Assembly (NCBI GenBank): GCA_002245135.1
Contig: NGBS01001160.1
Span: 620,001-684,000 of the forward strand
DNA length: 64,000 nucleotides
Source: Proteromonas lacertae
Taxonomy: Eukaryota; Sar; Bigyra; Opalinata; Proteromonadidae
Direction of reading: 5' to 3'
In this document: positions 1 through 64,000 of the stretch, one piece after another
How the letters are laid out: each line of letters opens with the position of its first letter
Position numbering within the stretch: the first letter of the stretch is position 1
Made by a program: the position numbers and the translations under genes
The notes under the pieces: generated by a model
What the model saw: only the letters and a program-made list of their open reading frames with translations
The model's database searches: none
What the model was told of the DNA's origin: nothing

Positions 1-1765
1 ATAATGAGAATATGTCAAAGATATTTAAAAAGTCATATAAATGATTCATTAATGATGGAGATATTACATTCTTTTGATGTAAAGAATGTGAAAGAGTTGA
101 AAGATATATGTGAAAAATACTTGATGAGAAAAGGATATAAATACTTAAACAATGGTATAAATATAGTATTTTATTCTTATAGATGAATTGTTGTTAAAGA
201 TGAATATTAGTAGTTTGGAATTGATATTATCAAATCGAAAACTGATAATAAAAGATGAGAATTGGTTATTAAATCGATTATTAAAATGGTACAAAAATAA
301 TAAAGTGTGTGAAGAAGAAGAAAATGAAGAATTTGTGAAAATGTTGAAAAAGTCAATTCATTTCAATGAATTAAAAGAAGAGGAAATAGATGAAGAAGAT
401 TTATTGGTATTAAGAGAGTTAAAAATAGAAATATATAATATTAATACAAATATTATTCATATTCCAATTAGTTTTGATGATATAAATAATGAAGAATTAA
501 TAGAAATGATTTATGAGTATTATGTTGAAGAAGAAAATGAAATAGAGTTAAATGAAAATCAAAAAGAAATATTGAATAAATCAAAAGAAGATTTAATGAA
601 ACTGTTAAACCATGAAGATATAAAAATGGTTGAAATAACATTAAATATTATAATGGAGATGAAGATAGAAGAAATAATACCAATCGAAATGAAGAACAAA
701 TTGTTATAGTAGAACTAATTGAATGGATATTAATGAAAGTAAAAGAAATCGAACAATGAAATGTTTATGTTTATTTGTTAGTGATAAAAAACACATTTCA
801 ACAATTGAAGTTTTTTGTGGAAAAGAAATTCTTTTTAATTTATTGAATGAAGTATGTTATTTTAATCCCAAATCAAAAGAATTGTTGATCGAATATGTTC
901 AAAAGATAAAATTAAATGAAAAAGAAGAAGAATTGAATAGAATAATAAATGATAAAGAATTATTAGAAGAATTAAAAACGAAAAAGATAAAATCATTCTC
1001 ATATCCTCAATCAGAATATTTGTTTTCTGTTTATGAAGAAATGTCAATAATTCCTTCATTTGATGGAACAAAATGTGAGTTTTCAATAAATCCATCATTA
1101 CCTGATGGAATAATGATAGATAAAGAAAATGGAATAATTCATGGAAAAGTGAATAAAGAAATCGAAAAGAGAGAATATGAAATAACTTGCAAGAATATTC
1201 GAAATGAAAAGAAATTCAAAATATCATTAGAATTTGTGGAAATTAAATACACAGAATTAAACAAATGTAAAGGAATAACAATATCAAATAATGGAAAAAT
1301 AATAGAACAAACATTCAGGAGTGTGTAATCATTGTTATTTAAAATTGAAAATGGAAAATGGAATTTATCATATTAAAATCAAATATTTGAAAACTTGAGT
1401 GATAGTTGTAATGGTTATATGTATTTAGGATTATCAACTAATAATACATATTCTGGTATACAGATTTATAATCAACCAAACAACTTGTAATTATGTTGCA
1501 TGGAATGCTAAAAGTCATGATATTACTGATGATTGTTATATTGGAACAGTTGTTAATAATAATCCAAATATCAATAATCATGGAGAAGGATCAATTTATG
1601 AAATGATTGTTGATATGAATAAAAGAGAATTTTGGATAAGTCATAAAGATTCATCTCCTGTTTTACTTGTTAAAGATTTACCTTCTCCATTATATTCCAT
1701 ATTCAGCATTTTATTGTTGTGAAGGTAATAAACATGAATTACTTTCAGTTTCTCATGAAGATTAA
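1..1765 (+). pseudogene. Decayed BACK / Ig-like / SPRY-type protein gene, 5' end outside window
   Basis: Coding-like sequence runs through the region but in shifting frames. A 28-nt GT-AG intron (155-182) joins the first two pieces cleanly into a BACK-like helical segment (KYLNND then ELLLKMNISSLELILSN). From about 710 the frame changes. The stretch 760-1328 carries an Ig-like repeat of the putative-Ig (He_PIG) type (FSINPSLPDG, GIIHGKV). From 1330 to 1765 pieces of a SPRY-like domain (YMYLGLSTNN, EFWISHKDSS, YSAFYCCEGN) appear in alternating frames and end at TAA 1763-1765. At least five one-base shifts have no GT-AG explanation, so I read it as a pseudogene. It converges on the DNA-PKcs gene, 74 bp away. 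Domain names are pattern recognition, not a search; the broken state is clearer than the exact family. Confidence 0.6.
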
Positions 1766-1839
1766 CTCAATTCTACTATTTTTATGTTATTTTATGAATA
1801 AAAAATATAAAACAAATATCAAAACAAATAACTCAACAT

Positions 1840-4800
1840 CTATAACCATGATGTTAAACCATAATATTGTATTCCTAACACAGCACTATCACTTGATAAT
1901 TCTACTAATGTGTGAATCTGTTTCTTTACATCTTTATATTCACCAGTTATTTCATTATTATGCAATAAAATATTTTCTATTCCTTTTGGATATTCTCTTC
2001 TTCCTTTCAATTCACTAATTAATACATTTATTGGATTTTCATTATTCAATTTTCTTTCTACTATCTTTAGTTTAGTATTACTATTGTTATTATTATCTGA
2101 TTTTTTATCAACTCTATCTTCCCAATCGATTAATGGATCTTTCAAAAATATATCCAATATTCTCAATAACAATTCCTTTTCACCGCTTAAACTATACATT
2201 ATCTCACTCATTATCAATTCTATCACATTCTTACTATCAAATGGTTTGAATATATTCATTAATTCAGGAGTTAAACGAATAGGGATTGTCTCAGGTATTG
2301 GTAATTGTGTTCCAAAGCCAAATGAACATCCAAAATCAATACTTACCAACGAACATCTTTCAATATCCAATAAGAAATTACCCAAATGTCTATCACCAAT
2401 TCCTAGTATATAATTACTTATATTTATTACACTTATATCTTTCATTAATTCATTTCGATTTACTAAATATGATTCACATCCGATACTTAGTTTCTTTATA
2501 TATTCATTTAATAAATCATTACTGCACAGCTTTACACATTCTTTATAATTATCTTCAATATCTTTTATGTTACTTTTTGCATATAATAATGAATATTTAT
2601 CATTATAATTTGTTTTTAACCATTTTCTATACTTCTCCATTGCAGGAAATTGGAATGTTGTGATTTTATCAACTTTTCTTCTTATTCTATAATTAATTAA
2701 TAATTATTATTATATTTATATATACGCATATTGACTTTCAATTATGGATGATAATGGAATTGTATTATTTACCCATTCTAATAAACCAATAAATGGAGTC
2801 ATTGCTATTACATTATATGTTTTGATTAACAAATTCTTTTCTTTACATTCATTATTCTTTTTCAATATGTTATTTATAACCATATATATTTCTTCAATTC
2901 TAGAATCTAATCTTAAATCTTCACCTCCTTTTACTAAGTATTTATACTCATTATAATCATTTCCTCTCATTATTATTCTCTTAGGTAATTGCTTAGATTC
3001 CATTACTAATAAATATGGATTGAATGACACAATATATCTCTCCTCAGATAATTCAGGTGATAAACTATTATTATTCGAACCAGGTATATTGATATGCAAT
3101 TTCTCACTTCCATAATCGCAATAATTACTCAAATATAGACTATAATCGATTAATGCATTACTTCCTCTCTTTATATTCAACCCTAATGGAGGTTTTTGAC
3201 CTAATATATAGATTTGTCTTCTCACTGAATCTATTAACTCTACAGTTAATGGTTTTATATTATTTGCATTATTACCAAACTCTTTCTTTATTATTACTGA
3301 TAATTGCTATTAATATTATATATATATATATATAAGAAAGTTTATTAATACCTGTTTCCAGTTGGTATTGTATTTACCATTATCCATATCACATATTCCA
3401 TCAACTATATCACTATACAACAACTTCATCAATTTCTTTGCTTTTTCATGATTATTTGAATCTACTAACTTACTTACCTGTCTTAATATATCCAATACTC
3501 TTAAATGAGGATGATGTAATTGATGGAAATTGTTCACTATTCTTGTAAATAGTCCATACTTCAATTTGGATTTAACTTTGTTTAATTTGATCTTTACATC
3601 TTCATTCAGATTATCTTCACTAACCATTATTGCATATACTAAACTTTGACTATTAAATTCACATAAATTCTCAAATATTTTGATTATTATATCACATAAT
3701 TTAGTATTTAATAAACCAACCAATTGAGATTCCCATTTCAAATAATACCACTGTGGAAATATATTATACTCTTCAAATATCTTTATCAACTCTTCATCAT
3801 TATCATCATTATTCTCTAATATATATCCAAATACTCTCAGTAAGTAATTTCGAGCATATTCATTTCCATAGATTATAGATTTCATTATATTCTCTATATA
3901 TAGTTTAATATATCTATATCGAGTATATTCATCAATTTTGATCTTTTCATTATTCAATATATAATCACAGAATAAAGCATACTCATATGTCAATTTACTT
4001 TCATCTTTCTTGTTAGTTCCTATACTATTTAATGCATTATTATAACACTTTGATATTGTTGAAATTGTATTGTCAATTTCATTTGTATTTTCCCCATCAT
4101 ATAATATTAAACTTGTATATAATACACTTCCACTTATCATATTGTATTTTACATATTTTTCTTTACTTATTTCATCATTATTATCATTCAAATCAATAGT
4201 TCCCCAATCTTTTGTTTCTAATACACTTTTACATTTCTCAATTAACTTAAAGTCTTTATTTTTAATTGCTTTATACTTCAGTATATCAATAACACCTTCA
4301 AATGCTTTTAATTCTTTAATATTATTGTCATCTTCATATTCTGAATATTCTTTTATATATAACTGAGCTACACTTGTACAACCATTATTCAAAGCATTCT
4401 TATACCCTTTATATATTGTTTTTATCAAACTATCTTCTAAATTTGGAAATGTATTACATAATCGATCATTATAACACTTTCTATTGAATATTATTCCTTC
4501 CCATGTATCTATTTTATCTTCAACTATCTTTGGGAATGTATTATTCCATTTTCTTATCAATTCATTTTCTATATCAGATTTTTCTTCACTTCTTCTATTA
4601 CTTTCTCTTTCTGTGTTTATTATATCTCTCAATTCACTTATTCGTTGTAATTGCTCTAATATTGTCAGTTTTGATTTGGTTGATAATTGATGTAATGAAC
4701 TCCATTCTTCTAAGAATAAATCCAATATTTCATCAGTTCGAGCCAAACATCTATCCAAATCATTTGATAAATAATGATAAACAGCCAAATCAATTGGTAA

Positions 4801-7800
4801 AATATGAAATAGTTGAGATATATTATTATGATTGTTATTGATAAATTGAGTCAATAGAATCAGACTTTCTTCACCTCCTTTTCTTAACAAACTCTTCACA
4901 TAATAAGGAATCATATATTGATTCTCATTATTCCACAATTGACTGACATTATTATCAACTTCACTGTTTATATTATCCAATAGATTATCCCATTGTTGAA
5001 GTTCAAACATGCAATGCAATCTTTCTTTATACCAACAATCTGTTTCTATTACATTTGGAACTATTCCATCATCCCAATTATTCTCTTCTAATTGATCTAA
5101 ACATTCTTCGTATGTATTTAATGCATCTGAATAGTTACCTTGAATTTCGTAATCTAATGCATTTACTGTTAGTAACTTTGAACACCATTGTGATTGGATT
5201 GTTAATAATAAGTCTCTTTCATCTAAATTTTGATATAATTTGTATAATTGACACCATATGTTGATTCTATCATCTATAGAGATTCTGTTATTTGGATTTT
5301 GAAGTATTGTTTCTAATACTAATATTCCATTATTTATTACTTTTGTGTTTAATGCGATTGTTGTTAAATATGAGTAATTCAATGATGCTATTGGTTGGAA
5401 GACTTGAATCATGTTGAACAACGCATTAACAAATGATGGACTTGTATATAATACATTTATTTGTTCAGATAATTTGTTTAATAATTCATTATACTTATCA
5501 TTATTTCTATTCACTTCATTACCATCATTATACAATGAAGTAATATATTTCTCAAACACTAGGTTTGACAGAATTGGATCTCTCTGCACTAATGCTATTA
5601 ATGGATCTATAATATCACATAGACTAATATTCAAATCAGGCAATTCTCCATCTCTATATGTTCTATACAATTTCACTCTTTTACTAATCTCTTCAGTTTC
5701 TATTATTGAATGTGATCTTTCTTTTCTCTTTTGTTGTTGATTTATCAATATATAATTATCAGAATTCATTTTCTCTTTTCTAAATCTCATCTTTGGTGGT
5801 GGCATTAATGCACTTTCTAAATCATTAGGTATTTTCTGTTGTGGATCATAATTATTATTATTCATTAGTTGATTTCTTTGAGTGTAAAGTGGTGTATTTA
5901 ATGCTTCCATTGCTGATTGTGTTGGATTGTATATAAATCCTTCTTCGCCAATTTGTGTTATACTCTGACTCCACCATGCCGATTGTGATTGAGTATTTCT
6001 AATTGCCATTATCTATGTAAATAAATATATAATAATTATTATACACTATCTTGTGATAATTGACTTTGAGTCCATGAACTATTAATTGATATTGGTTTAT
6101 ACTCACATTCAGTGGGAGAGTGGAACAATTCATTCTTATAATTAGCTGTATGTGAAAATAACTTCAATAATAATGGTGTACTATATTTAATCCAATTATC
6201 TTGACATTTATCTAATGGCAGTTTAGTCAATAAATCAAATAATCTATTTAAATGACTTTCACTATTACAGTAATTCTCATCTAAAAATGAAAATATCATT
6301 TCTTCAACTTTATCATTATCATCATTCAATCCACTTCAACAATATTTCTGATATAATAGTCTTCAATCTATCTTCATTCAATTGATTATAAAACCATATT
6401 AACAACTCATAGAATTTGATTCTAATTGACTCATTTTCATGTTTTTTAATTCCAATTATTGATAATTCACTATTATCAAAGTAACACATATAATCCTTTT
6501 CTTCTTTCGTCATTAACATTGGAATGAATACTTTGAATTGATCTAATAAATATAATATTACATTTGGATCACTATCTCTTATTAATTGAGGTATAATTCT
6601 TTTTAATAAACTACAACATTCACTATCTTTATATAATTCATCATGAATAGATTCATATAGGTTGATTCTATTTGTTCCTTGAACATTATTGGAGGATAAC
6701 ATTGTATATGAATATTCTAATAAACTGTGATTCAATAATTTTGGATAATGAGCTATACATTTGTTTATTATTGAACTGAATTTATCATAATTCCTTTCAG
6801 CAAATAAATCCATTAAATATTGACTTATCATTTGAGGTAATTGATCAAGTTTAAATTCATACTGTTTTACTGATAAAGCTGCAATTTCTGAAGCTAATAA
6901 ATATTCATCCTTTATATTTGACTTTATTGAAGTCATTAAACCTTTCATGAATGTAGGAATATCAAATGATGAAACTGGTCCAATAATTTCACAATTTAGC
7001 TGTAAGAAACAACCAAAATAACAGTAAACCACTTCGTTTAACAATATGTACAAATGTAGCATCGTCTTTATCTAATAAACTAAGTGGAACAGTATAATCT
7101 AATGTTAATTCAGGTATATATTTACTCCATTTAGTTAAGAGGTTTTTTAATATTTTAACATTACATAAAACAACACTTTGTCTTGTATATGGAATACAAT
7201 TGATTAAATGATTGATAAAACCATTAACATATGTTAATTGTATTGATGAAGTAAAATTACAATCCCATTCTGATAATATTAAACATAAATCTCTCATAAT
7301 ATAATGAAAACTATTATTCTTATTATTCTCTTTATCAATATCTAATAAACACTGCATCAATGGAATAACCAAATGTTGAGCATATTTGGAGAAAAGTTTT
7401 GGTCTATTCAATATAATTTTCATTATAAAGAATCTTGTTTGTAAAGAAGCAGATGAATCTGATAGTTTAATAATCCAATTATCCAACCATATTGGTGGAT
7501 TTACCCAACTACTGGAGAATTTCATATAAACATGATCAATAATCTGTAACATAGCAACCATTGAATAAGTATTGTTAATAGGATCTAATTCAATATAATT
7601 ACCATAATTATTCTTTGGTATTTGATTATTACTATCATTTGATTCTGTTTTATTAATATTTGTTTCTACTTGTGATGCTAAGGAAGAACCAACTAAATAT
7701 TGACTTAGAAATGATTGAGTAGAATAACTATTATTTGGTTTAGTATAACTACTTCTCATATTGGTTATAACATTATTCCATTCTTCAGATTGATATTCAG

Positions 7801-10800
7801 TTTCAACTTCAAATTCTAATGGAACAGACGGAGAAACATTATCCCACAAACATTCACCTTTCATTTGATCTTCTTTAAACACTAAACCATCATAAAACTT
7901 CTGTTCTGTTTGTGTATTTCTTACAACTGTTGCTAAACAATCAAATGCATAAACTGTGTATTCTTTATATAGTTTATCTTCTGGAGCTTTAGTTACAGCA
8001 CTTTGTCTTCCTTTTGAACATAATAATCGAGTAATTTCATTACCTTTGGAATTCATACCTGCATAATGTTGACATAAATCTTTTCTAATTTGTTCTGGTG
8101 TTAAAACATCATAAATCACACTTAATAGTTTAAATGAAAAGATTTTGGATGGTAATATTGGTTGATAATCAGCCATTGGGATTGTCTGTTCTATTATGTT
8201 TAATGCATATTGTATCAATGAAACTTTATTACCATTATTCTCAATAAAAGGAGTTGTTATAATATCAAGTAATAGATTATTATCTAATTTCATTAATAAT
8301 GGAAATATGATGTATTTATGTAATAATTGAATATAATGAATTGCATCTGATGAATTTGTTAATAAATTGATATAATAGTGTAGCAATATCAATATGGATG
8401 TCTTTTCACGTTTTATTGATTTAGACAAATGTATAAATGATGATATGATTTGATTCAAATCAATATGATTCTCTTCATTACATGTCAATCTTAACAAATC
8501 AAACAATAATGGCGAACCTGTTTGAATTAATAATAATAATAGATTCTGTAATGTTGTTGTATATTTGATATATAAGACACTACCAACAGTTAATTCTGAT
8601 GTACTTAATGGAAAGTACTTTTCAGCTACAAGCAATAATAAATCATATATATTATCTTCAAATTCATTATTCTGAATTGTATCTAATGTATAATTCAATT
8701 TACTTGTATGAACAATTCCTCTAATGATATATGGCACAATATCTAAGAACATTTTTACATCTGTTGGATTTATATCTGGTTGTTTCATGAATCTCTCTAA
8801 TGATGAATAAATAGAAGACCAAAATGAAGATGGTATAGTTGATATTGAATATAACTTCATAGTTGCTGATATTATAGAAATGAATATTTTCAATGAAGTC
8901 ATATCAGAAGATGATGCTGAAACTGTTAGTATTTGTGGAAATGTATTAATCCATATATCTTTAAAATAATTGGGTGGATTTGGTAAAGTACTTAAGTAGT
9001 TTAATACAGCAGTTAATATCACACAAATTCTATTAAAATGAGTTGTAATATGGCATAACAAATAGGAGATATTATCTTTGCATTTATCTTCAATTATAAA
9101 CAGTTTTATCCATTCTTTAGATATTTCTGAATGTAAATAGTTATTCTGAAATATATCATCACCACAATTAATCATTGTATCTAATAAACCATTTTGAATA
9201 TTCAATTTAAAACCACAATAATAGGATAATGACAATAAATCACCTGCAAACACATACATTTCATCAGAACAATCTTTAGACAATGAAAATACTTGAATTA
9301 CTAACTTTGAACCATATTCTTCAATATTATTAATATTTGTAAATAATCCAATCTTACCTAATGAAACTAATCCTTTTATTAATCGATGACAAGCAAATAA
9401 TGAATCAGGTAAATGCTTAATATCCCATTGAGACACAATAGGCAATAGCTTATTCAATTTATCATTGAAATATGACTTGATTTGATATGAATATTGTGAT
9501 TGAACTAAAGCTTGAGTGAATAAATGAGCTGATGCTAATAATGGTGTATTACTGTAATGCCAAAACTCTAAGAAACCTAACACCTTTGGATTAACAATAG
9601 AATACCATATATTTAGTAATAATAATTCATTTATGATATGATTCAACGAAATCATCGGATAATTCACTAATAAGGATGATAAAAATCCATACAATCTTCT
9701 AAAACATTCTGCTCTTAATTGTCCAATTTGATCAACTTGATTGGGTGAACAAAATGGAAATAATTCACTAAATGATATGTTATTAGTAGGAAACATATTT
9801 AAGAAATAAGCACAATAATCTAATACATGACAAATTTGATTAGATTCTATTACATCACCTGAATTATTTCTCTTTTTAGAATCACTTGAATTATCTGGTT
9901 CAAATAATAAAGATATATCACATAATTCCATTTGAATTAACCATTGATAACAATCTAATATTCCACCAAATCTACTTAACCATTTCATTATATCATTACA
10001 CACATTTGTGTTATTTATATCAAATGGTGATAATATATCACCTTCAATTAACTCTCTAAATCCTTTAATAGAATGTTCTCGAATATAATTCGCTATATAT
10101 ATATTTGGATTTGTTTCTATTTGTGAAAATAAATCAATACATTCTCTTCTATAATCAGTTTCACCACTTGAAACACCTTCTAATAATATTGGAGTAATAT
10201 CTCCAATTCCATTTACATATTTATTTCTCTCTCTATTGGTTTGTTTTAATGTATTAAACACTTCTCTTTTTAATATTATTTTCTTATAATGACTGATTGC
10301 TTCTATACATTTCTTATTCGTTGTCAATCCAATTTTATCTAAATGTGATAATCTTAAAGATAATAACAAAGTCATTAATATTTCCAAACAGGATAAATCA
10401 ATCAATTGTAATTCTTCTCTGTATGTTCTATAGATCATTGAAAATGTTGTAACAGAACCAAGTCTTTTGTAAGGATCAGAATGAGTACATAATAACAATA
10501 ACCTTCTTAATAAAGAATCAAATTGAATAATATCTAATTTTATCTTTCTAGAACTTCTTTGCTTTATTGACCATTTTAAAAACTCTGAATAAGCAATTGA
10601 ACCGTAATTACGTAATGCACCATTTGTTTTATCACCTAATGCTTCTGTAATACAATCAATTAAGATAATTGTATCTTCTTCATTTCCTCTGCCACTAGAA
10701 AACCAATGAATTAATTGCATTGTTAATGGTTGAAACAGTTGTTTTGACACACTTTCTAAATCTACAGATAATTGCAACAATCCAGTAAATAAAGGTTTTA

Positions 10801-13800
10801 ATACATTACCATGAACTGATTTAGTGGAATTCATTGAATCACCAATTATATAAATAATAACACTATGCAGAAACTCACTACTTGCTACTTTGACTTGCCT
10901 ATTCGTAGATTTCTTTGCTAAATCCAATACTCTTGGGATAATAATCGTCAATGGAAATGATATTGTTTTTATATTATCACATGCTAATTGTATATTTAAT
11001 GATGATAAAGGATCCCATGATATATATTTAGGTATTATCTCTTTGATGTTTGGTATAATATATCTATTATTTCCTCCAATATGTCCTAATAATAACAAAA
11101 TTCGATGCTGTAAAGATCTATTACCAATACTTGACTTTATTACTTTATCTAATCGTTTTGAAGATTTTGTTGCTTTTTCTATATACAAATTAATAATTAT
11201 AATATTTATATTTATACCTTTTACTACTTCGTCTTGACTTTCATCTTTAGTAATTAAATAATTATGCAAAGGTTGTAACAATCTATAATAATCTTCTTCC
11301 CTTTCGATTTTATTGGATTGAACCAGTATCTCAGTCATATTCAGTACACTTTCCATTATATCTGCATTATTATAACCTCCTATTTCAAATCCTTTAATAA
11401 TTATTTCTATTTGACTATTGATTGACAAACATTCTATTGGAGCTAATAATAATGTATGTAAAATATTAACCAAAACTTCACTTTGATATTGTGTTAATGA
11501 TAATAATAACTCATTTAAGAATACTGTGAAATAATCTAAACATTGTTTTCTATATTATTAATTATATATTATAAAAATTATATAAATATTATACTTTTCA
11601 GAATGAGATTCTATATTGGTGAAATATTTCATTTTATTACACAATTCAAATACCAATTTAATCAATTGATAAAATCCAATAATCATTGGCAATAAATGCG
11701 ATTTCTGTATATATAATCTACCTAAAATTGGTATATAATCAAACAGAATATTAAACTTAATCATTGGATATATTGTGATATTGAAATGACATAAATTGGT
11801 AAAGAATAAATAATCTATTGGATTAGTGAATTTAATTGAATATGAATCACTATTAACAGTAGCAGTAGCAGTAGCAGTAGGTGCATTAGTAGTAGTTGTA
11901 GTTGTTGATGTTGTTGAGTTTGTTGTATTTACTGTATTATTCAGTGTATTATCTGTATTTTTGAAATCTTCGACTGTATAACTCAAATCAAGTGTATTTA
12001 TATAATTATTCATTGTTTCTATTATCTTACTACAAAACAATGAATATATTTCATCTAATATCTTTAAATCTTCTTCTTTACATATGTATTTCGTTTCTAC
12101 TTTTCTATTCATTATATCCATCATATCTTTCCAGTAATAAATGTATGGATTATATAAATATTTTGATTCACTTATATCAGATCCTTCTGGTGAATATCTT
12201 ATTGTGGATAATAAACTATTAGTCAACTATTTATATAAATAAATAAATAAAATATAATTATATAAATACAATAAATTCTCTTAGATCATATTCAATATCA
12301 CTCCATTTATAAACAGAAATCAATAATTTCAATATTGTAATTGAGAATATTTCTATATCTCTTGATATCATATATGGTAATGACAATAACTGACTGGTTA
12401 TTAATGTTTTCATATGATCTAAACATTGAGCTGGAGGTGTTTCATTTGTTAATATGTTTATTATATTGGCATAGGCTAATAAGATATTATTATTCGATTT
12501 TCTTGTAGAATAATCATTACTATTATTGTTTGAATTATTATTGGATTCTACTGTAAATTGAGTACAATTATATATCTTTAATAAACACTATTTATAATAA
12601 TAATAATATATATATATAATACAGGATATAATAAATTAGGTGAATATTTTGATAATGGTATACACATCTCTCTTATTCCAGTAATACCTATTCTTCTATT
12701 CATTTCACTACTTGCATCTTGTAATAAACCTAAAAATGAACTATTATAGTAATTCAACAAAGAAGCAGCTTCTTCTTGTGGTAAATTAGAAATTCTTTCA
12801 CTTAACTATTGAAAAAATAATAACATTTATAATTTCAATATATATATATATATATATACACATGTAATAAAACTTTCAATAGCTGGAAATCCTAGTCTTT
12901 GTAACTTCACTGATTGTTTTTCACAACATAATAATAACAATTTAAACACGTATTGAGATTTAATAGTAATATATTCTTCAAATAAACCACAGTGATTTCT
13001 TATTAATTTCAGTGCAGAATATTGAACATAATATCGACTTAATCCAGCAGGAATTGAAATAGCAGTTTTAAATATATTCTCATATAACGATTTCATTGTA
13101 TTTTTATTGTTTATTATTACATCTTTTACATCAGATGAGAGTATATTACTTATACCTTTGATTGAACCACCTAATTCTTGAAATTTGGGATTTTTGATTG
13201 TAAAGTTTTTGGATATACATTTTAACAGTAAATCTGTTATATTTACCGTATTAAATTCCATTTCTTTTGGATAATATTCAATCAACATACCTAATACGTG
13301 ATATACTTTACCATTTACACTTTGACTTGATTTACCTATTCTCAAATCCCTCAATAACCATTCTGCTATTTCATTTATTGGACTAATCAAAACATCTATC
13401 AGGTGATGGCTAATTAAACGTTTAATTGGTTTTAAACTACTCTCTTTTACCATTGAGTCTTTTTCTTTCTTAAATACACTAAAACATACATCCATTATTC
13501 CAGTACTATGTTCATTAATTAACTCGGTATGTGTATTTATGTATTTGGATATAAAACATAATACCAATTTTCTTACTTTTGCAAGATCTTTTATATTTAT
13601 ATTCTGGGGAGTAGTAGTTTCCTGCAAAAAATGGAGTAAATCTGGTGGATTGCTTGAATGGAACAAAGTGTAATTGAAAAGGGCTAATAAAAATATATAT
13701 TCACTATATATACCTAATCTGGCATTATCAATTCTCTCTACTAAGGTAATCTTTTCAATTTGTTTGACTAATGCTTCAGCATCACATATTATGTTTGTAT

Positions 13801-13870
13801 CACCTATCAATTTATCCAAATTCCTTAAACATGAAGATAATTCTTCAATTTCGGGTATTTCTTTAACCAT
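1840..13870 (-). CDS. PRKDC: DNA-dependent protein kinase catalytic subunit (DNA-PKcs) homologue, 10 exons
   Basis: PIKK-family Ser/Thr kinase expected to act with Ku at DNA double-strand breaks (non-homologous end joining). Exons: 13870-12860, 12805-12623, 12587-12270, 12226-11595, 11549-7052, 6999-6045, 6012-3352, 3306-2726, 2686-1840; introns 32-54 nt. Total about 3,895 aa (human about 4,128). The HEAT-repeat region has DNA-PKcs-specific segments (QPLTMQLIHWFSSG, FLKWSIKQ). The FAT region has YRTYRDGELPDLNI and LVQRDPIL. The kinase has LVKGGEDLR (ATP-binding Lys), GIGDRHLGNFLLD (catalytic loop) and IDFGCSFG (DFG), and ends in a FATC tail terminating YYGLTSWL. Key catalytic residues are present. 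Oddities: a one-base frame change near 6322-6330 between LLKWIE and LNDDND with no intron to explain it, and a Thr/Ala-rich insert in exon 4. The exon 5/6 junction (about 7051-7000, CAG acceptor) is less certain than the others. Confidence 0.93.
11855..11940 (-). repeat. Trinucleotide-rich insert in the DNA-PKcs gene
   Basis: Imperfect (TAC/TGC/AAC)n-type triplet repeats on the minus strand encode a Thr/Ala-rich low-complexity stretch (TTTTTTNAPTATATATV) inside exon 4. It stays in frame and probably forms a disordered loop between HEAT repeats. Confidence 0.7.
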
Positions 13871-14629
13871 TTTGGAAAGGCGGGATTTTTGATTTTTCGA
13901 GCCAAATTAGATTTTTTATTCAAATTATTTTAGTGTATTATGTTATGCTAATTAATAACTGATATAAAATAATAGTACAGAGTACAGAGTTTTTCGTTTT
14001 GTTCCTTTTCTTCTGAAGTTGCTTAATAGGTTATAAAAGAGTTGGTTATTTTTTGTGTGTGTATTTTTTGGGATCTTGTGTTTTGGATATCCACTCAAAA
14101 TTTGGACACCCTATTTCTAGAGGTGTTTCAACCTCAATAATTATATTTATCTTGCTATAATCATAAAACTAAGCGTTTCTGAACTTATCTTTGTATTTCG
14201 TTAACTTTCAATTCACACATTATGACATTATTTTTAAAATTTGAGCACCTCATGGTCCAGACTATAGAGCATAATAACTGCATCTTGGATCTCCAATTTT
14301 ATTTATATATTATGATTATTGAATGAGAGTGCTCAAAAAATAACAAGAATCGAAACAAACATAAGTTTGATCATTTTTTCAATTTTTATTTTTTGAGCAC
14401 CTCTCCTATAGGAAGTAAGGGCTCAATATAATAATATATTATGTGTATATGATGATTATTAAACTTATTTATTTAATTGATTAATAATTGATTTATAGCA
14501 TAATAAAATAATACACATATGTAAATATTTATACTTTTATCAAACATATTTGTAAATATTTCTAATTATAAACATATAAAACACTAACAGATGTATATTT
14601 ATTTGTTACTCAATGATAATTTAACCTTT
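13871..14629. other. Intergenic AT-rich spacer with transposon-end relics
   Basis: No convincing gene. Around 13,995-14,010 is GTTTTTCGTTTTGTTCC, the inverse of AGAACAAAACGAAAAACC near 57,750, suggesting a shared element end. At 14,085-14,130 and 14,220-14,410, motifs such as GAGCACCTC and TTTTTTGAGCACCTCT occur in both orientations, like remains of terminal inverted repeats. The upstream region of DNA-PKcs lies here; I see no distinctive promoter motif. Confidence 0.45.
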
Positions 14630-15540
14630 GTCTTAAAAATCAAATCAAAAATCCATAATAACATCAATGTGTCTTTTTTCTCAGTTTGCATAGCTTCTAC
14701 TATAGCTAAATTTGCACCTTCTTCTACTACTTTACCTTCTTTACTAATACACTATAAAATTACCAGTTGTTGTGCGCTGTTGAGCGTTAAGAAAACTTTT
14801 TTCAATTCTAAAATGATAGTGTGTGGTTTGATGGCGAGTTATATGCAAATATAATCTTACTTTGTCATATAAGCTACATCTGCGATATATAGTTTTTTGA
14901 ACTTTATTTAAACATATTGAAAACAACTATAATTTTATTTTTAATTTTTTTGCTTCAATCACTACTAGAGTTAAAAATACATTAGTTTAAGCAATTAAAT
15001 CGCACATATTTAGATGTTAAGACACTTAAAAACGAAAAAATTAAAAATCTATTCAAGCCTCATTCAAGCCTGTTTTTTCAAAATAAATTTTAAGCAGGTA
15101 AATGCAATAAGTAGGTATTCTTTTTCTATTTAAAGCCTTTATCCCGATGTCTACTATTGTTATAAGCATTTAAAATAATATAAAAATAAAAAGTGTTTCC
15201 AGTACAGGAACCTAAACACGACTATACGATAATAGGCCAACGTAACTATTTTGGAAAACAAAGTGTTGATTAGTAATATTGAAGGGCCAGAGGTTACGTA
15301 TATAATATTAGAATTGAAAAAAGTCTTCTGAACGCTCAACGGAGCATTTAGCTCAACAGTGCACAACACCAGTCATTGATACAAGTTAAGAATTTGGAAT
15401 GATTTACTTCAGGTTTTGGAATCATGCTTTGATAATTTTCTTTCTAAAGCATTTCTTACATCTATAGTGAAGCTACCTCCATAACCTTCTACTAATCTTT
15501 TCATATATTGTACAGCTACTTCTTTAACTTTGTATAACTT
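14630..15540 (-). pseudogene. Biotinyl/lipoyl-type domain gene fragment, split by a MITE
   Basis: Reading the minus strand, 15,540-15,420 encodes KVKEVAVQYMKRLVEGYGG followed by SFTIDVRNALERKL. After the MITE at 14,768-15,368 is removed, the sequence continues MTGNFIV, then with a one-base shift SKEGKVVEEG and ANLAIVEAMQTEKK. The latter resembles the carrier domain of biotin-dependent carboxylases (family pattern VKEGD..EKGQPLA..EAMKME), although the usual AMKM is AMQT. Stops and frame changes mark it as a relic. The match between the MITE target duplication (ACTGG on this strand) and the rejoined reading (ATG ACT GGT) supports one ancestral gene interrupted by insertion. Family assignment is tentative. 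Confidence 0.4.
14768..15368. mobile_element. Foldback MITE, family A copy 1 (601 bp)
   Basis: Starts TGTTGTGCGCTGTTGAGC and ends with the inverse GCTCAACAGTGCACAACA; flanked by the 5-bp direct repeat CCAGT (14763-14767 and 15369-15373). Internal block AAGCCTCATTCAAGCCTG lies near 15,056-15,073. No transposase is encoded; short ORFs inside are incidental. It lies in a biotinyl-domain relic. An almost identical inverted copy lies at 16,799-17,395. Confidence 0.85.
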
Positions 15541-15547
15541 TTACTTT

Positions 15548-15876
15548 TGTTGTGCGCCGTTTGTCATAGTTGGCCGTTTGTCTACCAGACACTTTTAAAA
15601 CAAACTAAATGTATATTCTTACTTGTCTTGATGAAAAATTGTTACTTTTATACTTACTTTGTTATATGACCTACCTCTGCGCTATACTTTTTTGTTAATA
15701 TAAATAGTTTGAATATTTGCGCCATTTGTTTTCTAGAAATTTTTGAAGCAAACTAAATGTATATTTAGCTAATATAGACTAAAATCTATTAGCTGAAATG
15801 ATTAGAATATAATAATTATTAAATCTTTATATATAAAAAAGAAATGTAAAAATAGGCTTGAGTGAGGCTTGATTCT
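15548..15876. mobile_element. MITE, family B copy 1, half element
   Basis: Begins TGTTGTGCGCCGTTTGTC and follows the left arm of the full copy at 19,493 through the internal AGGCTTGAGTGAGGCTT block near 15,857, then stops. The second inverted arm is missing, so it is truncated and presumably immobile. Confidence 0.75.
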
Positions 15877-16798
15877 ATATAATAATCGAATTATTATTTC
15901 TTATGATATTATATAATAATCGAAAATCATATTTACTCTTTTAGTTAGGAAAAACACGTCACTTTCGTGATTTGTGTTGTTCCTGTGCTGTTCTTGTGCC
16001 GTTCCGTCCCTGTGCCTGCCGAACACAAGTTTAATGATTTTTATATTTAAAAAAGAAAAAAACTAAAATTAATAAAGTAAAAGAATTCTTTTACTATTCT
16101 TTTATTTAAGCAATATTAGTTTTTTTACTTTATTATTTATTTCAAAATTATATATTTAAATTGGATTATCTATTTTGGAAATCATATTTTGGAAATACTT
16201 GAAAGTATTTATGGTACTCAATACAGCAGAATAAATGAAATGAAATAATAGCATAAGATAGTATTTGGCCTGAGTACTGTGAAAATCTGAATAACCAACT
16301 TCAACTGCTGGCAAAAGATAGTAATAAATACTATGTTAATGGCAATGTAATTGTTATAAAAGACAGAATATGTATATAATATCAATATTGATAATAATTT
16401 GATATTTTGTAGCTGTGGTTACAGGGAATTCACAGGAATTCCTTGTAGCCACATTCTGTGGATAAAGATTAAAATATCATAAACTGTATCGATAGAAAAC
16501 TTAATATGCAATGAAGCATATACTTCATATTTTAATTCTTCAAAAGATATAACAAAATATAATATCAAATTCAATGATACTACCCAGTTAATTGATGAAG
16601 ATTTAAATATTTCTACCTCAACAACCTCAGATGTTAATAGTGACACATTTAAAACTAGTGTAGACAATATACAACAGAAATATGCTTGTTGATATTTCAT
16701 GTGAAACTATTCGACTTGTATAGATTCTTTGCGACAAGTGATTTGAAGTGACCCCAAACCAATGATCTTTCCCAACGAAGTTCAAGGACTTTGATGAA
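15877..16798. other. AT-rich spacer between MITEs
   Basis: No intact gene. At 15,985-16,025, CCGTCCCTGTGCCTGCCGAA resembles the end of the hAT element at 57,247 (GTCCCTGTCCCCGCCGAACT). At 16,500-16,690 the plus strand has an open stretch (ICNEAYTSYFNSSKDIT...) with no recognised family. At 16,755-16,798, CAATGATCTTTCCCAACGAA closely matches CAATGATCTTTCCCAATGAA inside the foreign gene at 17,438, so a relic of a related copy of that gene probably starts here. Confidence 0.45.
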
Positions 16799-17395
16799 GT
16801 GCACTGTTGAGCTAAATGCTCCGTTGAGCGTTCAGAAGACTTTTTTCAATTCTAATATTATATACGTAACCTCTGGCCCTTCAATATTACTAATCAACAC
16901 TTTGTTTTCCAAAATAGTTACGTTGGCCTATTATCGTATAGTCGTGTTTAGGTTCCTGTACTGGAAACACTTTTTATTTTTATATTATTTTAAATGCTTA
17001 TAACAATAGTAGACATCGGGATAAAGGCTTTAAATAGAAAAAGAATACCTACTTATTGCATTTACCTGCTTAAAATTTATTTTGAAAAAACAGGCTTGAA
17101 TGAGGCTTGAATAGATTTTTAATTTTTTCGTTTTTAAGTGTCTTAACATCTAAATATGTGCGATTTAATTGCTTAAACTAATGTATTTTTAACTCTAGTA
17201 GTGATTGAAGCAAAAAAATTAAAAATAAAATTATAGTTGTTTTCAATATGTTTAAATAAAGTTCAAAAAACTATATATCGCAGATGTAGCTTATATGACA
17301 AAGTAAGATTATATTTGCATATAACTCGCCATCAAACCACACACTATCATTTTAGAATTGAAAAAAGTTTTCTTAACGCTCAACAGCGCACAACA
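16799..17395. mobile_element. Foldback MITE, family A copy 2 (inverted, left tip lost)
   Basis: Inverted near-identical copy of 14,768-15,368; the translations of both arms agree over more than 60 residues. The right end is intact (GCGCACAACA at 17,386-17,395). The left end starts at GTGCACTGTTGAGC, lacking the terminal TGTT. No target duplication is visible. It abuts and probably truncates the 5' end of the foreign gene at 17,396. Confidence 0.8.
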
Positions 17396-19021
17396 CTTGG
17401 AACTTACTTGAAAGTCATCCTCAAGGAGTATATGCACTCAATGATCTTTCCCAATGAATGTTACGATGCTCTTGTCAAGATGATAACAGGGGAGGAGGAC
17501 TCCGAAGGAGTCTTCTTAAGGTACATTACTAGAGCAAGATCCATCGATAAGAACAACTACAATGAGATGGAGCAGGAGTACTTACTTACCCGTCACTATC
17601 AACTCAAGATTATCTCCGAGAGAATGGATCTCTTCATTAACAGCACCTGTAAGCTCCAAGGAAGTGATCTTCTAAGACCAGCCTTAAGAAACATCCAAGA
17701 ACGCCTTAAAGATATACAATACTTTGTCAAGGACTCCAAGATCAAGGAGGATAATACCAACTACTTCATTCTCACATCTCAATTCATCGATAAGGTCATC
17801 ACTTCCCTAAGACAACTTAGTAAAGCTGCTAATCACCTGGCTGTTGAACTAAAGGCTTATGAGAAGATGCTTAAACGCGATCATCCGATGCTCTTCAAGG
17901 ACAAGACAATCTCCATGGATGCATACCTTAAGGCAACTAACTACTTGATCAACTACACCAATGAAGTTTTTCAGATCCTGGAAATGGAGAAGCTGTATCT
18001 TCCTAAGAATCAAATGCTGAAGGTGTTTAAGAAACTCTATCAATCTCATGAGCATTACGTCCTTAAGGATTCTGCTTACTTCCTTAAGTGCAAGAGTCAA
18101 TCTTGGAGCTACGTGAAAGTAGAGAACCGACCTAGTACAAGACCAGACTCCGAGAAAGTACTTGTCTTTGACGAGGACAACTTACTTCATGCACCCACAG
18201 CTGTTACTTACACGCAAATGAAGTTAGTCAAGGAGATGATGGATAACGCATCCCAACACTACGTAGACTTTAACAAGGAGATGAATACATGGTTGAAATA
18301 TTAAGGTATTGACTTCCAGGATCTTCCAGTTACTTCATTGAGTCTCAACTTTAAGGATTTCGAGCAGGAGGAAGAAGACATCACTGGTAATGAGTCCATG
18401 GAGGAGGAGGATAATGATGATGATTATGGTAATATCGATGGTAAGCAGGAGGATTCATCTTCAGTAACAACTTAAATCCCGACATCTTTAGCAGTGATAA
18501 CGATACTGATAAAGAAGATATTGATAAGGCCGGTAAGGAAGTTAAATTAACTCCTGTCAATGCCAATGAAGAGAACGTTCCTAAGCTAGTCGATGAATTG
18601 CTAGAGCAACCACCTCCACTACCTCCTAAGCCTGTAATTACCAAGACTGATGATAAACCTATCATTACGAAGATGAAGAAGAAGACTTCTAAGCAATCTA
18701 CTGCTGGTAATCTTCCAAAGGAACCTTCAAAGGAACCATCAATGGAGCCTTCAAAGGAGCCTTCAACAATACCAGTAATCACCAGCTTCCTATCTTATTG
18801 AGAATAACCATGAGGATATCAAGGGCTCTGATGATGATGATGAACTTAACTTAGCTTCCACGGGACCAAAGTTACCTTCAATGATAAGTCCAGCTCCACA
18901 AGAGACTAACTCCTTGGAAGGCACCGAGATAAACAATACCTGGCAGAACACCAGCTGTTTACCAGACTTAGAAGAAGAACCGTATATGAACTCACCTATA
19001 CCTGACTTAGACATGCTTTAA
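17396..19021 (+). pseudogene. Unknown gene of the GC-richer foreign block, 5'-truncated and broken
   Basis: No family recognised. The first 300 codons (from LGTYLKVILKEYMHSMIF) are an alpha-helical, Lys/Leu-rich protein with codon use (CTC, GCC, AAG, GAG) unlike neighbouring genes. An in-frame TAA (18302-18304) interrupts it, after which the same frame continues as an acidic stretch (FEQEEEDITGNESMEEEDND). One frame shift near 18,460 leads to a proline- and KEPS-rich disordered part (PPPLPPKP, three KEPS repeats), and another near 18,785 to a final acidic segment ending MNSPIPDLDML. MITE A2 removes the 5' end. Helical front plus long acidic disordered tail is the visible architecture; no function should be assigned. 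Confidence 0.55.
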
Positions 19022-19024
19022 CTT

Positions 19025-19241
19025 AAGGCTTCTCTTGTTATTGAATATCATTCTTGTTATTGTGGGTTTGTACAGATACTGCTACATAAATCTTATCGGA
19101 ACATCGTCTATTGATGATTGCCATCACACGATCGCCTATTGGCTGTTGAATGATGGTTATCATCATCAGTCAGTGTTATCCTTGCTTTTGAATCTCCAGA
19201 TAGAACAACTAACTACGATAACATTAAAGGACTTACTTTAA
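19025..19241 (+). CDS. Small hydrophobic ORF of the foreign block
   Basis: An open frame follows directly after the previous gene. It has no ATG near its start, opens with a Leu/Ile/Val-rich membrane-like segment (LLLNIILVIVGLYRYCYIN) and ends TAA at 19,239-19,241. Its 3' end overlaps by 9 bp the 3' end of the convergent minus-strand gene, a tight arrangement repeated elsewhere in this block. It could be the degraded C-terminus of a membrane protein. Weakly supported. Confidence 0.3.
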
Positions 19242-20919
19242 TTTTCTTATATACACCTTGCAGATCCTTCTGAGTCTAGCAGCTTCATTGACTTTACCTT
19301 TACCTTTACGGGATGTTATCTTCCTGTTGATCACGTTCTTGATCCAGTACTTGACCTTCCATAAGATACTTCTTCCTCCTATGGTAATCAACTCTAAGTC
19401 ATCCTCAGAAGCAGAGCTAAAGCTTCTTGCACGATAACCATTCCTCCCTTCAGGCATCTCCAAGGAGTCCTTGAATTTACCTAGTACTTGTTGTTCTGCG
19501 CCATTTGTCATAGTTGGCCGTTTGTCTACCAGACACTTTTAAAGCAAAATAAATGTATATTCTTACTTGTCTTGATGAAAAATTGTTACTTTTATACTTA
19601 CTTTGTTATATGACCTACCTCTGCGCTATACTTATTTGTTAATATAAATAGTATGAATATTTGTGACGTTTGTTTTCTAGAAATTTTTGAAGCAAACTAA
19701 ATGTATATTTAGCTAATGTAGACTAAAATACATTAGCTGAAATGGTTAGAACAACTTAATGTTGATCATGTGACATATAAAATAAAAAAGAAAATATAGA
19801 ATCAAGCCTCACTCAAGCCTATTTTTTACGCTTTTTTATATATAAAGATTTAATAATTATTATATTCTAATCATTTCAGCTAATGTATATTAGTCTATAT
19901 TAGATAAATATGCATTTAGTTTGCTTCAAAAATTTCTAGAAAACAAATGGCGCAAATATTCAAACTATTTATATTAACAAAAAAGTATACTACAGAGGTA
20001 GGTCATATAACAAAGTAAGCATAAAAGTAACAATTTTTCATCAAGACAAGTAAGAATATTCATTTATTTTGCTTTAAAAGTGTCTGGTAAACAAATGGCC
20101 AACTATGACAAACGGCGCACAACAAGTGTTACTTTCTTCGTAGAGTAGATATTCCTGGGCAATGAGTAAGCTAGCAATCTCCTTTGATACATTGACATTG
20201 AACTTCTTTTGTTTATCCCGACAATTGCAATTAGGAATCAACTCAATAGCTTGCTTATCATCCTCATCTAACATACCCAGCTTCATGCACTTTAAAGTGA
20301 TATCCTTCACATCATCTATTCCTAAGGAGATGTTTAATGTGTTGTACTTATCTAGGTTCATCTTATAGGTAAAATCAAAGGTCCATTGCCTTATGAAGAT
20401 GCGGACGATTCTCTCTCCAGGATGTGCAAGGCCATAAATCTTCCTACGATCAGTCATGTGATTGTACTTCACTAGGAAGCAATTGTCCTTAAAGAGATAT
20501 TCACCTGATCCTCTAGGCACTTCCTCAGCTTCATGATCATCATTTCCGATAATCCTGAAGAGTCTCTTGAGTACCTCCCTATTACGATCCACGATCTTGA
20601 GCTTAGCGTAACATTGATGATACATTGGAAGAGTGATCTTCTTATCGTCTAGGTCAGGGATGAACTTAGCGATGCAATCTATGATCACTGGTTTCTCGGG
20701 AGTGATGGTAAGTCTTCGATAGCTATGTCCTTGCTGATGATACTCTGAGTAGATGCTAGCCTGACCGTATAGTTCTGATTCCTTTACAGTTGCCTCATAA
20801 GTATAGATTCTCATTACCATCTTTGAAAGCCCTTTCATCATGAACTCATCCTTACGATCGTCTTCATACTTCTCGGTGATCTCCTTGATAAGATTGAAGT
20901 AGCTTCTGTTCTTATTCAT
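19233..20919 (-). pseudogene. Unknown foreign-block protein (paralogue of 21,030-21,695), split by a MITE
   Basis: Reading starts at ATG 20,919 and stays open for about 265 codons to ...EYLLYEESNT, where MITE B2 (20,124-19,493) intervenes. It resumes VLGKFKDSLEMPEGRNG and ends at TAA 19,233. No known family. It aligns by eye with the upstream neighbour: SYFNLIKEITEKYEDDRK / NYFNLIRQVTENYDQERK, LTITPEKPVIIDC / VTITPVIPVIVDC, RWTF/QWTF, and GIDDVKDIT / GINDVEDIT. The two are tandem duplicates of an unrecognised mixed alpha/beta protein. Codon use is richer in G/C than surrounding genes. The insertion removes about the last 85 residues from the frame. Confidence 0.65.
19493..20124. mobile_element. 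Foldback MITE, family B copy 2, complete (632 bp)
   Basis: Almost perfect palindrome: left end TGTTCTGCGCCATTTGTC, right end GACAAACGGCGCACAACA. Each arm contains ACCAGACACTTTTAAA and the GTTATATGACCTACCTCTGC block. The centre holds AAGCCTCACTCAAGCCT (19,804-19,820). No coding capacity and no convincing target duplication. It is inserted in a foreign-block ORF. Confidence 0.88.
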
Positions 20920-21029
20920 CGATCAAGTATAGGAATAAGTTTATTGAACTGAATCAACCCCGAGATTACCATCCCTCTGAGAACTATCACTCCTGGAGGA
21001 TTGAATTCCATGATGGATGGATGAGATCA

Positions 21030-21695
21030 TTACTTGGTATTTCCTTTGAACTCCTTCCTTGCAGCTATGCATCTATCGGTGATGTCCTCCACATCGTTGA
21101 TACCAACAACGACTTCTAAGGTGTGGTACTTGGAGTAGTCCTTTGAGTCAATAAAGTTAAAGGTCCATCTAGGGAGTCTTAAACGAAAGATCCTCTTACC
21201 AAGACTTGCTAGGTGTTGAAACTTACTAATTGTTTTAGCAGCCCGTAGCTGACATTGCAACTGTACATAATCAGTTCCTCGGGAATTGCTTACTATTATC
21301 GTTCCTCTTAGAACATCCTCAGCATTGTGTTTGTTATCTCCGATCACTTCGAAGAGCTTCCTTAAGGTCTGATGATTGCTATCATGGATCTTCAGATAAA
21401 TCCTATTGTCACCTAAGTCCCGAACAACACTTCCAACACAGTCCACAATCACTGGGATCACCGGAGTGATGGTTACCTTCCTTGTTCTTGGAATGCCTAT
21501 ATCCATAAAGCTTTTTATCATAGCATCCCCGTAAGTGTCAGAGTCTTCTACTCGTATCTTATATGTGAAGAGCTTCTCAATCTTCTCCTGTCTGGTTGTC
21601 TTCTTCGGGAAGGTCAGTTCCTCCTTACGTTCCTGATCGTAGTTCTCGGTGACTTGACGGATCAGGTTGAAATAGTTCTCATTCATTGACTTCAT
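21030..21695 (-). CDS. Unknown foreign-block protein (221 aa), intact paralogue
   Basis: Complete ORF from ATG 21,695 to TAA. No recognised domain, signal peptide or membrane segment. Shares an N-terminal NYFNLIRQVTEN block, a central VTITPVIPVIVDC strand block, an LRKLFEVIGDN helix and a C-terminal RWTFNFI...GINDVEDITDRC block with the gene at 20,919-19,233. This indicates tandem duplication and conserved structure rather than chance ORFs. The gap to that gene is 110 bp; a divergent ORF starts 168 bp away. Codon use (ACC, CTC, AAG, GGA) is distinct from the AT-rich host genes. Function unknown. Confidence 0.7.
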   Translation of the reverse strand: MKSMNENYFNLIRQVTENYDQERKEELTFPKKTTRQEKIEKLFTYKIRVEDSDTYGDAMIKSFMDIGIPRTRKVTITPVIPVIVDCVGSVVRDLGDNRIYLKIHDSNHQTLRKLFEVIGDNKHNAEDVLRGTIIVSNSRGTDYVQLQCQLRAAKTISKFQHLASLGKRIFRLRLPRWTFNFIDSKDYSKYHTLEVVVGINDVEDITDRCIAARKEFKGNTK

Positions 21696-21863
21696 CGGCT
21701 GAGAATTATCGGATTGCCCTCAACTCACTTTGTTAATTAAGTCTTGACGTTTCCCAGAATTGACTTTTTACTCACTCCTGGTAATCACGCAATTCCCGGT
21801 CATCTCCATGAAGATAAGGATTCCTCCGAAGAATGAACTTAGAGCAAATGCAAAGTCCAATCA

Positions 21864-22217
21864 ATGCAAGACCTTGTAAGATTCCTATGGTTCAAAGCGT
21901 TCTCGTACTACCTACGGCTAAGTGAATGCATCTCCAATCCCTTACTATGCGATAAGTCGATTACTAAGATAGAGGAGGACAATCATCTATCCATTAACGT
22001 ATTCAAGATGCTTCAGAAGCCAGATATTCACTTAGTCCCTTTACGTACTTCGAAGACACCTTCCAATGATTCCTATAAGCAGGTGAGCTTGCTTTACCTG
22101 GAAGAGAATTGTAAGCCTTCAACATCTCCTAGTACGGATACTCCCAATGATGAATCTCTTAGCGCTTCTACAATCATCCATTTCCATTTATCAACCCAAG
22201 ACAAGAGAAGTAATTGA
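21864..22217 (+). CDS. Unknown foreign-block ORF (117 aa)
   Basis: Open frame from ATG 21,864 to TGA 22,215-22,217. The front half is amphipathic (MQDLVRFLWFKAFSYYLRLS); the back half is Ser/Thr/Pro-rich and probably disordered (STSPSTDTPNDESLSAST). No family recognised. Divergent from the ORF at 21,695 and convergent with the one ending at 22,231, only 13 bp away. The same codon bias as its neighbours supports it as real. Confidence 0.45.
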   Translation: MQDLVRFLWFKAFSYYLRLSECISNPLLCDKSITKIEEDNHLSINVFKMLQKPDIHLVPLRTSKTPSNDSYKQVSLLYLEENCKPSTSPSTDTPNDESLSASTIIHFHLSTQDKRSN

Positions 22218-22230
22218 ATCACCATGAAAG

Positions 22231-22943
22231 TTAGAAGAAGAAGTCTGGCCTTTGACGTCTATTTATCATGAGTGTGATAATCCTACTCCATTGATCTATC
22301 AACTCCGACAACTCGTTAAGGATCTTACTTATTGAATCTAGTCTTTGTTGTGTGTAGTCAACGATATAGATATACCTTGTAGATACCTTAGTGCTGGTTA
22401 CCGTGGTGACTTCATTGTCTTGTTCATTACTAGGCCTTGAAGATTGTTGATATCTCCTTACTTCCTCTTGAGATAGTCTACTCCTTCCTACGTGTTCCTC
22501 CAATTCCTTCTTACAACCACGTCTCCTTACCGAGAAAATTGCTAGATAATTGATCTCCTTATGAAGTTGCTGATCCATCTTCTTGAAATCAACCTTACCG
22601 AGGATAGGTAAGTTGCTATTTACCTCCTCATCGTCGAAGTCTTCTAGGTATTAACTCATAATGGACTTTTCGATATAAGCAAGTTTCTCAACGATGGCAC
22701 TTAGGACATAGTACAATTTACTTAGCTGAATCTTGTTAGTCTTCACCTTCCCTAGAACTTCAAATGATCTCCTTGTCTTCTCAGTTGAGAACATCCCATC
22801 ACAGTTATTGAACTCTCCGAGGACACCTCCCTTATCTAGCAATGATCGGAGTACTGCCTCTCACAACCTTGGTACTTGAGATAATCCTTTACCCTCTGGT
22901 TCCTTTGAAGCAACCTCTTATCGGTAGCGTTCTTGAAGTATTG
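22231..22943 (-). pseudogene. Unknown foreign-block gene with an internal TAA and a frame shift
   Basis: Starts with MQYFKNATDKRLLQRNQR near 22,943, shifts frame near 22,850, then reads LLDKGGVLGEFNNCDGMF to EKSIMS. It meets TAA (22,651-22,653) and continues open in the same frame through YLEDFDDEEVNSNLPILG to TAA 22,231. The final third has a helical segment (RLDSISKILNELSELIDQW) that could form a coiled coil, preceded by a basic region (RRRGCKKELEEHVGR). No family recognised. Either one decayed gene or two adjacent small genes (22,842-22,651 and 22,578-22,231). Confidence 0.45.
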
Positions 22944-22997
22944 CATTCACGGGGGTGTTCAGAAATTGTTTACTGCCGAGATAGTTGAACTATTCCG

Positions 22998-23303
22998 ATG
23001 CCTCCTTCTATAGATCATGCTGTGTCCTGCATTAAGAACATTTACTTACTATCCTTCTACGTAGTGCTAGTATCAATGGTCCTTGCCTTTATCTATATGA
23101 AGCTTCAGAGCATACAACACCAGGCAAGATTATTTCATCATGCTGACCTTGATGGATTCAACAATCGTTTATTAAGAGTTTACCCAGCTGATCTCCTGCT
23201 CCTTGTAGGTAACAATGTTGTTCCCGTGAATGAGGTTTTCGACGATGATTTCCTAGATGATGAAACTTACTTACAATGGAGGATGCATTTGCCTTTAAGC
23301 TAG
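22998..23303 (+). CDS. Unknown foreign-block membrane protein (101 aa)
   Basis: ATG at 22,998. One clear transmembrane helix near residues 15-36 (YLLSFYVVLVSMVLAFIYM), followed by a mixed domain and an acidic C-terminal part (FDDDFLDDE). It ends at TAG 23,301-23,303, in direct contact with the convergent ORF's stop. No family recognised; the predicted single-pass topology is the only functional clue. Confidence 0.5.
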   Translation: MPPSIDHAVSCIKNIYLLSFYVVLVSMVLAFIYMKLQSIQHQARLFHHADLDGFNNRLLRVYPADLLLLVGNNVVPVNEVFDDDFLDDETYLQWRMHLPLS

Positions 23304-23567
23304 CTAGCTAAATCTCCTGCTTATCGTTGTGGTTGATGGTACCTTTGCTTTGTTGGGATGATCGAAAAACATCATCTTATCGGGGATAGGTACAATGGAT
23401 AAGCACCTAGCCTGGTTCTGAACAATGTGAAGGTTCAGTAACAGATTACCCAGTGAATGGTAAAGAGCTAAAGGCTTCTTCCATAAAGTACCATTCATGA
23501 TCGTGATGGAGTGGTAGGGTAGTTTGGAACTGACTGCTTGCTGATCCTTAAAGATGTTATCCTCCAT
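23304..23567 (-). CDS. Unknown foreign-block ORF (87 aa)
   Basis: ATG at 23,567; ends TAG at 23,304-23,306. The stop region is the palindrome GCTAGCTAGC shared with the convergent ORF, so the two coding regions abut with no spacer. The protein has alternating strand-like segments (HSITIMNGTLWKKPLALYHS) and no membrane segment. No family recognised. Confidence 0.45.
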   Translation of the reverse strand: MEDNIFKDQQAVSSKLPYHSITIMNGTLWKKPLALYHSLGNLLLNLHIVQNQARCLSIVPIPDKMMFFDHPNKAKVPSTTTISRRFS

Positions 23568-23607
23568 ACTCTTCAGAATCGAATTAGTTTACCTAGACAA
23601 TTAATGT

Positions 23608-24134
23608 GGATGATGAGACTTACCTACTGAAGACTCTTGAGATTGCTGCTATCTCTTTTCATTTTCCTTAAGAATTAAAGAATTGAGTGAAGCCTCCCGA
23701 AGTCACCATTGCATGCTTGTTAACAATTGTAAAGTCCCAGTTCCACGATTGAGTTCTCCACTGAGTTCTCCATTGAGTTCCAAGATTGCCCTGTTGATTA
23801 CCCTAGCTTTTCAATGGCCTTATAAATTGACTGATTAATAGAAGAACCATCAAGACCTTCCCAGATACATCCAGCCGTGTATGACTGCGTCAGGGAATCT
23901 CCCATGATGGGAGATTCCTTCCTTTCCAACACGGCTGTTCTTCTCGGGAAGGTCGTGGATGAACTTATCTAGGAGAGTTATAAGGATGATAAAACATACC
24001 TTCAGAAGCCTTCCGAGATTGCTAATCATTATCTTCAAGGGACCTTGAGAAATCCACAACTAGCTAGAACCTCCTGGAGTTGCATTTGGTAACTTGTTAA
24101 CAATTGTAAAGTCCCGGTTCCACGATTGGTTTCC
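23608..24134. repeat. Imperfect direct repeats flanking a hairpin, non-coding tail of the foreign block
   Basis: Copies at about 23,608-23,763 and 23,974-24,134 share ACTTGTTAACAATTGT, AAAGTCCCRGTTCCACGATT and GAGATTGCT in the same order. Between them lies the nested inverted repeat at 23,854-23,954. A short ORF on the minus strand (24,059-23,850) crosses the hairpin and is probably incidental. Confidence 0.65.
23854..23954. repeat. Three-tier nested inverted repeat (101 bp)
   Basis: Three perfect stems share nearly one centre (about 23,905): GACCTTCCC/GGGAAGGTC (23,854-862 with 23,946-954), CAGCCGTGT/ACACGGCTG (23,872-880 with 23,929-937) and GGAATCTCCC/GGGAGATTCC (23,894-903 with 23,909-918). 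It could fold as a long cruciform or RNA hairpin. Confidence 0.85.
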
Positions 24135-24153
24135 ACGGTTCAATTAAAAGCCC

Positions 24154-24280
24154 TTACAAGGTCACCAGTGTAGCAAGGAGAGTCAAGAGCGTGATTAGAA
24201 TCATCACTACGAGGTAACCAACACTTGTAGATAGCTTCCAGAAGTCCCCGTAGCAGATCGTCTCATAGATAGGTATAGAA
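24154..24280 (-). CDS. Small single-span membrane protein of the foreign block
   Basis: Minus-strand frame reads PIYETICYGDFWKLSTSVG then a strongly hydrophobic helix (YLVVMILITLLTLLATLVTL) and stops at TAA 24,154-24,156. No ATG at the front of the frame, so the start is unknown. A decayed homologue in the same relative position occurs on the minus strand near 38,000-38,030 (ISYMDYWKLFTSVG then a stop). Conservation of the protein reading in two copies is the main support. Confidence 0.4.
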
Positions 24281-24385
24281 ATAGCTTAGAGGAGTTCCCG
24301 TAGGGAAGTAGACCCCGTTGAGAAGTAGACCCTGTTGGGAGGAATCCCGTAGGTACCTTACGTAAATAGGACCCTGGTACAAAAG
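24200..24385. repeat. Tail repeat of the foreign block, shared with 37,985-38,110
   Basis: AACCAACACTTGTAGATAGC, GGAGGAATCCCGTAGG and CCTTACGTAAATAGGAC occur in the same order and orientation near 38,000-38,105. Within this copy GAAGTAGACCCYGTTG is repeated in tandem. AT-rich host-type sequence begins immediately after it, so it probably marks one end of the foreign unit. Confidence 0.75.
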
Positions 24386-24400
24386 TTATTCCTATTCTTC

Positions 24401-25129
24401 ATGACAAGTAGCAAAGCTAAAATATATAGAGCAATTATTTTATACATATTTTTAATTATATTATTAATATATTCTTTATATAGTAAAAATAAAAATATAA
24501 AAATACAAAATCTTAGATATATAAAGTCAATTCCATCAAATTTAACAACCCGAGATGAAATTGGTAATTTATTAGAAATAGAAAATTTTAAAAATGGAAT
24601 TGAGGTTGGAGTGCAAAATGGAAGTTTTTCAAATATTTTGCTAAGCAAATGGAAATCATGTAAAGAATTTGTTATGATTGATCCTTGGTTGCAGCAAAAA
24701 TATTATGATGATACAGCGAATGTTCCAAATATTATGCAAAACAAAGTATTCTTATATTCAATGAATATGATTAATAAATATTCTGATAGAGTTAAATTCA
24801 TAATTCTTAGAACAACAAGTATAGAAGCTAAAGAATATTTAAAAAATAGATTGTATGATTTCATCTACTTAGATGCAAGACATGATTATATAAGTGTAAA
24901 GAATGATTTATACTATTATTACCCATTAGTAAAATCAGGAGGTATATTATCAGGTCATGATTATCAAGATGGAAATAAAGGTCAATGGAAAAATGATCCA
25001 TACGGTAAACGAATTTATAGTAACAAAGCTGTAAGATCAGCTGTTAATGAATTTGCTCACAAATATAATTTGAATGTAATTACAACTAATGAAACACTAT
25101 TTAAATCATGGTTGATAAGAATACCATAA
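24401..25129 (+). CDS. Membrane-anchored class I SAM-dependent methyltransferase
   Basis: 242 aa, intronless. N-terminal hydrophobic anchor (residues 10-27, type II topology expected in the secretory pathway). A methyltransferase-24-type fold follows: motif I GIEVGVQNGSFS, the acidic loop FVMIDPW, post-motif FIYLDARHDYISVKNDL and the SGGILSGHDY strand typical of this group. The substrate is probably a sugar or glycan, judged by the neighbouring glycosyltransferases. The ORF begins only about 15 bp after the foreign tail repeat, so its promoter would have to lie within or beyond that element. Confidence 0.7.
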   Translation: MTSSKAKIYRAIILYIFLIILLIYSLYSKNKNIKIQNLRYIKSIPSNLTTRDEIGNLLEIENFKNGIEVGVQNGSFSNILLSKWKSCKEFVMIDPWLQQKYYDDTANVPNIMQNKVFLYSMNMINKYSDRVKFIILRTTSIEAKEYLKNRLYDFIYLDARHDYISVKNDLYYYYPLVKSGGILSGHDYQDGNKGQWKNDPYGKRIYSNKAVRSAVNEFAHKYNLNVITTNETLFKSWLIRIP

Positions 25130-25261
25130 ATTATAGTAAATAATTCGATTTTTTAAGAATATCACAAAGTAAATATAAACAATTTAGTACAAACCCTAAA
25201 TTTCTTTTCTTTTACTCTTCTTTCTTACTATGTAAAACACAATAGTAAGAGAGTTAATTAT

Positions 25262-25320
25262 CTGTCGTTTGTCTACCAGACACTTTTAAAACATACTAAA
25301 TTCAAATTGTTACTTCACAA
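25262..25320. mobile_element. MITE family B end fragment
   Basis: CGTTTGTCTACCAGACACTT followed by TTAAAACA and CTAAAT matches the arm of family B, without its terminal TGTTGTGC. Decayed solo fragment. Confidence 0.6.
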
Positions 25321-25429
25321 AAGGGAATGTTGGCTGATGCAAAGTTCTTATCCTAATTATTCCAATTTGGTGAGTTTAAGATAGATTTAATCAAAGAAGA
25401 AACAATTTACACCAGCTGTAGCTATAAAT

Positions 25430-25812
25430 GCATCAAAAGATAGTAAAATCAAAATTAGAAACATTGAGATTAGCAAAAACAAAATTAGATCAAGCTGAAT
25501 CATGATTAGCTGAATGAAAAAAAGTACTAGATAAATTACTAGCTGATTTCCAAGATAAAATCAACTAGAAAGGTATGAATTGGATTCGAGCTTTAGAAGC
25601 TAATAATATGCCTGATTATGGTTCTACTACATTATCTCATCCTAAATTCAAAGATCAATTGGAATATGCTATGGAAGAAGGTTAAACTTTGATTATTACT
25701 GGTTTAGAAATCAATAAATCATTTATGTTATATATATTCACCAGATTACCAAATCCATTATTTACACCAGAATTACAGGTAAGAACAACATTAGTTGATT
25801 TCACTGTATAAT
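25430..25812 (+). pseudogene. Dynein heavy-chain fragment
   Basis: The reading KSKLETLRLAKTKLDQAES resembles the stalk coiled coil. WIRALEANNM, then KFKDQLEYAMEEG, then LIITGLEI matches the region after the stalk. [18 protein letters not shown] followed by LVDFTV is the conserved AAA5-adjacent segment of axonemal-type dyneins. At least three in-frame stops and internal deletions show it is dead. It is only a fragment, with no flanking dynein sequence, so it was probably carried in or left by rearrangement. Confidence 0.65.
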
Positions 25813-26118
25813 GTATTGATCGTATGCTCGTAAGTTCCTGGTATTGCAGTTCATGTTCTCCATGGGTAACTTGATGTAGAAAGTCTTAAAGTAGACATCA
25901 AAGTTCTTCTGTTCTCTTAAGGCCTTGTTGAGTCCCTTTAGTTTAATCCCGACCAACTGATTAATCGTATAAAGCTTACCGTTCTTGTTTTCTTCACACT
26001 TCAATAAATTCAACTTACTAATGTCTATCATCCTCATGAACTGCTTATACTCCATAATATCTCGATAAGTGTCTTCATTCTGGCAGTTGCAAAGCAAGGA
26101 GTAGGCATTATTCATCAA
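25801..26118 (-). CDS. Foreign-block-type ORF (105 aa), outlying fragment
   Basis: Open frame from ATG 26,118 to TAA 25,801 with the same GC-richer codon use as 17.4-23.6 kb (AAC, CTC, AAG, GGC). The protein is Asn/Lys/Leu-rich ([20 protein letters not shown]) with no recognised domain. It is joined directly to the end of the dynein relic. Its isolated position implies a rearranged or separately inserted piece of the foreign unit. Whether it is complete is unknown. Confidence 0.4.
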
Positions 26119-26126
26119 AGTATTAT

Positions 26127-27180
26127 ATGAAATACAGGAATGATTTACAATCAGTAAGATTTATTGCAATGATATATGTATTTTATTTTCATAAGAAGAG
26201 AAAATATTGTAAAGGAGGATTTATAAAAAAGGATGAAAAAAGAATATACTGCAATTGCAACCAATGTCAAATTTAGTTTTATTAGTAATCTATATATCTT
26301 CTTTATCAAATCCTTTTATATCATATAAAAGATCCAAAGAAATATTATCATGTTTATATTCTTATGCAAATTATTATTACTATTGCATTTCAGTGAATTA
26401 TTTAGAACAATCTAGTTCACTTAATTATACACCTTTTATGCATTATTATTCAATGAATATTTATTTGAAGTAAGATTTTGTGAGTTAATATTTAGAACAT
26501 ATCTAAATATAATTCATTATAATTATATAATAAATTATTAATTACTTTTTGATGAAATTATCATTATTATGTGGATATTTAGTAGTTATGAATGTACTAT
26601 TGGTAATTACCCTAGTTACAAGATGATATTACCATAATCTACATCATTTCTAATGCTATTTCAGGAATGGAAGAGTAATTCAATATTTTCAATAAAAACA
26701 TTTCAATATTTCTAAAGTATACTTCACAAGTTATAAACAAAAATCATATTCAAAAAAATATATTATTGGTTTTGCAACTAATTTCAAATTTTATAGTAAT
26801 TGTTTATTTTATAGTAATTGGAAATTCACATTTTAAGACGATGGAATACTATTATTATTGTGGATAATCATTACTAGATTTTCATCCTAATATATTTTAT
26901 TCAAATAATAAACATAATAAAGATTTGTATTGTATATTAATAAAGAGAAATGTAAGTTATACAGAAATGGTTTTGAAGTATATGGTGAAGTAATCATTTA
27001 ACAGATTATTAATTCAATGAAAAACATTATATATAAACTGATGAAATCATATTTTATATATAACAATAATCGTTAAATTGTTAATCAAAAATATAAAATA
27101 GTATTAATTATGATGACTTTATATAGAAGATATTATGTATTTTCTACATTATTAAATTTCATTCACTACTAGTGATTAAA
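26127..27180 (+). pseudogene. Acyltransferase-3-type membrane protein relic
   Basis: The plus-strand reading MKYRNDLQSVRFIAMIYVFY then FH...KYCKGGFI matches the start of acyltransferase-3 proteins (family pattern RxDIQxLRxxAIxxVxxFH then GFIGVDxFFVISG). Downstream, hydrophobic pieces occur in changing frames, and IGNSH near 26,820 could be the GDSH-like motif of a C-terminal SGNH domain. Many stops. The expected role of the family is O-acylation of surface glycans. Confidence 0.45.
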
Positions 27181-27442
27181 ATACATTAAATGAGATGAAA
27201 TCCTATCTTCCTGAAGAATGTTGAATGATATCAAAGAAAATTGAAGCAATTATTCGACTTTGTAAAGATGTTCAATACAATACTTAATTCAGCAATAGAT
27301 GTCTTCTTCTCAGAAAAGCTAATCATCACTTTGAGATTCTGTAATACATATATGGGACTGTCGCTCAGTATCACAGAGTTCTAACGAATTGGAAATGTAA
27401 TTATAAATCTAACAACATTTCTAATTTTCGATATTTAAAAAT

Positions 27443-30042
27443 CAGGGTTGTATAAATAGGTAACCTATAGGTTATAGGTAAAACCTATAATCTAGCTTTG
27501 ACCGACGGTCGGTCAAGCCTCGAGCATTATTTTGTTAAAATCTATTTTAATTACATACTGAGTAACATTTGCTTAATACCAACTATCATACTATATAAAA
27601 AATTATTCCTGCTTCCTGTTTTACTTTGATTACCATAGTTAGAATAAGATTGGTTGAAATTGTATAAATAACTATTCTGATATATTAAAATTCATCTACA
27701 AACTACTCAATAGTGATATTTAACATATTTATACACTTGTTTTTTTTATGATTTATTTATGTTGATTACTATCTATAAAAAACAAATATTAATGTAATTA
27801 TAATAATAAATCTCTATTTCTGGATATTAATAATTTCTCTTCCATATGTTCTGATGAAATATTACATTTTGTGTAACTACTTATTCTCCCAATCTCGCTA
27901 AATATTCTCTCAGACTCGCAAGATGTACTTTGACAACATAAATATTTTCTGGCTAATTCAAATGTTTTAGGAAATATGGGTTTAAGGTGTAACCATACTG
28001 ATGACAAGCTCTCACCAGTGCTAAAATGTTCTGAATAGTCTATATAAGAATCTATTTCTTCTCTCATAATTTTTCTTCTTTTGTGCGATGAAGGAATATT
28101 TAAATACTTATCTAATTCGTTATTTTCATCTACTTCCATCAAATTCTCTTCTTCATCTTCACTCATTATTCTATTATGTTGATGTAAACTGTGAAGAGCA
28201 TTTTTTGCATCTATAAATTCATCTACAGTAAACCCTACTAATGACTCTTTAATAAATGTTTTAACACGTGGATCGAGAATGCAGCACATTAAAGGAATTC
28301 TAGTTTCGGAGTAAATAATTCTTAATTTCTTATTTACACTCTCTTTTATTCTATCAGCATATTCCTTGAAATCTTTTGTGTAAATACTTGTATTCATTTC
28401 ATATAATACTCTTTTTACGTTTAATACAGCCATACCTAATGTTATATTTCTTTTCTCTAAAAGTAGAGTAAGATTATAAAACGGTTTTAAAATATTTAAT
28501 ATATCATTCAAATATTTATAATCATTTGAAGAAGATTTTGGAATGTATTGAAGCAATGCATCTATTTTAGGCTTTGATATATTAATAATACCTATTCTTT
28601 TGTCTTTGTTATATTTCTCCATTCTTATATGGTATTCTTTATTCTGATCTTCCACGTATTGAGTCAATTTATTTTTGTTTTCATTTATTTTGTTAAGTAA
28701 TATATACATGCTATTCCATCGAGTGATGGTTATAGTACCTACTGCAATATCTAGTTTATTTCTATTTGCTACAGTTCTAAGTTGCTTGCTAAGATTAACA
28801 AATGTCTCAATTATTTCTGACACTTCATCCCCTATAACCAAACATGAATTAATAGATAATTGCAACGTATGTAAGAAGCATCTGATGTTGTCAATTTCTA
28901 GGTTTTTAACGCACTTTAGCACATTTGGTGCATTGTCTGTTGCTATGGAGATAATATTAAATTTGTAATGATCTCTGACAGTTTCTATTAAATCTGAAAG
29001 AGTTGAACTATATTCGTCTGCTACTTCAATTACTCCTATTGTATTTGTAAATTGTTTCATGTAATTATCAATGTATACACAACTAATTCCAATATATTCC
29101 TTACAGCTTTGACTTTTGAACCCGTCGAGTGTTAAAGAAACGTATTGTCCTCTCAATTGCCTCTTTAATTCTTCCTAATGTATGTAATATTAAACAAATA
29201 TACTCTTACTTTCTCAGTTTCTGAAAATAAATAATCATTATAAACCTCTCTTCGAGGTACAGTATATCCTAGTTTTAAGCAAAACCTTCTAAATTCTGGT
29301 GAGTCTAATATCGTGGTACTGACTGCATTGAAGGTTATGAATTTAAACAGATCTTGGTTGAGAGAATCTGAATTGACTTTGGCTTGTACTTCTTCATAAT
29401 TATGTACATTAACCATATGTAATTTCACAGCCTTCCCGTTCCTAACATTGCACCTATATTTTTTGTTGCAAAGGGAGCATATGCAGTAATCAGTATCTTT
29501 GATTTTTAACATGTTTTTCCAAAACATTTTGGAGTAGTTAAAATTTAACTTCTCTAACATACCGCTATTGTATAAATCCTCAACTTCTTTCGATGCGAAA
29601 GGTGGTAATGTAATATCCCTATGGTTTTATATATTATAAAGTCTTATAAATATTGAGTAATTATACATCTAAATGATCTAAATCTTAAAAAATAAAGATT
29701 TACTTAGTCAAACCATCAAGCTTGATGTTTTTTTCTTTTATTTTTTTTATTCTATAATTATCTTAATATTATGTTAATAATATGTTATTGTGAGTCATCA
29801 TTGAGAAATAGATCAAAATAATAGTAATATAAAAAGTGCATCGACCGACGGTCAAATTTGATATTTGAAAGATGATGTATAAAACATTAATTTTGTATAT
29901 ATGGTTAGATAATATGCTTCTTAACTCATGTTCAATAGGAGGTCAACTAATAGTTAGTATAAGGAAGGTAAAGGTCAAGCTAAAGATATAGGTTTTGACC
30001 TATAGGTAAACCTATATTTTTTGACCGAAAAATACAACACTG
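27443..30042. mobile_element. hAT transposon 1 (2.6 kb), apparently complete
   Basis: Left end CAGGGTTGTATAAATAGG, right end inverse (...AATACAACACTG). Flanked by the perfect 8-bp duplication TTAAAAAT (27,435-27,442 and 30,043-30,050). Subterminal GACCGACGGTCGGTCAAGCC motifs lie near 27,503 (left) and, imperfectly, 29,840 (right). It carries one intact transposase gene on the minus strand. Confidence 0.92.
27798..29560 (-). CDS. hAT transposase, BED finger plus RNase H-like domain (575 aa)
   Basis: Two exons, 29,560-29,210 and 29,174-27,798, joined by a 35-nt intron (GTAAGA...TTAG); no stop or shift. Exon 1 holds a BED zinc finger (CSLCNKKYRC ... HMVNVH). Exon 2 holds the catalytic core: first Asp in VSLTLDGF, second in ATDNAPN, CxxH-like block CFLHTLQLSI, TRWN Trp, and the glutamate of SCESERIFSEIG in the C-terminal hAT dimerisation region. 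Expected to cut and paste the 27,443-30,042 element with 8-bp duplications. Intact ends and frame suggest it may still be active. Confidence 0.9.
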
Positions 30043-30188
30043 TTAAAAATAGAATTAGATTCTTAATTGTAAATCCTACCACTAGTACCTCCAACATGAA
30101 CTACAACACTAAGATCTTATGTGAAGGTGGATATTCTAATAAGACTCTTCTATCACCTCTTATTGTTGATTAGAAGTTCATAAAACTC

Positions 30189-31151
30189 ATGATTTATTTA
30201 TTTATTATATTATCTATTATTTATCTATATATATTGTTGATAATAAGTAGAACATATCAAACAAAGTTATTATTTTTCATTGCGTCTTATGGTTTAGGTC
30301 AGCTAAATTTTTTGTATATGAAAATTAATTCTTTATTAAATATATGCGAAAGTGGATTTAAAATAAAAATAATTATACATCATACAGACATTTTAAACAA
30401 CTCCAATTTTAATAGTTTTTATTGTTACTATCAGAATAAATATTTAGATATTGTATTTATTAAAATACCAACAGAAATAGGTCACTTTCTTGTAAAAGAA
30501 CATAGAAAGTATATTATTCATAATATAAATGAAATAAATGAATATAATCACATTGCTTTCTTTGAAAATGATATTGATTTCGATTTATCAAATCTTAACT
30601 ATTATTTCAATACACTAGAATTAATTAAACAATTAAGAATTAAAAATGTTAATCCTGGATTTAAAAGATATGAGTTATCAAAATGTCATAATGGAGATGT
30701 ATGGAAAAATTGTCAAGATCATATTAATAATGTTACTTTAATGCTTATAAATAACATACCATTTGTAAGAATAAAAGATGGATATTGCGGTATGTGGATT
30801 ATGCCAAAAGATAAATTGTTGAAATATGTAAATGAAAATGAATTTCTTAATATTCCGACAAATTTACATAAAGGTAATATAGGATTAAAGGAATATTATT
30901 CATACAATTATTGGGAAAAACATTATACTCCACTTATACCTTTATATAGAATTGATGATTGTTTTGTACATCACATGAGTAATAAATACATTCATTATTC
31001 TGGATCAATTCAAATTACAGAGTTTTATAGGCAGATGAATATCTGCAGAACAAAAAATGGAATAAAATATACAGGTAAATTAAAGAACAAAATAATTTAT
31101 ATCAATAGAAGTAGAACTAGCAAAAAATGTATTCAATTAAATAAGTGTTAG
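30189..31151 (+). CDS. Putative type II glycosyltransferase (320 aa)
   Basis: N-terminal membrane anchor (residues 1-20), then a GT-A-like domain whose candidate metal-binding motif is FFENDIDFD. Other conserved-looking blocks are YCGMWIMPK and DDCFVHHMSNKYIHYSG near the C-terminus. I cannot place it in a numbered GT family. Intronless, complete, same strand as the GT92 gene 55 bp downstream. Neighbours and topology suggest Golgi glycan synthesis. Confidence 0.55.
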   Translation: MIYLFIILSIIYLYILLIISRTYQTKLLFFIASYGLGQLNFLYMKINSLLNICESGFKIKIIIHHTDILNNSNFNSFYCYYQNKYLDIVFIKIPTEIGHFLVKEHRKYIIHNINEINEYNHIAFFENDIDFDLSNLNYYFNTLELIKQLRIKNVNPGFKRYELSKCHNGDVWKNCQDHINNVTLMLINNIPFVRIKDGYCGMWIMPKDKLLKYVNENEFLNIPTNLHKGNIGLKEYYSYNYWEKHYTPLIPLYRIDDCFVHHMSNKYIHYSGSIQITEFYRQMNICRTKNGIKYTGKLKNKIIYINRSRTSKKCIQLNKC

Positions 31152-31206
31152 TACACTAATCATCACCTAAATTTAAAGTATCACTTACATAATACTGAAA
31201 GAATGA

Positions 31207-32385
31207 ATGATACAGAGTTGTTATAATTGGATTATAATATTAATAATATTTATAAATACTTTACATTTACATTATTCTTTAGTTAATTATAATTTAATTA
31301 AAGCTTATAACCATTTAGATGATAAGGAAATAGCAAAGAATATATTCTTAGTATCTTTTTACTATGATGACAGATTCAAAGCAATTAGAGTTATATTGTA
31401 TAATCATAATAAAAGTAACAATATAAACAAAATATCGTGTAAAATTATATATAAAAGAATAGAATTTATATGTAATATGAGTTATTATACATCATTATCA
31501 GAAGATAAAACTGTAGCGAATTTATTAATTTTTACTAATTTTTTTCCTTCAAAAATTGTTTTAAATGATTATACAATAAATGCTAGAAAAAGCAAAACAA
31601 TAATTAAAAAGAAAAATAATAAAATAACAGTTTGTATTGGTAAAATGATAAATTTTACTGCATATAATATGCTAATTCAGACAATAGAAGCATATCTATA
31701 CTTTGGTGTAGATCATTTTGTTGTATATAAGTCATCATGTTCTAGAAATGTTAATAAAGTATTAGATTATTACTCAAAAAAAGGAGTATTGGAAGTAATA
31801 AAATGGGCAAATAATTTTGATATTAAATATACAAAGAAAAATACTTATGGTCAAAGAGTCAAATTGAATGATTGTGTATATAGAAATTATTATAAAACTG
31901 AAAGTATAATTATGACTGACTTAGATGAAATATTATGGCCAGATAAAGGGAATAGCATAATTAATATGATTGAAAATATAGAAGAGAAAGAGAAAAGAAA
32001 ATACGATGTATATATATTACAAGAAAAAATATTCAAGAGATATTTTATTCCATATTTTGATAGATATTTTCATTACATAGAGGATTGTAATATCTTTGAT
32101 TATCATACATGTTGTGATTATACATGGAATTGGCCAAAACTATTTATAAGAAATTTATCCAAAATTACATCTGTTAGTATTCATTGGATTACCGGATATA
32201 TAGGCAATTATACAGAAAAGCGAATTAATTCAAATGTAGGGTTTATTAGACACACAAGAAGAACGTATCCTTATATTGTGAGAGGATTGGTTGGTAACTG
32301 GACATATTACAAACCAGATATAAGAGAATTTGTAATTCAAAATAATTCTGAATATATCAAAAATATAGTCTTTTTCTCAAAATGA
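31207..32385 (+). CDS. GT92 family glycosyltransferase (392 aa)
   Basis: Type II anchor (residues 5-25). The GT92 (DUF23) signature is clear: YLYFGVDHFVVYKSS, then VNKVLDYYSKKGVLEVIKW, QRVKLNDCVYR (residues 216-226) and the metal-binding DLDE (238-241). In characterised members the family transfers galactose to fucose on N-glycan cores; the substrate here is unknown. Intronless and intact. An in-frame ATG 4 bp upstream is in another frame, so 31,207 is the likely start. Confidence 0.85.
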   Translation: MIQSCYNWIIILIIFINTLHLHYSLVNYNLIKAYNHLDDKEIAKNIFLVSFYYDDRFKAIRVILYNHNKSNNINKISCKIIYKRIEFICNMSYYTSLSEDKTVANLLIFTNFFPSKIVLNDYTINARKSKTIIKKKNNKITVCIGKMINFTAYNMLIQTIEAYLYFGVDHFVVYKSSCSRNVNKVLDYYSKKGVLEVIKWANNFDIKYTKKNTYGQRVKLNDCVYRNYYKTESIIMTDLDEILWPDKGNSIINMIENIEEKEKRKYDVYILQEKIFKRYFIPYFDRYFHYIEDCNIFDYHTCCDYTWNWPKLFIRNLSKITSVSIHWITGYIGNYTEKRINSNVGFIRHTRRTYPYIVRGLVGNWTYYKPDIREFVIQNNSEYIKNIVFFSK

Positions 32386-32459
32386 AAGTAGATGATTTGG
32401 TTGCACAATATTAATTAACTATTAATCATAAAGTTTTTTATACATCTCTTTTAGCTCAT

Positions 32460-33180
32460 TTAAATTATATTATGTAATAATAGAAGATTTTTCATTTTTA
32501 ATTTATTTTCACATTTATTCACTATTTTATAATATTTGTTTATGTATAATGGTTTTATTGATAATATATTACATAATATACCAACATATTGATCATCCCT
32601 TATTAAATATGATTTATAAACTCTATGATATAAATTAATTCTTCTAGATGCCAATCTGCTTAAATTAATAAACCACTTGCTAGAAATGATGGCAAATATG
32701 AGTATCGATATATTCTGTATGGCGTATAACAAATTCTATTTTTAGTTCTACAAATTTTTGTTTTATAATATAGATAACCACAATAAGTAGCTTCTTTTTC
32801 ATTATTGTTAATAAATAAGAATAATAATGGTAGGTAAATTACAATATCTATATCTATTTTTATTAAATAGTCATATATCAAATTTTCATTAATCCAATTT
32901 ATTGTATGCAATAATATCACAGTTAAATTAAAATAGTGATTCTTTATACTAAGAAATTATATGTCCACAGAACTATGGATTTCATACTTCACTATAGTTT
33001 TGCTTTATCTTAACCTATTACATAAACATGTAAAACATTTGTTAAACGATAATGTCTATTATTTCTTAGAAATTTTCTCCAATTTATATTGTATGGATTT
33101 GATAATGTAAGAATAATATACTTATAGAACATATTTTTAATCATAGGCGATGATATTATTCGAAGAACATTTATTATTTG
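32460..33180 (-). pseudogene. GT31 (beta-1,3-galactosyltransferase-like) relic
   Basis: Minus-strand pieces in order: RIISSPMIKNMFYKY and LHVYVIG (N-terminal part), HYFNLTVILLHTINWI, YDYLIKIDIDIVIY (metal-binding DxD-like), SYLPSFLASGLLI, then after a frame shift RDDQYVGILCNIL (the ED-VYVG block). Several stops and at least three shifts. Same family as the intact genes at 41.7, 43.6 and 48.4 kb. Confidence 0.65.
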
Positions 33181-33275
33181 ATATAAATGAAAGTTTTATA
33201 TAACATTTACAAATGGATATACTTATCATGTATAAAATTATTAAGAAGGATAAATAATATTATTTACAGTAATAC

Positions 33276-34091
33276 ATGTATTTAATTATATTATTGGCAC
33301 TATCAAATGTGTTACTATTTTTTTTATTTATATATAAGAAAAACACAAATATATACAATAATGATCATTGTTATTTGCATATGCAGAAAGAACAAAGAGA
33401 AATAAAGTACCTAGAATTTTCTATAATAGGAAGAAATTCTCCATTTAATAAATATAAAAAAAGTGATGAGTTTACATTATTAAGTTTTACAAGAATAAGA
33501 AATATTAAACATATTATCGATAGTATTATAAAAGAACATGTAAAAGGAGATATTCTTGAAGCAGGTAATTGGAGAGGAGGTAGTATGCTATATGCTAAAG
33601 GAATATTAGAAGCATATCATATTCAACAAAAGCAAATATGGATGTTTGATACTTTTAATGGCTTTCCTAATAATACTGTTATTACTGATAATAAAGAGAG
33701 AAATACATTAATTAAAGGTAGTATAGCTGACAAAATGAGATCAAATTCTTTTGAAAAAGTAAAATCTTTATTTGATATATATAATTTAAGTAATGGAGTA
33801 AATTTTATTGTAGGTGATTTTTTAATTACTATACCTAAAACTGCAATTCCTACTATGTCATATATTAGACTTGATGCAGATAGTTATTTTAACACACTCT
33901 TTTTATTAAATAACTTATATGATAAGCTAAATGATAATGGATATATAGAATTTGATGACTATAAATCTTATCCAGGATGTAAAAGAGCAATTAATGAATT
34001 TCGCAAAATAAGAAAAATTAATCAAAGAATTATATATGTCTATGAAGGATCAAGCAATACAAAATATAATTCTATTTACTGGATTAAATAG
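33276..34091 (+). CDS. TylF/macrocin-type O-methyltransferase (271 aa)
   Basis: N-terminal membrane anchor (residues 2-20). SAM-binding motif ILEAGNWRGGS (93-103), FDTFNGFP (124-131), YIRLDADSYFNTLFLLNNLY and FDDYKSYPGCKRAINEF are hallmarks of the family, which methylates sugar hydroxyls. Its Asp residues usually bind a divalent metal. Intronless and intact; converges on the DUF229 gene 13 bp away. Likely substrate: glycans built by the surrounding transferases. Confidence 0.82.
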   Translation: MYLIILLALSNVLLFFLFIYKKNTNIYNNDHCYLHMQKEQREIKYLEFSIIGRNSPFNKYKKSDEFTLLSFTRIRNIKHIIDSIIKEHVKGDILEAGNWRGGSMLYAKGILEAYHIQQKQIWMFDTFNGFPNNTVITDNKERNTLIKGSIADKMRSNSFEKVKSLFDIYNLSNGVNFIVGDFLITIPKTAIPTMSYIRLDADSYFNTLFLLNNLYDKLNDNGYIEFDDYKSYPGCKRAINEFRKIRKINQRIIYVYEGSSNTKYNSIYWIK

Positions 34092-34104
34092 ATATAAGTT
34101 ACAT

Positions 34105-35673
34105 TTATTCAATTACTTTTCCTCCTACTATTTTTCCATAATTATCATCATCATATTTTTTATTTCCTACCCTGCATGAACAGCCAAATTTTATTTTTTG
34201 ATTGTAACAATTTCTACTTTTAGGTATTCTATGGAATAAACTAATTCCTTCTTTCTGAGCATTGTTCTTTCTGTCCTATTCAAATGTAAATACAATGAAA
34301 ATATAATACCTCACCTAAATTAATTATATCTAAAAGAGTTTTATGAATATCAAATGCTGTTACAAATCTATTTTGATTAATTAATAAATTTTTATAATAT
34401 TTTTTGTGGATATTTTTAAATGACTTTGGGAATATCTATAATGAGATTAAATAAATAATACCATGAATAAAAGTGGAAGAGAATGATCAATCCTTCCAAA
34501 CTATAGAATATAAGCATAATTATACACTACTCTCGTAATATTTTTTATAATGCATTCCATGATCTGCTGTAATAATCATAATACTTTTATTTATTATCCC
34601 ATTATTATGTAAATATTTTAGATAATTAGAAAAATCTTCATCAACTCTAGGAACAGATTTTAATTCAGGATCATGTGAATCCTTCAATATTGTAATTGAA
34701 ATTACTGGTTGTTGAGTAGAGTGATAGTATTTCAATGCATCTTTAAAGTAATTGAAATAATGTTGATGTATTTGTTTATCTCCTAAACATCTAGGATTTC
34801 TGAATAGTTCATATTTATGATAATTAGAATCATATGTAGGATAATTCAAATTGTGATGAGAGCCAGTATATTTATTAATGCCATGAAATGTTTCATTAAT
34901 ATCACATCCTAAATTTGCATTTATTGTAATGTAATTATTCTCTTTATAATCTTCTAAAATGAATTTATGAAAATTCTCATTATTATCAGAATAGTTAGCT
35001 CTAAAACCATAAAATAAAGGCACAAAATTACCCTTTGAATTATGATGAATAGTATGATACTTTAACATATCGAACATAGAATAGTAATTTCTTATAGATT
35101 TTAAATATTCTATTGTTTTAGGTAATTGATGTTTTAAAACAAACCTATATCCACCATCAAACATAATAATATGCACTGATAATTTTGATCTATTTATTAA
35201 TGATGATTTTAAATCATGTGGTATAAATTTCAAATACCATTTAGATTTTCTTTCTGTTGCATTAATGCGTGATGGAATTATTTCAATAATTTCAGAGATT
35301 AAAGCTGTTGTATTTCCTTTCTAATAACAATAATTATATATTATACTTTTAGATGCAATTTATTTTGATAATGAATTTTGTTTATAATTTTATGTTGCTT
35401 AATTATTACATCTAAATTTGTTGTAATTCTATTATAGGAAAATGATAAATAATCAGGCATTTTTGAACAATAATTATATCTTTGTGAAGATATTAAATGA
35501 AAAGTGTTTCTTATATTACACGGTATTTGACATACGTCTTTGCTTGAATCATAATATACATCGCTTAAAAATCCTCCACATAAACTTTCATTTGGAAAAA
35601 TAATAGTATTATCATTTTTGAAATACGAATAGATTATTATACCAAATATAAATAATAATTTTAAAATATACAT
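34105..35673 (-). CDS. DUF229 family protein, sulfatase/alkaline-phosphatase-like fold (485 aa, 5 exons)
   Basis: Exons 35,673-35,347, 35,320-34,526, 34,500-34,462, 34,435-34,310 and 34,275-34,105; introns 26, 25, 26 and 34 nt, all GT...TAG and frame-preserving. Signal-anchor at residues 1-18. DUF229 hallmarks: IIMFDGGYR, ITADHGMHY, then across introns FGRIDHSLPLLFM, NRFVTAFDIHKTLLDI and KEGISLFHRIP ... CYNQ...CSC. Without splicing the protein would stop after ADHGMHYKKYYESSV. The fold suggests a phospho- or sulfo-transfer or hydrolysis on glycans; the exact reaction is unknown. It is the only clearly intron-bearing gene of the glycan array. Confidence 0.85.
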
Positions 35674-35708
35674 CTATTTATCAAAACCATATGATATAAA
35701 AATTAGAG

Positions 35709-36557
35709 ATGTTTGATAAAAATCAGAGTTATATAATAATCATATTTATAATATTTATAATATTCATATATCATAATTATCATATTATTAATAGGAAAGG
35801 TGTAATAAAAAAATGTGCAATAAGGAATATAAAGAAAAAAAGTTCAAAATATGTGTGGAATTCTGGTAATTATATAGATTTAGGAGCAAATAGCGGTGAT
35901 TCAGTAATATGGTTTTATAATATTACTATGGATAGAATAAAATATACTGTACCTTATCCTAAGATTTTATTAAATATATCCAAAAATTTTAATACATACA
36001 TCTTTGAAGCAAATCCATTTTTATGTAAACAATTGCTTAAAGTCATAAACTATATCAAAAAGAAAACAAATTTAGTAAATTTTATAGTGTATTGTCCTTT
36101 TATTGTAAGTATTTATGATGGAGTAGATGTATTAAGTATTGATAAAAATGATGTAGCCTCATCAAAATATTATTATTCTAATATCATATATAACCGTTAT
36201 AGAAAAAATATAACTGTACCTGTTATAAATATTACTAAATTTATATCTGAAAATATACCTTATAATGATTTTAATGTAATGAAATTTGATGTTGAAGGAG
36301 AAGAGCATTATATTATACCTGATTTAATAAAAACTAATCAATTATCAAAATTTGATATTCTATATTCAGAGTTTCATAGAAAAAAACTGAATAACCCTCT
36401 TGAAGATAATGCAGCATCTATATACGAATCTTTTCTTAATTACACAAAATTGTATGGAATTGAAACATATGAAGAAGGCAATATTACTAATCTTCAAAGA
36501 AGAAAACATTTAGATCTTTATAAGGAATTATTTTCATGTAAAAATGGATTGTATTAA
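35709..36557 (+). CDS. FkbM-type methyltransferase, membrane-anchored (282 aa)
   Basis: Hydrophobic anchor at residues 8-22. SAM motif YIDLGANSGDS (55-65), acidic FEANP loop, a Val-Leu-Ser-Asp-like stretch (VDVLSID), VINITKFISENI and VMKFDVEGEEHYIIPDL are the FkbM pattern. Family members O-methylate sugars or polyketides. Intronless, intact, divergent from DUF229 with a 35-bp gap, so the two may share a promoter. Confidence 0.82.
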   Translation: MFDKNQSYIIIIFIIFIIFIYHNYHIINRKGVIKKCAIRNIKKKSSKYVWNSGNYIDLGANSGDSVIWFYNITMDRIKYTVPYPKILLNISKNFNTYIFEANPFLCKQLLKVINYIKKKTNLVNFIVYCPFIVSIYDGVDVLSIDKNDVASSKYYYSNIIYNRYRKNITVPVINITKFISENIPYNDFNVMKFDVEGEEHYIIPDLIKTNQLSKFDILYSEFHRKKLNNPLEDNAASIYESFLNYTKLYGIETYEEGNITNLQRRKHLDLYKELFSCKNGLY

Positions 36558-36654
36558 ATGAAAGAATTATATTATATTACTCTCTAGTAGTGAATGAAAC
36601 ATTAAAACAATAAATAAAAATAACTACGTTTTATATATACAATTTTACATCTAA

Positions 36655-36720
36655 ATAAGTAAAAATATGAATTTAGTTTGTTTTAAAAGTGTTTGTTAAA
36701 CAAACCGTCTGCTCTAACAA
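36655..36720. mobile_element. MITE family B end fragment
   Basis: AATTTAGTTTGTTTTAAAAG then TGTTTGTTAAACAAACCGTC is a decayed right-arm end. The rest of 36,558-36,854 is AT-rich with no gene. Confidence 0.5.
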
Positions 36721-36854
36721 ACAGTATTATTGATATTATTATATAATAAAGCAACAAAAGTAATATTATAATCTATTCATTTTAAAACCTTAATTTCATT
36801 TTCTTCTATTGCTATTTGAAATACTAAGTGATTTGTAACAATTAATGGCTATAG

Positions 36855-37904
36855 CAGGGTTGTATTTATCGGTTACCGACGGAGATAGGTCAAAACCTAT
36901 AGGTTTTGCCTTGACCGTCGGTCGGTCAAGCCTTACAAGCCGAATATTATAAAATCTATTTTAATTCATTATATACTAATTTTCCCTTCATAAAAACTAT
37001 CTTATAATATATTTTAATACTTGATTCATATATTTTCAATTCAATTAAATAATTTTTAACTTTTTATAAAGATTTACAATTTAATACTCAACAATAATTA
37101 GGTATTTTATATAATTATGTTCTTATTTATTTCTACTAATCATCAGTTTCATTTGTAATCTATCACATGATTAATTTGATTTGGATAAGTTACTTATTTG
37201 TCCAGTATGTTTAAACTGTTCTTGGCAAGTATGTATACCCTAGGAAACTTGGACTTTAATGATAGCCAGATATTTACAATGGTTTCAGAGGTGCTGTAAT
37301 GAATATCATATTGCAAATATTCTTGTACTTCATTTGGCATAATTAATCTCTTTCTTTTTACTGAAAATGCATTTATCAAGGCTTTTTATCTTTAACATAT
37401 TATACCAAAAGGTTTTGTAAAAGTTAAAATTAAGATGTTCAAGCATATTTGCCTCTTTTAAGGCAATAACTTCACGAGCCGCTCCAATTGGTAAAACTAT
37501 ACTCCTAGAATATATAATGATAGATTATATTAGATACATTTATGATAATTATAAGAAATGATTAATGTCAAGCTAAAAGTTTGCCATTTTTTCTTTCAAA
37601 TTTTTATAATCATTCTATACTTTATATTACATATATAACACAATAGAATAACTCATTGGTAAGGTTAGATTCAATTATGAAGAAAGAAAAAAGCGCATCG
37701 ACCGACCGACGGTTAATTCGGTATTTTATAGAATGATATATAGAGCTTGAATTCAATATGTACAGTTAGATAATATTATTAATATCACATGTTTAGGAGG
37801 AGGTCAGCTAATAGTTACTACAGCCTGGTGTCGGTCAACATTTGTTTATTGACCTACGACCGATCGGTTTTCTCAGTCGGTCATGACCGATTTATACAAC
37901 CCTG
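36855..37904. mobile_element. hAT element 2, internally deleted derivative (1,050 bp)
   Basis: Ends CAGGGTTGTATTTATCGG and CCGATTTATACAACCCTG; perfect 8-bp duplication GGCTATAG (36,847-36,854 and 37,905-37,912). Subterminal GACCGTCGGTCGGTCAAGCC near 36,919 matches element 1. Between them only remnants of the transposase remain. Confidence 0.9.
37194..37490 (-). pseudogene. hAT transposase remnant
   Basis: Minus-strand reading: EVIALKEANMLEHLNFNF then YKTFWYNMLKIKSL, equivalent to the start of the element 1 transposase (MLEKLNFNYSKMFWKNMLKI). After a one-base shift it passes to a C-terminal stretch (RLIMPNEVQEYLQYDIHYST). The BED finger and the whole catalytic core are missing, so the element is non-autonomous. 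Confidence 0.75.
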
Positions 37905-37979
37905 GGCTATAGATATTTTTAACAAATATAATATTGTGTATATCATTCTTACCCATACTCCGAAAGAGATCACTGCTTC

Positions 37980-38092
37980 TGCATTACCATACCGAGCTAA
38001 CCAACACTTGTAAATAGCTTCCAGTAGTCCATGTAGGAAATCATCTCGAAAGGAAGTTGACCCCGTAGGAGGAATCCCGTAGGAACCTTACG
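37980..38092. repeat. Second copy of the foreign-block tail
   Basis: AACCAACACTTGTAAATAGC, GACCCCGTAGGAGGAATCCC and ACCTTACGTAAATAGGAC match 24,200-24,385 in order and orientation, with internal deletions. The small membrane ORF of that block is present but broken here. Confidence 0.75.
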
Positions 38093-38294
38093 TAAATAGG
38101 ACTATGGGACAAGTGTCAGAGTCCTAACGAGTTTTCTATAAGTCCGTCCCCTTCTAGATCCAGAGTTGACCTTTACGGGAGCTTCATCGATTGCATAGAC
38201 GCAGCCCCTGTAAAAGTTAACTCTGAATCTAGAAAGGGACGAACCCCTAGAAAACTCGTTAGGACTCTGTGACAATGTCCCAGGGTCCCATTTA
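38093..38294. repeat. About 200-bp imperfect palindrome at the end of the foreign tail
   Basis: TAAATAGGAC...GGGACA...CAGAGTCCTAACGAGTTTTC on the left is mirrored by AGAAAACTCGTTAGGACTCT...TGTCCCAGGGTCCCATTTA on the right. Inner stems CCGTCCC/GGGACG and CTAGATCCAGAGTT/AACTCTGAATCTAG leave a ~24-nt loop (GCTTCATCGATTGCATAGAC...). The outer left part is the tail repeat, so the tail is present twice, head to head. Confidence 0.85.
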
Positions 38295-38514
38295 TATACT
38301 ATATATAGTAGTCCTTACCTACTTTTACAAAGATTCTACGCTTAGAAGCAGCAGTTGAAGCCGATCTTCTTGACATGTTAAGTGAATGGTGAGGTAGCAC
38401 TCTATATATGCTATAAAAAAATATATGTACGATGATTTCGATATAAAAAGTATAATATTGTATAACAAATATAGTTATGTTTAACAAATAAAATATTGTG
38501 AATAGTTGTTATAT

Positions 38515-39770
38515 TTAATAATGATTCATAATACTTATATACAACAATTCAGAGGCATTTCTATATTATTCATTATATTATTTCATTGTTCACAATCAAA
38601 TAACGGTTATTTAAGCGTAACAATATTTTTGCAGATTATTTTTAACGAATTATAGTTAATTTTCCACAACTATATATTACAATTATTTTAGTATTATTAT
38701 TTACAACTAATAAAAGCTATAATAGAATTAAAAATTTGTATATAGAAATTATTTTAGTCAATATGATAATCCATCCTATGTTTTACATTTTTGGTATATA
38801 TCTCTTGAGCAGCAAATATATGTAATATATCCAATTCTCCTATCTTGTTATTTATATTACAGGAATATACTCTATATTGCTTGCATAGTAAGTATAGCAA
38901 CATTTTCAACTAACTTGTCAAATAACGTTTCGTTTTCTTATTATATTAATATTTGTAAGATTTATGAATATATTCTTGGAATGTTATGAAATTCAAATCT
39001 TATATTACATAAATATTTAATAATCTTAATTCAATCAGTTGATATACATATTTATATAATATATAAATTTATAATATTAAATATAACTACATGGTATATA
39101 TTAAGAATGATCCATTTCAATCAACTTAACATATACTTTGTTTTAAACAACTATGTTTTATATATAATAGGAAATATATCATATGAAATGTATCTTATTC
39201 GTTATCCTCTTATCCAATTACTTAGTGTAAGATATCTTATTATACTATTAGTATATATTTTCAATTATATATCGCCTATAATTATCATTATATATCACTA
39301 ATAGAGAATCATTTTTTAATAAAAAATATAGAAATGTCATTATTGCGCCAAAAATTAATCCAATGAGAGAATATTTAATTGTATATTATTATTAGGTAAT
39401 TCACATTTGGAGCAATGGTTTCCTTCAATTATACGAATAGCTAAAGGAAAAAAGAATGGAATAATTTACGAAAATTTTCATGCAAATACAGTATTTTTCA
39501 ATAACAATTAAATCCTTCTCACTTAACTTGGCTTTTTATAATATTTGTAATTGAAATAGGGTTTTGAATATGTTGAATTTTTTTTAGAGATGTGTGATAA
39601 TGAAAAATTGTTTTGGGACTATAATATAATAATTAGTGTTATTTCCATAATATCAACAATTTTAGGATATAGTGACATAGAAGAAGTGATTAACATACAT
39701 TTTATAACATATAACGCCAAAATATTCATAATCATGATAGAATTAAGAAAGTTAGTGAAATTTTAAACTA
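38515..39770 (+). pseudogene. Acyltransferase-3 / SGNH protein relic, 5' part
   Basis: The plus-strand reading IIIHNTYIQQFRGISILF then IILFHC is the first helix of acyltransferase-3. YFWYISLEQQIYVIYP and ISYEMYLIRYPLIQLLS are internal family motifs, and LLLLGNSHLEQWFPSIIRIA near 39,390-39,460 is the nucleophile block of the fused SGNH domain. Stops and frame changes throughout. It continues at 41,090-41,604 after a transposase relic of opposite strand. Family role: O-acylation of cell-surface glycans. Confidence 0.65.
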
Positions 39771-39819
39771 TCACACCATTATATTAGATGTCCTCACCGT
39801 TCATTACTTTTCTAAAATT

Positions 39820-41007
39820 TGTATGCACCACTTTCTTTACCGATTTGAAACATATGCTCGGGGTGATAGTCTTGAATGAATCTGCTATTTTTTTGATTAT
39901 TTCTTCTCTGTTTCAGTAAGAGCACGTCTCACTACGACGTTTCCATATCCCAAATATCATTTCAATTGGATTCAGGTGTGGACTATATGGAGTATTGAAT
40001 AATAATTCATTTCCTTATTCTTAATTAATTTTTCTGTATCAGGGGAATGGTAAATTATGCAATTGTCCATGAATATTAGGCATTTGCCTAATTCTTTGAT
40101 ATCATCAAGCAAGTATTGAATATATGTTCTAAAAATAATTGTTGAATTCTCTCCATATACTACTTGCGAAAAATGCATCTTAATATCACGCATACTTGCA
40201 ATCACTGTTATATGAGTTGCTGAGTTTGCCATATGTACCACTGGAGTAGTACCAATTTCAGCCCTTGCTCTACCTGTTACCAACCCCATCATCCAATGTG
40301 ACTCATCCACAAAGATGGGGCGATAACCTGATTCTAGATATGCCAAAAATTTTCGAACTACTATTTTTCTCTCTTCCTTTAGATTATTTATCTCACAAAC
40401 TCTTGATCCTCTGCTTACGAACCTCTTTAATGTAATTGTTGGCAATCCATCTCTCTTCATTTACATTGTTAATGTTCTTTGAACTGTACTTATAGACACT
40501 ACTTTGTTTGTTTTAGCTTTAATAGCTTCTTGAAGTTGTCTTAACGTTGCTCGATTGTTTCTTTTGATCTCTTCTAACAAGATCTCTCCATCACTTTTCC
40601 CCAGAAGTCTCATTTTGCCTTTGCGTACATTCACTTTATCTGAGTCTCTCTGGCTTTATACCAGTTATGTCTGAATATTTCAGTAACGAGTAATTCTGAC
40701 CTTCTACCGCATATACTTTCTTGAGGGTATCTATCTGCTGTTGGCTTATTTTCTGATATAGCCTTTTACTTGATGGAGGTTCAGAAGATGATTCTACTAC
40801 ATTATCATCATTATCCAACATAATTTCTCTTAATTCTACATAATATGAAACTGGACCATTATACACAATTTCATCATCAACCACTTGCTGAACTGCAGGC
40901 GCAGAATTAATAAAATCCTCTCTACAGTATTCATTTTTTATATAAGAATGAACATAAGTTTTTTTATTAATGATAGGTAGCTGAAAAGGAGTTGGCGCGA
41001 AAATCAA
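39820..41007 (-). pseudogene. Tc1/mariner-IS630-type transposase relic, copy 1
   Basis: Minus-strand pieces in order: a divergent N-terminus (EYCREDFINSAPAVQQ), helix-turn-helix region (SDGEILLEEIKRNNRATLRQ), then FVDESHWMMGL (first catalytic Asp), IVVYGENS-like middle, CLIFMDNCIIYHS (second Asp) and, after a shift, TPYSPHLNPIEMIFG (third acidic residue, Glu). Two frame breaks (near 40,630-40,460 and 40,010) inactivate it. It lies between two halves of an acyltransferase relic and so probably inserted there. Confidence 0.75.
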
Positions 41008-41089
41008 TAATGATTAAGGCTTGAAGCTCGGCATTATTGAATGACAAAGAAAACTTCTTATGTGAAAATATTCGTTACAAAACTTTGGC

Positions 41090-41604
41090 TTGGCAAAGTT
41101 GAGTGAGAAGGATTTAATTGTTATTGAAAAATACTGTATAATAGAAAATATGGAATTATATTTATATATCAAAAAATATGTGCAAATAGTCAATAGTTAT
41201 TCTACTATAATAATATCATCTTTTTTTATGTCTCATTCATGGATTAAAAATCTTACAAATTTTAAACATCCATTTAAAAAATATATATATTATCTAATTA
41301 TACATCTCATATATTTATAATAAATGATATTCCTTTATTGCATATCAATCCTTTAAATTGTATTTACTCTGTAACAGAAAAAAGAGAATGTTTTGCAATA
41401 GATGGAATTAATTCATCTATTACTTTAATACCATTTATATATAATCAAAAAGTAAAATATTGCAATATGAATAAATATATTTGCACAAAGAACAAGATTC
41501 AATTTGTAGTAAACGGAATTATTGTTTATAAAGACGCTAATCATTTGATATTGTCTTTTTCTGATACTTTGACTGATTATCTTAAAAAATGTTTAATAAT
41601 ATAG
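41090..41604 (+). pseudogene. Acyltransferase-3 / SGNH protein relic, 3' part
   Basis: Two frames joined by a one-base shift near 41,320. The end reads CIYSVTEKRECFAIDG ... ICTKNKIQFVVNGIIVYKDA then NHLILSFS. YKDANH is the Asp-x-x-His pair that completes the SGNH triad whose GNSH block lies at 39,390. Together with 38,515-39,770 it reconstructs one gene interrupted by the transposase relic. Confidence 0.65.
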
Positions 41605-41683
41605 ATCCATGATTTTAAATCTATCACTAAATTAAATAATAATTTAAGTCTATGAATATTGATAATTCATTAATTTTTAAACA

Positions 41684-42412
41684 CTAAAATCCATGCCAAC
41701 ATATATCTTTTACTTTATTGCTTAACATTATTTTAATCTGTTTTCTATGATAATATTTATTGATTTTTTGAAAGTTAATATTTAATTTATTATATATTAT
41801 AGCCATATGCATATCTTCTCTATATAATATTTTTCTTTCTTTCATTAATTCTTTAAACAAGGGAATAATATAATTTGAATTAATAATAACAAACCCACCG
41901 GCAACAAAATTAGGAAATGTACTAAATTTGTACAAAGATTTAGGTAAATATACTGAAGAATTTATATTTCTATTTACCTTCATGCTTGGATAATAGTATC
42001 CGGAAATCATATTCTTATTTATATATAAATAAGAGTACAAATAGATGAGAGGAATATTAGGGAATATATCATCATCTATTTTAATTATAAAATCTGATTT
42101 TAAGTTAAATAATATATAGTATCTGTATATGTTACTTGTTAATATAGTTAAATTATAATAACTATCAATAATGTCTATACCAATAATATTATAATTATTT
42201 TCTTTTTTAATATTTTCATAACATCCTTTAGTGGCTATAACAAAATAATATTTACATGAAACATGTAAGCATGAATTTGCCCATGTTTTCTTTATTATAT
42301 TTCTTTTGTTAATATGCAGAGAAGAAGATACTATAAAAAATATAATTGCAGAAAACGAATTATAATTGGGTGTAATTGAATAATTATAAATAAACAAATA
42401 ATGTAGATTCAT
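41684..42412 (-). CDS. GT31 family beta-1,3-glycosyltransferase-like (242 aa)
   Basis: GT31 blocks in order: NIIKKTW (38-44), SYYNLT (84-89), IIKIDDDIF (metal-binding DDD, 109-117), NFVAGGFVI (168-176) and YREDMHMAI (198-206). Family enzymes add galactose or N-acetylglucosamine in the Golgi. A hydrophobic stretch near residues 21-32 may be the anchor; the protein is short, so the true N-terminus could lie further upstream. Intronless, no lesions seen. Confidence 0.8.
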   Translation of the reverse strand: MNLHYLFIYNYSITPNYNSFSAIIFFIVSSSLHINKRNIIKKTWANSCLHVSCKYYFVIATKGCYENIKKENNYNIIGIDIIDSYYNLTILTSNIYRYYILFNLKSDFIIKIDDDIFPNIPLIYLYSYLYINKNMISGYYYPSMKVNRNINSSVYLPKSLYKFSTFPNFVAGGFVIINSNYIIPLFKELMKERKILYREDMHMAIIYNKLNINFQKINKYYHRKQIKIMLSNKVKDICWHGF

Positions 42413-42519
42413 TGATACTTTGATTGAATGAGAACATTTGTTTCGTTTATTATTGTATATAAATCTGTTTAATATATAATAAGAAATAAGAAAAAATAAA
42501 AATTTAGAAATAATACCTT

Positions 42520-43569
42520 CTATATTCTTATAAAGTCATATCTTTTATATATCATAGTTCTAATATATTTTACTGATTTTTGTAATGATTTTAAACAATT
42601 CAAACGATAATAAACGTTATTTACAAGCAATTTAGGGGAAAATATTGTTCTATATATATTATCTAATAGTATAAATGACTTATAAATATCGCTATCCAAT
42701 TCTTTAACATAGCTTCCATATCCCTTCTCAATAAACTCTTTTTGATGAGATATCGGCCATGCTCCCATTGATTTCATTTCTAATAATGAAAGTGCACCTG
42801 TGTCATAGAATGAGAAATAAATAATAAATTTTGATTCATTAGCTAGTGATAATATAGATTCTCTTGAATGATTACCATACTTAATAATTTCAATTCTATA
42901 TTTCTGTTTCAAATATTCTATTAAACTATTTTCTTCATTTCTTTTATTTTTATCAGCATATTTTACATATATTAAAAAATCAATTGGTCTTTCATTATAC
43001 TCATTAATTCTTTTGGTACAATTATTCATTTCAATACAAGGCTTCAAATATAAGTATTTATAATCAAATGAATTACATTTATTGTTCTTCATTATTTGCT
43101 TTTTCACTCTAACAGAATGTAAAGCATATCCAAATATACTTTTCATAATTTCACACCAATGCTTTTCATATGTATTATTTATTGAATTATACCAATTTAA
43201 TGGAGTAACATTTGGACCATATATTATTCTTGAAAATATACCATTATATGATGGATTATTAAACAAATGAATAAAGCTAGCTCTTTGTAACCATACAAAT
43301 GTGTTTTGCATATTTATGATTCTTTTTATAAAATCTATTTTAACTGATTCTTTATAAAACATTTTTGTTGTTTTTGATAGTTTTTTATCTTCATTCCACT
43401 TTATTACTGCTTTATGAATATAAGTTGATAAAGATTTAGGACCTCCTTTACCATTCCTAGGAAATACAAGATAGATGATTATTGTGGTATTGTGGTTGTT
43501 TGTGGTAAATAAATAAACCATAAATATAGTAAATAAAAAATAAGTAATTATTATGTTTACTATTTTCAT
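42520..43569 (-). CDS. GT-B fold glycosyltransferase, GT4-like (349 aa)
   Basis: Type II anchor (residues 4-22), then a glycine-rich loop YLVFPRNGKGGPKSLS typical of nucleotide-sugar GT-B enzymes. The C-terminal half has FIIYFSFYDTGALSLLEMKS, where the Glu residues correspond to the EX7E-type donor site. It begins 43 bp from a divergent GT31 gene, suggesting a shared promoter. Intact, intronless. Confidence 0.7.
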   Translation of the reverse strand: MKIVNIIITYFLFTIFMVYLFTTNNHNTTIIIYLVFPRNGKGGPKSLSTYIHKAVIKWNEDKKLSKTTKMFYKESVKIDFIKRIINMQNTFVWLQRASFIHLFNNPSYNGIFSRIIYGPNVTPLNWYNSINNTYEKHWCEIMKSIFGYALHSVRVKKQIMKNNKCNSFDYKYLYLKPCIEMNNCTKRINEYNERPIDFLIYVKYADKNKRNEENSLIEYLKQKYRIEIIKYGNHSRESILSLANESKFIIYFSFYDTGALSLLEMKSMGAWPISHQKEFIEKGYGSYVKELDSDIYKSFILLDNIYRTIFSPKLLVNNVYYRLNCLKSLQKSVKYIRTMIYKRYDFIRI

Positions 43570-43611
43570 TTTAATTTCATATACAATTTTTCTAATTTTT
43601 ATGTGTAATTT

Positions 43612-44637
43612 ATGTTATTATTAAAAAAAAACTTCTTATTATATTTAGTAATTATGATAATAATAATATCATATAATATATGTATTACCTTCATAAACAA
43701 TTTAGTTTTGTCAGATGATATGAAACTTATGAGTGAAATAACTAAAATTAATGCTTGTTGTTTTGATAATATTCCAATAAAATGCAGCAGAAAATATACA
43801 TATATTAATAATAATGTTAAAAGAAAAATTATTAATACAGATAGTACGTTTATTTATTATCATAATAGAACAGCATACAATCATTCTTTTAAAATAGAAA
43901 AGTCAAAAATTCTAATAGCACTTCATTGTCATATATCTTTATTTTATCACAGATATGTATTTAGAAAAATATACAGCTCATATAATAATATACAGCTACT
44001 ATTTTTTATTGGTTTACATAATAATAATACCATCAATAAGCAACTATATAAAGAAATGAAGAAGTATAAAGATATAGTATTATTTAATTTCTATTGTGAT
44101 TATTTTAAATTATGTATGTTAACATATAACTTTCTGATGTGGGTAAAAGATTATCAGTATTTTTATGATATAATAATCAAACAAGATACTGACACTTATT
44201 TAAATATTGAGTTAGTAGAAATAGCAGTAAATAAAATAATGAAGCATAATGTATCATTTGTACTTGGTAAGATATGGAATTTAAATAATAACAAAAAGAA
44301 ATATCCCAGTGGAATGTCATATATATTTTTAGCTAAATCAATAAATCATTTACTTAGTAACATAGATAAAAAACTATATAATATTAAATGTAGCTTTGAA
44401 GAAGATATGCTATTTGGGCTTTTATCAAGAAAAGCAAACTTTTCTTTTTTTGACTGTTTTGAATCTTTTAAATATCCAGCATATAAATATATTCCTAAAG
44501 TCCATTACAATATAAACACTACATTTATGATTCATTCACTCAGAATAGCTGAAATTGCCTTTTTGCACTTCATAAAACAAAAAAACTATATGAACACATC
44601 ATATAAGTTAAATACAACTTGTAGTTTACATAATTAA
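43612..44637 (+). CDS. GT31-like glycosyltransferase (341 aa)
   Basis: N-terminal anchor (residues 8-30). Conserved blocks: FNFYCDYFKLCMLTYNF (the D-Y-NLT equivalent), IIIKQDTDTYLN (DxD), YPSGMSYIFLA and CSFEEDMLFG. The order and spacing match GT31. Intact and intronless; the next gene starts 5 bp after its stop. Confidence 0.75.
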   Translation: MLLLKKNFLLYLVIMIIIISYNICITFINNLVLSDDMKLMSEITKINACCFDNIPIKCSRKYTYINNNVKRKIINTDSTFIYYHNRTAYNHSFKIEKSKILIALHCHISLFYHRYVFRKIYSSYNNIQLLFFIGLHNNNTINKQLYKEMKKYKDIVLFNFYCDYFKLCMLTYNFLMWVKDYQYFYDIIIKQDTDTYLNIELVEIAVNKIMKHNVSFVLGKIWNLNNNKKKYPSGMSYIFLAKSINHLLSNIDKKLYNIKCSFEEDMLFGLLSRKANFSFFDCFESFKYPAYKYIPKVHYNINTTFMIHSLRIAEIAFLHFIKQKNYMNTSYKLNTTCSLHN

Positions 44638-44641
44638 TTGA

Positions 44642-45574
44642 ATGTTTTATAAGAATGTAAACATGTTAATTATTAAGACTTTTATAATTGTGTGTTTAAT
44701 GTGCCTTTTATTTAATTTGTTTAATTATTTATATAATAAAAAGAAAATTAATGATGATCATTCAGATAATGAAGAAGTGGAATATAATTTATTTAATCAC
44801 AATAGAAATACATACACTAAACTAAAATGTAATTTTATAAATATGCAATTTAGATATAAATCATATATTCCTGTTTTTATTTTAACTAAAGATAGGTTAT
44901 ATTCGTTAAAAGTCTTAATGAAAAGTCTATTTTTATTCAAAAAGAAATATAACTTGGATTTGTATGTTTTAGATCATTTTACATCATATGCTCCTACTCA
45001 AAAATATTTACATAATTTAGTAAGGAATAATAAGATAAAGTATATAGAATTAAAAACATTGGATTGGATGAAAATGGCAGATAATGAATTGCCTTATATA
45101 ATTAAAAATATTACTGAAAGTCATTCTTGCAAATACTATATTGTTACTGATCCAGATATGTGTTTATTATATACTCCGCTGGATATATTGGATTATTTTA
45201 TATATATTCTGAATAATTGTAAAGGGGTAGATGTAATAGGTCCATCAATGGTTGTTAGTAATTTGCCAAATTATTACACACTTGTAGATTATCATTTTAA
45301 AGATCAAAATAAAATAGTATCAAAAACACATTATGAAATATTTTGGAAAAATAGATTCTACTCATTGGTAGAAGCTACAGTTGACACAATATTCCAAGTA
45401 AGGAGAAGCAATAATATATTTAAAAGATTTAATGGAAGTATGTTTAGATCACTTCCTCCTTATTCAGTTATGCATTCTGATTGGTATATAAATCCATTAC
45501 ATATACCTAAATCTTTTACTTACTATGTAAATAGAAGCGGAAAAGTGAATCATAGTAAATGGAAGTATTTATAA
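44642..45574 (+). CDS. GT-A type glycosyltransferase (310 aa)
   Basis: N-terminal anchor (residues 9-28), YIPVFILTKDRLYSLKVLMK (nucleotide-sugar start), and YYIVTDPDMCLLYTP with a DPD metal-binding motif. Near the C-terminus SVMHSDWYINPLHIP is a likely acceptor-side block. Family number unclear (GT2-like). Intronless, intact, co-oriented with neighbours at 5-8 bp spacing. Confidence 0.65.
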   Translation: MFYKNVNMLIIKTFIIVCLMCLLFNLFNYLYNKKKINDDHSDNEEVEYNLFNHNRNTYTKLKCNFINMQFRYKSYIPVFILTKDRLYSLKVLMKSLFLFKKKYNLDLYVLDHFTSYAPTQKYLHNLVRNNKIKYIELKTLDWMKMADNELPYIIKNITESHSCKYYIVTDPDMCLLYTPLDILDYFIYILNNCKGVDVIGPSMVVSNLPNYYTLVDYHFKDQNKIVSKTHYEIFWKNRFYSLVEATVDTIFQVRRSNNIFKRFNGSMFRSLPPYSVMHSDWYINPLHIPKSFTYYVNRSGKVNHSKWKYL

Positions 45575-45581
45575 AATAATA

Positions 45582-46428
45582 ATGAATATTAAATTATACA
45601 TAATATTGTTTCTTATCATTGTTAGTTATTTATCTTATTTTTTATATTTACCAATTATTATTAAAGCGTGGAAATTATATGGTTATAAATGCATAGTTAT
45701 TATGGTATATCATAATATAAGTAGTGATATTTTATACATAAAAAAAATAATGATAAGTCTAGGAGCTATTGTATATTTGACAAAATTTAACGATACTTGG
45801 ATATTTAATTATCTCACGTGCCAAAGATAATGATCTATTTTATTTGACTGATGCTGATATGATTCCTGTATCAAAGAAATATTTCGATGATTTTGAGTAT
45901 AACATGTTAACAATAAAATCATTTGGTGTAAAAGGATATGGATATGGAAATAATTCAGGAAGATGGGCAATGTGTTATATTGTGGGTAATAAATATATAT
46001 GGAAACAAATACTAAAAGATGATGTAAAAAGTAAAAATTTAGAGCAAATTATTTCAAATATAATTAAAACTCAATTAAAGAAAGGTAAAAAATATTTTGA
46101 AAATTACATATATATTGATGAAGTATATATAAGAGATAAAATAAGAAACTGGCCTAAATTTAATTTTAATGTTGTATATCGTCCAAGAAATTATTTTAAC
46201 ACTAGAATTGACAGATCCAGATGGCCGAATAATATATCTACAATAGATAAAAATAGTCTAATAGATATTCATTTACCTAAATTGCCACTTAATGGAGAAA
46301 AATTAATTTGGTTCTGGAAAAAGCATATAATTCCATTACAAAAATATTTATTTAATGAAATACCATTTGGTATTGATTATATATATAATATAGAAATTAT
46401 TTTCAATCAATCCTACAATAATCTATAA
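45582..46428 (+). pseudogene. GT-A type glycosyltransferase with one frame shift
   Basis: The first frame (ATG 45,582) carries the anchor and MISLGAIVYLTKFNDTW, then stops at 45,830. Shifting by one base near 45,805 restores IISRAKDNDLFYLTDADMIP (DAD motif), continuing open to 46,428 through GRWAMCYIVGNKYIW. No GT-AG pair fits an intron. A single indel, real or an assembly error, breaks an otherwise complete gene. Confidence 0.7.
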
Positions 46429-46445
46429 TTATATATAATTATATT

Positions 46446-47336
46446 ATGCGTATTACATTCTTGACATTTTTTATGATATTGTTATTGATGTTATATATAT
46501 ATTATTATGAAGTAAATTATCAACTCTATTTAAAAAAAACCTGTAGTAAAAATAAAATATTAGTTACAGGATCTTCATCAAATCATTTTCATTTACTTAT
46601 TTTGTTTATATACAATATATTTAAATATGAAAAAGACATGTGTTTAATTATTTGGAATTTAGGATTATCATCCCTACAAATTAACAAATTACTTTGTTTT
46701 TTTGCTATATTACATAAAGAGCAGAGAAATATTGATTTAATTTATAATAAATTTAACTACACTGACTATCCTCCTCATGTTAATATTAATAAAAATGTTG
46801 GTGTTTATGCATGGAAATCAATTATAATTTCTTTATCATATAGAAAATATAAAAAACCATTATTATGGCTTGATGCAGGATGTTTGATACGAGGATCGTT
46901 ATTAAGAATTTATAAAGAAATTGAAAAAAATACATTTTATACAATTGGAGCAGGATCAACTATTAAAGGATTTACATATATAAAGACTTTATTATTTTTA
47001 AATGTAAATTCAATTATTAGAAGTAAAACAATGTGTGCGGGAGGAGTTGTTGGATTAAAATATCCTTCTTCAGATGTTATTGATTTGCTAAATAGGTGGG
47101 TTGAATGTTCTTTAAATATAGATTGCATTGCTCCTAAATACTCTAATAGATCTAATCACAGACAAGATCAAAGTGTGTTTTCTATACTGCTTTATCAACA
47201 AAATTCTAATTTTAGCTGTTATAATACAAAATCTTTTAACTTTTCAACTCATTTTGATAGGCACTATTCAAAATATAATAATAGTGATTTTAATTTATAC
47301 ATAAAATTAATTGAAAAATGTATAAATATTTCTTAA
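46446..47336 (+). CDS. DUF1647-like glycosyltransferase (296 aa)
   Basis: Type II anchor (residues 3-22). Blocks KILVTGSSSNHFHLL, VGVYAWKSIIISLS, PLLWLDAGCLI (degenerate metal-site strand), CAGGVVGLKYP and NHRQDQSVFSILLY recall DUF1647/GT-A proteins, where the HRxDQS block is typical. Substrate unknown. Intact and intronless; its last bases overlap the 3' end of the convergent fucosyltransferase-like gene by 4 bp. Confidence 0.65.
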   Translation: MRITFLTFFMILLLMLYIYYYEVNYQLYLKKTCSKNKILVTGSSSNHFHLLILFIYNIFKYEKDMCLIIWNLGLSSLQINKLLCFFAILHKEQRNIDLIYNKFNYTDYPPHVNINKNVGVYAWKSIIISLSYRKYKKPLLWLDAGCLIRGSLLRIYKEIEKNTFYTIGAGSTIKGFTYIKTLLFLNVNSIIRSKTMCAGGVVGLKYPSSDVIDLLNRWVECSLNIDCIAPKYSNRSNHRQDQSVFSILLYQQNSNFSCYNTKSFNFSTHFDRHYSKYNNSDFNLYIKLIEKCINIS

Positions 47337-48226
47337 TAAATTGATAAACATTTAACATTTTTCCTTTTGCAAGCTAAATTAAAATATGAACTTCTACAAC
47401 TTCCTATTACATTATTACATTCAGAAAGGATATAATTTTCTGCAATTAGTTTAACTACGCATTTATTTATTTTATTACTATTATGCATTGCAAATCTTGC
47501 ATGACATATTTTTCCTTTTATAGTAAAGTTTATAATATTATTCCTATAAACTGATTCTATATATTTCTTAGTTGTAGTAGAATCAGACACTATAAAAATT
47601 TTTGATTTATTATCATTCTTTAATATAGCGTTAATATTTTTAATATATAAATCAATACTACCATTGTTATAGAACCTATTATCGCTTTCTCCGAAGTCTG
47701 ATAAATAACCTGTTCTTATATGTACTCCTATTATGTGGGATATTTTCTTAAATCTATTGAACTGTAAAATATGATTGTTTATTACTGAGGTTGCTATCAA
47801 TAATGTTTGATAAACAAACATTTCTATATTTCTATATTTTTCTTCATTTTGTTTCATTATTTGCTTTATTTTATTTGTTAAATTGTAGAATAATAAAATA
47901 TATGATACATAACTATGATATGTATAAATTCTTATAGGAATTCCATTTCTTAATTCTTTTAATACATTTATATTATTTTTGTTAAAAGTTTTTATATAGC
48001 TGATATTGTAATATTTAAGAAATATAATTTTTGGAATTTGAAAATAGAACATAATTTCGACCCAATTTATTATAAACATTGGATGATAAGACAGTATGGA
48101 TAATAGAATCGTACTTGCTAATGTGGGTATTTTATTGGCAAATCCACATCCTATATAAGGATAAAACAGTATTTTAGAATTATTGTTTTTCTTATTTACT
48201 ACTAGAAAATCATACCACATATCCAA
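47333..48226 (-). CDS. Fucosyltransferase-like protein (GT37/GT11-type), N-terminus uncertain
   Basis: YPYIGCGFANKIPTLASTIL is the N-terminal GxGN-type block of alpha-1,2-fucosyltransferase-like proteins. IIGVHIRTGYLSDFG is the donor-binding HxR motif, and FIVSDSTTTKKY plus SECNNVIGSCRSSYFNLAC complete the pattern. Upstream an ATG (48,250) is followed by 13 A's; a run of 14 would put a hydrophobic anchor (VLLILLIIITVW) in frame. So the true gene probably extends to about 48,290 with a one-base slip. Intact from 48,226 to the stop. Confidence 0.7.
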   Translation of the reverse strand: MDMWYDFLVVNKKNNNSKILFYPYIGCGFANKIPTLASTILLSILSYHPMFIINWVEIMFYFQIPKIIFLKYYNISYIKTFNKNNINVLKELRNGIPIRIYTYHSYVSYILLFYNLTNKIKQIMKQNEEKYRNIEMFVYQTLLIATSVINNHILQFNRFKKISHIIGVHIRTGYLSDFGESDNRFYNNGSIDLYIKNINAILKNDNKSKIFIVSDSTTTKKYIESVYRNNIINFTIKGKICHARFAMHNSNKINKCVVKLIAENYILSECNNVIGSCRSSYFNLACKRKNVKCLSIY

Positions 48227-48362
48227 TTTAGTATATTTTTTTTTTTTCCATACTGTAATTATTATTAAAAGAATTAAAAGAACATTAAATATTAGAACTA
48301 TTTCAGAAAGTTTATTTATATCTTATTATAGCAATTAACCAAATAAATCAAATCTCTATAAT

Positions 48363-49388
48363 ATGATATTTTACCTCTTTATTATATATATACTATTTTC
48401 TGTATATCTATTTAATTATATATGTAATTACATCTTTAAATTATTATTTTATAATACATTTCGTAATGAACACCAATTATTCTTTCATGATTTATTAATT
48501 AATTCTAATTTTACATCATTATGTCTATCTAAACATTTGTTTGATATGAGAAAAAGGTCAAAATATAGAAAAATAGGATATGGTGGACATCCTGAAAAAT
48601 ATATTATTTCTTTCCCATTAGATAGAAAAATATTATTATCTCCAAAGCTTATGCGCAATTATGTATATCTTCTTATATTTATACATTGCAGACCAGAAGA
48701 ATTTTATGAAAGATTAATTTCAAGAAAAATTTTATATAAAACAAAATTAGCAATAATAATATATATCACTTTAAAAAGCAATAATTATAAAATTAACAGA
48801 AAATTAGAATATGAAGCTAGTTTGTATAATGATATTGTTCAGTTTAATGAAATGTCATCATATTTTAATTTAAGTATACAGACAGCTCATATGATATCAT
48901 GGTCAATTAATATACGATTTAAGTATTTGTTAAAATCTGATATTGATGTATATGTTAATGTTCCTATAATTTATAACTGGCTAAAATACTATCAAAGCAA
49001 TAATTTGAATTATGCTATTGGTAAAATATCTAAAAGAACATTCATACTTAGAAATAAAAAATACAGTCACTATGTTCCTAAAAATATTATTAAAGATAAT
49101 ATATATCCTCCTTATTTGCAAGGCGTTGGATATATAATTCCTTACAGTACTGTTGTATTATTGAATATATCGATGAAATATGTCAATCCAAAAATTTGGA
49201 TTGAAGATGTTTTTATGGGATATATGTTCAAATATAATAATATATCGCTGATAGATATTTCTGAATATATAATTAGAGATCTTCCATACAATATATGTAC
49301 TACTATTCATAGTTTAAATAAGTATATGTTAATTCATGGATTTTATCCAATTGAAATATATATTATAAAAAAAAACAAAGTGAAGTAA
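48363..49388 (+). CDS. GT31-like glycosyltransferase (341 aa)
   Basis: N-terminal anchor (residues 2-28). Blocks in GT31 order: EASLYNDIVQFNEMSSYFNL, YLLKSDIDVYVNV (DxD), YPPYLQGVGYIIP (equivalent of YPPYxSGxGYV) and IWIEDVFMGYMF (EDV). Intronless, intact. Closest in layout to the gene at 43.6 kb. Confidence 0.82.
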   Translation: MIFYLFIIYILFSVYLFNYICNYIFKLLFYNTFRNEHQLFFHDLLINSNFTSLCLSKHLFDMRKRSKYRKIGYGGHPEKYIISFPLDRKILLSPKLMRNYVYLLIFIHCRPEEFYERLISRKILYKTKLAIIIYITLKSNNYKINRKLEYEASLYNDIVQFNEMSSYFNLSIQTAHMISWSINIRFKYLLKSDIDVYVNVPIIYNWLKYYQSNNLNYAIGKISKRTFILRNKKYSHYVPKNIIKDNIYPPYLQGVGYIIPYSTVVLLNISMKYVNPKIWIEDVFMGYMFKYNNISLIDISEYIIRDLPYNICTTIHSLNKYMLIHGFYPIEIYIIKKNKVK

Positions 49389-49640
49389 CTTTCAAACTAT
49401 AAAATGTTGATATATTATAACAACATATCACATTATACACCTTTCTTATAATTATGTTTATAATTGTTGATATGTTAAAAAGCATTAGATTCACATTTTC
49501 TATATGCTTTCCTAAGTTTAAAAAGAATAAAAGAAATATGTTAAAAAATAAGTTCTATTATTTGAATCATAAAATATTGCATTGTTGGATTGTTTATTTT
49601 TAAAATTCGAATTTATAAAAGCAGATTGTCATAAGAAACT

Positions 49641-50503
49641 TTATTTATAATGATATCTTGCTATTATGTTATCTTTTATTGTATTATTGCAATTAAATTT
49701 TCTAATAATTTCATATCCCATATTATATAGAATTTGAAATAATTTTTCTATATCATATTCTCCTTTTCCATTCCTATTGCCACATGAGGCTTCTATATAT
49801 ATGAATTCACTTTTATGATTATCAAAAAATTGTTTTCCTCCTTCTATTAAATCATATTCAGCTGCTTCTACATCTATTTTAATCATTGATACAGTTGAAG
49901 GTATTAATTTATCAAAATCATCCAATCTTTTTACTAAAATTTCTTCTGAATAATCAGTGTGGTTGTAATATAAAGATGAATAAGACCAATTTTTCTTTGA
50001 TATTTTCATTGTTTGAATTTTTTCTTCCTTTCCTAAACCGTATGGAAATATAGTTATGTATTTAGAAAATTTTGGATTCATAAAAGTTGTTAAACTGAAT
50101 TGAAATAAATTGTTCGGAAGTGGTTCAAATGCATAAACAGTGACATTTTCTTCAGCAAAAACAAATGAGCAAGATCCTATATTAGCTCCAAAATCTATAA
50201 ATATTCCTTCTTTATTGCCAGATGAATATATATCATATATTTCTTGACATTCTAACCATTTACCTTGCTTTTTAATGGCATGGAAATATAATCATTTGAT
50301 CTCAATAACTGATAAAATGAATTAGTTTTATACTTTGCTAAAGCAAAATAGAATATTTGTTCATTTATTATAGTCGGTGGAACTATACAATGGAGTGAAT
50401 TAATGCTTTTATAATTTGTATATTTAAATTCGAAATTAATAAATTTAAATTTGCATAAAAAAAATAAAGCAATTACTACAAAAAATATATAAATGAACAG
50501 CAT
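49641..50503 (-). pseudogene. FkbM-type methyltransferase with one frame shift
   Basis: From ATG 50,503 the first frame gives an anchor (LFIYIFFVVIALFFLCKF) and ends early. Shifting one base in the T run near 50,285 gives FHAIKKQGKWLECQEIYD, then IFIDFGANIGSCSFVFA (SAM motif), VYAFEPLPNNLFQF and MIKIDVEAAEYDLIEGG, the FkbM signature, to TAA 49,641. A single lesion in an otherwise complete gene. Confidence 0.75.
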
Positions 50504-50691
50504 ATGATGTTTATATTTTTTGAATAAATGTATGTATTATTTAACTTAACTAGATTATTATAATTAGCTTATATTTTTTTATTGTTACATCATTTAACAT
50601 ATCCAATTGAATTAATATTTTACTCATTTTTACTTCAGTAGGTACAAGTGGGTGTCTTAGAAACGATTTAATGATTTAAAGCAATTAATTT

Positions 50692-51889
50692 CTAACTGTC
50701 TATTAAAAAAGATATTGATTCCCTATAACTAACATTCATTGATTTTAAATAATTGATTAGCGTTAGATTACCAAAACTATTCTTCATTCTGTATAGGCAA
50801 TCAGGCATACTACATTGTTGATCAGGCAAAATTAATATAAGATGATGTGCAATGCATGATTTAACTGCATGATGCAATTTTTTAAGTAGCATAATCTTGG
50901 GAAATATTATGTATTTATTGTATAATGATGTATAATATTGATTTTCATCATTATAATATAATAGTCTTTCTTTAAGTGAAAATTCTTTGTCACAATGGAT
51001 TGGATGAACCATACATAGATTTTTTACAATTTTTTCAGGAGGTATACCTACAGTAAACAAAGGTAAAGTATAAAGACCTTTTGTTATATTGCTGAATAAC
51101 CTTAGAGATAAAGATAGTACTTCTTGATCACCTAAATAACTATTTATTCCCATTCTAATATGGCTTTTAATGAATTCTAATCCATATTTCATCATCATGT
51201 ATGTATTTTTTGAAGATTTAATTTTACTACATACAATATTTAGTAATATACGTTATTCCAGAGTTACCATAAGTTTGTTTATTTGGTAATTGACTTTTGA
51301 GTAATACAACATCTTCTTTTCTATTAATCAAATCACTAAGGCAATTATTAATAAACATCACGTCACTATCAATGAATAATATCGAATAGTTATTTTTAAT
51401 AAACATATACATGTAGTAGTATTTTAAAAACCATAATCTTTTTCTAATTGGTAAAGTATTTGCTCTTTTTATAAAATCTGGCCATTTTTGATATAAACAA
51501 TATATATTATATTGTCTACATTTTTGTAGAGTTGTATTAAAAAAGACAATTGTTATAAGACTGCTGATGTTATATGGTATTAAAAAAATTTTATATAGAT
51601 TAATTAAATATTTGAAACTATGATCATCAATCACAGTAAAAAATATAAGTTCATTAATTATGTTTTGTGAATATAAGAATTCAATAACATTATGATAACT
51701 AAAATTATATTTATCAAAAGAGTAAAGGAATGTATTTATCTTACATACATCTTTTACAGGAATAAGTAAACTAACATTAGGATAATCTCTTTTACATGAA
51801 TTAATATAATTAGTATTAAATAAAACCAAAATTAACAACATCATTGAAATATATATAATAATAGTAAATAGAATGATTAGTAATGTCAT
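50692..51889 (-). pseudogene. GT-A glycosyltransferase (GT77-like) with one frame shift
   Basis: From ATG 51,889: N-terminal anchor, NVSLLIPVKDV, RKRLWFLKYYYMYMFI, SILFIDSDVMFINN (DxD), GNSGITYITKY, then a one-base shift near 51,235 to SSKNTYMMMKYGLEF, NSYLGDQEVLSLSL and the C-terminal domain ending at 50,692. The DSDV and GDQ blocks fit nucleotide-diphospho-sugar transferases of the GT77 type. No intron explains the shift. Confidence 0.7.
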
Positions 51890-52079
51890 TATATATCATA
51901 ATGTTATTAGAATTTTTTGTAGGTTATGTTATTCATTATATATTTCCATTCTAATTCTGATAGTTTTGGAATTTATAATCCATGCTAATGTATATTAAAA
52001 AAATATATCTAAATCTTCTTGAGCCGTTTGTTTCATATTTAAATCAAAATTGGAACAAGATTTAAGTAATTACTCGATT

Positions 52080-52684
52080 ATAAGACTAATAAGAAAATAA
52101 AGCTAGTTTGTTTTAAAATAGTAACGCAACAAACGGCATACTCTTACCAATGGCGCACAACAGACCTGACTATATGAGTATGGCAAAACAACAATCAGAT
52201 ACGAAAATGCAAATGAAGATGGTATTGTATATTATATATGTATTATTTATATATTATTATTATTATTATTAGCTTCTAATATAGTATAATTTTAGGATCT
52301 GTTTCTGCTTCTACTTTTAATGATTGAACTATACTATCCAATGATGAAGGCATAAACTAAAATGAATCAATAAAATGCAGAAAGTTTAGAATGATATCTC
52401 TTTTGTTTATTTTTTGTTGTTTTAGAAGTTGTATCATTTATATGAATCTGTTACTATCTTCATCAACTAATGAAACATCTATCTTGTTATCTACATTAAA
52501 CTGAGCTTCCATCTTTTTATCTAATCTTGCTAGACAATGATTGATCTGCAGATAAAGTAGTAAAACAATAGTTATATCTTCTTTCTTGGTGGAGCTAAAA
52601 ATGCCTCTAGTTTAATGATGGTTATATAATGACAATCTCTATATAAAGTGGATTATGATTTGCTTTAGGAACAGTTGTTACATA
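52080..52684. other. MITE fragment plus unidentified gene relic
   Basis: AGCTAGTTTGTTTTAAAATA ... AATGGCGCACAACA at 52,101-52,161 is a family B right end. From 52,165 to 52,600 the minus strand contains coding-like pieces (INHCLARLDKKMEAQFNVDN, MPSSLDSIVQSLKVEAETDP) separated by stops. I do not recognise them. Confidence 0.4.
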
Positions 52685-53294
52685 TGTTGTGCGCCGTTTG
52701 TCATAGTTGGCCATTTGTCTACCACATACTTTTATAACAAACTAAATGTATATTCTCGCTATTCTTGATGAAAAATTGTTACTTTTATACTTACTTTGTT
52801 ATATGACCTACCTCTGCAGTAATACATTTTTGTTATTATAAATGGTTTGAATATTTGCGCCATTTGTTTTCTAGAAATTTTTGAAGCAAACTAAATTCAT
52901 ATTTAGCTAATATAGACTAACTTAATGTTGATCATAATACATTTAAAATGAAAAAAGAAAATATTGAATCAAGCCTCACTCAAGCCTACTTTTACATTTC
53001 TTTTTTTATATAGAAAGATTTAATAAATATTATATTCTAATCATTTCATCTAATATATTTTAATCTATATTAGCTAAATATACATTTAGCTTGCTTCAAA
53101 AATTTCTAGAAAACAAACGGCGTAAATATTCAAACTATTTATATTAACAAAAAAGTATACTGCATAGGTAGGTCATATAACAAAGTAAGTATAAAAGTAA
53201 CAATTTTTCATCAAGACAAGTAAGAATATACATTTAGTTTGTTTTAAAAGTATGTGGTAGACAAATGGCCAACTATGACAAATGGCGCACAACA
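52685..53294. mobile_element. Foldback MITE, family B copy 3 (610 bp)
   Basis: TGTTGTGCGCCGTTTGTCAT at the left and CAAATGGCGCACAACA at the right; long inverted arms; central AAGCCTCACTCAAGCCT (52,974-52,990). No clear target duplication. It directly borders the mannosidase fragment. Confidence 0.87.
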
Positions 53295-53890
53295 TTTTTT
53301 TATAAAATGAGCAATTTCTATAGTTGTTGTTATATTTAAACCATCCACTAAGGGTTTATATTTTGAAGCTTTCTCTTTACATATTGGTACAAATTCATCA
53401 GCAATTTTAGGTATATCCCATCCATTGACATATTTCTTGGTTTATACCAAGTATTGAATTTGATTTGTGGTGGTGTATAATAATGATCCCAAAAATTGAA
53501 CATAAATACATCAGATTCTTCTCCTAATGAAGTTGAACCTCTCCATATTGTTTCTAAGGTTTGACTTTGTCTACGACGTTCTTTATCTAAATAATCAATT
53601 CTGTTTGTTCCAAATGCATCAAATCCCATTTCTGACATTAATCTTGCGTTTTGACTGGAATGACCGAAAGGATCAATATGCCAACCTACTCTTGGTCTTA
53701 TTCCAAATTGTTCTTTAATATATTTTGTTCCTAAAGCCATTTGATGAATCATTGCTTCATAATTAGTACAAGCTTCATCATGCATAACCCATCCACCTAA
53801 ATTCAACTCTAGGTTCACTCCACCATCTTTGAAAAAAACTCTGTTCTACATAAGTAAATTTATGCTTTGGATTTTATTCATTGATTAAAG
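53295..53890 (-). pseudogene. GH38 alpha-mannosidase fragment between two MITEs
   Basis: Minus strand: KFTYVEQ and FFQRWWSEP in one frame, then LNLGGWVMHDEACTNYEAMI, RPRVGWHIDPFGHSSQN (catalytic-domain aspartate region) and MFNFWDHYYTPPQIKF in the next, then DIPKIADEFVPICKEKASKY after another shift. These are catalytic-domain motifs of lysosomal/Golgi GH38 enzymes, but only about 190 codons of a usual ~1,000 remain, with two shifts. Confidence 0.8.
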
Positions 53891-53907
53891 TATTGAATTA
53901 ATAATAT

Positions 53908-54312
53908 TGTTGTGCGCCGTTTGTTATAGTAGGCCGTTTGTCTACCAGACACTTTTAAAACAAACTAAATACATATTCTTACTTGTCTTAATGAAATATT
54001 GTTACTTTTATACTTACTTTGTTATATGACCTATGTCTGCAATATACTATTTTGATAACTTTAGTATTGAATATATGAAACGCAATTATTTCATTAACTA
54101 CAAGAGACTAAAACAGATTAATTGAATTGATTAAAATTAATGAACATTTACTTATACATGTCTAAAAAAGAAATGTAAAATGTAGGCTTGAGTGAGGCTT
54201 GAATTTATTTTTATTTTTTGGTTTTTAAGAGTCTTCAAATTATAACTTCAACGTAATCTATCTAAAACCCTTTTATCTCCCAACGGCGCAAATCTCCCAA
54301 CGGCTTACAACA
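53908..54312. mobile_element. MITE, family B variant copy 4 (405 bp)
   Basis: Left end TGTTGTGCGCCGTTTGTTAT; right end GGCTTACAACA. It contains the AGGCTTGAGTGAGGCTT block (54,184) but its arms differ in length, so it is an internally rearranged copy. Confidence 0.7.
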
Positions 54313-54857
54313 AGATTCATCAGTGTTACACTCTTCTGTAAGTTTGTAGTATTTCAAGGTATTTCTTTCTTGTTTTATTGTTTATAGTTCTAAAACGTTT
54401 ACTAGTTTTAATAGTTTTAAAAGCATGAGTTATTTTCTGTAATTTTGTTACTCTTCCTTCAAAACAGTTACTATCCGATCTTGTTTTCTAAATTGAAAAT
54501 ATCTCTTCTATTGGATAATACCACATTGTAGTATAATATATTCACTGATTTATTTATAATAGATTCTACTTCAGGATTATGGTGCATAGAAGCGTTATTC
54601 ATGAATATTATACAAGATGACAATGGCTGAATATAATTAACCAAAGACTTTAAGTATGAATTGAATATTTCCAATGTATTAGAACCATAAATAACTAAAT
54701 TATATAGCATCCCAACATCAGCCATACTAGCTATTACAGTAAATTGGGAATTACCTCTCTTGGAATGAACAACAGGTGTATTACCAGAAAATTCTCTTGC
54801 GCCACTGTGAATGTAACCCATTGCTCAGTGCCTTTCATCTACAAATACTGGGCGTAA

Positions 54858-57247
54858 CTGAGTTCGGCAACGGGACGTCCTTTTGTGTTTTGTCCCGTCC
54901 CTTGTCCTTTTCATACACGAAAACTTCTCGTTGATTACACATGTCCTCTTTGTCCCGGGACGTGTAGTTTAACACGTCCTTTTTTGTCCTATATTTTTGA
55001 GTTTAAATTTCTGTTTTTTTAATTAAAATATTCTGCAATAACATTAAATAAGCTTAATATTAAGTATTACATACTATACTCAAGTCATTTTTGTATATCC
55101 TAAATAATATCTTTTGAAAATCCATTTAAGCCATATTTGCTATATCTATGAATAATATTTAACCCACTTATACCACTTAGATAACTCTGTATAGTTTAAT
55201 GAAGTATATCCCCATTTACAAACACTCATCGCATAACAGAACTTCACATGATACATGCTTATCATTACACTATTTTCTACTATAACATATGCTTGAATTA
55301 AATACGAATAAAAAGTAGAAAAAAGAAAAAATGTTTGATTAACTCGAGTTCTTGCATTTTGAATGCCATCTCATAATAGGTTTAGAGATAATATCTATAG
55401 ATTATATAACATCAATAATTGCATAGAAAGACCTGGAGAGAAGAATAAAAGGATTGAATGCAAAAAGTGCAAAATGTTTATCATCAAGCATGCTACTCAG
55501 TTAAAAAGACATGCAAGACAGTATTTTAGATTATTATTATAATTTATAGTTGCACAAGCGTAGCAGTTCAGTCAACAATTGATATGAGTGATCATAGCAA
55601 AGACATGGAGATTGTTGAGTTAATAATAGAAAACAATCTCCCTTTAAGCGTAGTTGAATCCAAATCGTTCAAAAGCTTGTTCAAAAATTATGCTGTGCCA
55701 TCAACTAAAAAAGTAAAAAGAATAATTGAAACAGAATCGAAGAAAATGTTAAATGAGTGTATAGATAGAAGAAAAAAACTAACAATAATATTGGATGAAT
55801 GGAAAAATATACTTGGAAATAGCATCATAAACATAGCAGTTAAACAGAATCAAAGAATTGTATTTGTTGAAAGTGTATTACAAAAAAAGGTACAAACAAC
55901 AAGAAATATTGTAGATCTTATTTCTGATACCTTAGAAAGAAATAATTTGGATATGAATAACATTTCTGCAGTAGTAACTGACAACAATCCAACTATGAAA
56001 CATATTGGTGAAGTTATTCAACAAAGAACAAGCAATACAATTAATACATTTGGTTGCCTTGCTCATGTTGTAAATTTAATTACCAAAAAAATAATGGAAA
56101 TTGATAAGTATAATGATATTCTTCAGTATTGCAATGACATGATTCATAAACTAAAAACCAATACACGAGTAAGACAATTTATATTCAACAAATATCAGGA
56201 AGTTCCGCAGATCAGAAAAGGATGTCCAACTAGATGGACATCCTTTTCAAAAATGTTTAGCAAAATTATTAAACACAAAGATATTTTAATTGATGCTAAG
56301 TTATTAGATGAAAGTCGTTGCGAAGAAATAAGTGAAATAATGAAAATTACCAACAAGCTATCAGCATATGTGCAAGAATTAAGCAGAGATAGCACTACTT
56401 TAAGCGATGCATACTGTATCATTAAATCAATGAAGAGATATTTGAAGTCATGCGAAAATGATAATATTAAGAATATAATTACCAAACAATTGGAATTAGC
56501 GAATTTGGATATATTATTGATAAGTCAATATTTAAATGTAAACTATAAATTCAAACATGGAGATAAAAATAATTACGCAAAGAGATTCATTATAGATAAT
56601 TTCTCTGATATTTGTGACAGAAATTTGGTTGCAGAAATATACTTTTTTGAAAACAGAATGCCATACAATGGTTCACCTTCTTCCATTTTTCGCGAAAGCA
56701 TTTCAACAGATATATGGTTTGCAACATATGGGATATACTTTAGAAATTTAAAGAAAATTTATGACATTTTATCAACAATACCATGTTCAAGCTCTTTTAT
56801 TGAGAGAATTTTCTCCATCGAAAGCGTAATACATTCATACAGGAGAAACAGATTAAACTTAGATACTATTAATAACATTATGAGATTAAAGTATGAATTA
56901 GTTGAGAGAAATAAGAGAGAAATAGAACAAAATGTAGAAAGTGATGAAGATGAAGAAAGTGAAGAAGATGAAGAAAGTGATGAAGATGAAAATAGAGAAA
57001 TTACTAATGTGGAAGTAATAAGTAAAGAAGATGATGAGCAAAGTGAAGAAGGTAGTCCAGATTATCAATGTTATTATTAATTATCTTTATTCTTACTTAT
57101 AAATGTTTTAATAAAATAAAAAATCACATAATTAATTTATATAACAAAAAGGTAATATCAAATGTTTACAAAAAGGACAAATTACTGTCCTTTATCATAC
57201 TCTTGTCCCGGACATGTCCTTTTTGTCCCTGTCCCCGCCGAACTCAG
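54858..57247. mobile_element. hAT transposon 3 (2.39 kb), complete and nested
   Basis: Ends CTGAGTTCGGCAACGGGACG and GTCCCCGCCGAACTCAG; perfect 8-bp duplication GGGCGTAA (54,850-54,857 and 57,248-57,255). Subterminal repeats of GTCC/GGAC-rich sequence occur at both ends. It carries an intact transposase gene on the plus strand and lies within a Tc1-type transposase relic. Confidence 0.92.
55363..57080 (+). CDS. hAT transposase with BED finger and acidic tail (562 aa)
   Basis: Exon 1 is 55,363-55,520 and exon 2 is 55,550-57,080; the 29-nt intron (GTATTT...TATAG) is frame-preserving and completes the BED finger (ECKKCKMF ... LKRHARHC). The catalytic core shows TIILDEWKN (first Asp), VV.TDNNPTMK (second Asp), FGCLAHVVNLI (CxxH), CPTRWTS and SSFIERIFS (Glu) in the dimerisation region. 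The last 50 residues are Glu/Asp-rich. No lesion seen, and terminal repeats match, so activity is plausible. Confidence 0.9.
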
Positions 57248-57689
57248 GGGCGTAATTCTTGCTCCATGTATCCTAACATATCCAAAAAACTATTTATCTA
57301 TTCTTATTAAGTGATGAATGGATAGCAGCTGTGTACTCTCTAACAGCAAACGATAGATACAGAGACTGGCTATTATTTCTGATAACATTGCCTATTATAT
57401 TCGATTTATTTTCAGTTAAAATCCTTTTCCTACCTTTTTTGATAGATGATTTATCAATATTGTAACTTTTTTTAATTGACTGATAATTATCTTAACTCTA
57501 TTGGCAGATGGTGGAGGTTGTTCTTCTACTATAGGAGCAGAGCTTATGAAATCTTGCCTATAGTATTGATATTGATGTGTATATTTACCATTGATTTAAA
57601 AAATAATATTTATGCAAGTTTAGAGTATATTCAAAAAACACGAAAAATAAATAAAGACAAGCTAGCTCGAATTGTTTTTTGAGAAAAGA

Positions 57690-58759
57690 AATTGTATTTT
57701 ATAAAAAGATAGTCCAAAACTCAAGGATCGAAATTTATTTTGCAAAGCTCGTAGAACAAAACGAAAAACCCTGTAATATGAAAAATTAAAAATTATGATG
57801 TTATTATATTTTTTGTTATAGCAATGTTGCATTATAATCGTAATATATATCCTATGTTTTAAGTATATATATTGTTAGTTTGTTATATAAACCACTTTTT
57901 TTGACATATAAAAACTGTCATAATATGAAAGGAAAACACTATTATTAAAAAGTAAAATTAACTTATATATTAAATATAATATTTATTTCATTAGATGATG
58001 TAAAGAAAAAATGTATCAGTTATACAGGAATTAAGAATTATGCCCTTTGAATTAATTTTTCAATTTTCAAATTTTTTCTCAATCTCTTTTCTATTTTAGT
58101 AATTTTAAAAGTATATGTTTAGATTATTGTAATATAAGAATATTATTAAAATGTAGATGTGCCAGGAGGCTAGTTATGCGACTTGCTGTGTCATGTCCTT
58201 TATTCTATATTATTATATCATTTTTTGTTAATATTTCAAATAATTTGCAAGGTAATTAGCCCTTAAAGACATGAAACTTACATTTAAATTAAAAACTAAT
58301 TATGAAACGAATAGTTTTTATAATTTTGATTAATTATCAATACAATGTGATATTACGTGTTTTAAATATCACATTTTATTTATTTAATACATCAAAATTG
58401 AAATACATTATTAGAGTATAAAATGTTACGAAATTGATCAAGATCTGTTATTTAAAGATTAATCTTCTAATTTTGTGTTAAATATAATTATTTAGATGCA
58501 AAATGAACATATGATGAGATAATAAATATGTGAACTTCTAAAATTTAAATTCTGATGATTTTAAAATGTTTGAATAATAGTAAGTGGATAATATTAGTTT
58601 ATAGTTGAATATTAAACAATTTTTTTCAGCTCAAAAGGAATTGAATTACATTATAAATTAGATTTGTATTTCAAGCGGTTGTATGGTATAGCAATTCAAT
58701 TAGTTTATAAAAATAGATCATATGCGAGTATATTCAAATATAAAAATACACAAATGTAG
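57690..58759. other. AT-rich intergenic region
   Basis: No gene recognised on either strand. The start holds AGAACAAAACGAAAAACC (57,750), a likely end of the Tc1-type element. The rest is low-complexity AT sequence leading to the 3' end of the Mis12-like gene; its polyadenylation region probably lies here. Confidence 0.5.
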
Positions 58760-59572
58760 TTACTTTTTATTTTTTAAAGCATTTTGTCTGTGTAATGTAT
58801 TATATAACACTATCAATAATATAAGCATATATATAGTTATACCTTCAATATTTCCAGTCAATTCTTCCATTTCCTTAACAATTTTATCTAATTCTTTTGT
58901 ATACACTAAATCTATTTAATATATTATCATTTAATGAATATAAATTATACTTGGATTTAATTTATCCACTTCATTCTTTACTTCTGAATAGATATTATCA
59001 ATTCTATTTTTCACCTCTTCATATTTCTTTTTTTTGATCAACAATTGTGAATGTTTTTTGTGAAGCTATTTTATAAATATATACTTTAATAGATACTGTA
59101 TCTAGTCTTATTTGATCATTCAAAAGCAATTCATTCAATTCTTCTTCTTCTTTACTCTATTAATATATAATTTTTATTTTTATAAGTACAATATTTGGTT
59201 GAACTATCTCTTGTACATCTTCATTTATTACTATTGGAACATCAAAGATGCTTTCTCTTGAATATTTTAAAAATTCTATTAAACTTTTATTATATCCTTC
59301 TATGAATGAATTTAATATATTATCAGATGCCTAGAATTATCATAATTCATTGAAATACTTTCTGAAGCAAATCAAAATAAGGATCCCCTTTGCTAATTTC
59401 GGTTGCCTTTAAAATAGCATCTTCCATCTTATCCACAGAGTCGGCACATAAATCAAATCCTGCTTTTGCAACTACACATTACAATTATCAAGTAAATCAT
59501 ACTATCATTAACTAATTCAGCAGCTGTAAATCCTAAAAACTCTTTCTCTTTCTCTGTTGCTGATATAGACAT
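58760..59572 (-). CDS. MIS12: Kinetochore protein Mis12 homologue (216 aa, 6 exons)
   Basis: Visible only after splicing: exons 59,572-59,503, 59,471-59,359, 59,330-59,190, 59,156-59,097, 59,065-58,951 and 58,911-58,760; introns 30, 28, 33, 31 and 39 nt, all GT...TAG, total 651 nt in frame with one stop. The N-terminus KEFLGFTAAELVND ... DSVDKMEDAIL matches the Mis12/Mtw1 head (human QFFGFTPQT; yeast LIDDIINAVNE). YSRESIFDVPIVINED fits the conserved middle, followed by a coiled coil (EELNELLLNDQIR, KKKKYEEVKNRIDNIY). Length equals the family norm (about 205-290 aa). Expected partner role: MIND complex linking centromere to Ndc80. Not search-confirmed. Confidence 0.78.
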
Positions 59573-59700
59573 TTTAAAAATTCAAAAATAAAAATATGTA
59601 AATTACATGTAGCAATTACATTATCAATTCTATTTTGAATAAACCATTTTAAAACATCATAAAAATAGAATTATGTGTGTTATTATTAATAATAATTTAA

Positions 59701-60592
59701 TTAATGCTTTGTCTCAACCATTTTATCAGTAGGAATATCGTGAATTTGAATTTGGTCATCGTCAAGAATTGTTTCTTGAATAGTTGGATCATTCATTTCT
59801 TCAGGAAGTCTGTTGTATATCAAACCTCTTCTCTCAGGATGAACAGGGAATGCATTTCTTGGATAGTCATTATCAAGTCTTTCCCAGTATCCATATTCTC
59901 GTTTATCATATTCAATTTCATCCACATTCTTTGAAGTTTCTTTCTGGTGAAGAACTGCATTTTGAGATATCTCATTTCTTGTTTCATTAATCTTTTCTAA
60001 TTCTTCTTTTGTAATTTCTTTCACTTTTCTAGCTGGACAACCTCCCCATAATTCACCTGGTGGTACTATTTTATGTGGAGTTAATACTGAATGAGGCAGA
60101 AGCGCTGATCCTTTTTTCATTACACTTCCATCTAATACTATTGATGAATCACCAACAAAACAATCACTTTCTATGGTACAAGCATGGACTATAGCTTTTG
60201 GTCTTACAATTGTATTGTTTCCAATCACTGTTGGCAAGAATTCTGTAAGATCTGCAACATGGACAATGACATTTTCATGTAAATGTACATTGTCTCCAAT
60301 TGTGACTGGAGCATCATCACCTCTAATAGATGAACCATACCAAAAACTGCAATTATCACCAACTGTTACATCACCAACTATTGTGGCATTTGGAGCAAGA
60401 AAAGTTGTTTTACCTAATTTTGGTGACTTACCTTTGAATGACAAAATTTGACTTTGGGGTAATACTAAGAAGATATACTAAATTGATAAATATACACTTT
60501 TCAGTGTATGCTGCACTACCTTGAAGTGCGCATCCTATTGATTCGAACACTTTTCCACATGTTCTAAGCGTACCACAGATGATTTTATTCAT
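59701..60592 (-). CDS. Mitochondrial gamma-carbonic-anhydrase-like protein (286 aa, 2 exons)
   Basis: Exon 1 is 60,592-60,496 (MNKIICGTLRTCGKVFESIG), the intron is 31 nt, and exon 2 is 60,464-59,701. A left-handed beta-helix of hexapeptide repeats (APNATIVGDVTVGDNCSFWY) is followed by GELWGGCPARKVKEIT. The N-terminal GKVFESIGCALQG block matches plant and protist complex I gamma-CA proteins, where they form a membrane-arm domain. One His remains in VIVHVADL and one in KAIVHACTIE, but the position of the first His in the usual GHSAVLHG block is Pro (VRPKAIVH). One zinc ligand therefore seems lost, as in the non-catalytic CAL subunits. Spacing to Mis12 is 129 bp. Confidence 0.88.
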
Positions 60593-60733
60593 TTTAAATA
60601 AACTTAAGGTGATGAGGCTTAATTTATTATGAAATCTTTATTTAACTCAATCAACAAGCTTAGACTTGTGAATTCTATTTTGAATAAACAGATTATTAGA
60701 AGAAAAGAAATGTATATATGTAATAGTAAAGAA

Positions 60734-62106
60734 TTAACTCATTAAAAAATTATAAGTACAGCATGCTGCTGTACTTAATGCATAGAAAAGAACAAATGCA
60801 ATAATCACTTTGAAATTACCAGCCTATAATACATTAAAAGTATAAATAATACTGATTGCATGAAATTATAAGCAATTAATCCATAAACTAATCCTTTCAA
60901 TGTTTGTAGACCAATATAATTAGCACAAGATAAAGAATGACAACATTTCTTTTCTTTTTTATCATCATCAACAGAAGCTGTAAATTTTCTATTGTTCCAT
61001 TCCTTTTCACTATGTTCCCAATGTTTCTAAATAACAATAGTAATAAATATACAGTAATAATATCATATAAATCCTTAGTTGCAGTTAATTCTAATCCATG
61101 TCCTTGATTCTGTATAATAAACTGTTTACAATTCAATCCTTTTGTTAATATATCAGAATTACGATAATCTATTGCTGCATCTTGATTGCCATGAACTGAT
61201 ATTATTGGCAAACCTGTTTGTCTAACACTGTCCATATCCTTAACAGAGAAATTATGTGATAAAACAGTTATTAGGTGAGATAGTACTGATGAGTATGCTG
61301 GAAATGGTGCTTTTTCTTCTACTGACATAAATATTCCTTCTAACAATTGTTTCTCTTCTTTACTCCAGTTCTTTGGAAGTCTATTTAAATTTGAATACAT
61401 TATATATATATATATATATATATACATAAAAGAAGGATCTATTTTTGCTTTAAGGCTTTTACTTCTCAAAAATGAATGTCTATTAAATAAATAATAAAAA
61501 ATAATACAATCCTAACATAATTTGAGTTGTAATTTCAGATGTAGGAACAGCTACAAAATTAGGATAAGTAGCTAATAAACTCAAAGAGCACATTCTATAT
61601 GGTATTAACTTTGACAACTCTTGGCATATCATTCCTCCCATTGAAATACCAATAACATGAACTTTATCCCAATGTAAATAGTCTAACACATATACAGCAT
61701 CTCTTGCCATATCTCTTGAGGTCCACCAACCTAATACGTTTGAAGAACTTTTGCCTGTTCCTCTATTATCAAACACACAAATCTAAAATTAATAATTATT
61801 TCATAAATACTTGATATTTATCTTCTTGGCCTTTGAATCTGTACAACTATAATGACATAAATAACTATATATACTAAATGACCCCAACAGTTTCCTGGAC
61901 GTAATAAACCATGAACAAACATTACTTTTATGCTTCCATTACCCCATAAATTGTAATGTATGAAGCCGTTAGGCTGAGGTACAAAACAATATCCTTCATT
62001 TCTATCATAAATATCAATAAATGAGAAAGACATACAGAGAATCAACATCAACAGCATCAGTTTCAAGAGAATGCACAAAATCTTCAGTAGGTTTGATAGT
62101 TGACAT
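60734..62106 (-). CDS. Alpha/beta hydrolase with C-terminal membrane segments (384 aa, 8 exons)
   Basis: Exons 62,106-62,036, 62,001-61,875, 61,846-61,811, 61,782-61,508, 61,479-61,426, 61,380-61,053, 61,026-60,853 and 60,823-60,734; introns 26-45 nt, all in frame. Hydrolase motifs: VMFVHGLLRPGNCWGH (oxyanion), FDNRGTGKSS, IGISMGGM (nucleophile Ser), SVHGNQDAAID (acid) and NQGHGLEL (His). After the fold, HWEHSEKEWNN leads to two hydrophobic helices (LVYGLIAYNFMQ, VIIAFVLFYALSTAACC), an uncommon tail that would tether the enzyme to a membrane. Substrate unknown. Neighbours at 97 and 142 bp on the same strand. Confidence 0.87.
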
Positions 62107-62202
62107 TATTTTAGATTTGTTCTCTCAGAAATACAAAAGAATCTAAAAAAGCAAATTTGGTTTATGAAAAAAACATTTTGGTATTAATTTTTAAAAAGTG
62201 TT

Positions 62203-62934
62203 TTATCTGGGTGGAAGACCATATTTTTCTGGATTAAAATCATTTAATGTGTTTAATACTTCATCAGCATCTGTAAACAAACTTAAATTATGAATCTCTC
62301 CAGGAATAGCAATTGCAGTCATTCCAGCAGCTTTAGAACCTTTTATACCATTTACACTATCTTCAAACACAATACAATCTTTCGGTGATACTTTCATCTT
62401 TTCTGCTGCCTTTAAAAAGATATCTGGTGCTGGCTTACCATTTATTACTTCATTTCCTGTTGCCATACATTCAAAACGTTTTAACATTTCTGGATGCCTT
62501 TCCATTTTCTTATATACTGATTCTGGAATTGAAGAAGTTGCTAGACATTGCCTTATGTTGTGATTGAAAAAATATTCTGTCAATTCATTTGCTCCAACAG
62601 TATATTCTGCATCTGACATCACTTCTTGACAATATCTTTCCCATCTCTCATTCTATTGTTTTTATATCACATAATTATAAATATACATATTCTTCTATTG
62701 TAATTGGCAATTGCATTGAATTTATTATTATCTCAGAATGTTTTGATTGATTAACACCAATAACACTTTCCCTCACATCTCTTGGTAATTTGCTAGAGTC
62801 TTTTCCACACTCATCTATAATTCTGTGAATGATTTTTTCGTTGATTATTTCTGTAATTAAAAGAGTTCCATCTAAATCCCATATTATACACTTTTTAACT
62901 ATTTATCAATGTATATGAATAATATACCAGACAT
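62203..62934 (-). CDS. HAD phosphatase, pseudouridine-5'-phosphatase (HDHD1)-like (222 aa)
   Basis: Three exons: 62,934-62,928 (ATGTCTG only, 7 nt), 62,898-62,687 and 62,652-62,203; introns 29 and 34 nt. The joined N-terminus reads MSVKKCIIWDLDGTLLITE with the DxDGT nucleophile motif I. CLATSS is motif II; GKPAPDIFLKAAEK and CIVFEDSVNGIKG are motifs III and IV. The cap region and GKPAPDIFL favour the HDHD1/GPP group that hydrolyses small sugar phosphates. The 7-nt first exon is unusual but needed to supply an ATG in frame. Confidence 0.85.
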
Positions 62935-63097
62935 TATATGTTATTAATTTAGAAAATTAGCTTGTTAGTAATGAATAATATACTATTTTAATTATTTGGT
63001 GTAACGAAAAGAAACACTATTTTCGTACACCACTACATTAAAATTGTAAATTTCTCCCCATAAACATAACTAAAATAACGCTATAGGTTTATAATAA

Positions 63098-64000
63098 TTA
63101 ATCTTGAGATGGTTTCTTTTGAATGAATCTCTGAGTTTCTTCATTTGCATGAGCATGTTCTAAATCTAAATACTCTTCATCATCTTGTCTTCTTTCTTCA
63201 GGTAAATTCATATAAACAGTTTTAACTCTAGATGGTCTAAATACACACATCACAACTAAGAAAGCAACTAAAAACAAAATTTCCCATCCACCATACATTA
63301 AGCTATATAAATAAAAACAATAATTCAAATATATATATATACAACCAGTAAACTCTCCATACAACAGTCATATTACCTTTCAACCATCTTCCAAAAATAA
63401 CAAATTGAACAAAAACAGAGAAAGTGATCATCAAATATAATAAATACTTCATAGTACTAAATTTCTTAGATGTTTGAGCTTGATCTGAAGTTTCTAAATC
63501 AACTTGTAAAGATTTTATATTCTTCAATAACCAATAGAATAATATTGAATCTAATATTGATGTAAATATTTGAGTAATATATGTTGCTGAATGAGTTAAT
63601 CCATTTGGTAACATAAACACTACTAACTGGAAAAATGTCATTGTAATATAAACCATTCCAAAACAAGTGGCTTTACAGAGCACTTGACCCATTGCTGGAC
63701 GTGTAGTACCAAAACCCATTGTAACAAATAAAAAGAATATTCTACTAATAGTTTTTCTACATGCATATATAAATGCAGTGAATAGAAATAGCATAATATT
63801 AGCAGAACCATTCTTATTATATCCATCATAATATGAATGTACAAATGCTGTATCAATAACACAGAAAATAAGAACGATAAGTATCCATACTTGAATAGTA
63901 TGAAATGAACAGGTGAATAAACAAAAAGCAAACCAATTGATGAGTAAAATTACATAGATTATAGTTAAAGCTATTCATAAATTAATATATAAATACCATA
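63098..64000 (-). CDS. TMEM87/GPR107-type seven-transmembrane (GOST) protein, 3' part
   Basis: Exons 63,302-63,098 and 63,970-63,343 plus four bases of a further exon (64,000-63,997), with introns of 40 and 26 nt. The visible part has at least six hydrophobic helices. Family-like blocks: INWFAFCLFTCSFHTIQVWI, RIFFLFVTMGFGTTRPAMG and YGGWEILFLV..VFRPSRV, followed by an acidic cytosolic tail (EERRQDDEEYLDLEHAHANE). These match the lung-7-TM-receptor domain of TMEM87 proteins of the Golgi. The luminal GOLD domain lies beyond the window. Confidence 0.82.

Follow-up and report, generated by a model that had tools for sequence, protein, structure and literature searches.

The window analysed here, a 64,000-nucleotide stretch of the Proteromonas lacertae genome, contains a decayed copy of a 7-8 kb unit that we call segment A, with both ends cut. 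The block probably represents one broken segment of a multipartite Polinton-like virus that has integrated. The fuller reading, to which we give an even chance, is that of a multipartite dsDNA virus from the Polinton/double-jelly-roll world, comprising at least seven linear segments of ~5-10 kb with the same hairpin-forming palindromic telomeres, replicated and packaged in trans and integrated in clusters in a eukaryote, in which segment A would represent a wholly new accessory or structural kind. The virus set was observed as integrated DNA; no sign of an extrachromosomal form, of particles or of expression came up.

Composition and limits of the block

An earlier note on this DNA had singled out the block as GC-richer than its surroundings and foreign in codon use, and both observations hold. 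Measured in 1-kb windows, GC content is 0.39-0.42 inside 17396-24382 (~40% GC) against 0.20-0.31 in the rest of the window; within the block it dips to 0.31-0.32 at 19.0-20.5 kb, the site of a 635-bp palindromic insert, and outside it two further peaks stand at 37.5-38.5 kb (0.35) and 40-41 kb (0.34). GC3 is 0.48 over six block ORFs versus 0.17 over ten AT-rich window ORFs, among them two hAT transposase genes. Among the codons named as common, CTC (15 versus 1 per 1000 in the block and the AT-rich ORFs, respectively), AAG (69 versus 17) and GAG (39 versus 11) were so, while GCC reached merely 1.9 versus 0.8.

Seven other contigs of this AT-rich eukaryotic genome, 50 Mb in size, carry further copies. 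The limits first proposed for the block proved nearly exact, with homology beginning at 17396 in C1059, C164, C922 and C684, and stopping at 24381-24382 in these four contigs and in C358 and C359. The segment A copy at 17396..24388 lacks its left end and the right-hand terminal hairpin. On the left, ~840 bp are missing, corresponding to the terminal repeat and the start of ORF1 in the reference copy (C1059:10674-18657), and the break adjoins a 614-bp inverted-repeat MITE-like element outside segment A (16782..17395), a 99% copy of which lies at 14768-15379. The last six bases of the window copy match solely the unusual end of C18 among 23 aligned ends.

Many copies of the unit lie on short contigs, as might be expected of contamination or an assembly artefact. 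The window copy makes this explanation extremely improbable, being flanked on both sides by AT-rich DNA on an 864-kb contig and bearing a MITE-like insert whose family is found elsewhere in the window; moreover, three other copies show target site duplications (TSDs) in AT-rich flanks.

Gene content of segment A

From left to right, the window copy begins with a remnant of ORF1 on the plus strand (17432..19019), interrupted by in-frame stops and frame changes and remaining open over its initial 290-aa piece. ORF1 is open over 727 aa in C1059, and its intact protein there gives no Pfam match beyond a sub-threshold disordered-repeat one. A palindromic 635-bp MITE-like insert (19491..20125), foreign to segment A and missing at this place from the other copies, has relatives in the window at 15542-15880, 52677-53294 and 53907-54227; a 92-aa ORF on the minus strand (19233..19511), with no Pfam match, lies at its edge. 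Two tandem paralogues follow, both on the minus strand and 39% identical, in agreement with the earlier description. Paralogue b (20074..20919) is 281 aa here, where its frame extends into the insert, and 221-222 aa in other copies, and paralogue a (21030..21695) is open at 221 aa. The only relatives found genome-wide belong to segment A copies or their fragments, again as paralogues a and b, and both proteins are predicted to be rich in beta-strands.

A 117-aa remnant (21864..22217, plus strand) of a 271-aa ORF, the frame of which is open in C1059, C164, C922 and C684, converges tail to tail with the remnant of a 248-aa ORF on the minus strand (22231..22980, the upper bound being approximate), retaining a 115-aa open piece at 22231-22578. 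Next come a 101-aa ORF on the plus strand (22998..23303), for which the proposed single-pass membrane protein agrees with one strong predicted membrane-spanning stretch (KD19 2.36), and an 87-aa ORF on the minus strand (23304..23567) with no Pfam match. The absence of introns was borne out by intact copies, in which the long ORFs are uninterrupted. The adjoining gene on the plus strand at 24401..25129, with a Methyltransf_24 domain and a GC3 of 0.14, is an AT-rich host-type gene and not part of the element.

None of eight block ORFs matched a family at the Pfam cut-off, searches of NCBIfam and PHROGs gave nothing convincing, and no convincing match to the proteins of this segment was obtained overall; the block ORFs had indeed been described as unrecognised. 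No match to a helicase was found among the A proteins searched (Pfam, NCBIfam), nor any to the polymerase PolB, capsid protein (MCP), protease (PRO), ATPase or integrase (INT) in the C1059 copy and the window (tblastn, E 0.01). Across four segment A genes, dN/dS was <0.5 in 26 of 28 comparisons, showing signs of purifying selection.

Ends shared by several unit types

The repeat- and hairpin-rich tail noted at the end of the block is a terminal repeat, of which 24200-24382 finds at least 40 matches, in both orientations, among the best 40 of 155 candidates scored. The non-coding subterminal tail (23650..24199) carries a 91-nt direct repeat (23666-23756 and 24043-24133, 73%) and, from 23965 onward, matches the left end of another unit, segment B, at 87%. 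The part at 24200..24382 is the inner portion of a terminal inverted repeat (TIR) common to the segment types, cut in the middle of a small terminal palindrome.

In a complete segment A copy the inverted ends are 274 bp long; they are formed around a hairpin of 203 nt (-100 kcal/mol, z -26), a feature of the long form of the end. The TIRs in C1059 measure 274 and 283 bp and are 99% alike, as are the ends of A and B there, and the TIR in C684 measures 93 bp. With up to three mismatches allowed, the terminal pattern was found at 76 forward and 76 reverse places, against 0 and 0 in the control. Among the four copies with both ends read, three (C684-A, C1059-A and C1059-B, the latter two with a one-base offset) have a 6-bp TSD; the count is three of four because the PolB-carrying unit on C180, a segment C, lacks one. 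The A and B units of C1059 lie 1 kb apart, each with its own ends and TSDs.

Two pieces of the window had been taken as recurrences of the block. The one at 25.8-26.1 kb copies no part of it; it is instead a decayed PolB gene fragment of the sister segment C (25801..26115, minus strand), which is 83-86% identical at the DNA level to parts of C922:27119-27549 and has a protein match of E 3e-40. The one at 38.0 kb is more precisely a solo right end of another unit, consisting of the terminal repeat and its terminal hairpin (37993..38307). In view of the copies elsewhere, the TIRs and 6-bp TSDs of other copies, the foreign codon use and the long intron-free ORFs of the intact copies, the earlier reading of the block as an inserted, virus-derived and decaying element is supported. 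The block is not a complete replicon alone: no PolB, capsid, ATPase, protease or integrase match was found in it.

The common ends bound at least seven kinds of unit, A, B, B2, C, D, E and F. Drawn from 100 of the 152 pattern places listed, beyond which a larger intact unit could exist, at least 27 closed intervals were obtained, all of 4.4-10.2 kb: 3 of type A, 1 of B, 1 of B2, 4 of C, 2 of D, 7 of E, 4 of F, 1 mixed and 4 untyped. The places are not all independent, as the equally long C306 and C307 may represent a single locus counted twice, and C180 and C922 have one common C junction. Units of types A (7.2-7.6 kb), C (7.3-8.1 kb) and D (5.9 kb) hold the same genes within each type; those of E (6.5-10.2 kb) and F (4.4-9.2 kb), typed from 700-base samples alone, vary more, and B and B2 are each represented by one closed interval. 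The mixed interval, on C701, combines F with an 84% relative of E, and in a copy on C107 a single ORF joins genes of A with genes of C, which indicates that segments recombine and speaks against the multipartite reading, as do the untyped intervals and the missing TSD of C180. Units also cluster, with 14 gaps of ≤25 kb versus ~2 expected at random, a count in which some unit bounds are estimated and which repeat-rich contigs may inflate.

Such A/C and E/F mixtures, and the frequent presence of units near each other on one contig, would also fit units that arose by deletion from, or are pieces of, a single larger GC-rich viral genome of ≥40 kb with internal repeat copies. We regard this as quite improbable given that none of the 27 closed intervals at the places listed exceeds 10.15 kb, that A, C and D are constant in gene content, although E and F are more variable, and that the neighbouring A and B of C1059 are separately bounded.

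Polinton hallmark genes in the GC-rich and AT-rich sets

By tblastn, PolB was located in segment C, MCP with a 320-aa protein in segment B, and a second MCP with PRO, a candidate ATPase and a probable INT in segment B2; no recognised gene was found in the parts of A, D, E and F examined. The whole Polinton gene set was found together in none of the 27 closed intervals at the places listed. Since no closed interval exceeds 10.15 kb and the core genes lie on different units, we term the set Polinton-like rather than Polinton.

The viral family B polymerase domain PF03175 scores above its cut-off in units of type C (C180, C214 and C1172 among others) and was detected in none of 14 control genomes; the GC-type PolB gene occurs at ~20 places. 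As modelled, the capsid protein matches double-jelly-roll proteins. The 423-aa B2 protein matches Peptidase_C48 above the cut-off (E 9e-6) and C5 (adenain) below it (0.02), and its AT-rich homologue exceeds both cut-offs (C48 1.5e-8, C5 1.4e-5). For the ATPase, the B2-type protein on C1043 has no Pfam ATPase match of its own; its AT-rich homologue scores under the cut-off for Pox_A32 (E 2.6e-4, 21.0 against 22.8 bits) and shows Walker A and B motifs by eye. The B2 integrase piece, with no Pfam integrase match of its own, is homologous to a 317-aa AT-rich protein (E 3e-11) that in turn has sub-cut-off matches to rve (E 0.004), rve_3 (0.005), IS481 (5e-4) and IS30 (3e-4) and found no PDB integrase by sequence; these weak similarities make an integrase gene in B2 probable.

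AT-rich versions of PolB, of the protease and of a capsid-associated gene each occur at roughly a hundred places in the genome. AT-type PRO lies within 12 kb of AT-type PolB at 20 or more of 112 places; PolB-PRO pairs within 16 kb number 21, 14 of them 2.7-3.5 kb and 4 of them 5.4-5.6 kb apart. For the GC type, neither PRO nor the 320-aa gene was found within 12 kb of PolB at any of 20 places, a count outside which stand two small PolB fragments, on C848 and in the window itself. These co-occurrence figures cover the best-scoring candidates and are lower bounds.

The AT-rich places, some with PolB and protease together, raise the possibility that the GC-rich units are satellites or cargo of a complete one-piece helper, such as an AT-rich Polinton-like virus of this genome, the capsid, ATPase, protease and PolB of B, B2 and C being leftovers of former helpers. 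Linear 7-kb satellites with TIRs do exist, as the transpovirons described in PMC7031253 illustrate. We nevertheless consider this unlikely, as the GC-rich set owns a PolB, MCP, putative ATPase and PRO ~25-58% identical to the AT-rich counterparts tested, and its units have one type of end and a codon use in common (GC3 of A and B 0.48-0.49, versus 0.21 in three AT-rich viral ORFs).

An ordinary, non-viral family of large DNA transposons, in which the transposase of one member moves all and the others are non-autonomous, might also be envisaged. Transposon families usually show TIRs, TSDs and members differing in content, and the set has both TIRs and TSDs. This is a very unlikely explanation all the same: among the genes on the members are those for capsid proteins, for a protease of the maturation type and for a putative ATPase of the packaging type, and a non-autonomous transposon would have no need for the purifying selection of which A genes show signs.

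Proposed functioning of the segments and implications

In the preferred reading, that of an integrated multipartite virus, the PolB encoded by segment C would copy every segment, given that all bear the same ends, and the capsid proteins, ATPase and protease of B and B2 would package them all. The putative B2 integrase would insert the segments, giving rise to the 6-bp duplications. Segment A may provide accessory or structural proteins, with its beta-rich paralogues, small membrane protein and long charged protein as candidates, and would be needed by the set yet unable to replicate alone.

Among viruses, it is chiefly those with RNA or small ssDNA genomes that are known to be multipartite. 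If the proposed reading is true, double-jelly-roll dsDNA viruses are also able to become multipartite, and a virus type otherwise described as one piece has a many-part version. Alongside the bidnaviruses, it would be an independent example of several segments being served by a Polinton-type polymerase, as well as a natural test of segment cohesion, here possibly achieved via integration close together. Capsid-gene-based surveys would overlook most units of such a virus, because A, C, D, E and F would resemble unrecognised islands.

Comparison with known systems

The set resembles Polintons/Mavericks and Polinton-like viruses (PLVs) in its PF03175 PolB, adenain/Ulp1-type protease, double-jelly-roll capsid, TIRs and 6-bp TSDs (three of four copies), to which a candidate A32-like ATPase and a probable rve integrase may be added. 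PLVs are, however, single elements, of 14-40 kb according to the abstract of PMC12220804 and 15-30 kb in PMC10120064, whereas the genes are here split over TIR-bounded units of 4.4-10.2 kb, and the long form of the end has a 203-nt hairpin. A literature search including the available portions of PMC10120064, PMC4061559, PMC7031253 and PMC12721341 found no description of a segmented Polinton.

Endogenous PLVs and virophages of protist genomes, as portrayed in PMC10120064, are likewise present in many copies per genome, differ from the host in GC content and have TIRs. They differ in that no split gene set is described for them in the passages covered; the words 'segment' and 'multipartite' do not occur in the main text of that source.

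Segment A is similar in size to the transpovirons of Mimiviridae, linear DNAs of ~7 kb that have TIRs of 380-520 nt and encode one small protein containing a membrane segment (PMC7031253), and A likewise has TIRs and a protein of this kind. Transpovirons have a common helicase; none was found among the A proteins searched. A is found integrated into cellular DNA, with ends that also occur on the PolB and capsid units.

Linear TIR-bearing segments combined with a Polinton-type PolB are also found in Bidnaviridae. In Bombyx mori bidensovirus (PMC4061559) the linear DNA segments measure 6 and 6.5 kb and have TIRs, and the PolB derives from Polintons. Bidnaviruses, according to that source, are ssDNA viruses of two segments with genes of parvovirus origin, and their TIRs do not fold into hairpins of the parvovirus kind. 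No parvovirus-derived helicase or capsid was found among the selected proteins scanned with Pfam, and the present set differs from Bidnaviridae in having a double-jelly-roll capsid, a putative ATPase, a protease, at least seven kinds of segment and hairpin ends.

Composition and gene content of the block

The window spans positions 620001–684000 of C994, an 864-kb contig of a 50.2-Mb genome in 1181 contigs. The surroundings of the block are AT-rich (mostly 20–31% GC) and are taken as eukaryotic on the basis of hAT, DDE and glycosyl hydrolase 38 genes and of other genes recognized by eye. At 17.4–24.4 kb, GC content is ~40%, with a single AT-rich dip formed by a palindromic 635-bp insert (19491–20125) that recurs within the window and is absent at this site in other copies. 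Pooled GC3 is 0.48 in six block ORFs against 0.17 in ten AT-rich window ORFs. None of eight block proteins reached the Pfam cut-off, two tandem ORFs are paralogues (39% identity), and hydrophobicity predicts a single membrane-spanning segment in a 101-aa ORF. These results agree with an earlier note, made from the sequence alone, which had described a GC-richer block with distinct codon use, ORFs matching no known family, tandem paralogues and a single-pass membrane protein.

Four further places in the window (27798–29174, 55530–57080, 39972–40460 and 53348–53845) carry, in two cases, hAT transposase genes (Dimer_Tnp_hAT) and, in the others, a DDE_3 transposase piece and a glycosyl hydrolase 38 fragment. 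AT-rich, inverted-repeat MITE-like elements of a family 2 lie at 15542–15880, 19491–20125, 52677–53294 and 53907–54227. A long AT-rich ORF array at 30100–52000, by eye glycosyltransferase- and FkbM-type methyltransferase-like, is interrupted by transposon remnants. A dynein heavy chain-like fragment (25380–25700, by eye), with in-frame stops, lies between a methyltransferase gene and a PolB fragment.

Copies, boundaries and decay

A 1-kb piece of the block has its main matches, at 79–89% identity, on contigs C1059, C164, C922, C107, C684, C358 and C359. Homology begins at window position 17396 in four fetched copies and ends at 24381–24382 in six; the block is a sharply bounded repeat. One of the copies, on C107, is rearranged. 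The window copy has lost its left end: C1059 extends ~840 bp further, through the beginning of ORF1 and the terminal repeat. At this break stands a 614-bp MITE-like element (16782–17395), 99% identical to 14768–15379; these AT-rich, inverted-repeat copies, family 1, are hence recent. The right end breaks off in the middle of a small terminal palindrome, and its last bases are common, among 23 aligned ends, only to a unit on C18. The same odd end (window 24370–24390) recurs as the left end of that type E unit (C18:23420–23520), as if one broken end form had passed between segment types, A in the window and E on C18. Several genes of the window copy are broken by stops and frame changes, and open copies exist elsewhere. 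The window copy has thus decayed and, with sharp-ended copies on other contigs, the inserted, decaying element proposed earlier is borne out.

Termini and unit types

Complete A units, the type of which the block is a broken copy, occupy C1059:10674–18657 (terminal inverted repeats, TIRs, of 274 bp, 99.3%) and C684:5120–12468 (short TIRs, 93 bp, 87%). A B unit lies 1 kb from the former (C1059:19667–28815; TIRs 283 bp, 98.9%). The ends of these A and B units are 99% alike, and 631 bp at 97% are common to the right end of A and the left end of B. The long-form outer end consists of TATATAGTATATAAATGGGAC, a small palindrome and then the remainder of a near-perfect hairpin of ~203 nt (−100 kcal/mol, z −26). 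Other ends are of a short form that lacks the large hairpin; a sample of 14 ends contained 8 of the long form, 5 of the short form and 1 that was odd. Duplicated 6-bp target sites flank C684-A (TACTGC) and, with a one-base offset, C1059-A (TGCAAT) and C1059-B (AAAAAG). No such duplication was seen at the C unit of C180, which has two short ends; its right junction is identical to that of the C922 C unit, and the two are therefore not independent.

A 21-base end pattern (≤3 mismatches) occurs at 76 forward and 76 reverse places (control: 0 and 0). Pairing neighbouring inward ends among 100 listed places and 13 added by hand gave at least 27 closed intervals, with 4.4–10.15 kb between patterns. 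Typed by protein or DNA matches, three are A (C684, C922, C1059), one B, one B2 (C31), four the PolB-bearing C (C180, C214, C1172, C1173), two D (C306 and C307, of equal length, perhaps one locus twice), seven E and four F. One is mixed (C701, F with an 84% relative of E) and four are untyped (C210, C543, C920, C971). Knowledge of types E and F comes from 700-base samples without a match among the other fetched sequences; a third sample, from C808, was likewise unmatched, but C808 was later typed F. At C107:15898–18927, one open frame of 1009 aa fuses the 248-aa protein of A to sequence related to PolB ORFs; this A–C recombinant and the C701 mixture show that units recombine.

Units cluster, with 14 neighbour gaps of ≤25 kb against ~2 expected, a comparison in which some bounds are estimated and which repeat-rich contigs may inflate. 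The window holds the A copy, a C fragment (25.8–26.1 kb) and a solo end (37.99–38.31 kb), and its contig also carries D pieces at 858.7–859.9 kb. A repeat at 36851–37904 has matches of 93–98% identity on C107 (twice), C922 and C684; since the C107 copy encodes a hAT dimerization domain, the repeat is a hAT-type transposon adjoining the solo viral end and was rejected as a virus piece.

Distribution of hallmark genes

Hallmark proteins, mostly from the AT-rich relatives (separate Polinton-like elements of the same genome), were searched against units cut from their contigs. Type A gave no match. B encodes a capsid protein (32% over 490 aa), whose frame is interrupted by a stop in this copy, and a relative (26%) of the 319-aa protein that adjoins the capsid protein in the relatives. 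On B2 lie a protease (49%), an ATPase (58%), a putative integrase piece (30%) and another capsid protein, matched at 42% over 192 aa and 25% over 265 aa. PolB was found in the C922 part of C. PolB was identified by PF03175, which matched in none of 14 control genomes, and the protease by Peptidase_C48 and C5. The ATPase rests on a sub-threshold Pox_A32 match and Walker motifs seen by eye, and the integrase on weak rve, IS481 and IS30 matches. The model of the capsid homologue is of low confidence (pLDDT 56); in searches with it, most named BFVD rows and all of the 50 best PDB entries were double-jelly-roll capsid or scaffold proteins. A set of virus-type genes is thus split over segment-like units that have hairpin ends in common.

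On C164, one of the AT-rich relatives has genes for the 319-aa protein, capsid protein, ATPase, protease and integrase in this order within 7.3–18.8 kb; no PolB is among the listed places on this contig, so this copy does not show PolB alongside the other genes. Genome-wide, the AT-type protease lies ≤12 kb from an AT-type PolB at 20 or more of 112 places, and 18 of 21 such pairs within 16 kb fall at two repeated distances (~3 or 5.5 kb). Neither the GC-type protease nor the 320-aa gene was near GC-type PolB at any of 20 places. At the AT rate of 18%, the chance of this is ~2%, which makes the count alone modest evidence; the four closed C units show the separation more firmly.

AT-rich Polinton-like PolB, protease and capsid-associated genes each occur at about a hundred places; several families of AT-rich virus-like elements have thus invaded this 50-Mb genome on a massive scale. 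In some elements (C209, C1060, C181, C436, C953), the protease domain is part of an open frame that can reach ~1,600 codons, which suggests fusion to large proteins.

Interpretation

We infer mutual dependence among the units, which together would have made up a single multipartite virus. Were they satellites of a one-piece helper, less would be explained, as the GC-rich set has its own gene complement. Pieces of a longer genome would likewise explain less, no larger unit being found among the places listed. Four A genes were compared between pairs of copies, which are not independent of one another; dN/dS was below 0.5 in 26 of the 28 comparisons (exceptions: 0.65 and 1.41, the latter from 1 synonymous and 5 non-synonymous changes), which suggests that the A proteins were needed while copies spread. 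Since its genes look constrained, it encodes a small membrane protein and no copying or packaging gene was found on it, our best guess is that A is a structural or accessory segment.

Comparison with known systems

In the mainly open-access journal literature searched, no title, abstract opening or passage describes a segmented Polinton. In its presumed workings the GC-rich set resembles a Polinton-like virus, but its core genes do not lie in one element, as they do in a Polinton, and it is therefore not classed as one. In bidnaviruses, a Polinton-type PolB can accompany more than one segment (PMC4061559). These are ssDNA viruses of two segments, described there as without parvovirus-like terminal hairpins, whereas the GC-rich units have hairpin ends. 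Transpovirons are comparable to A in size, in their TIRs and in having a small membrane protein, but carry a helicase (PMC7031253), for which the A proteins searched gave no match.
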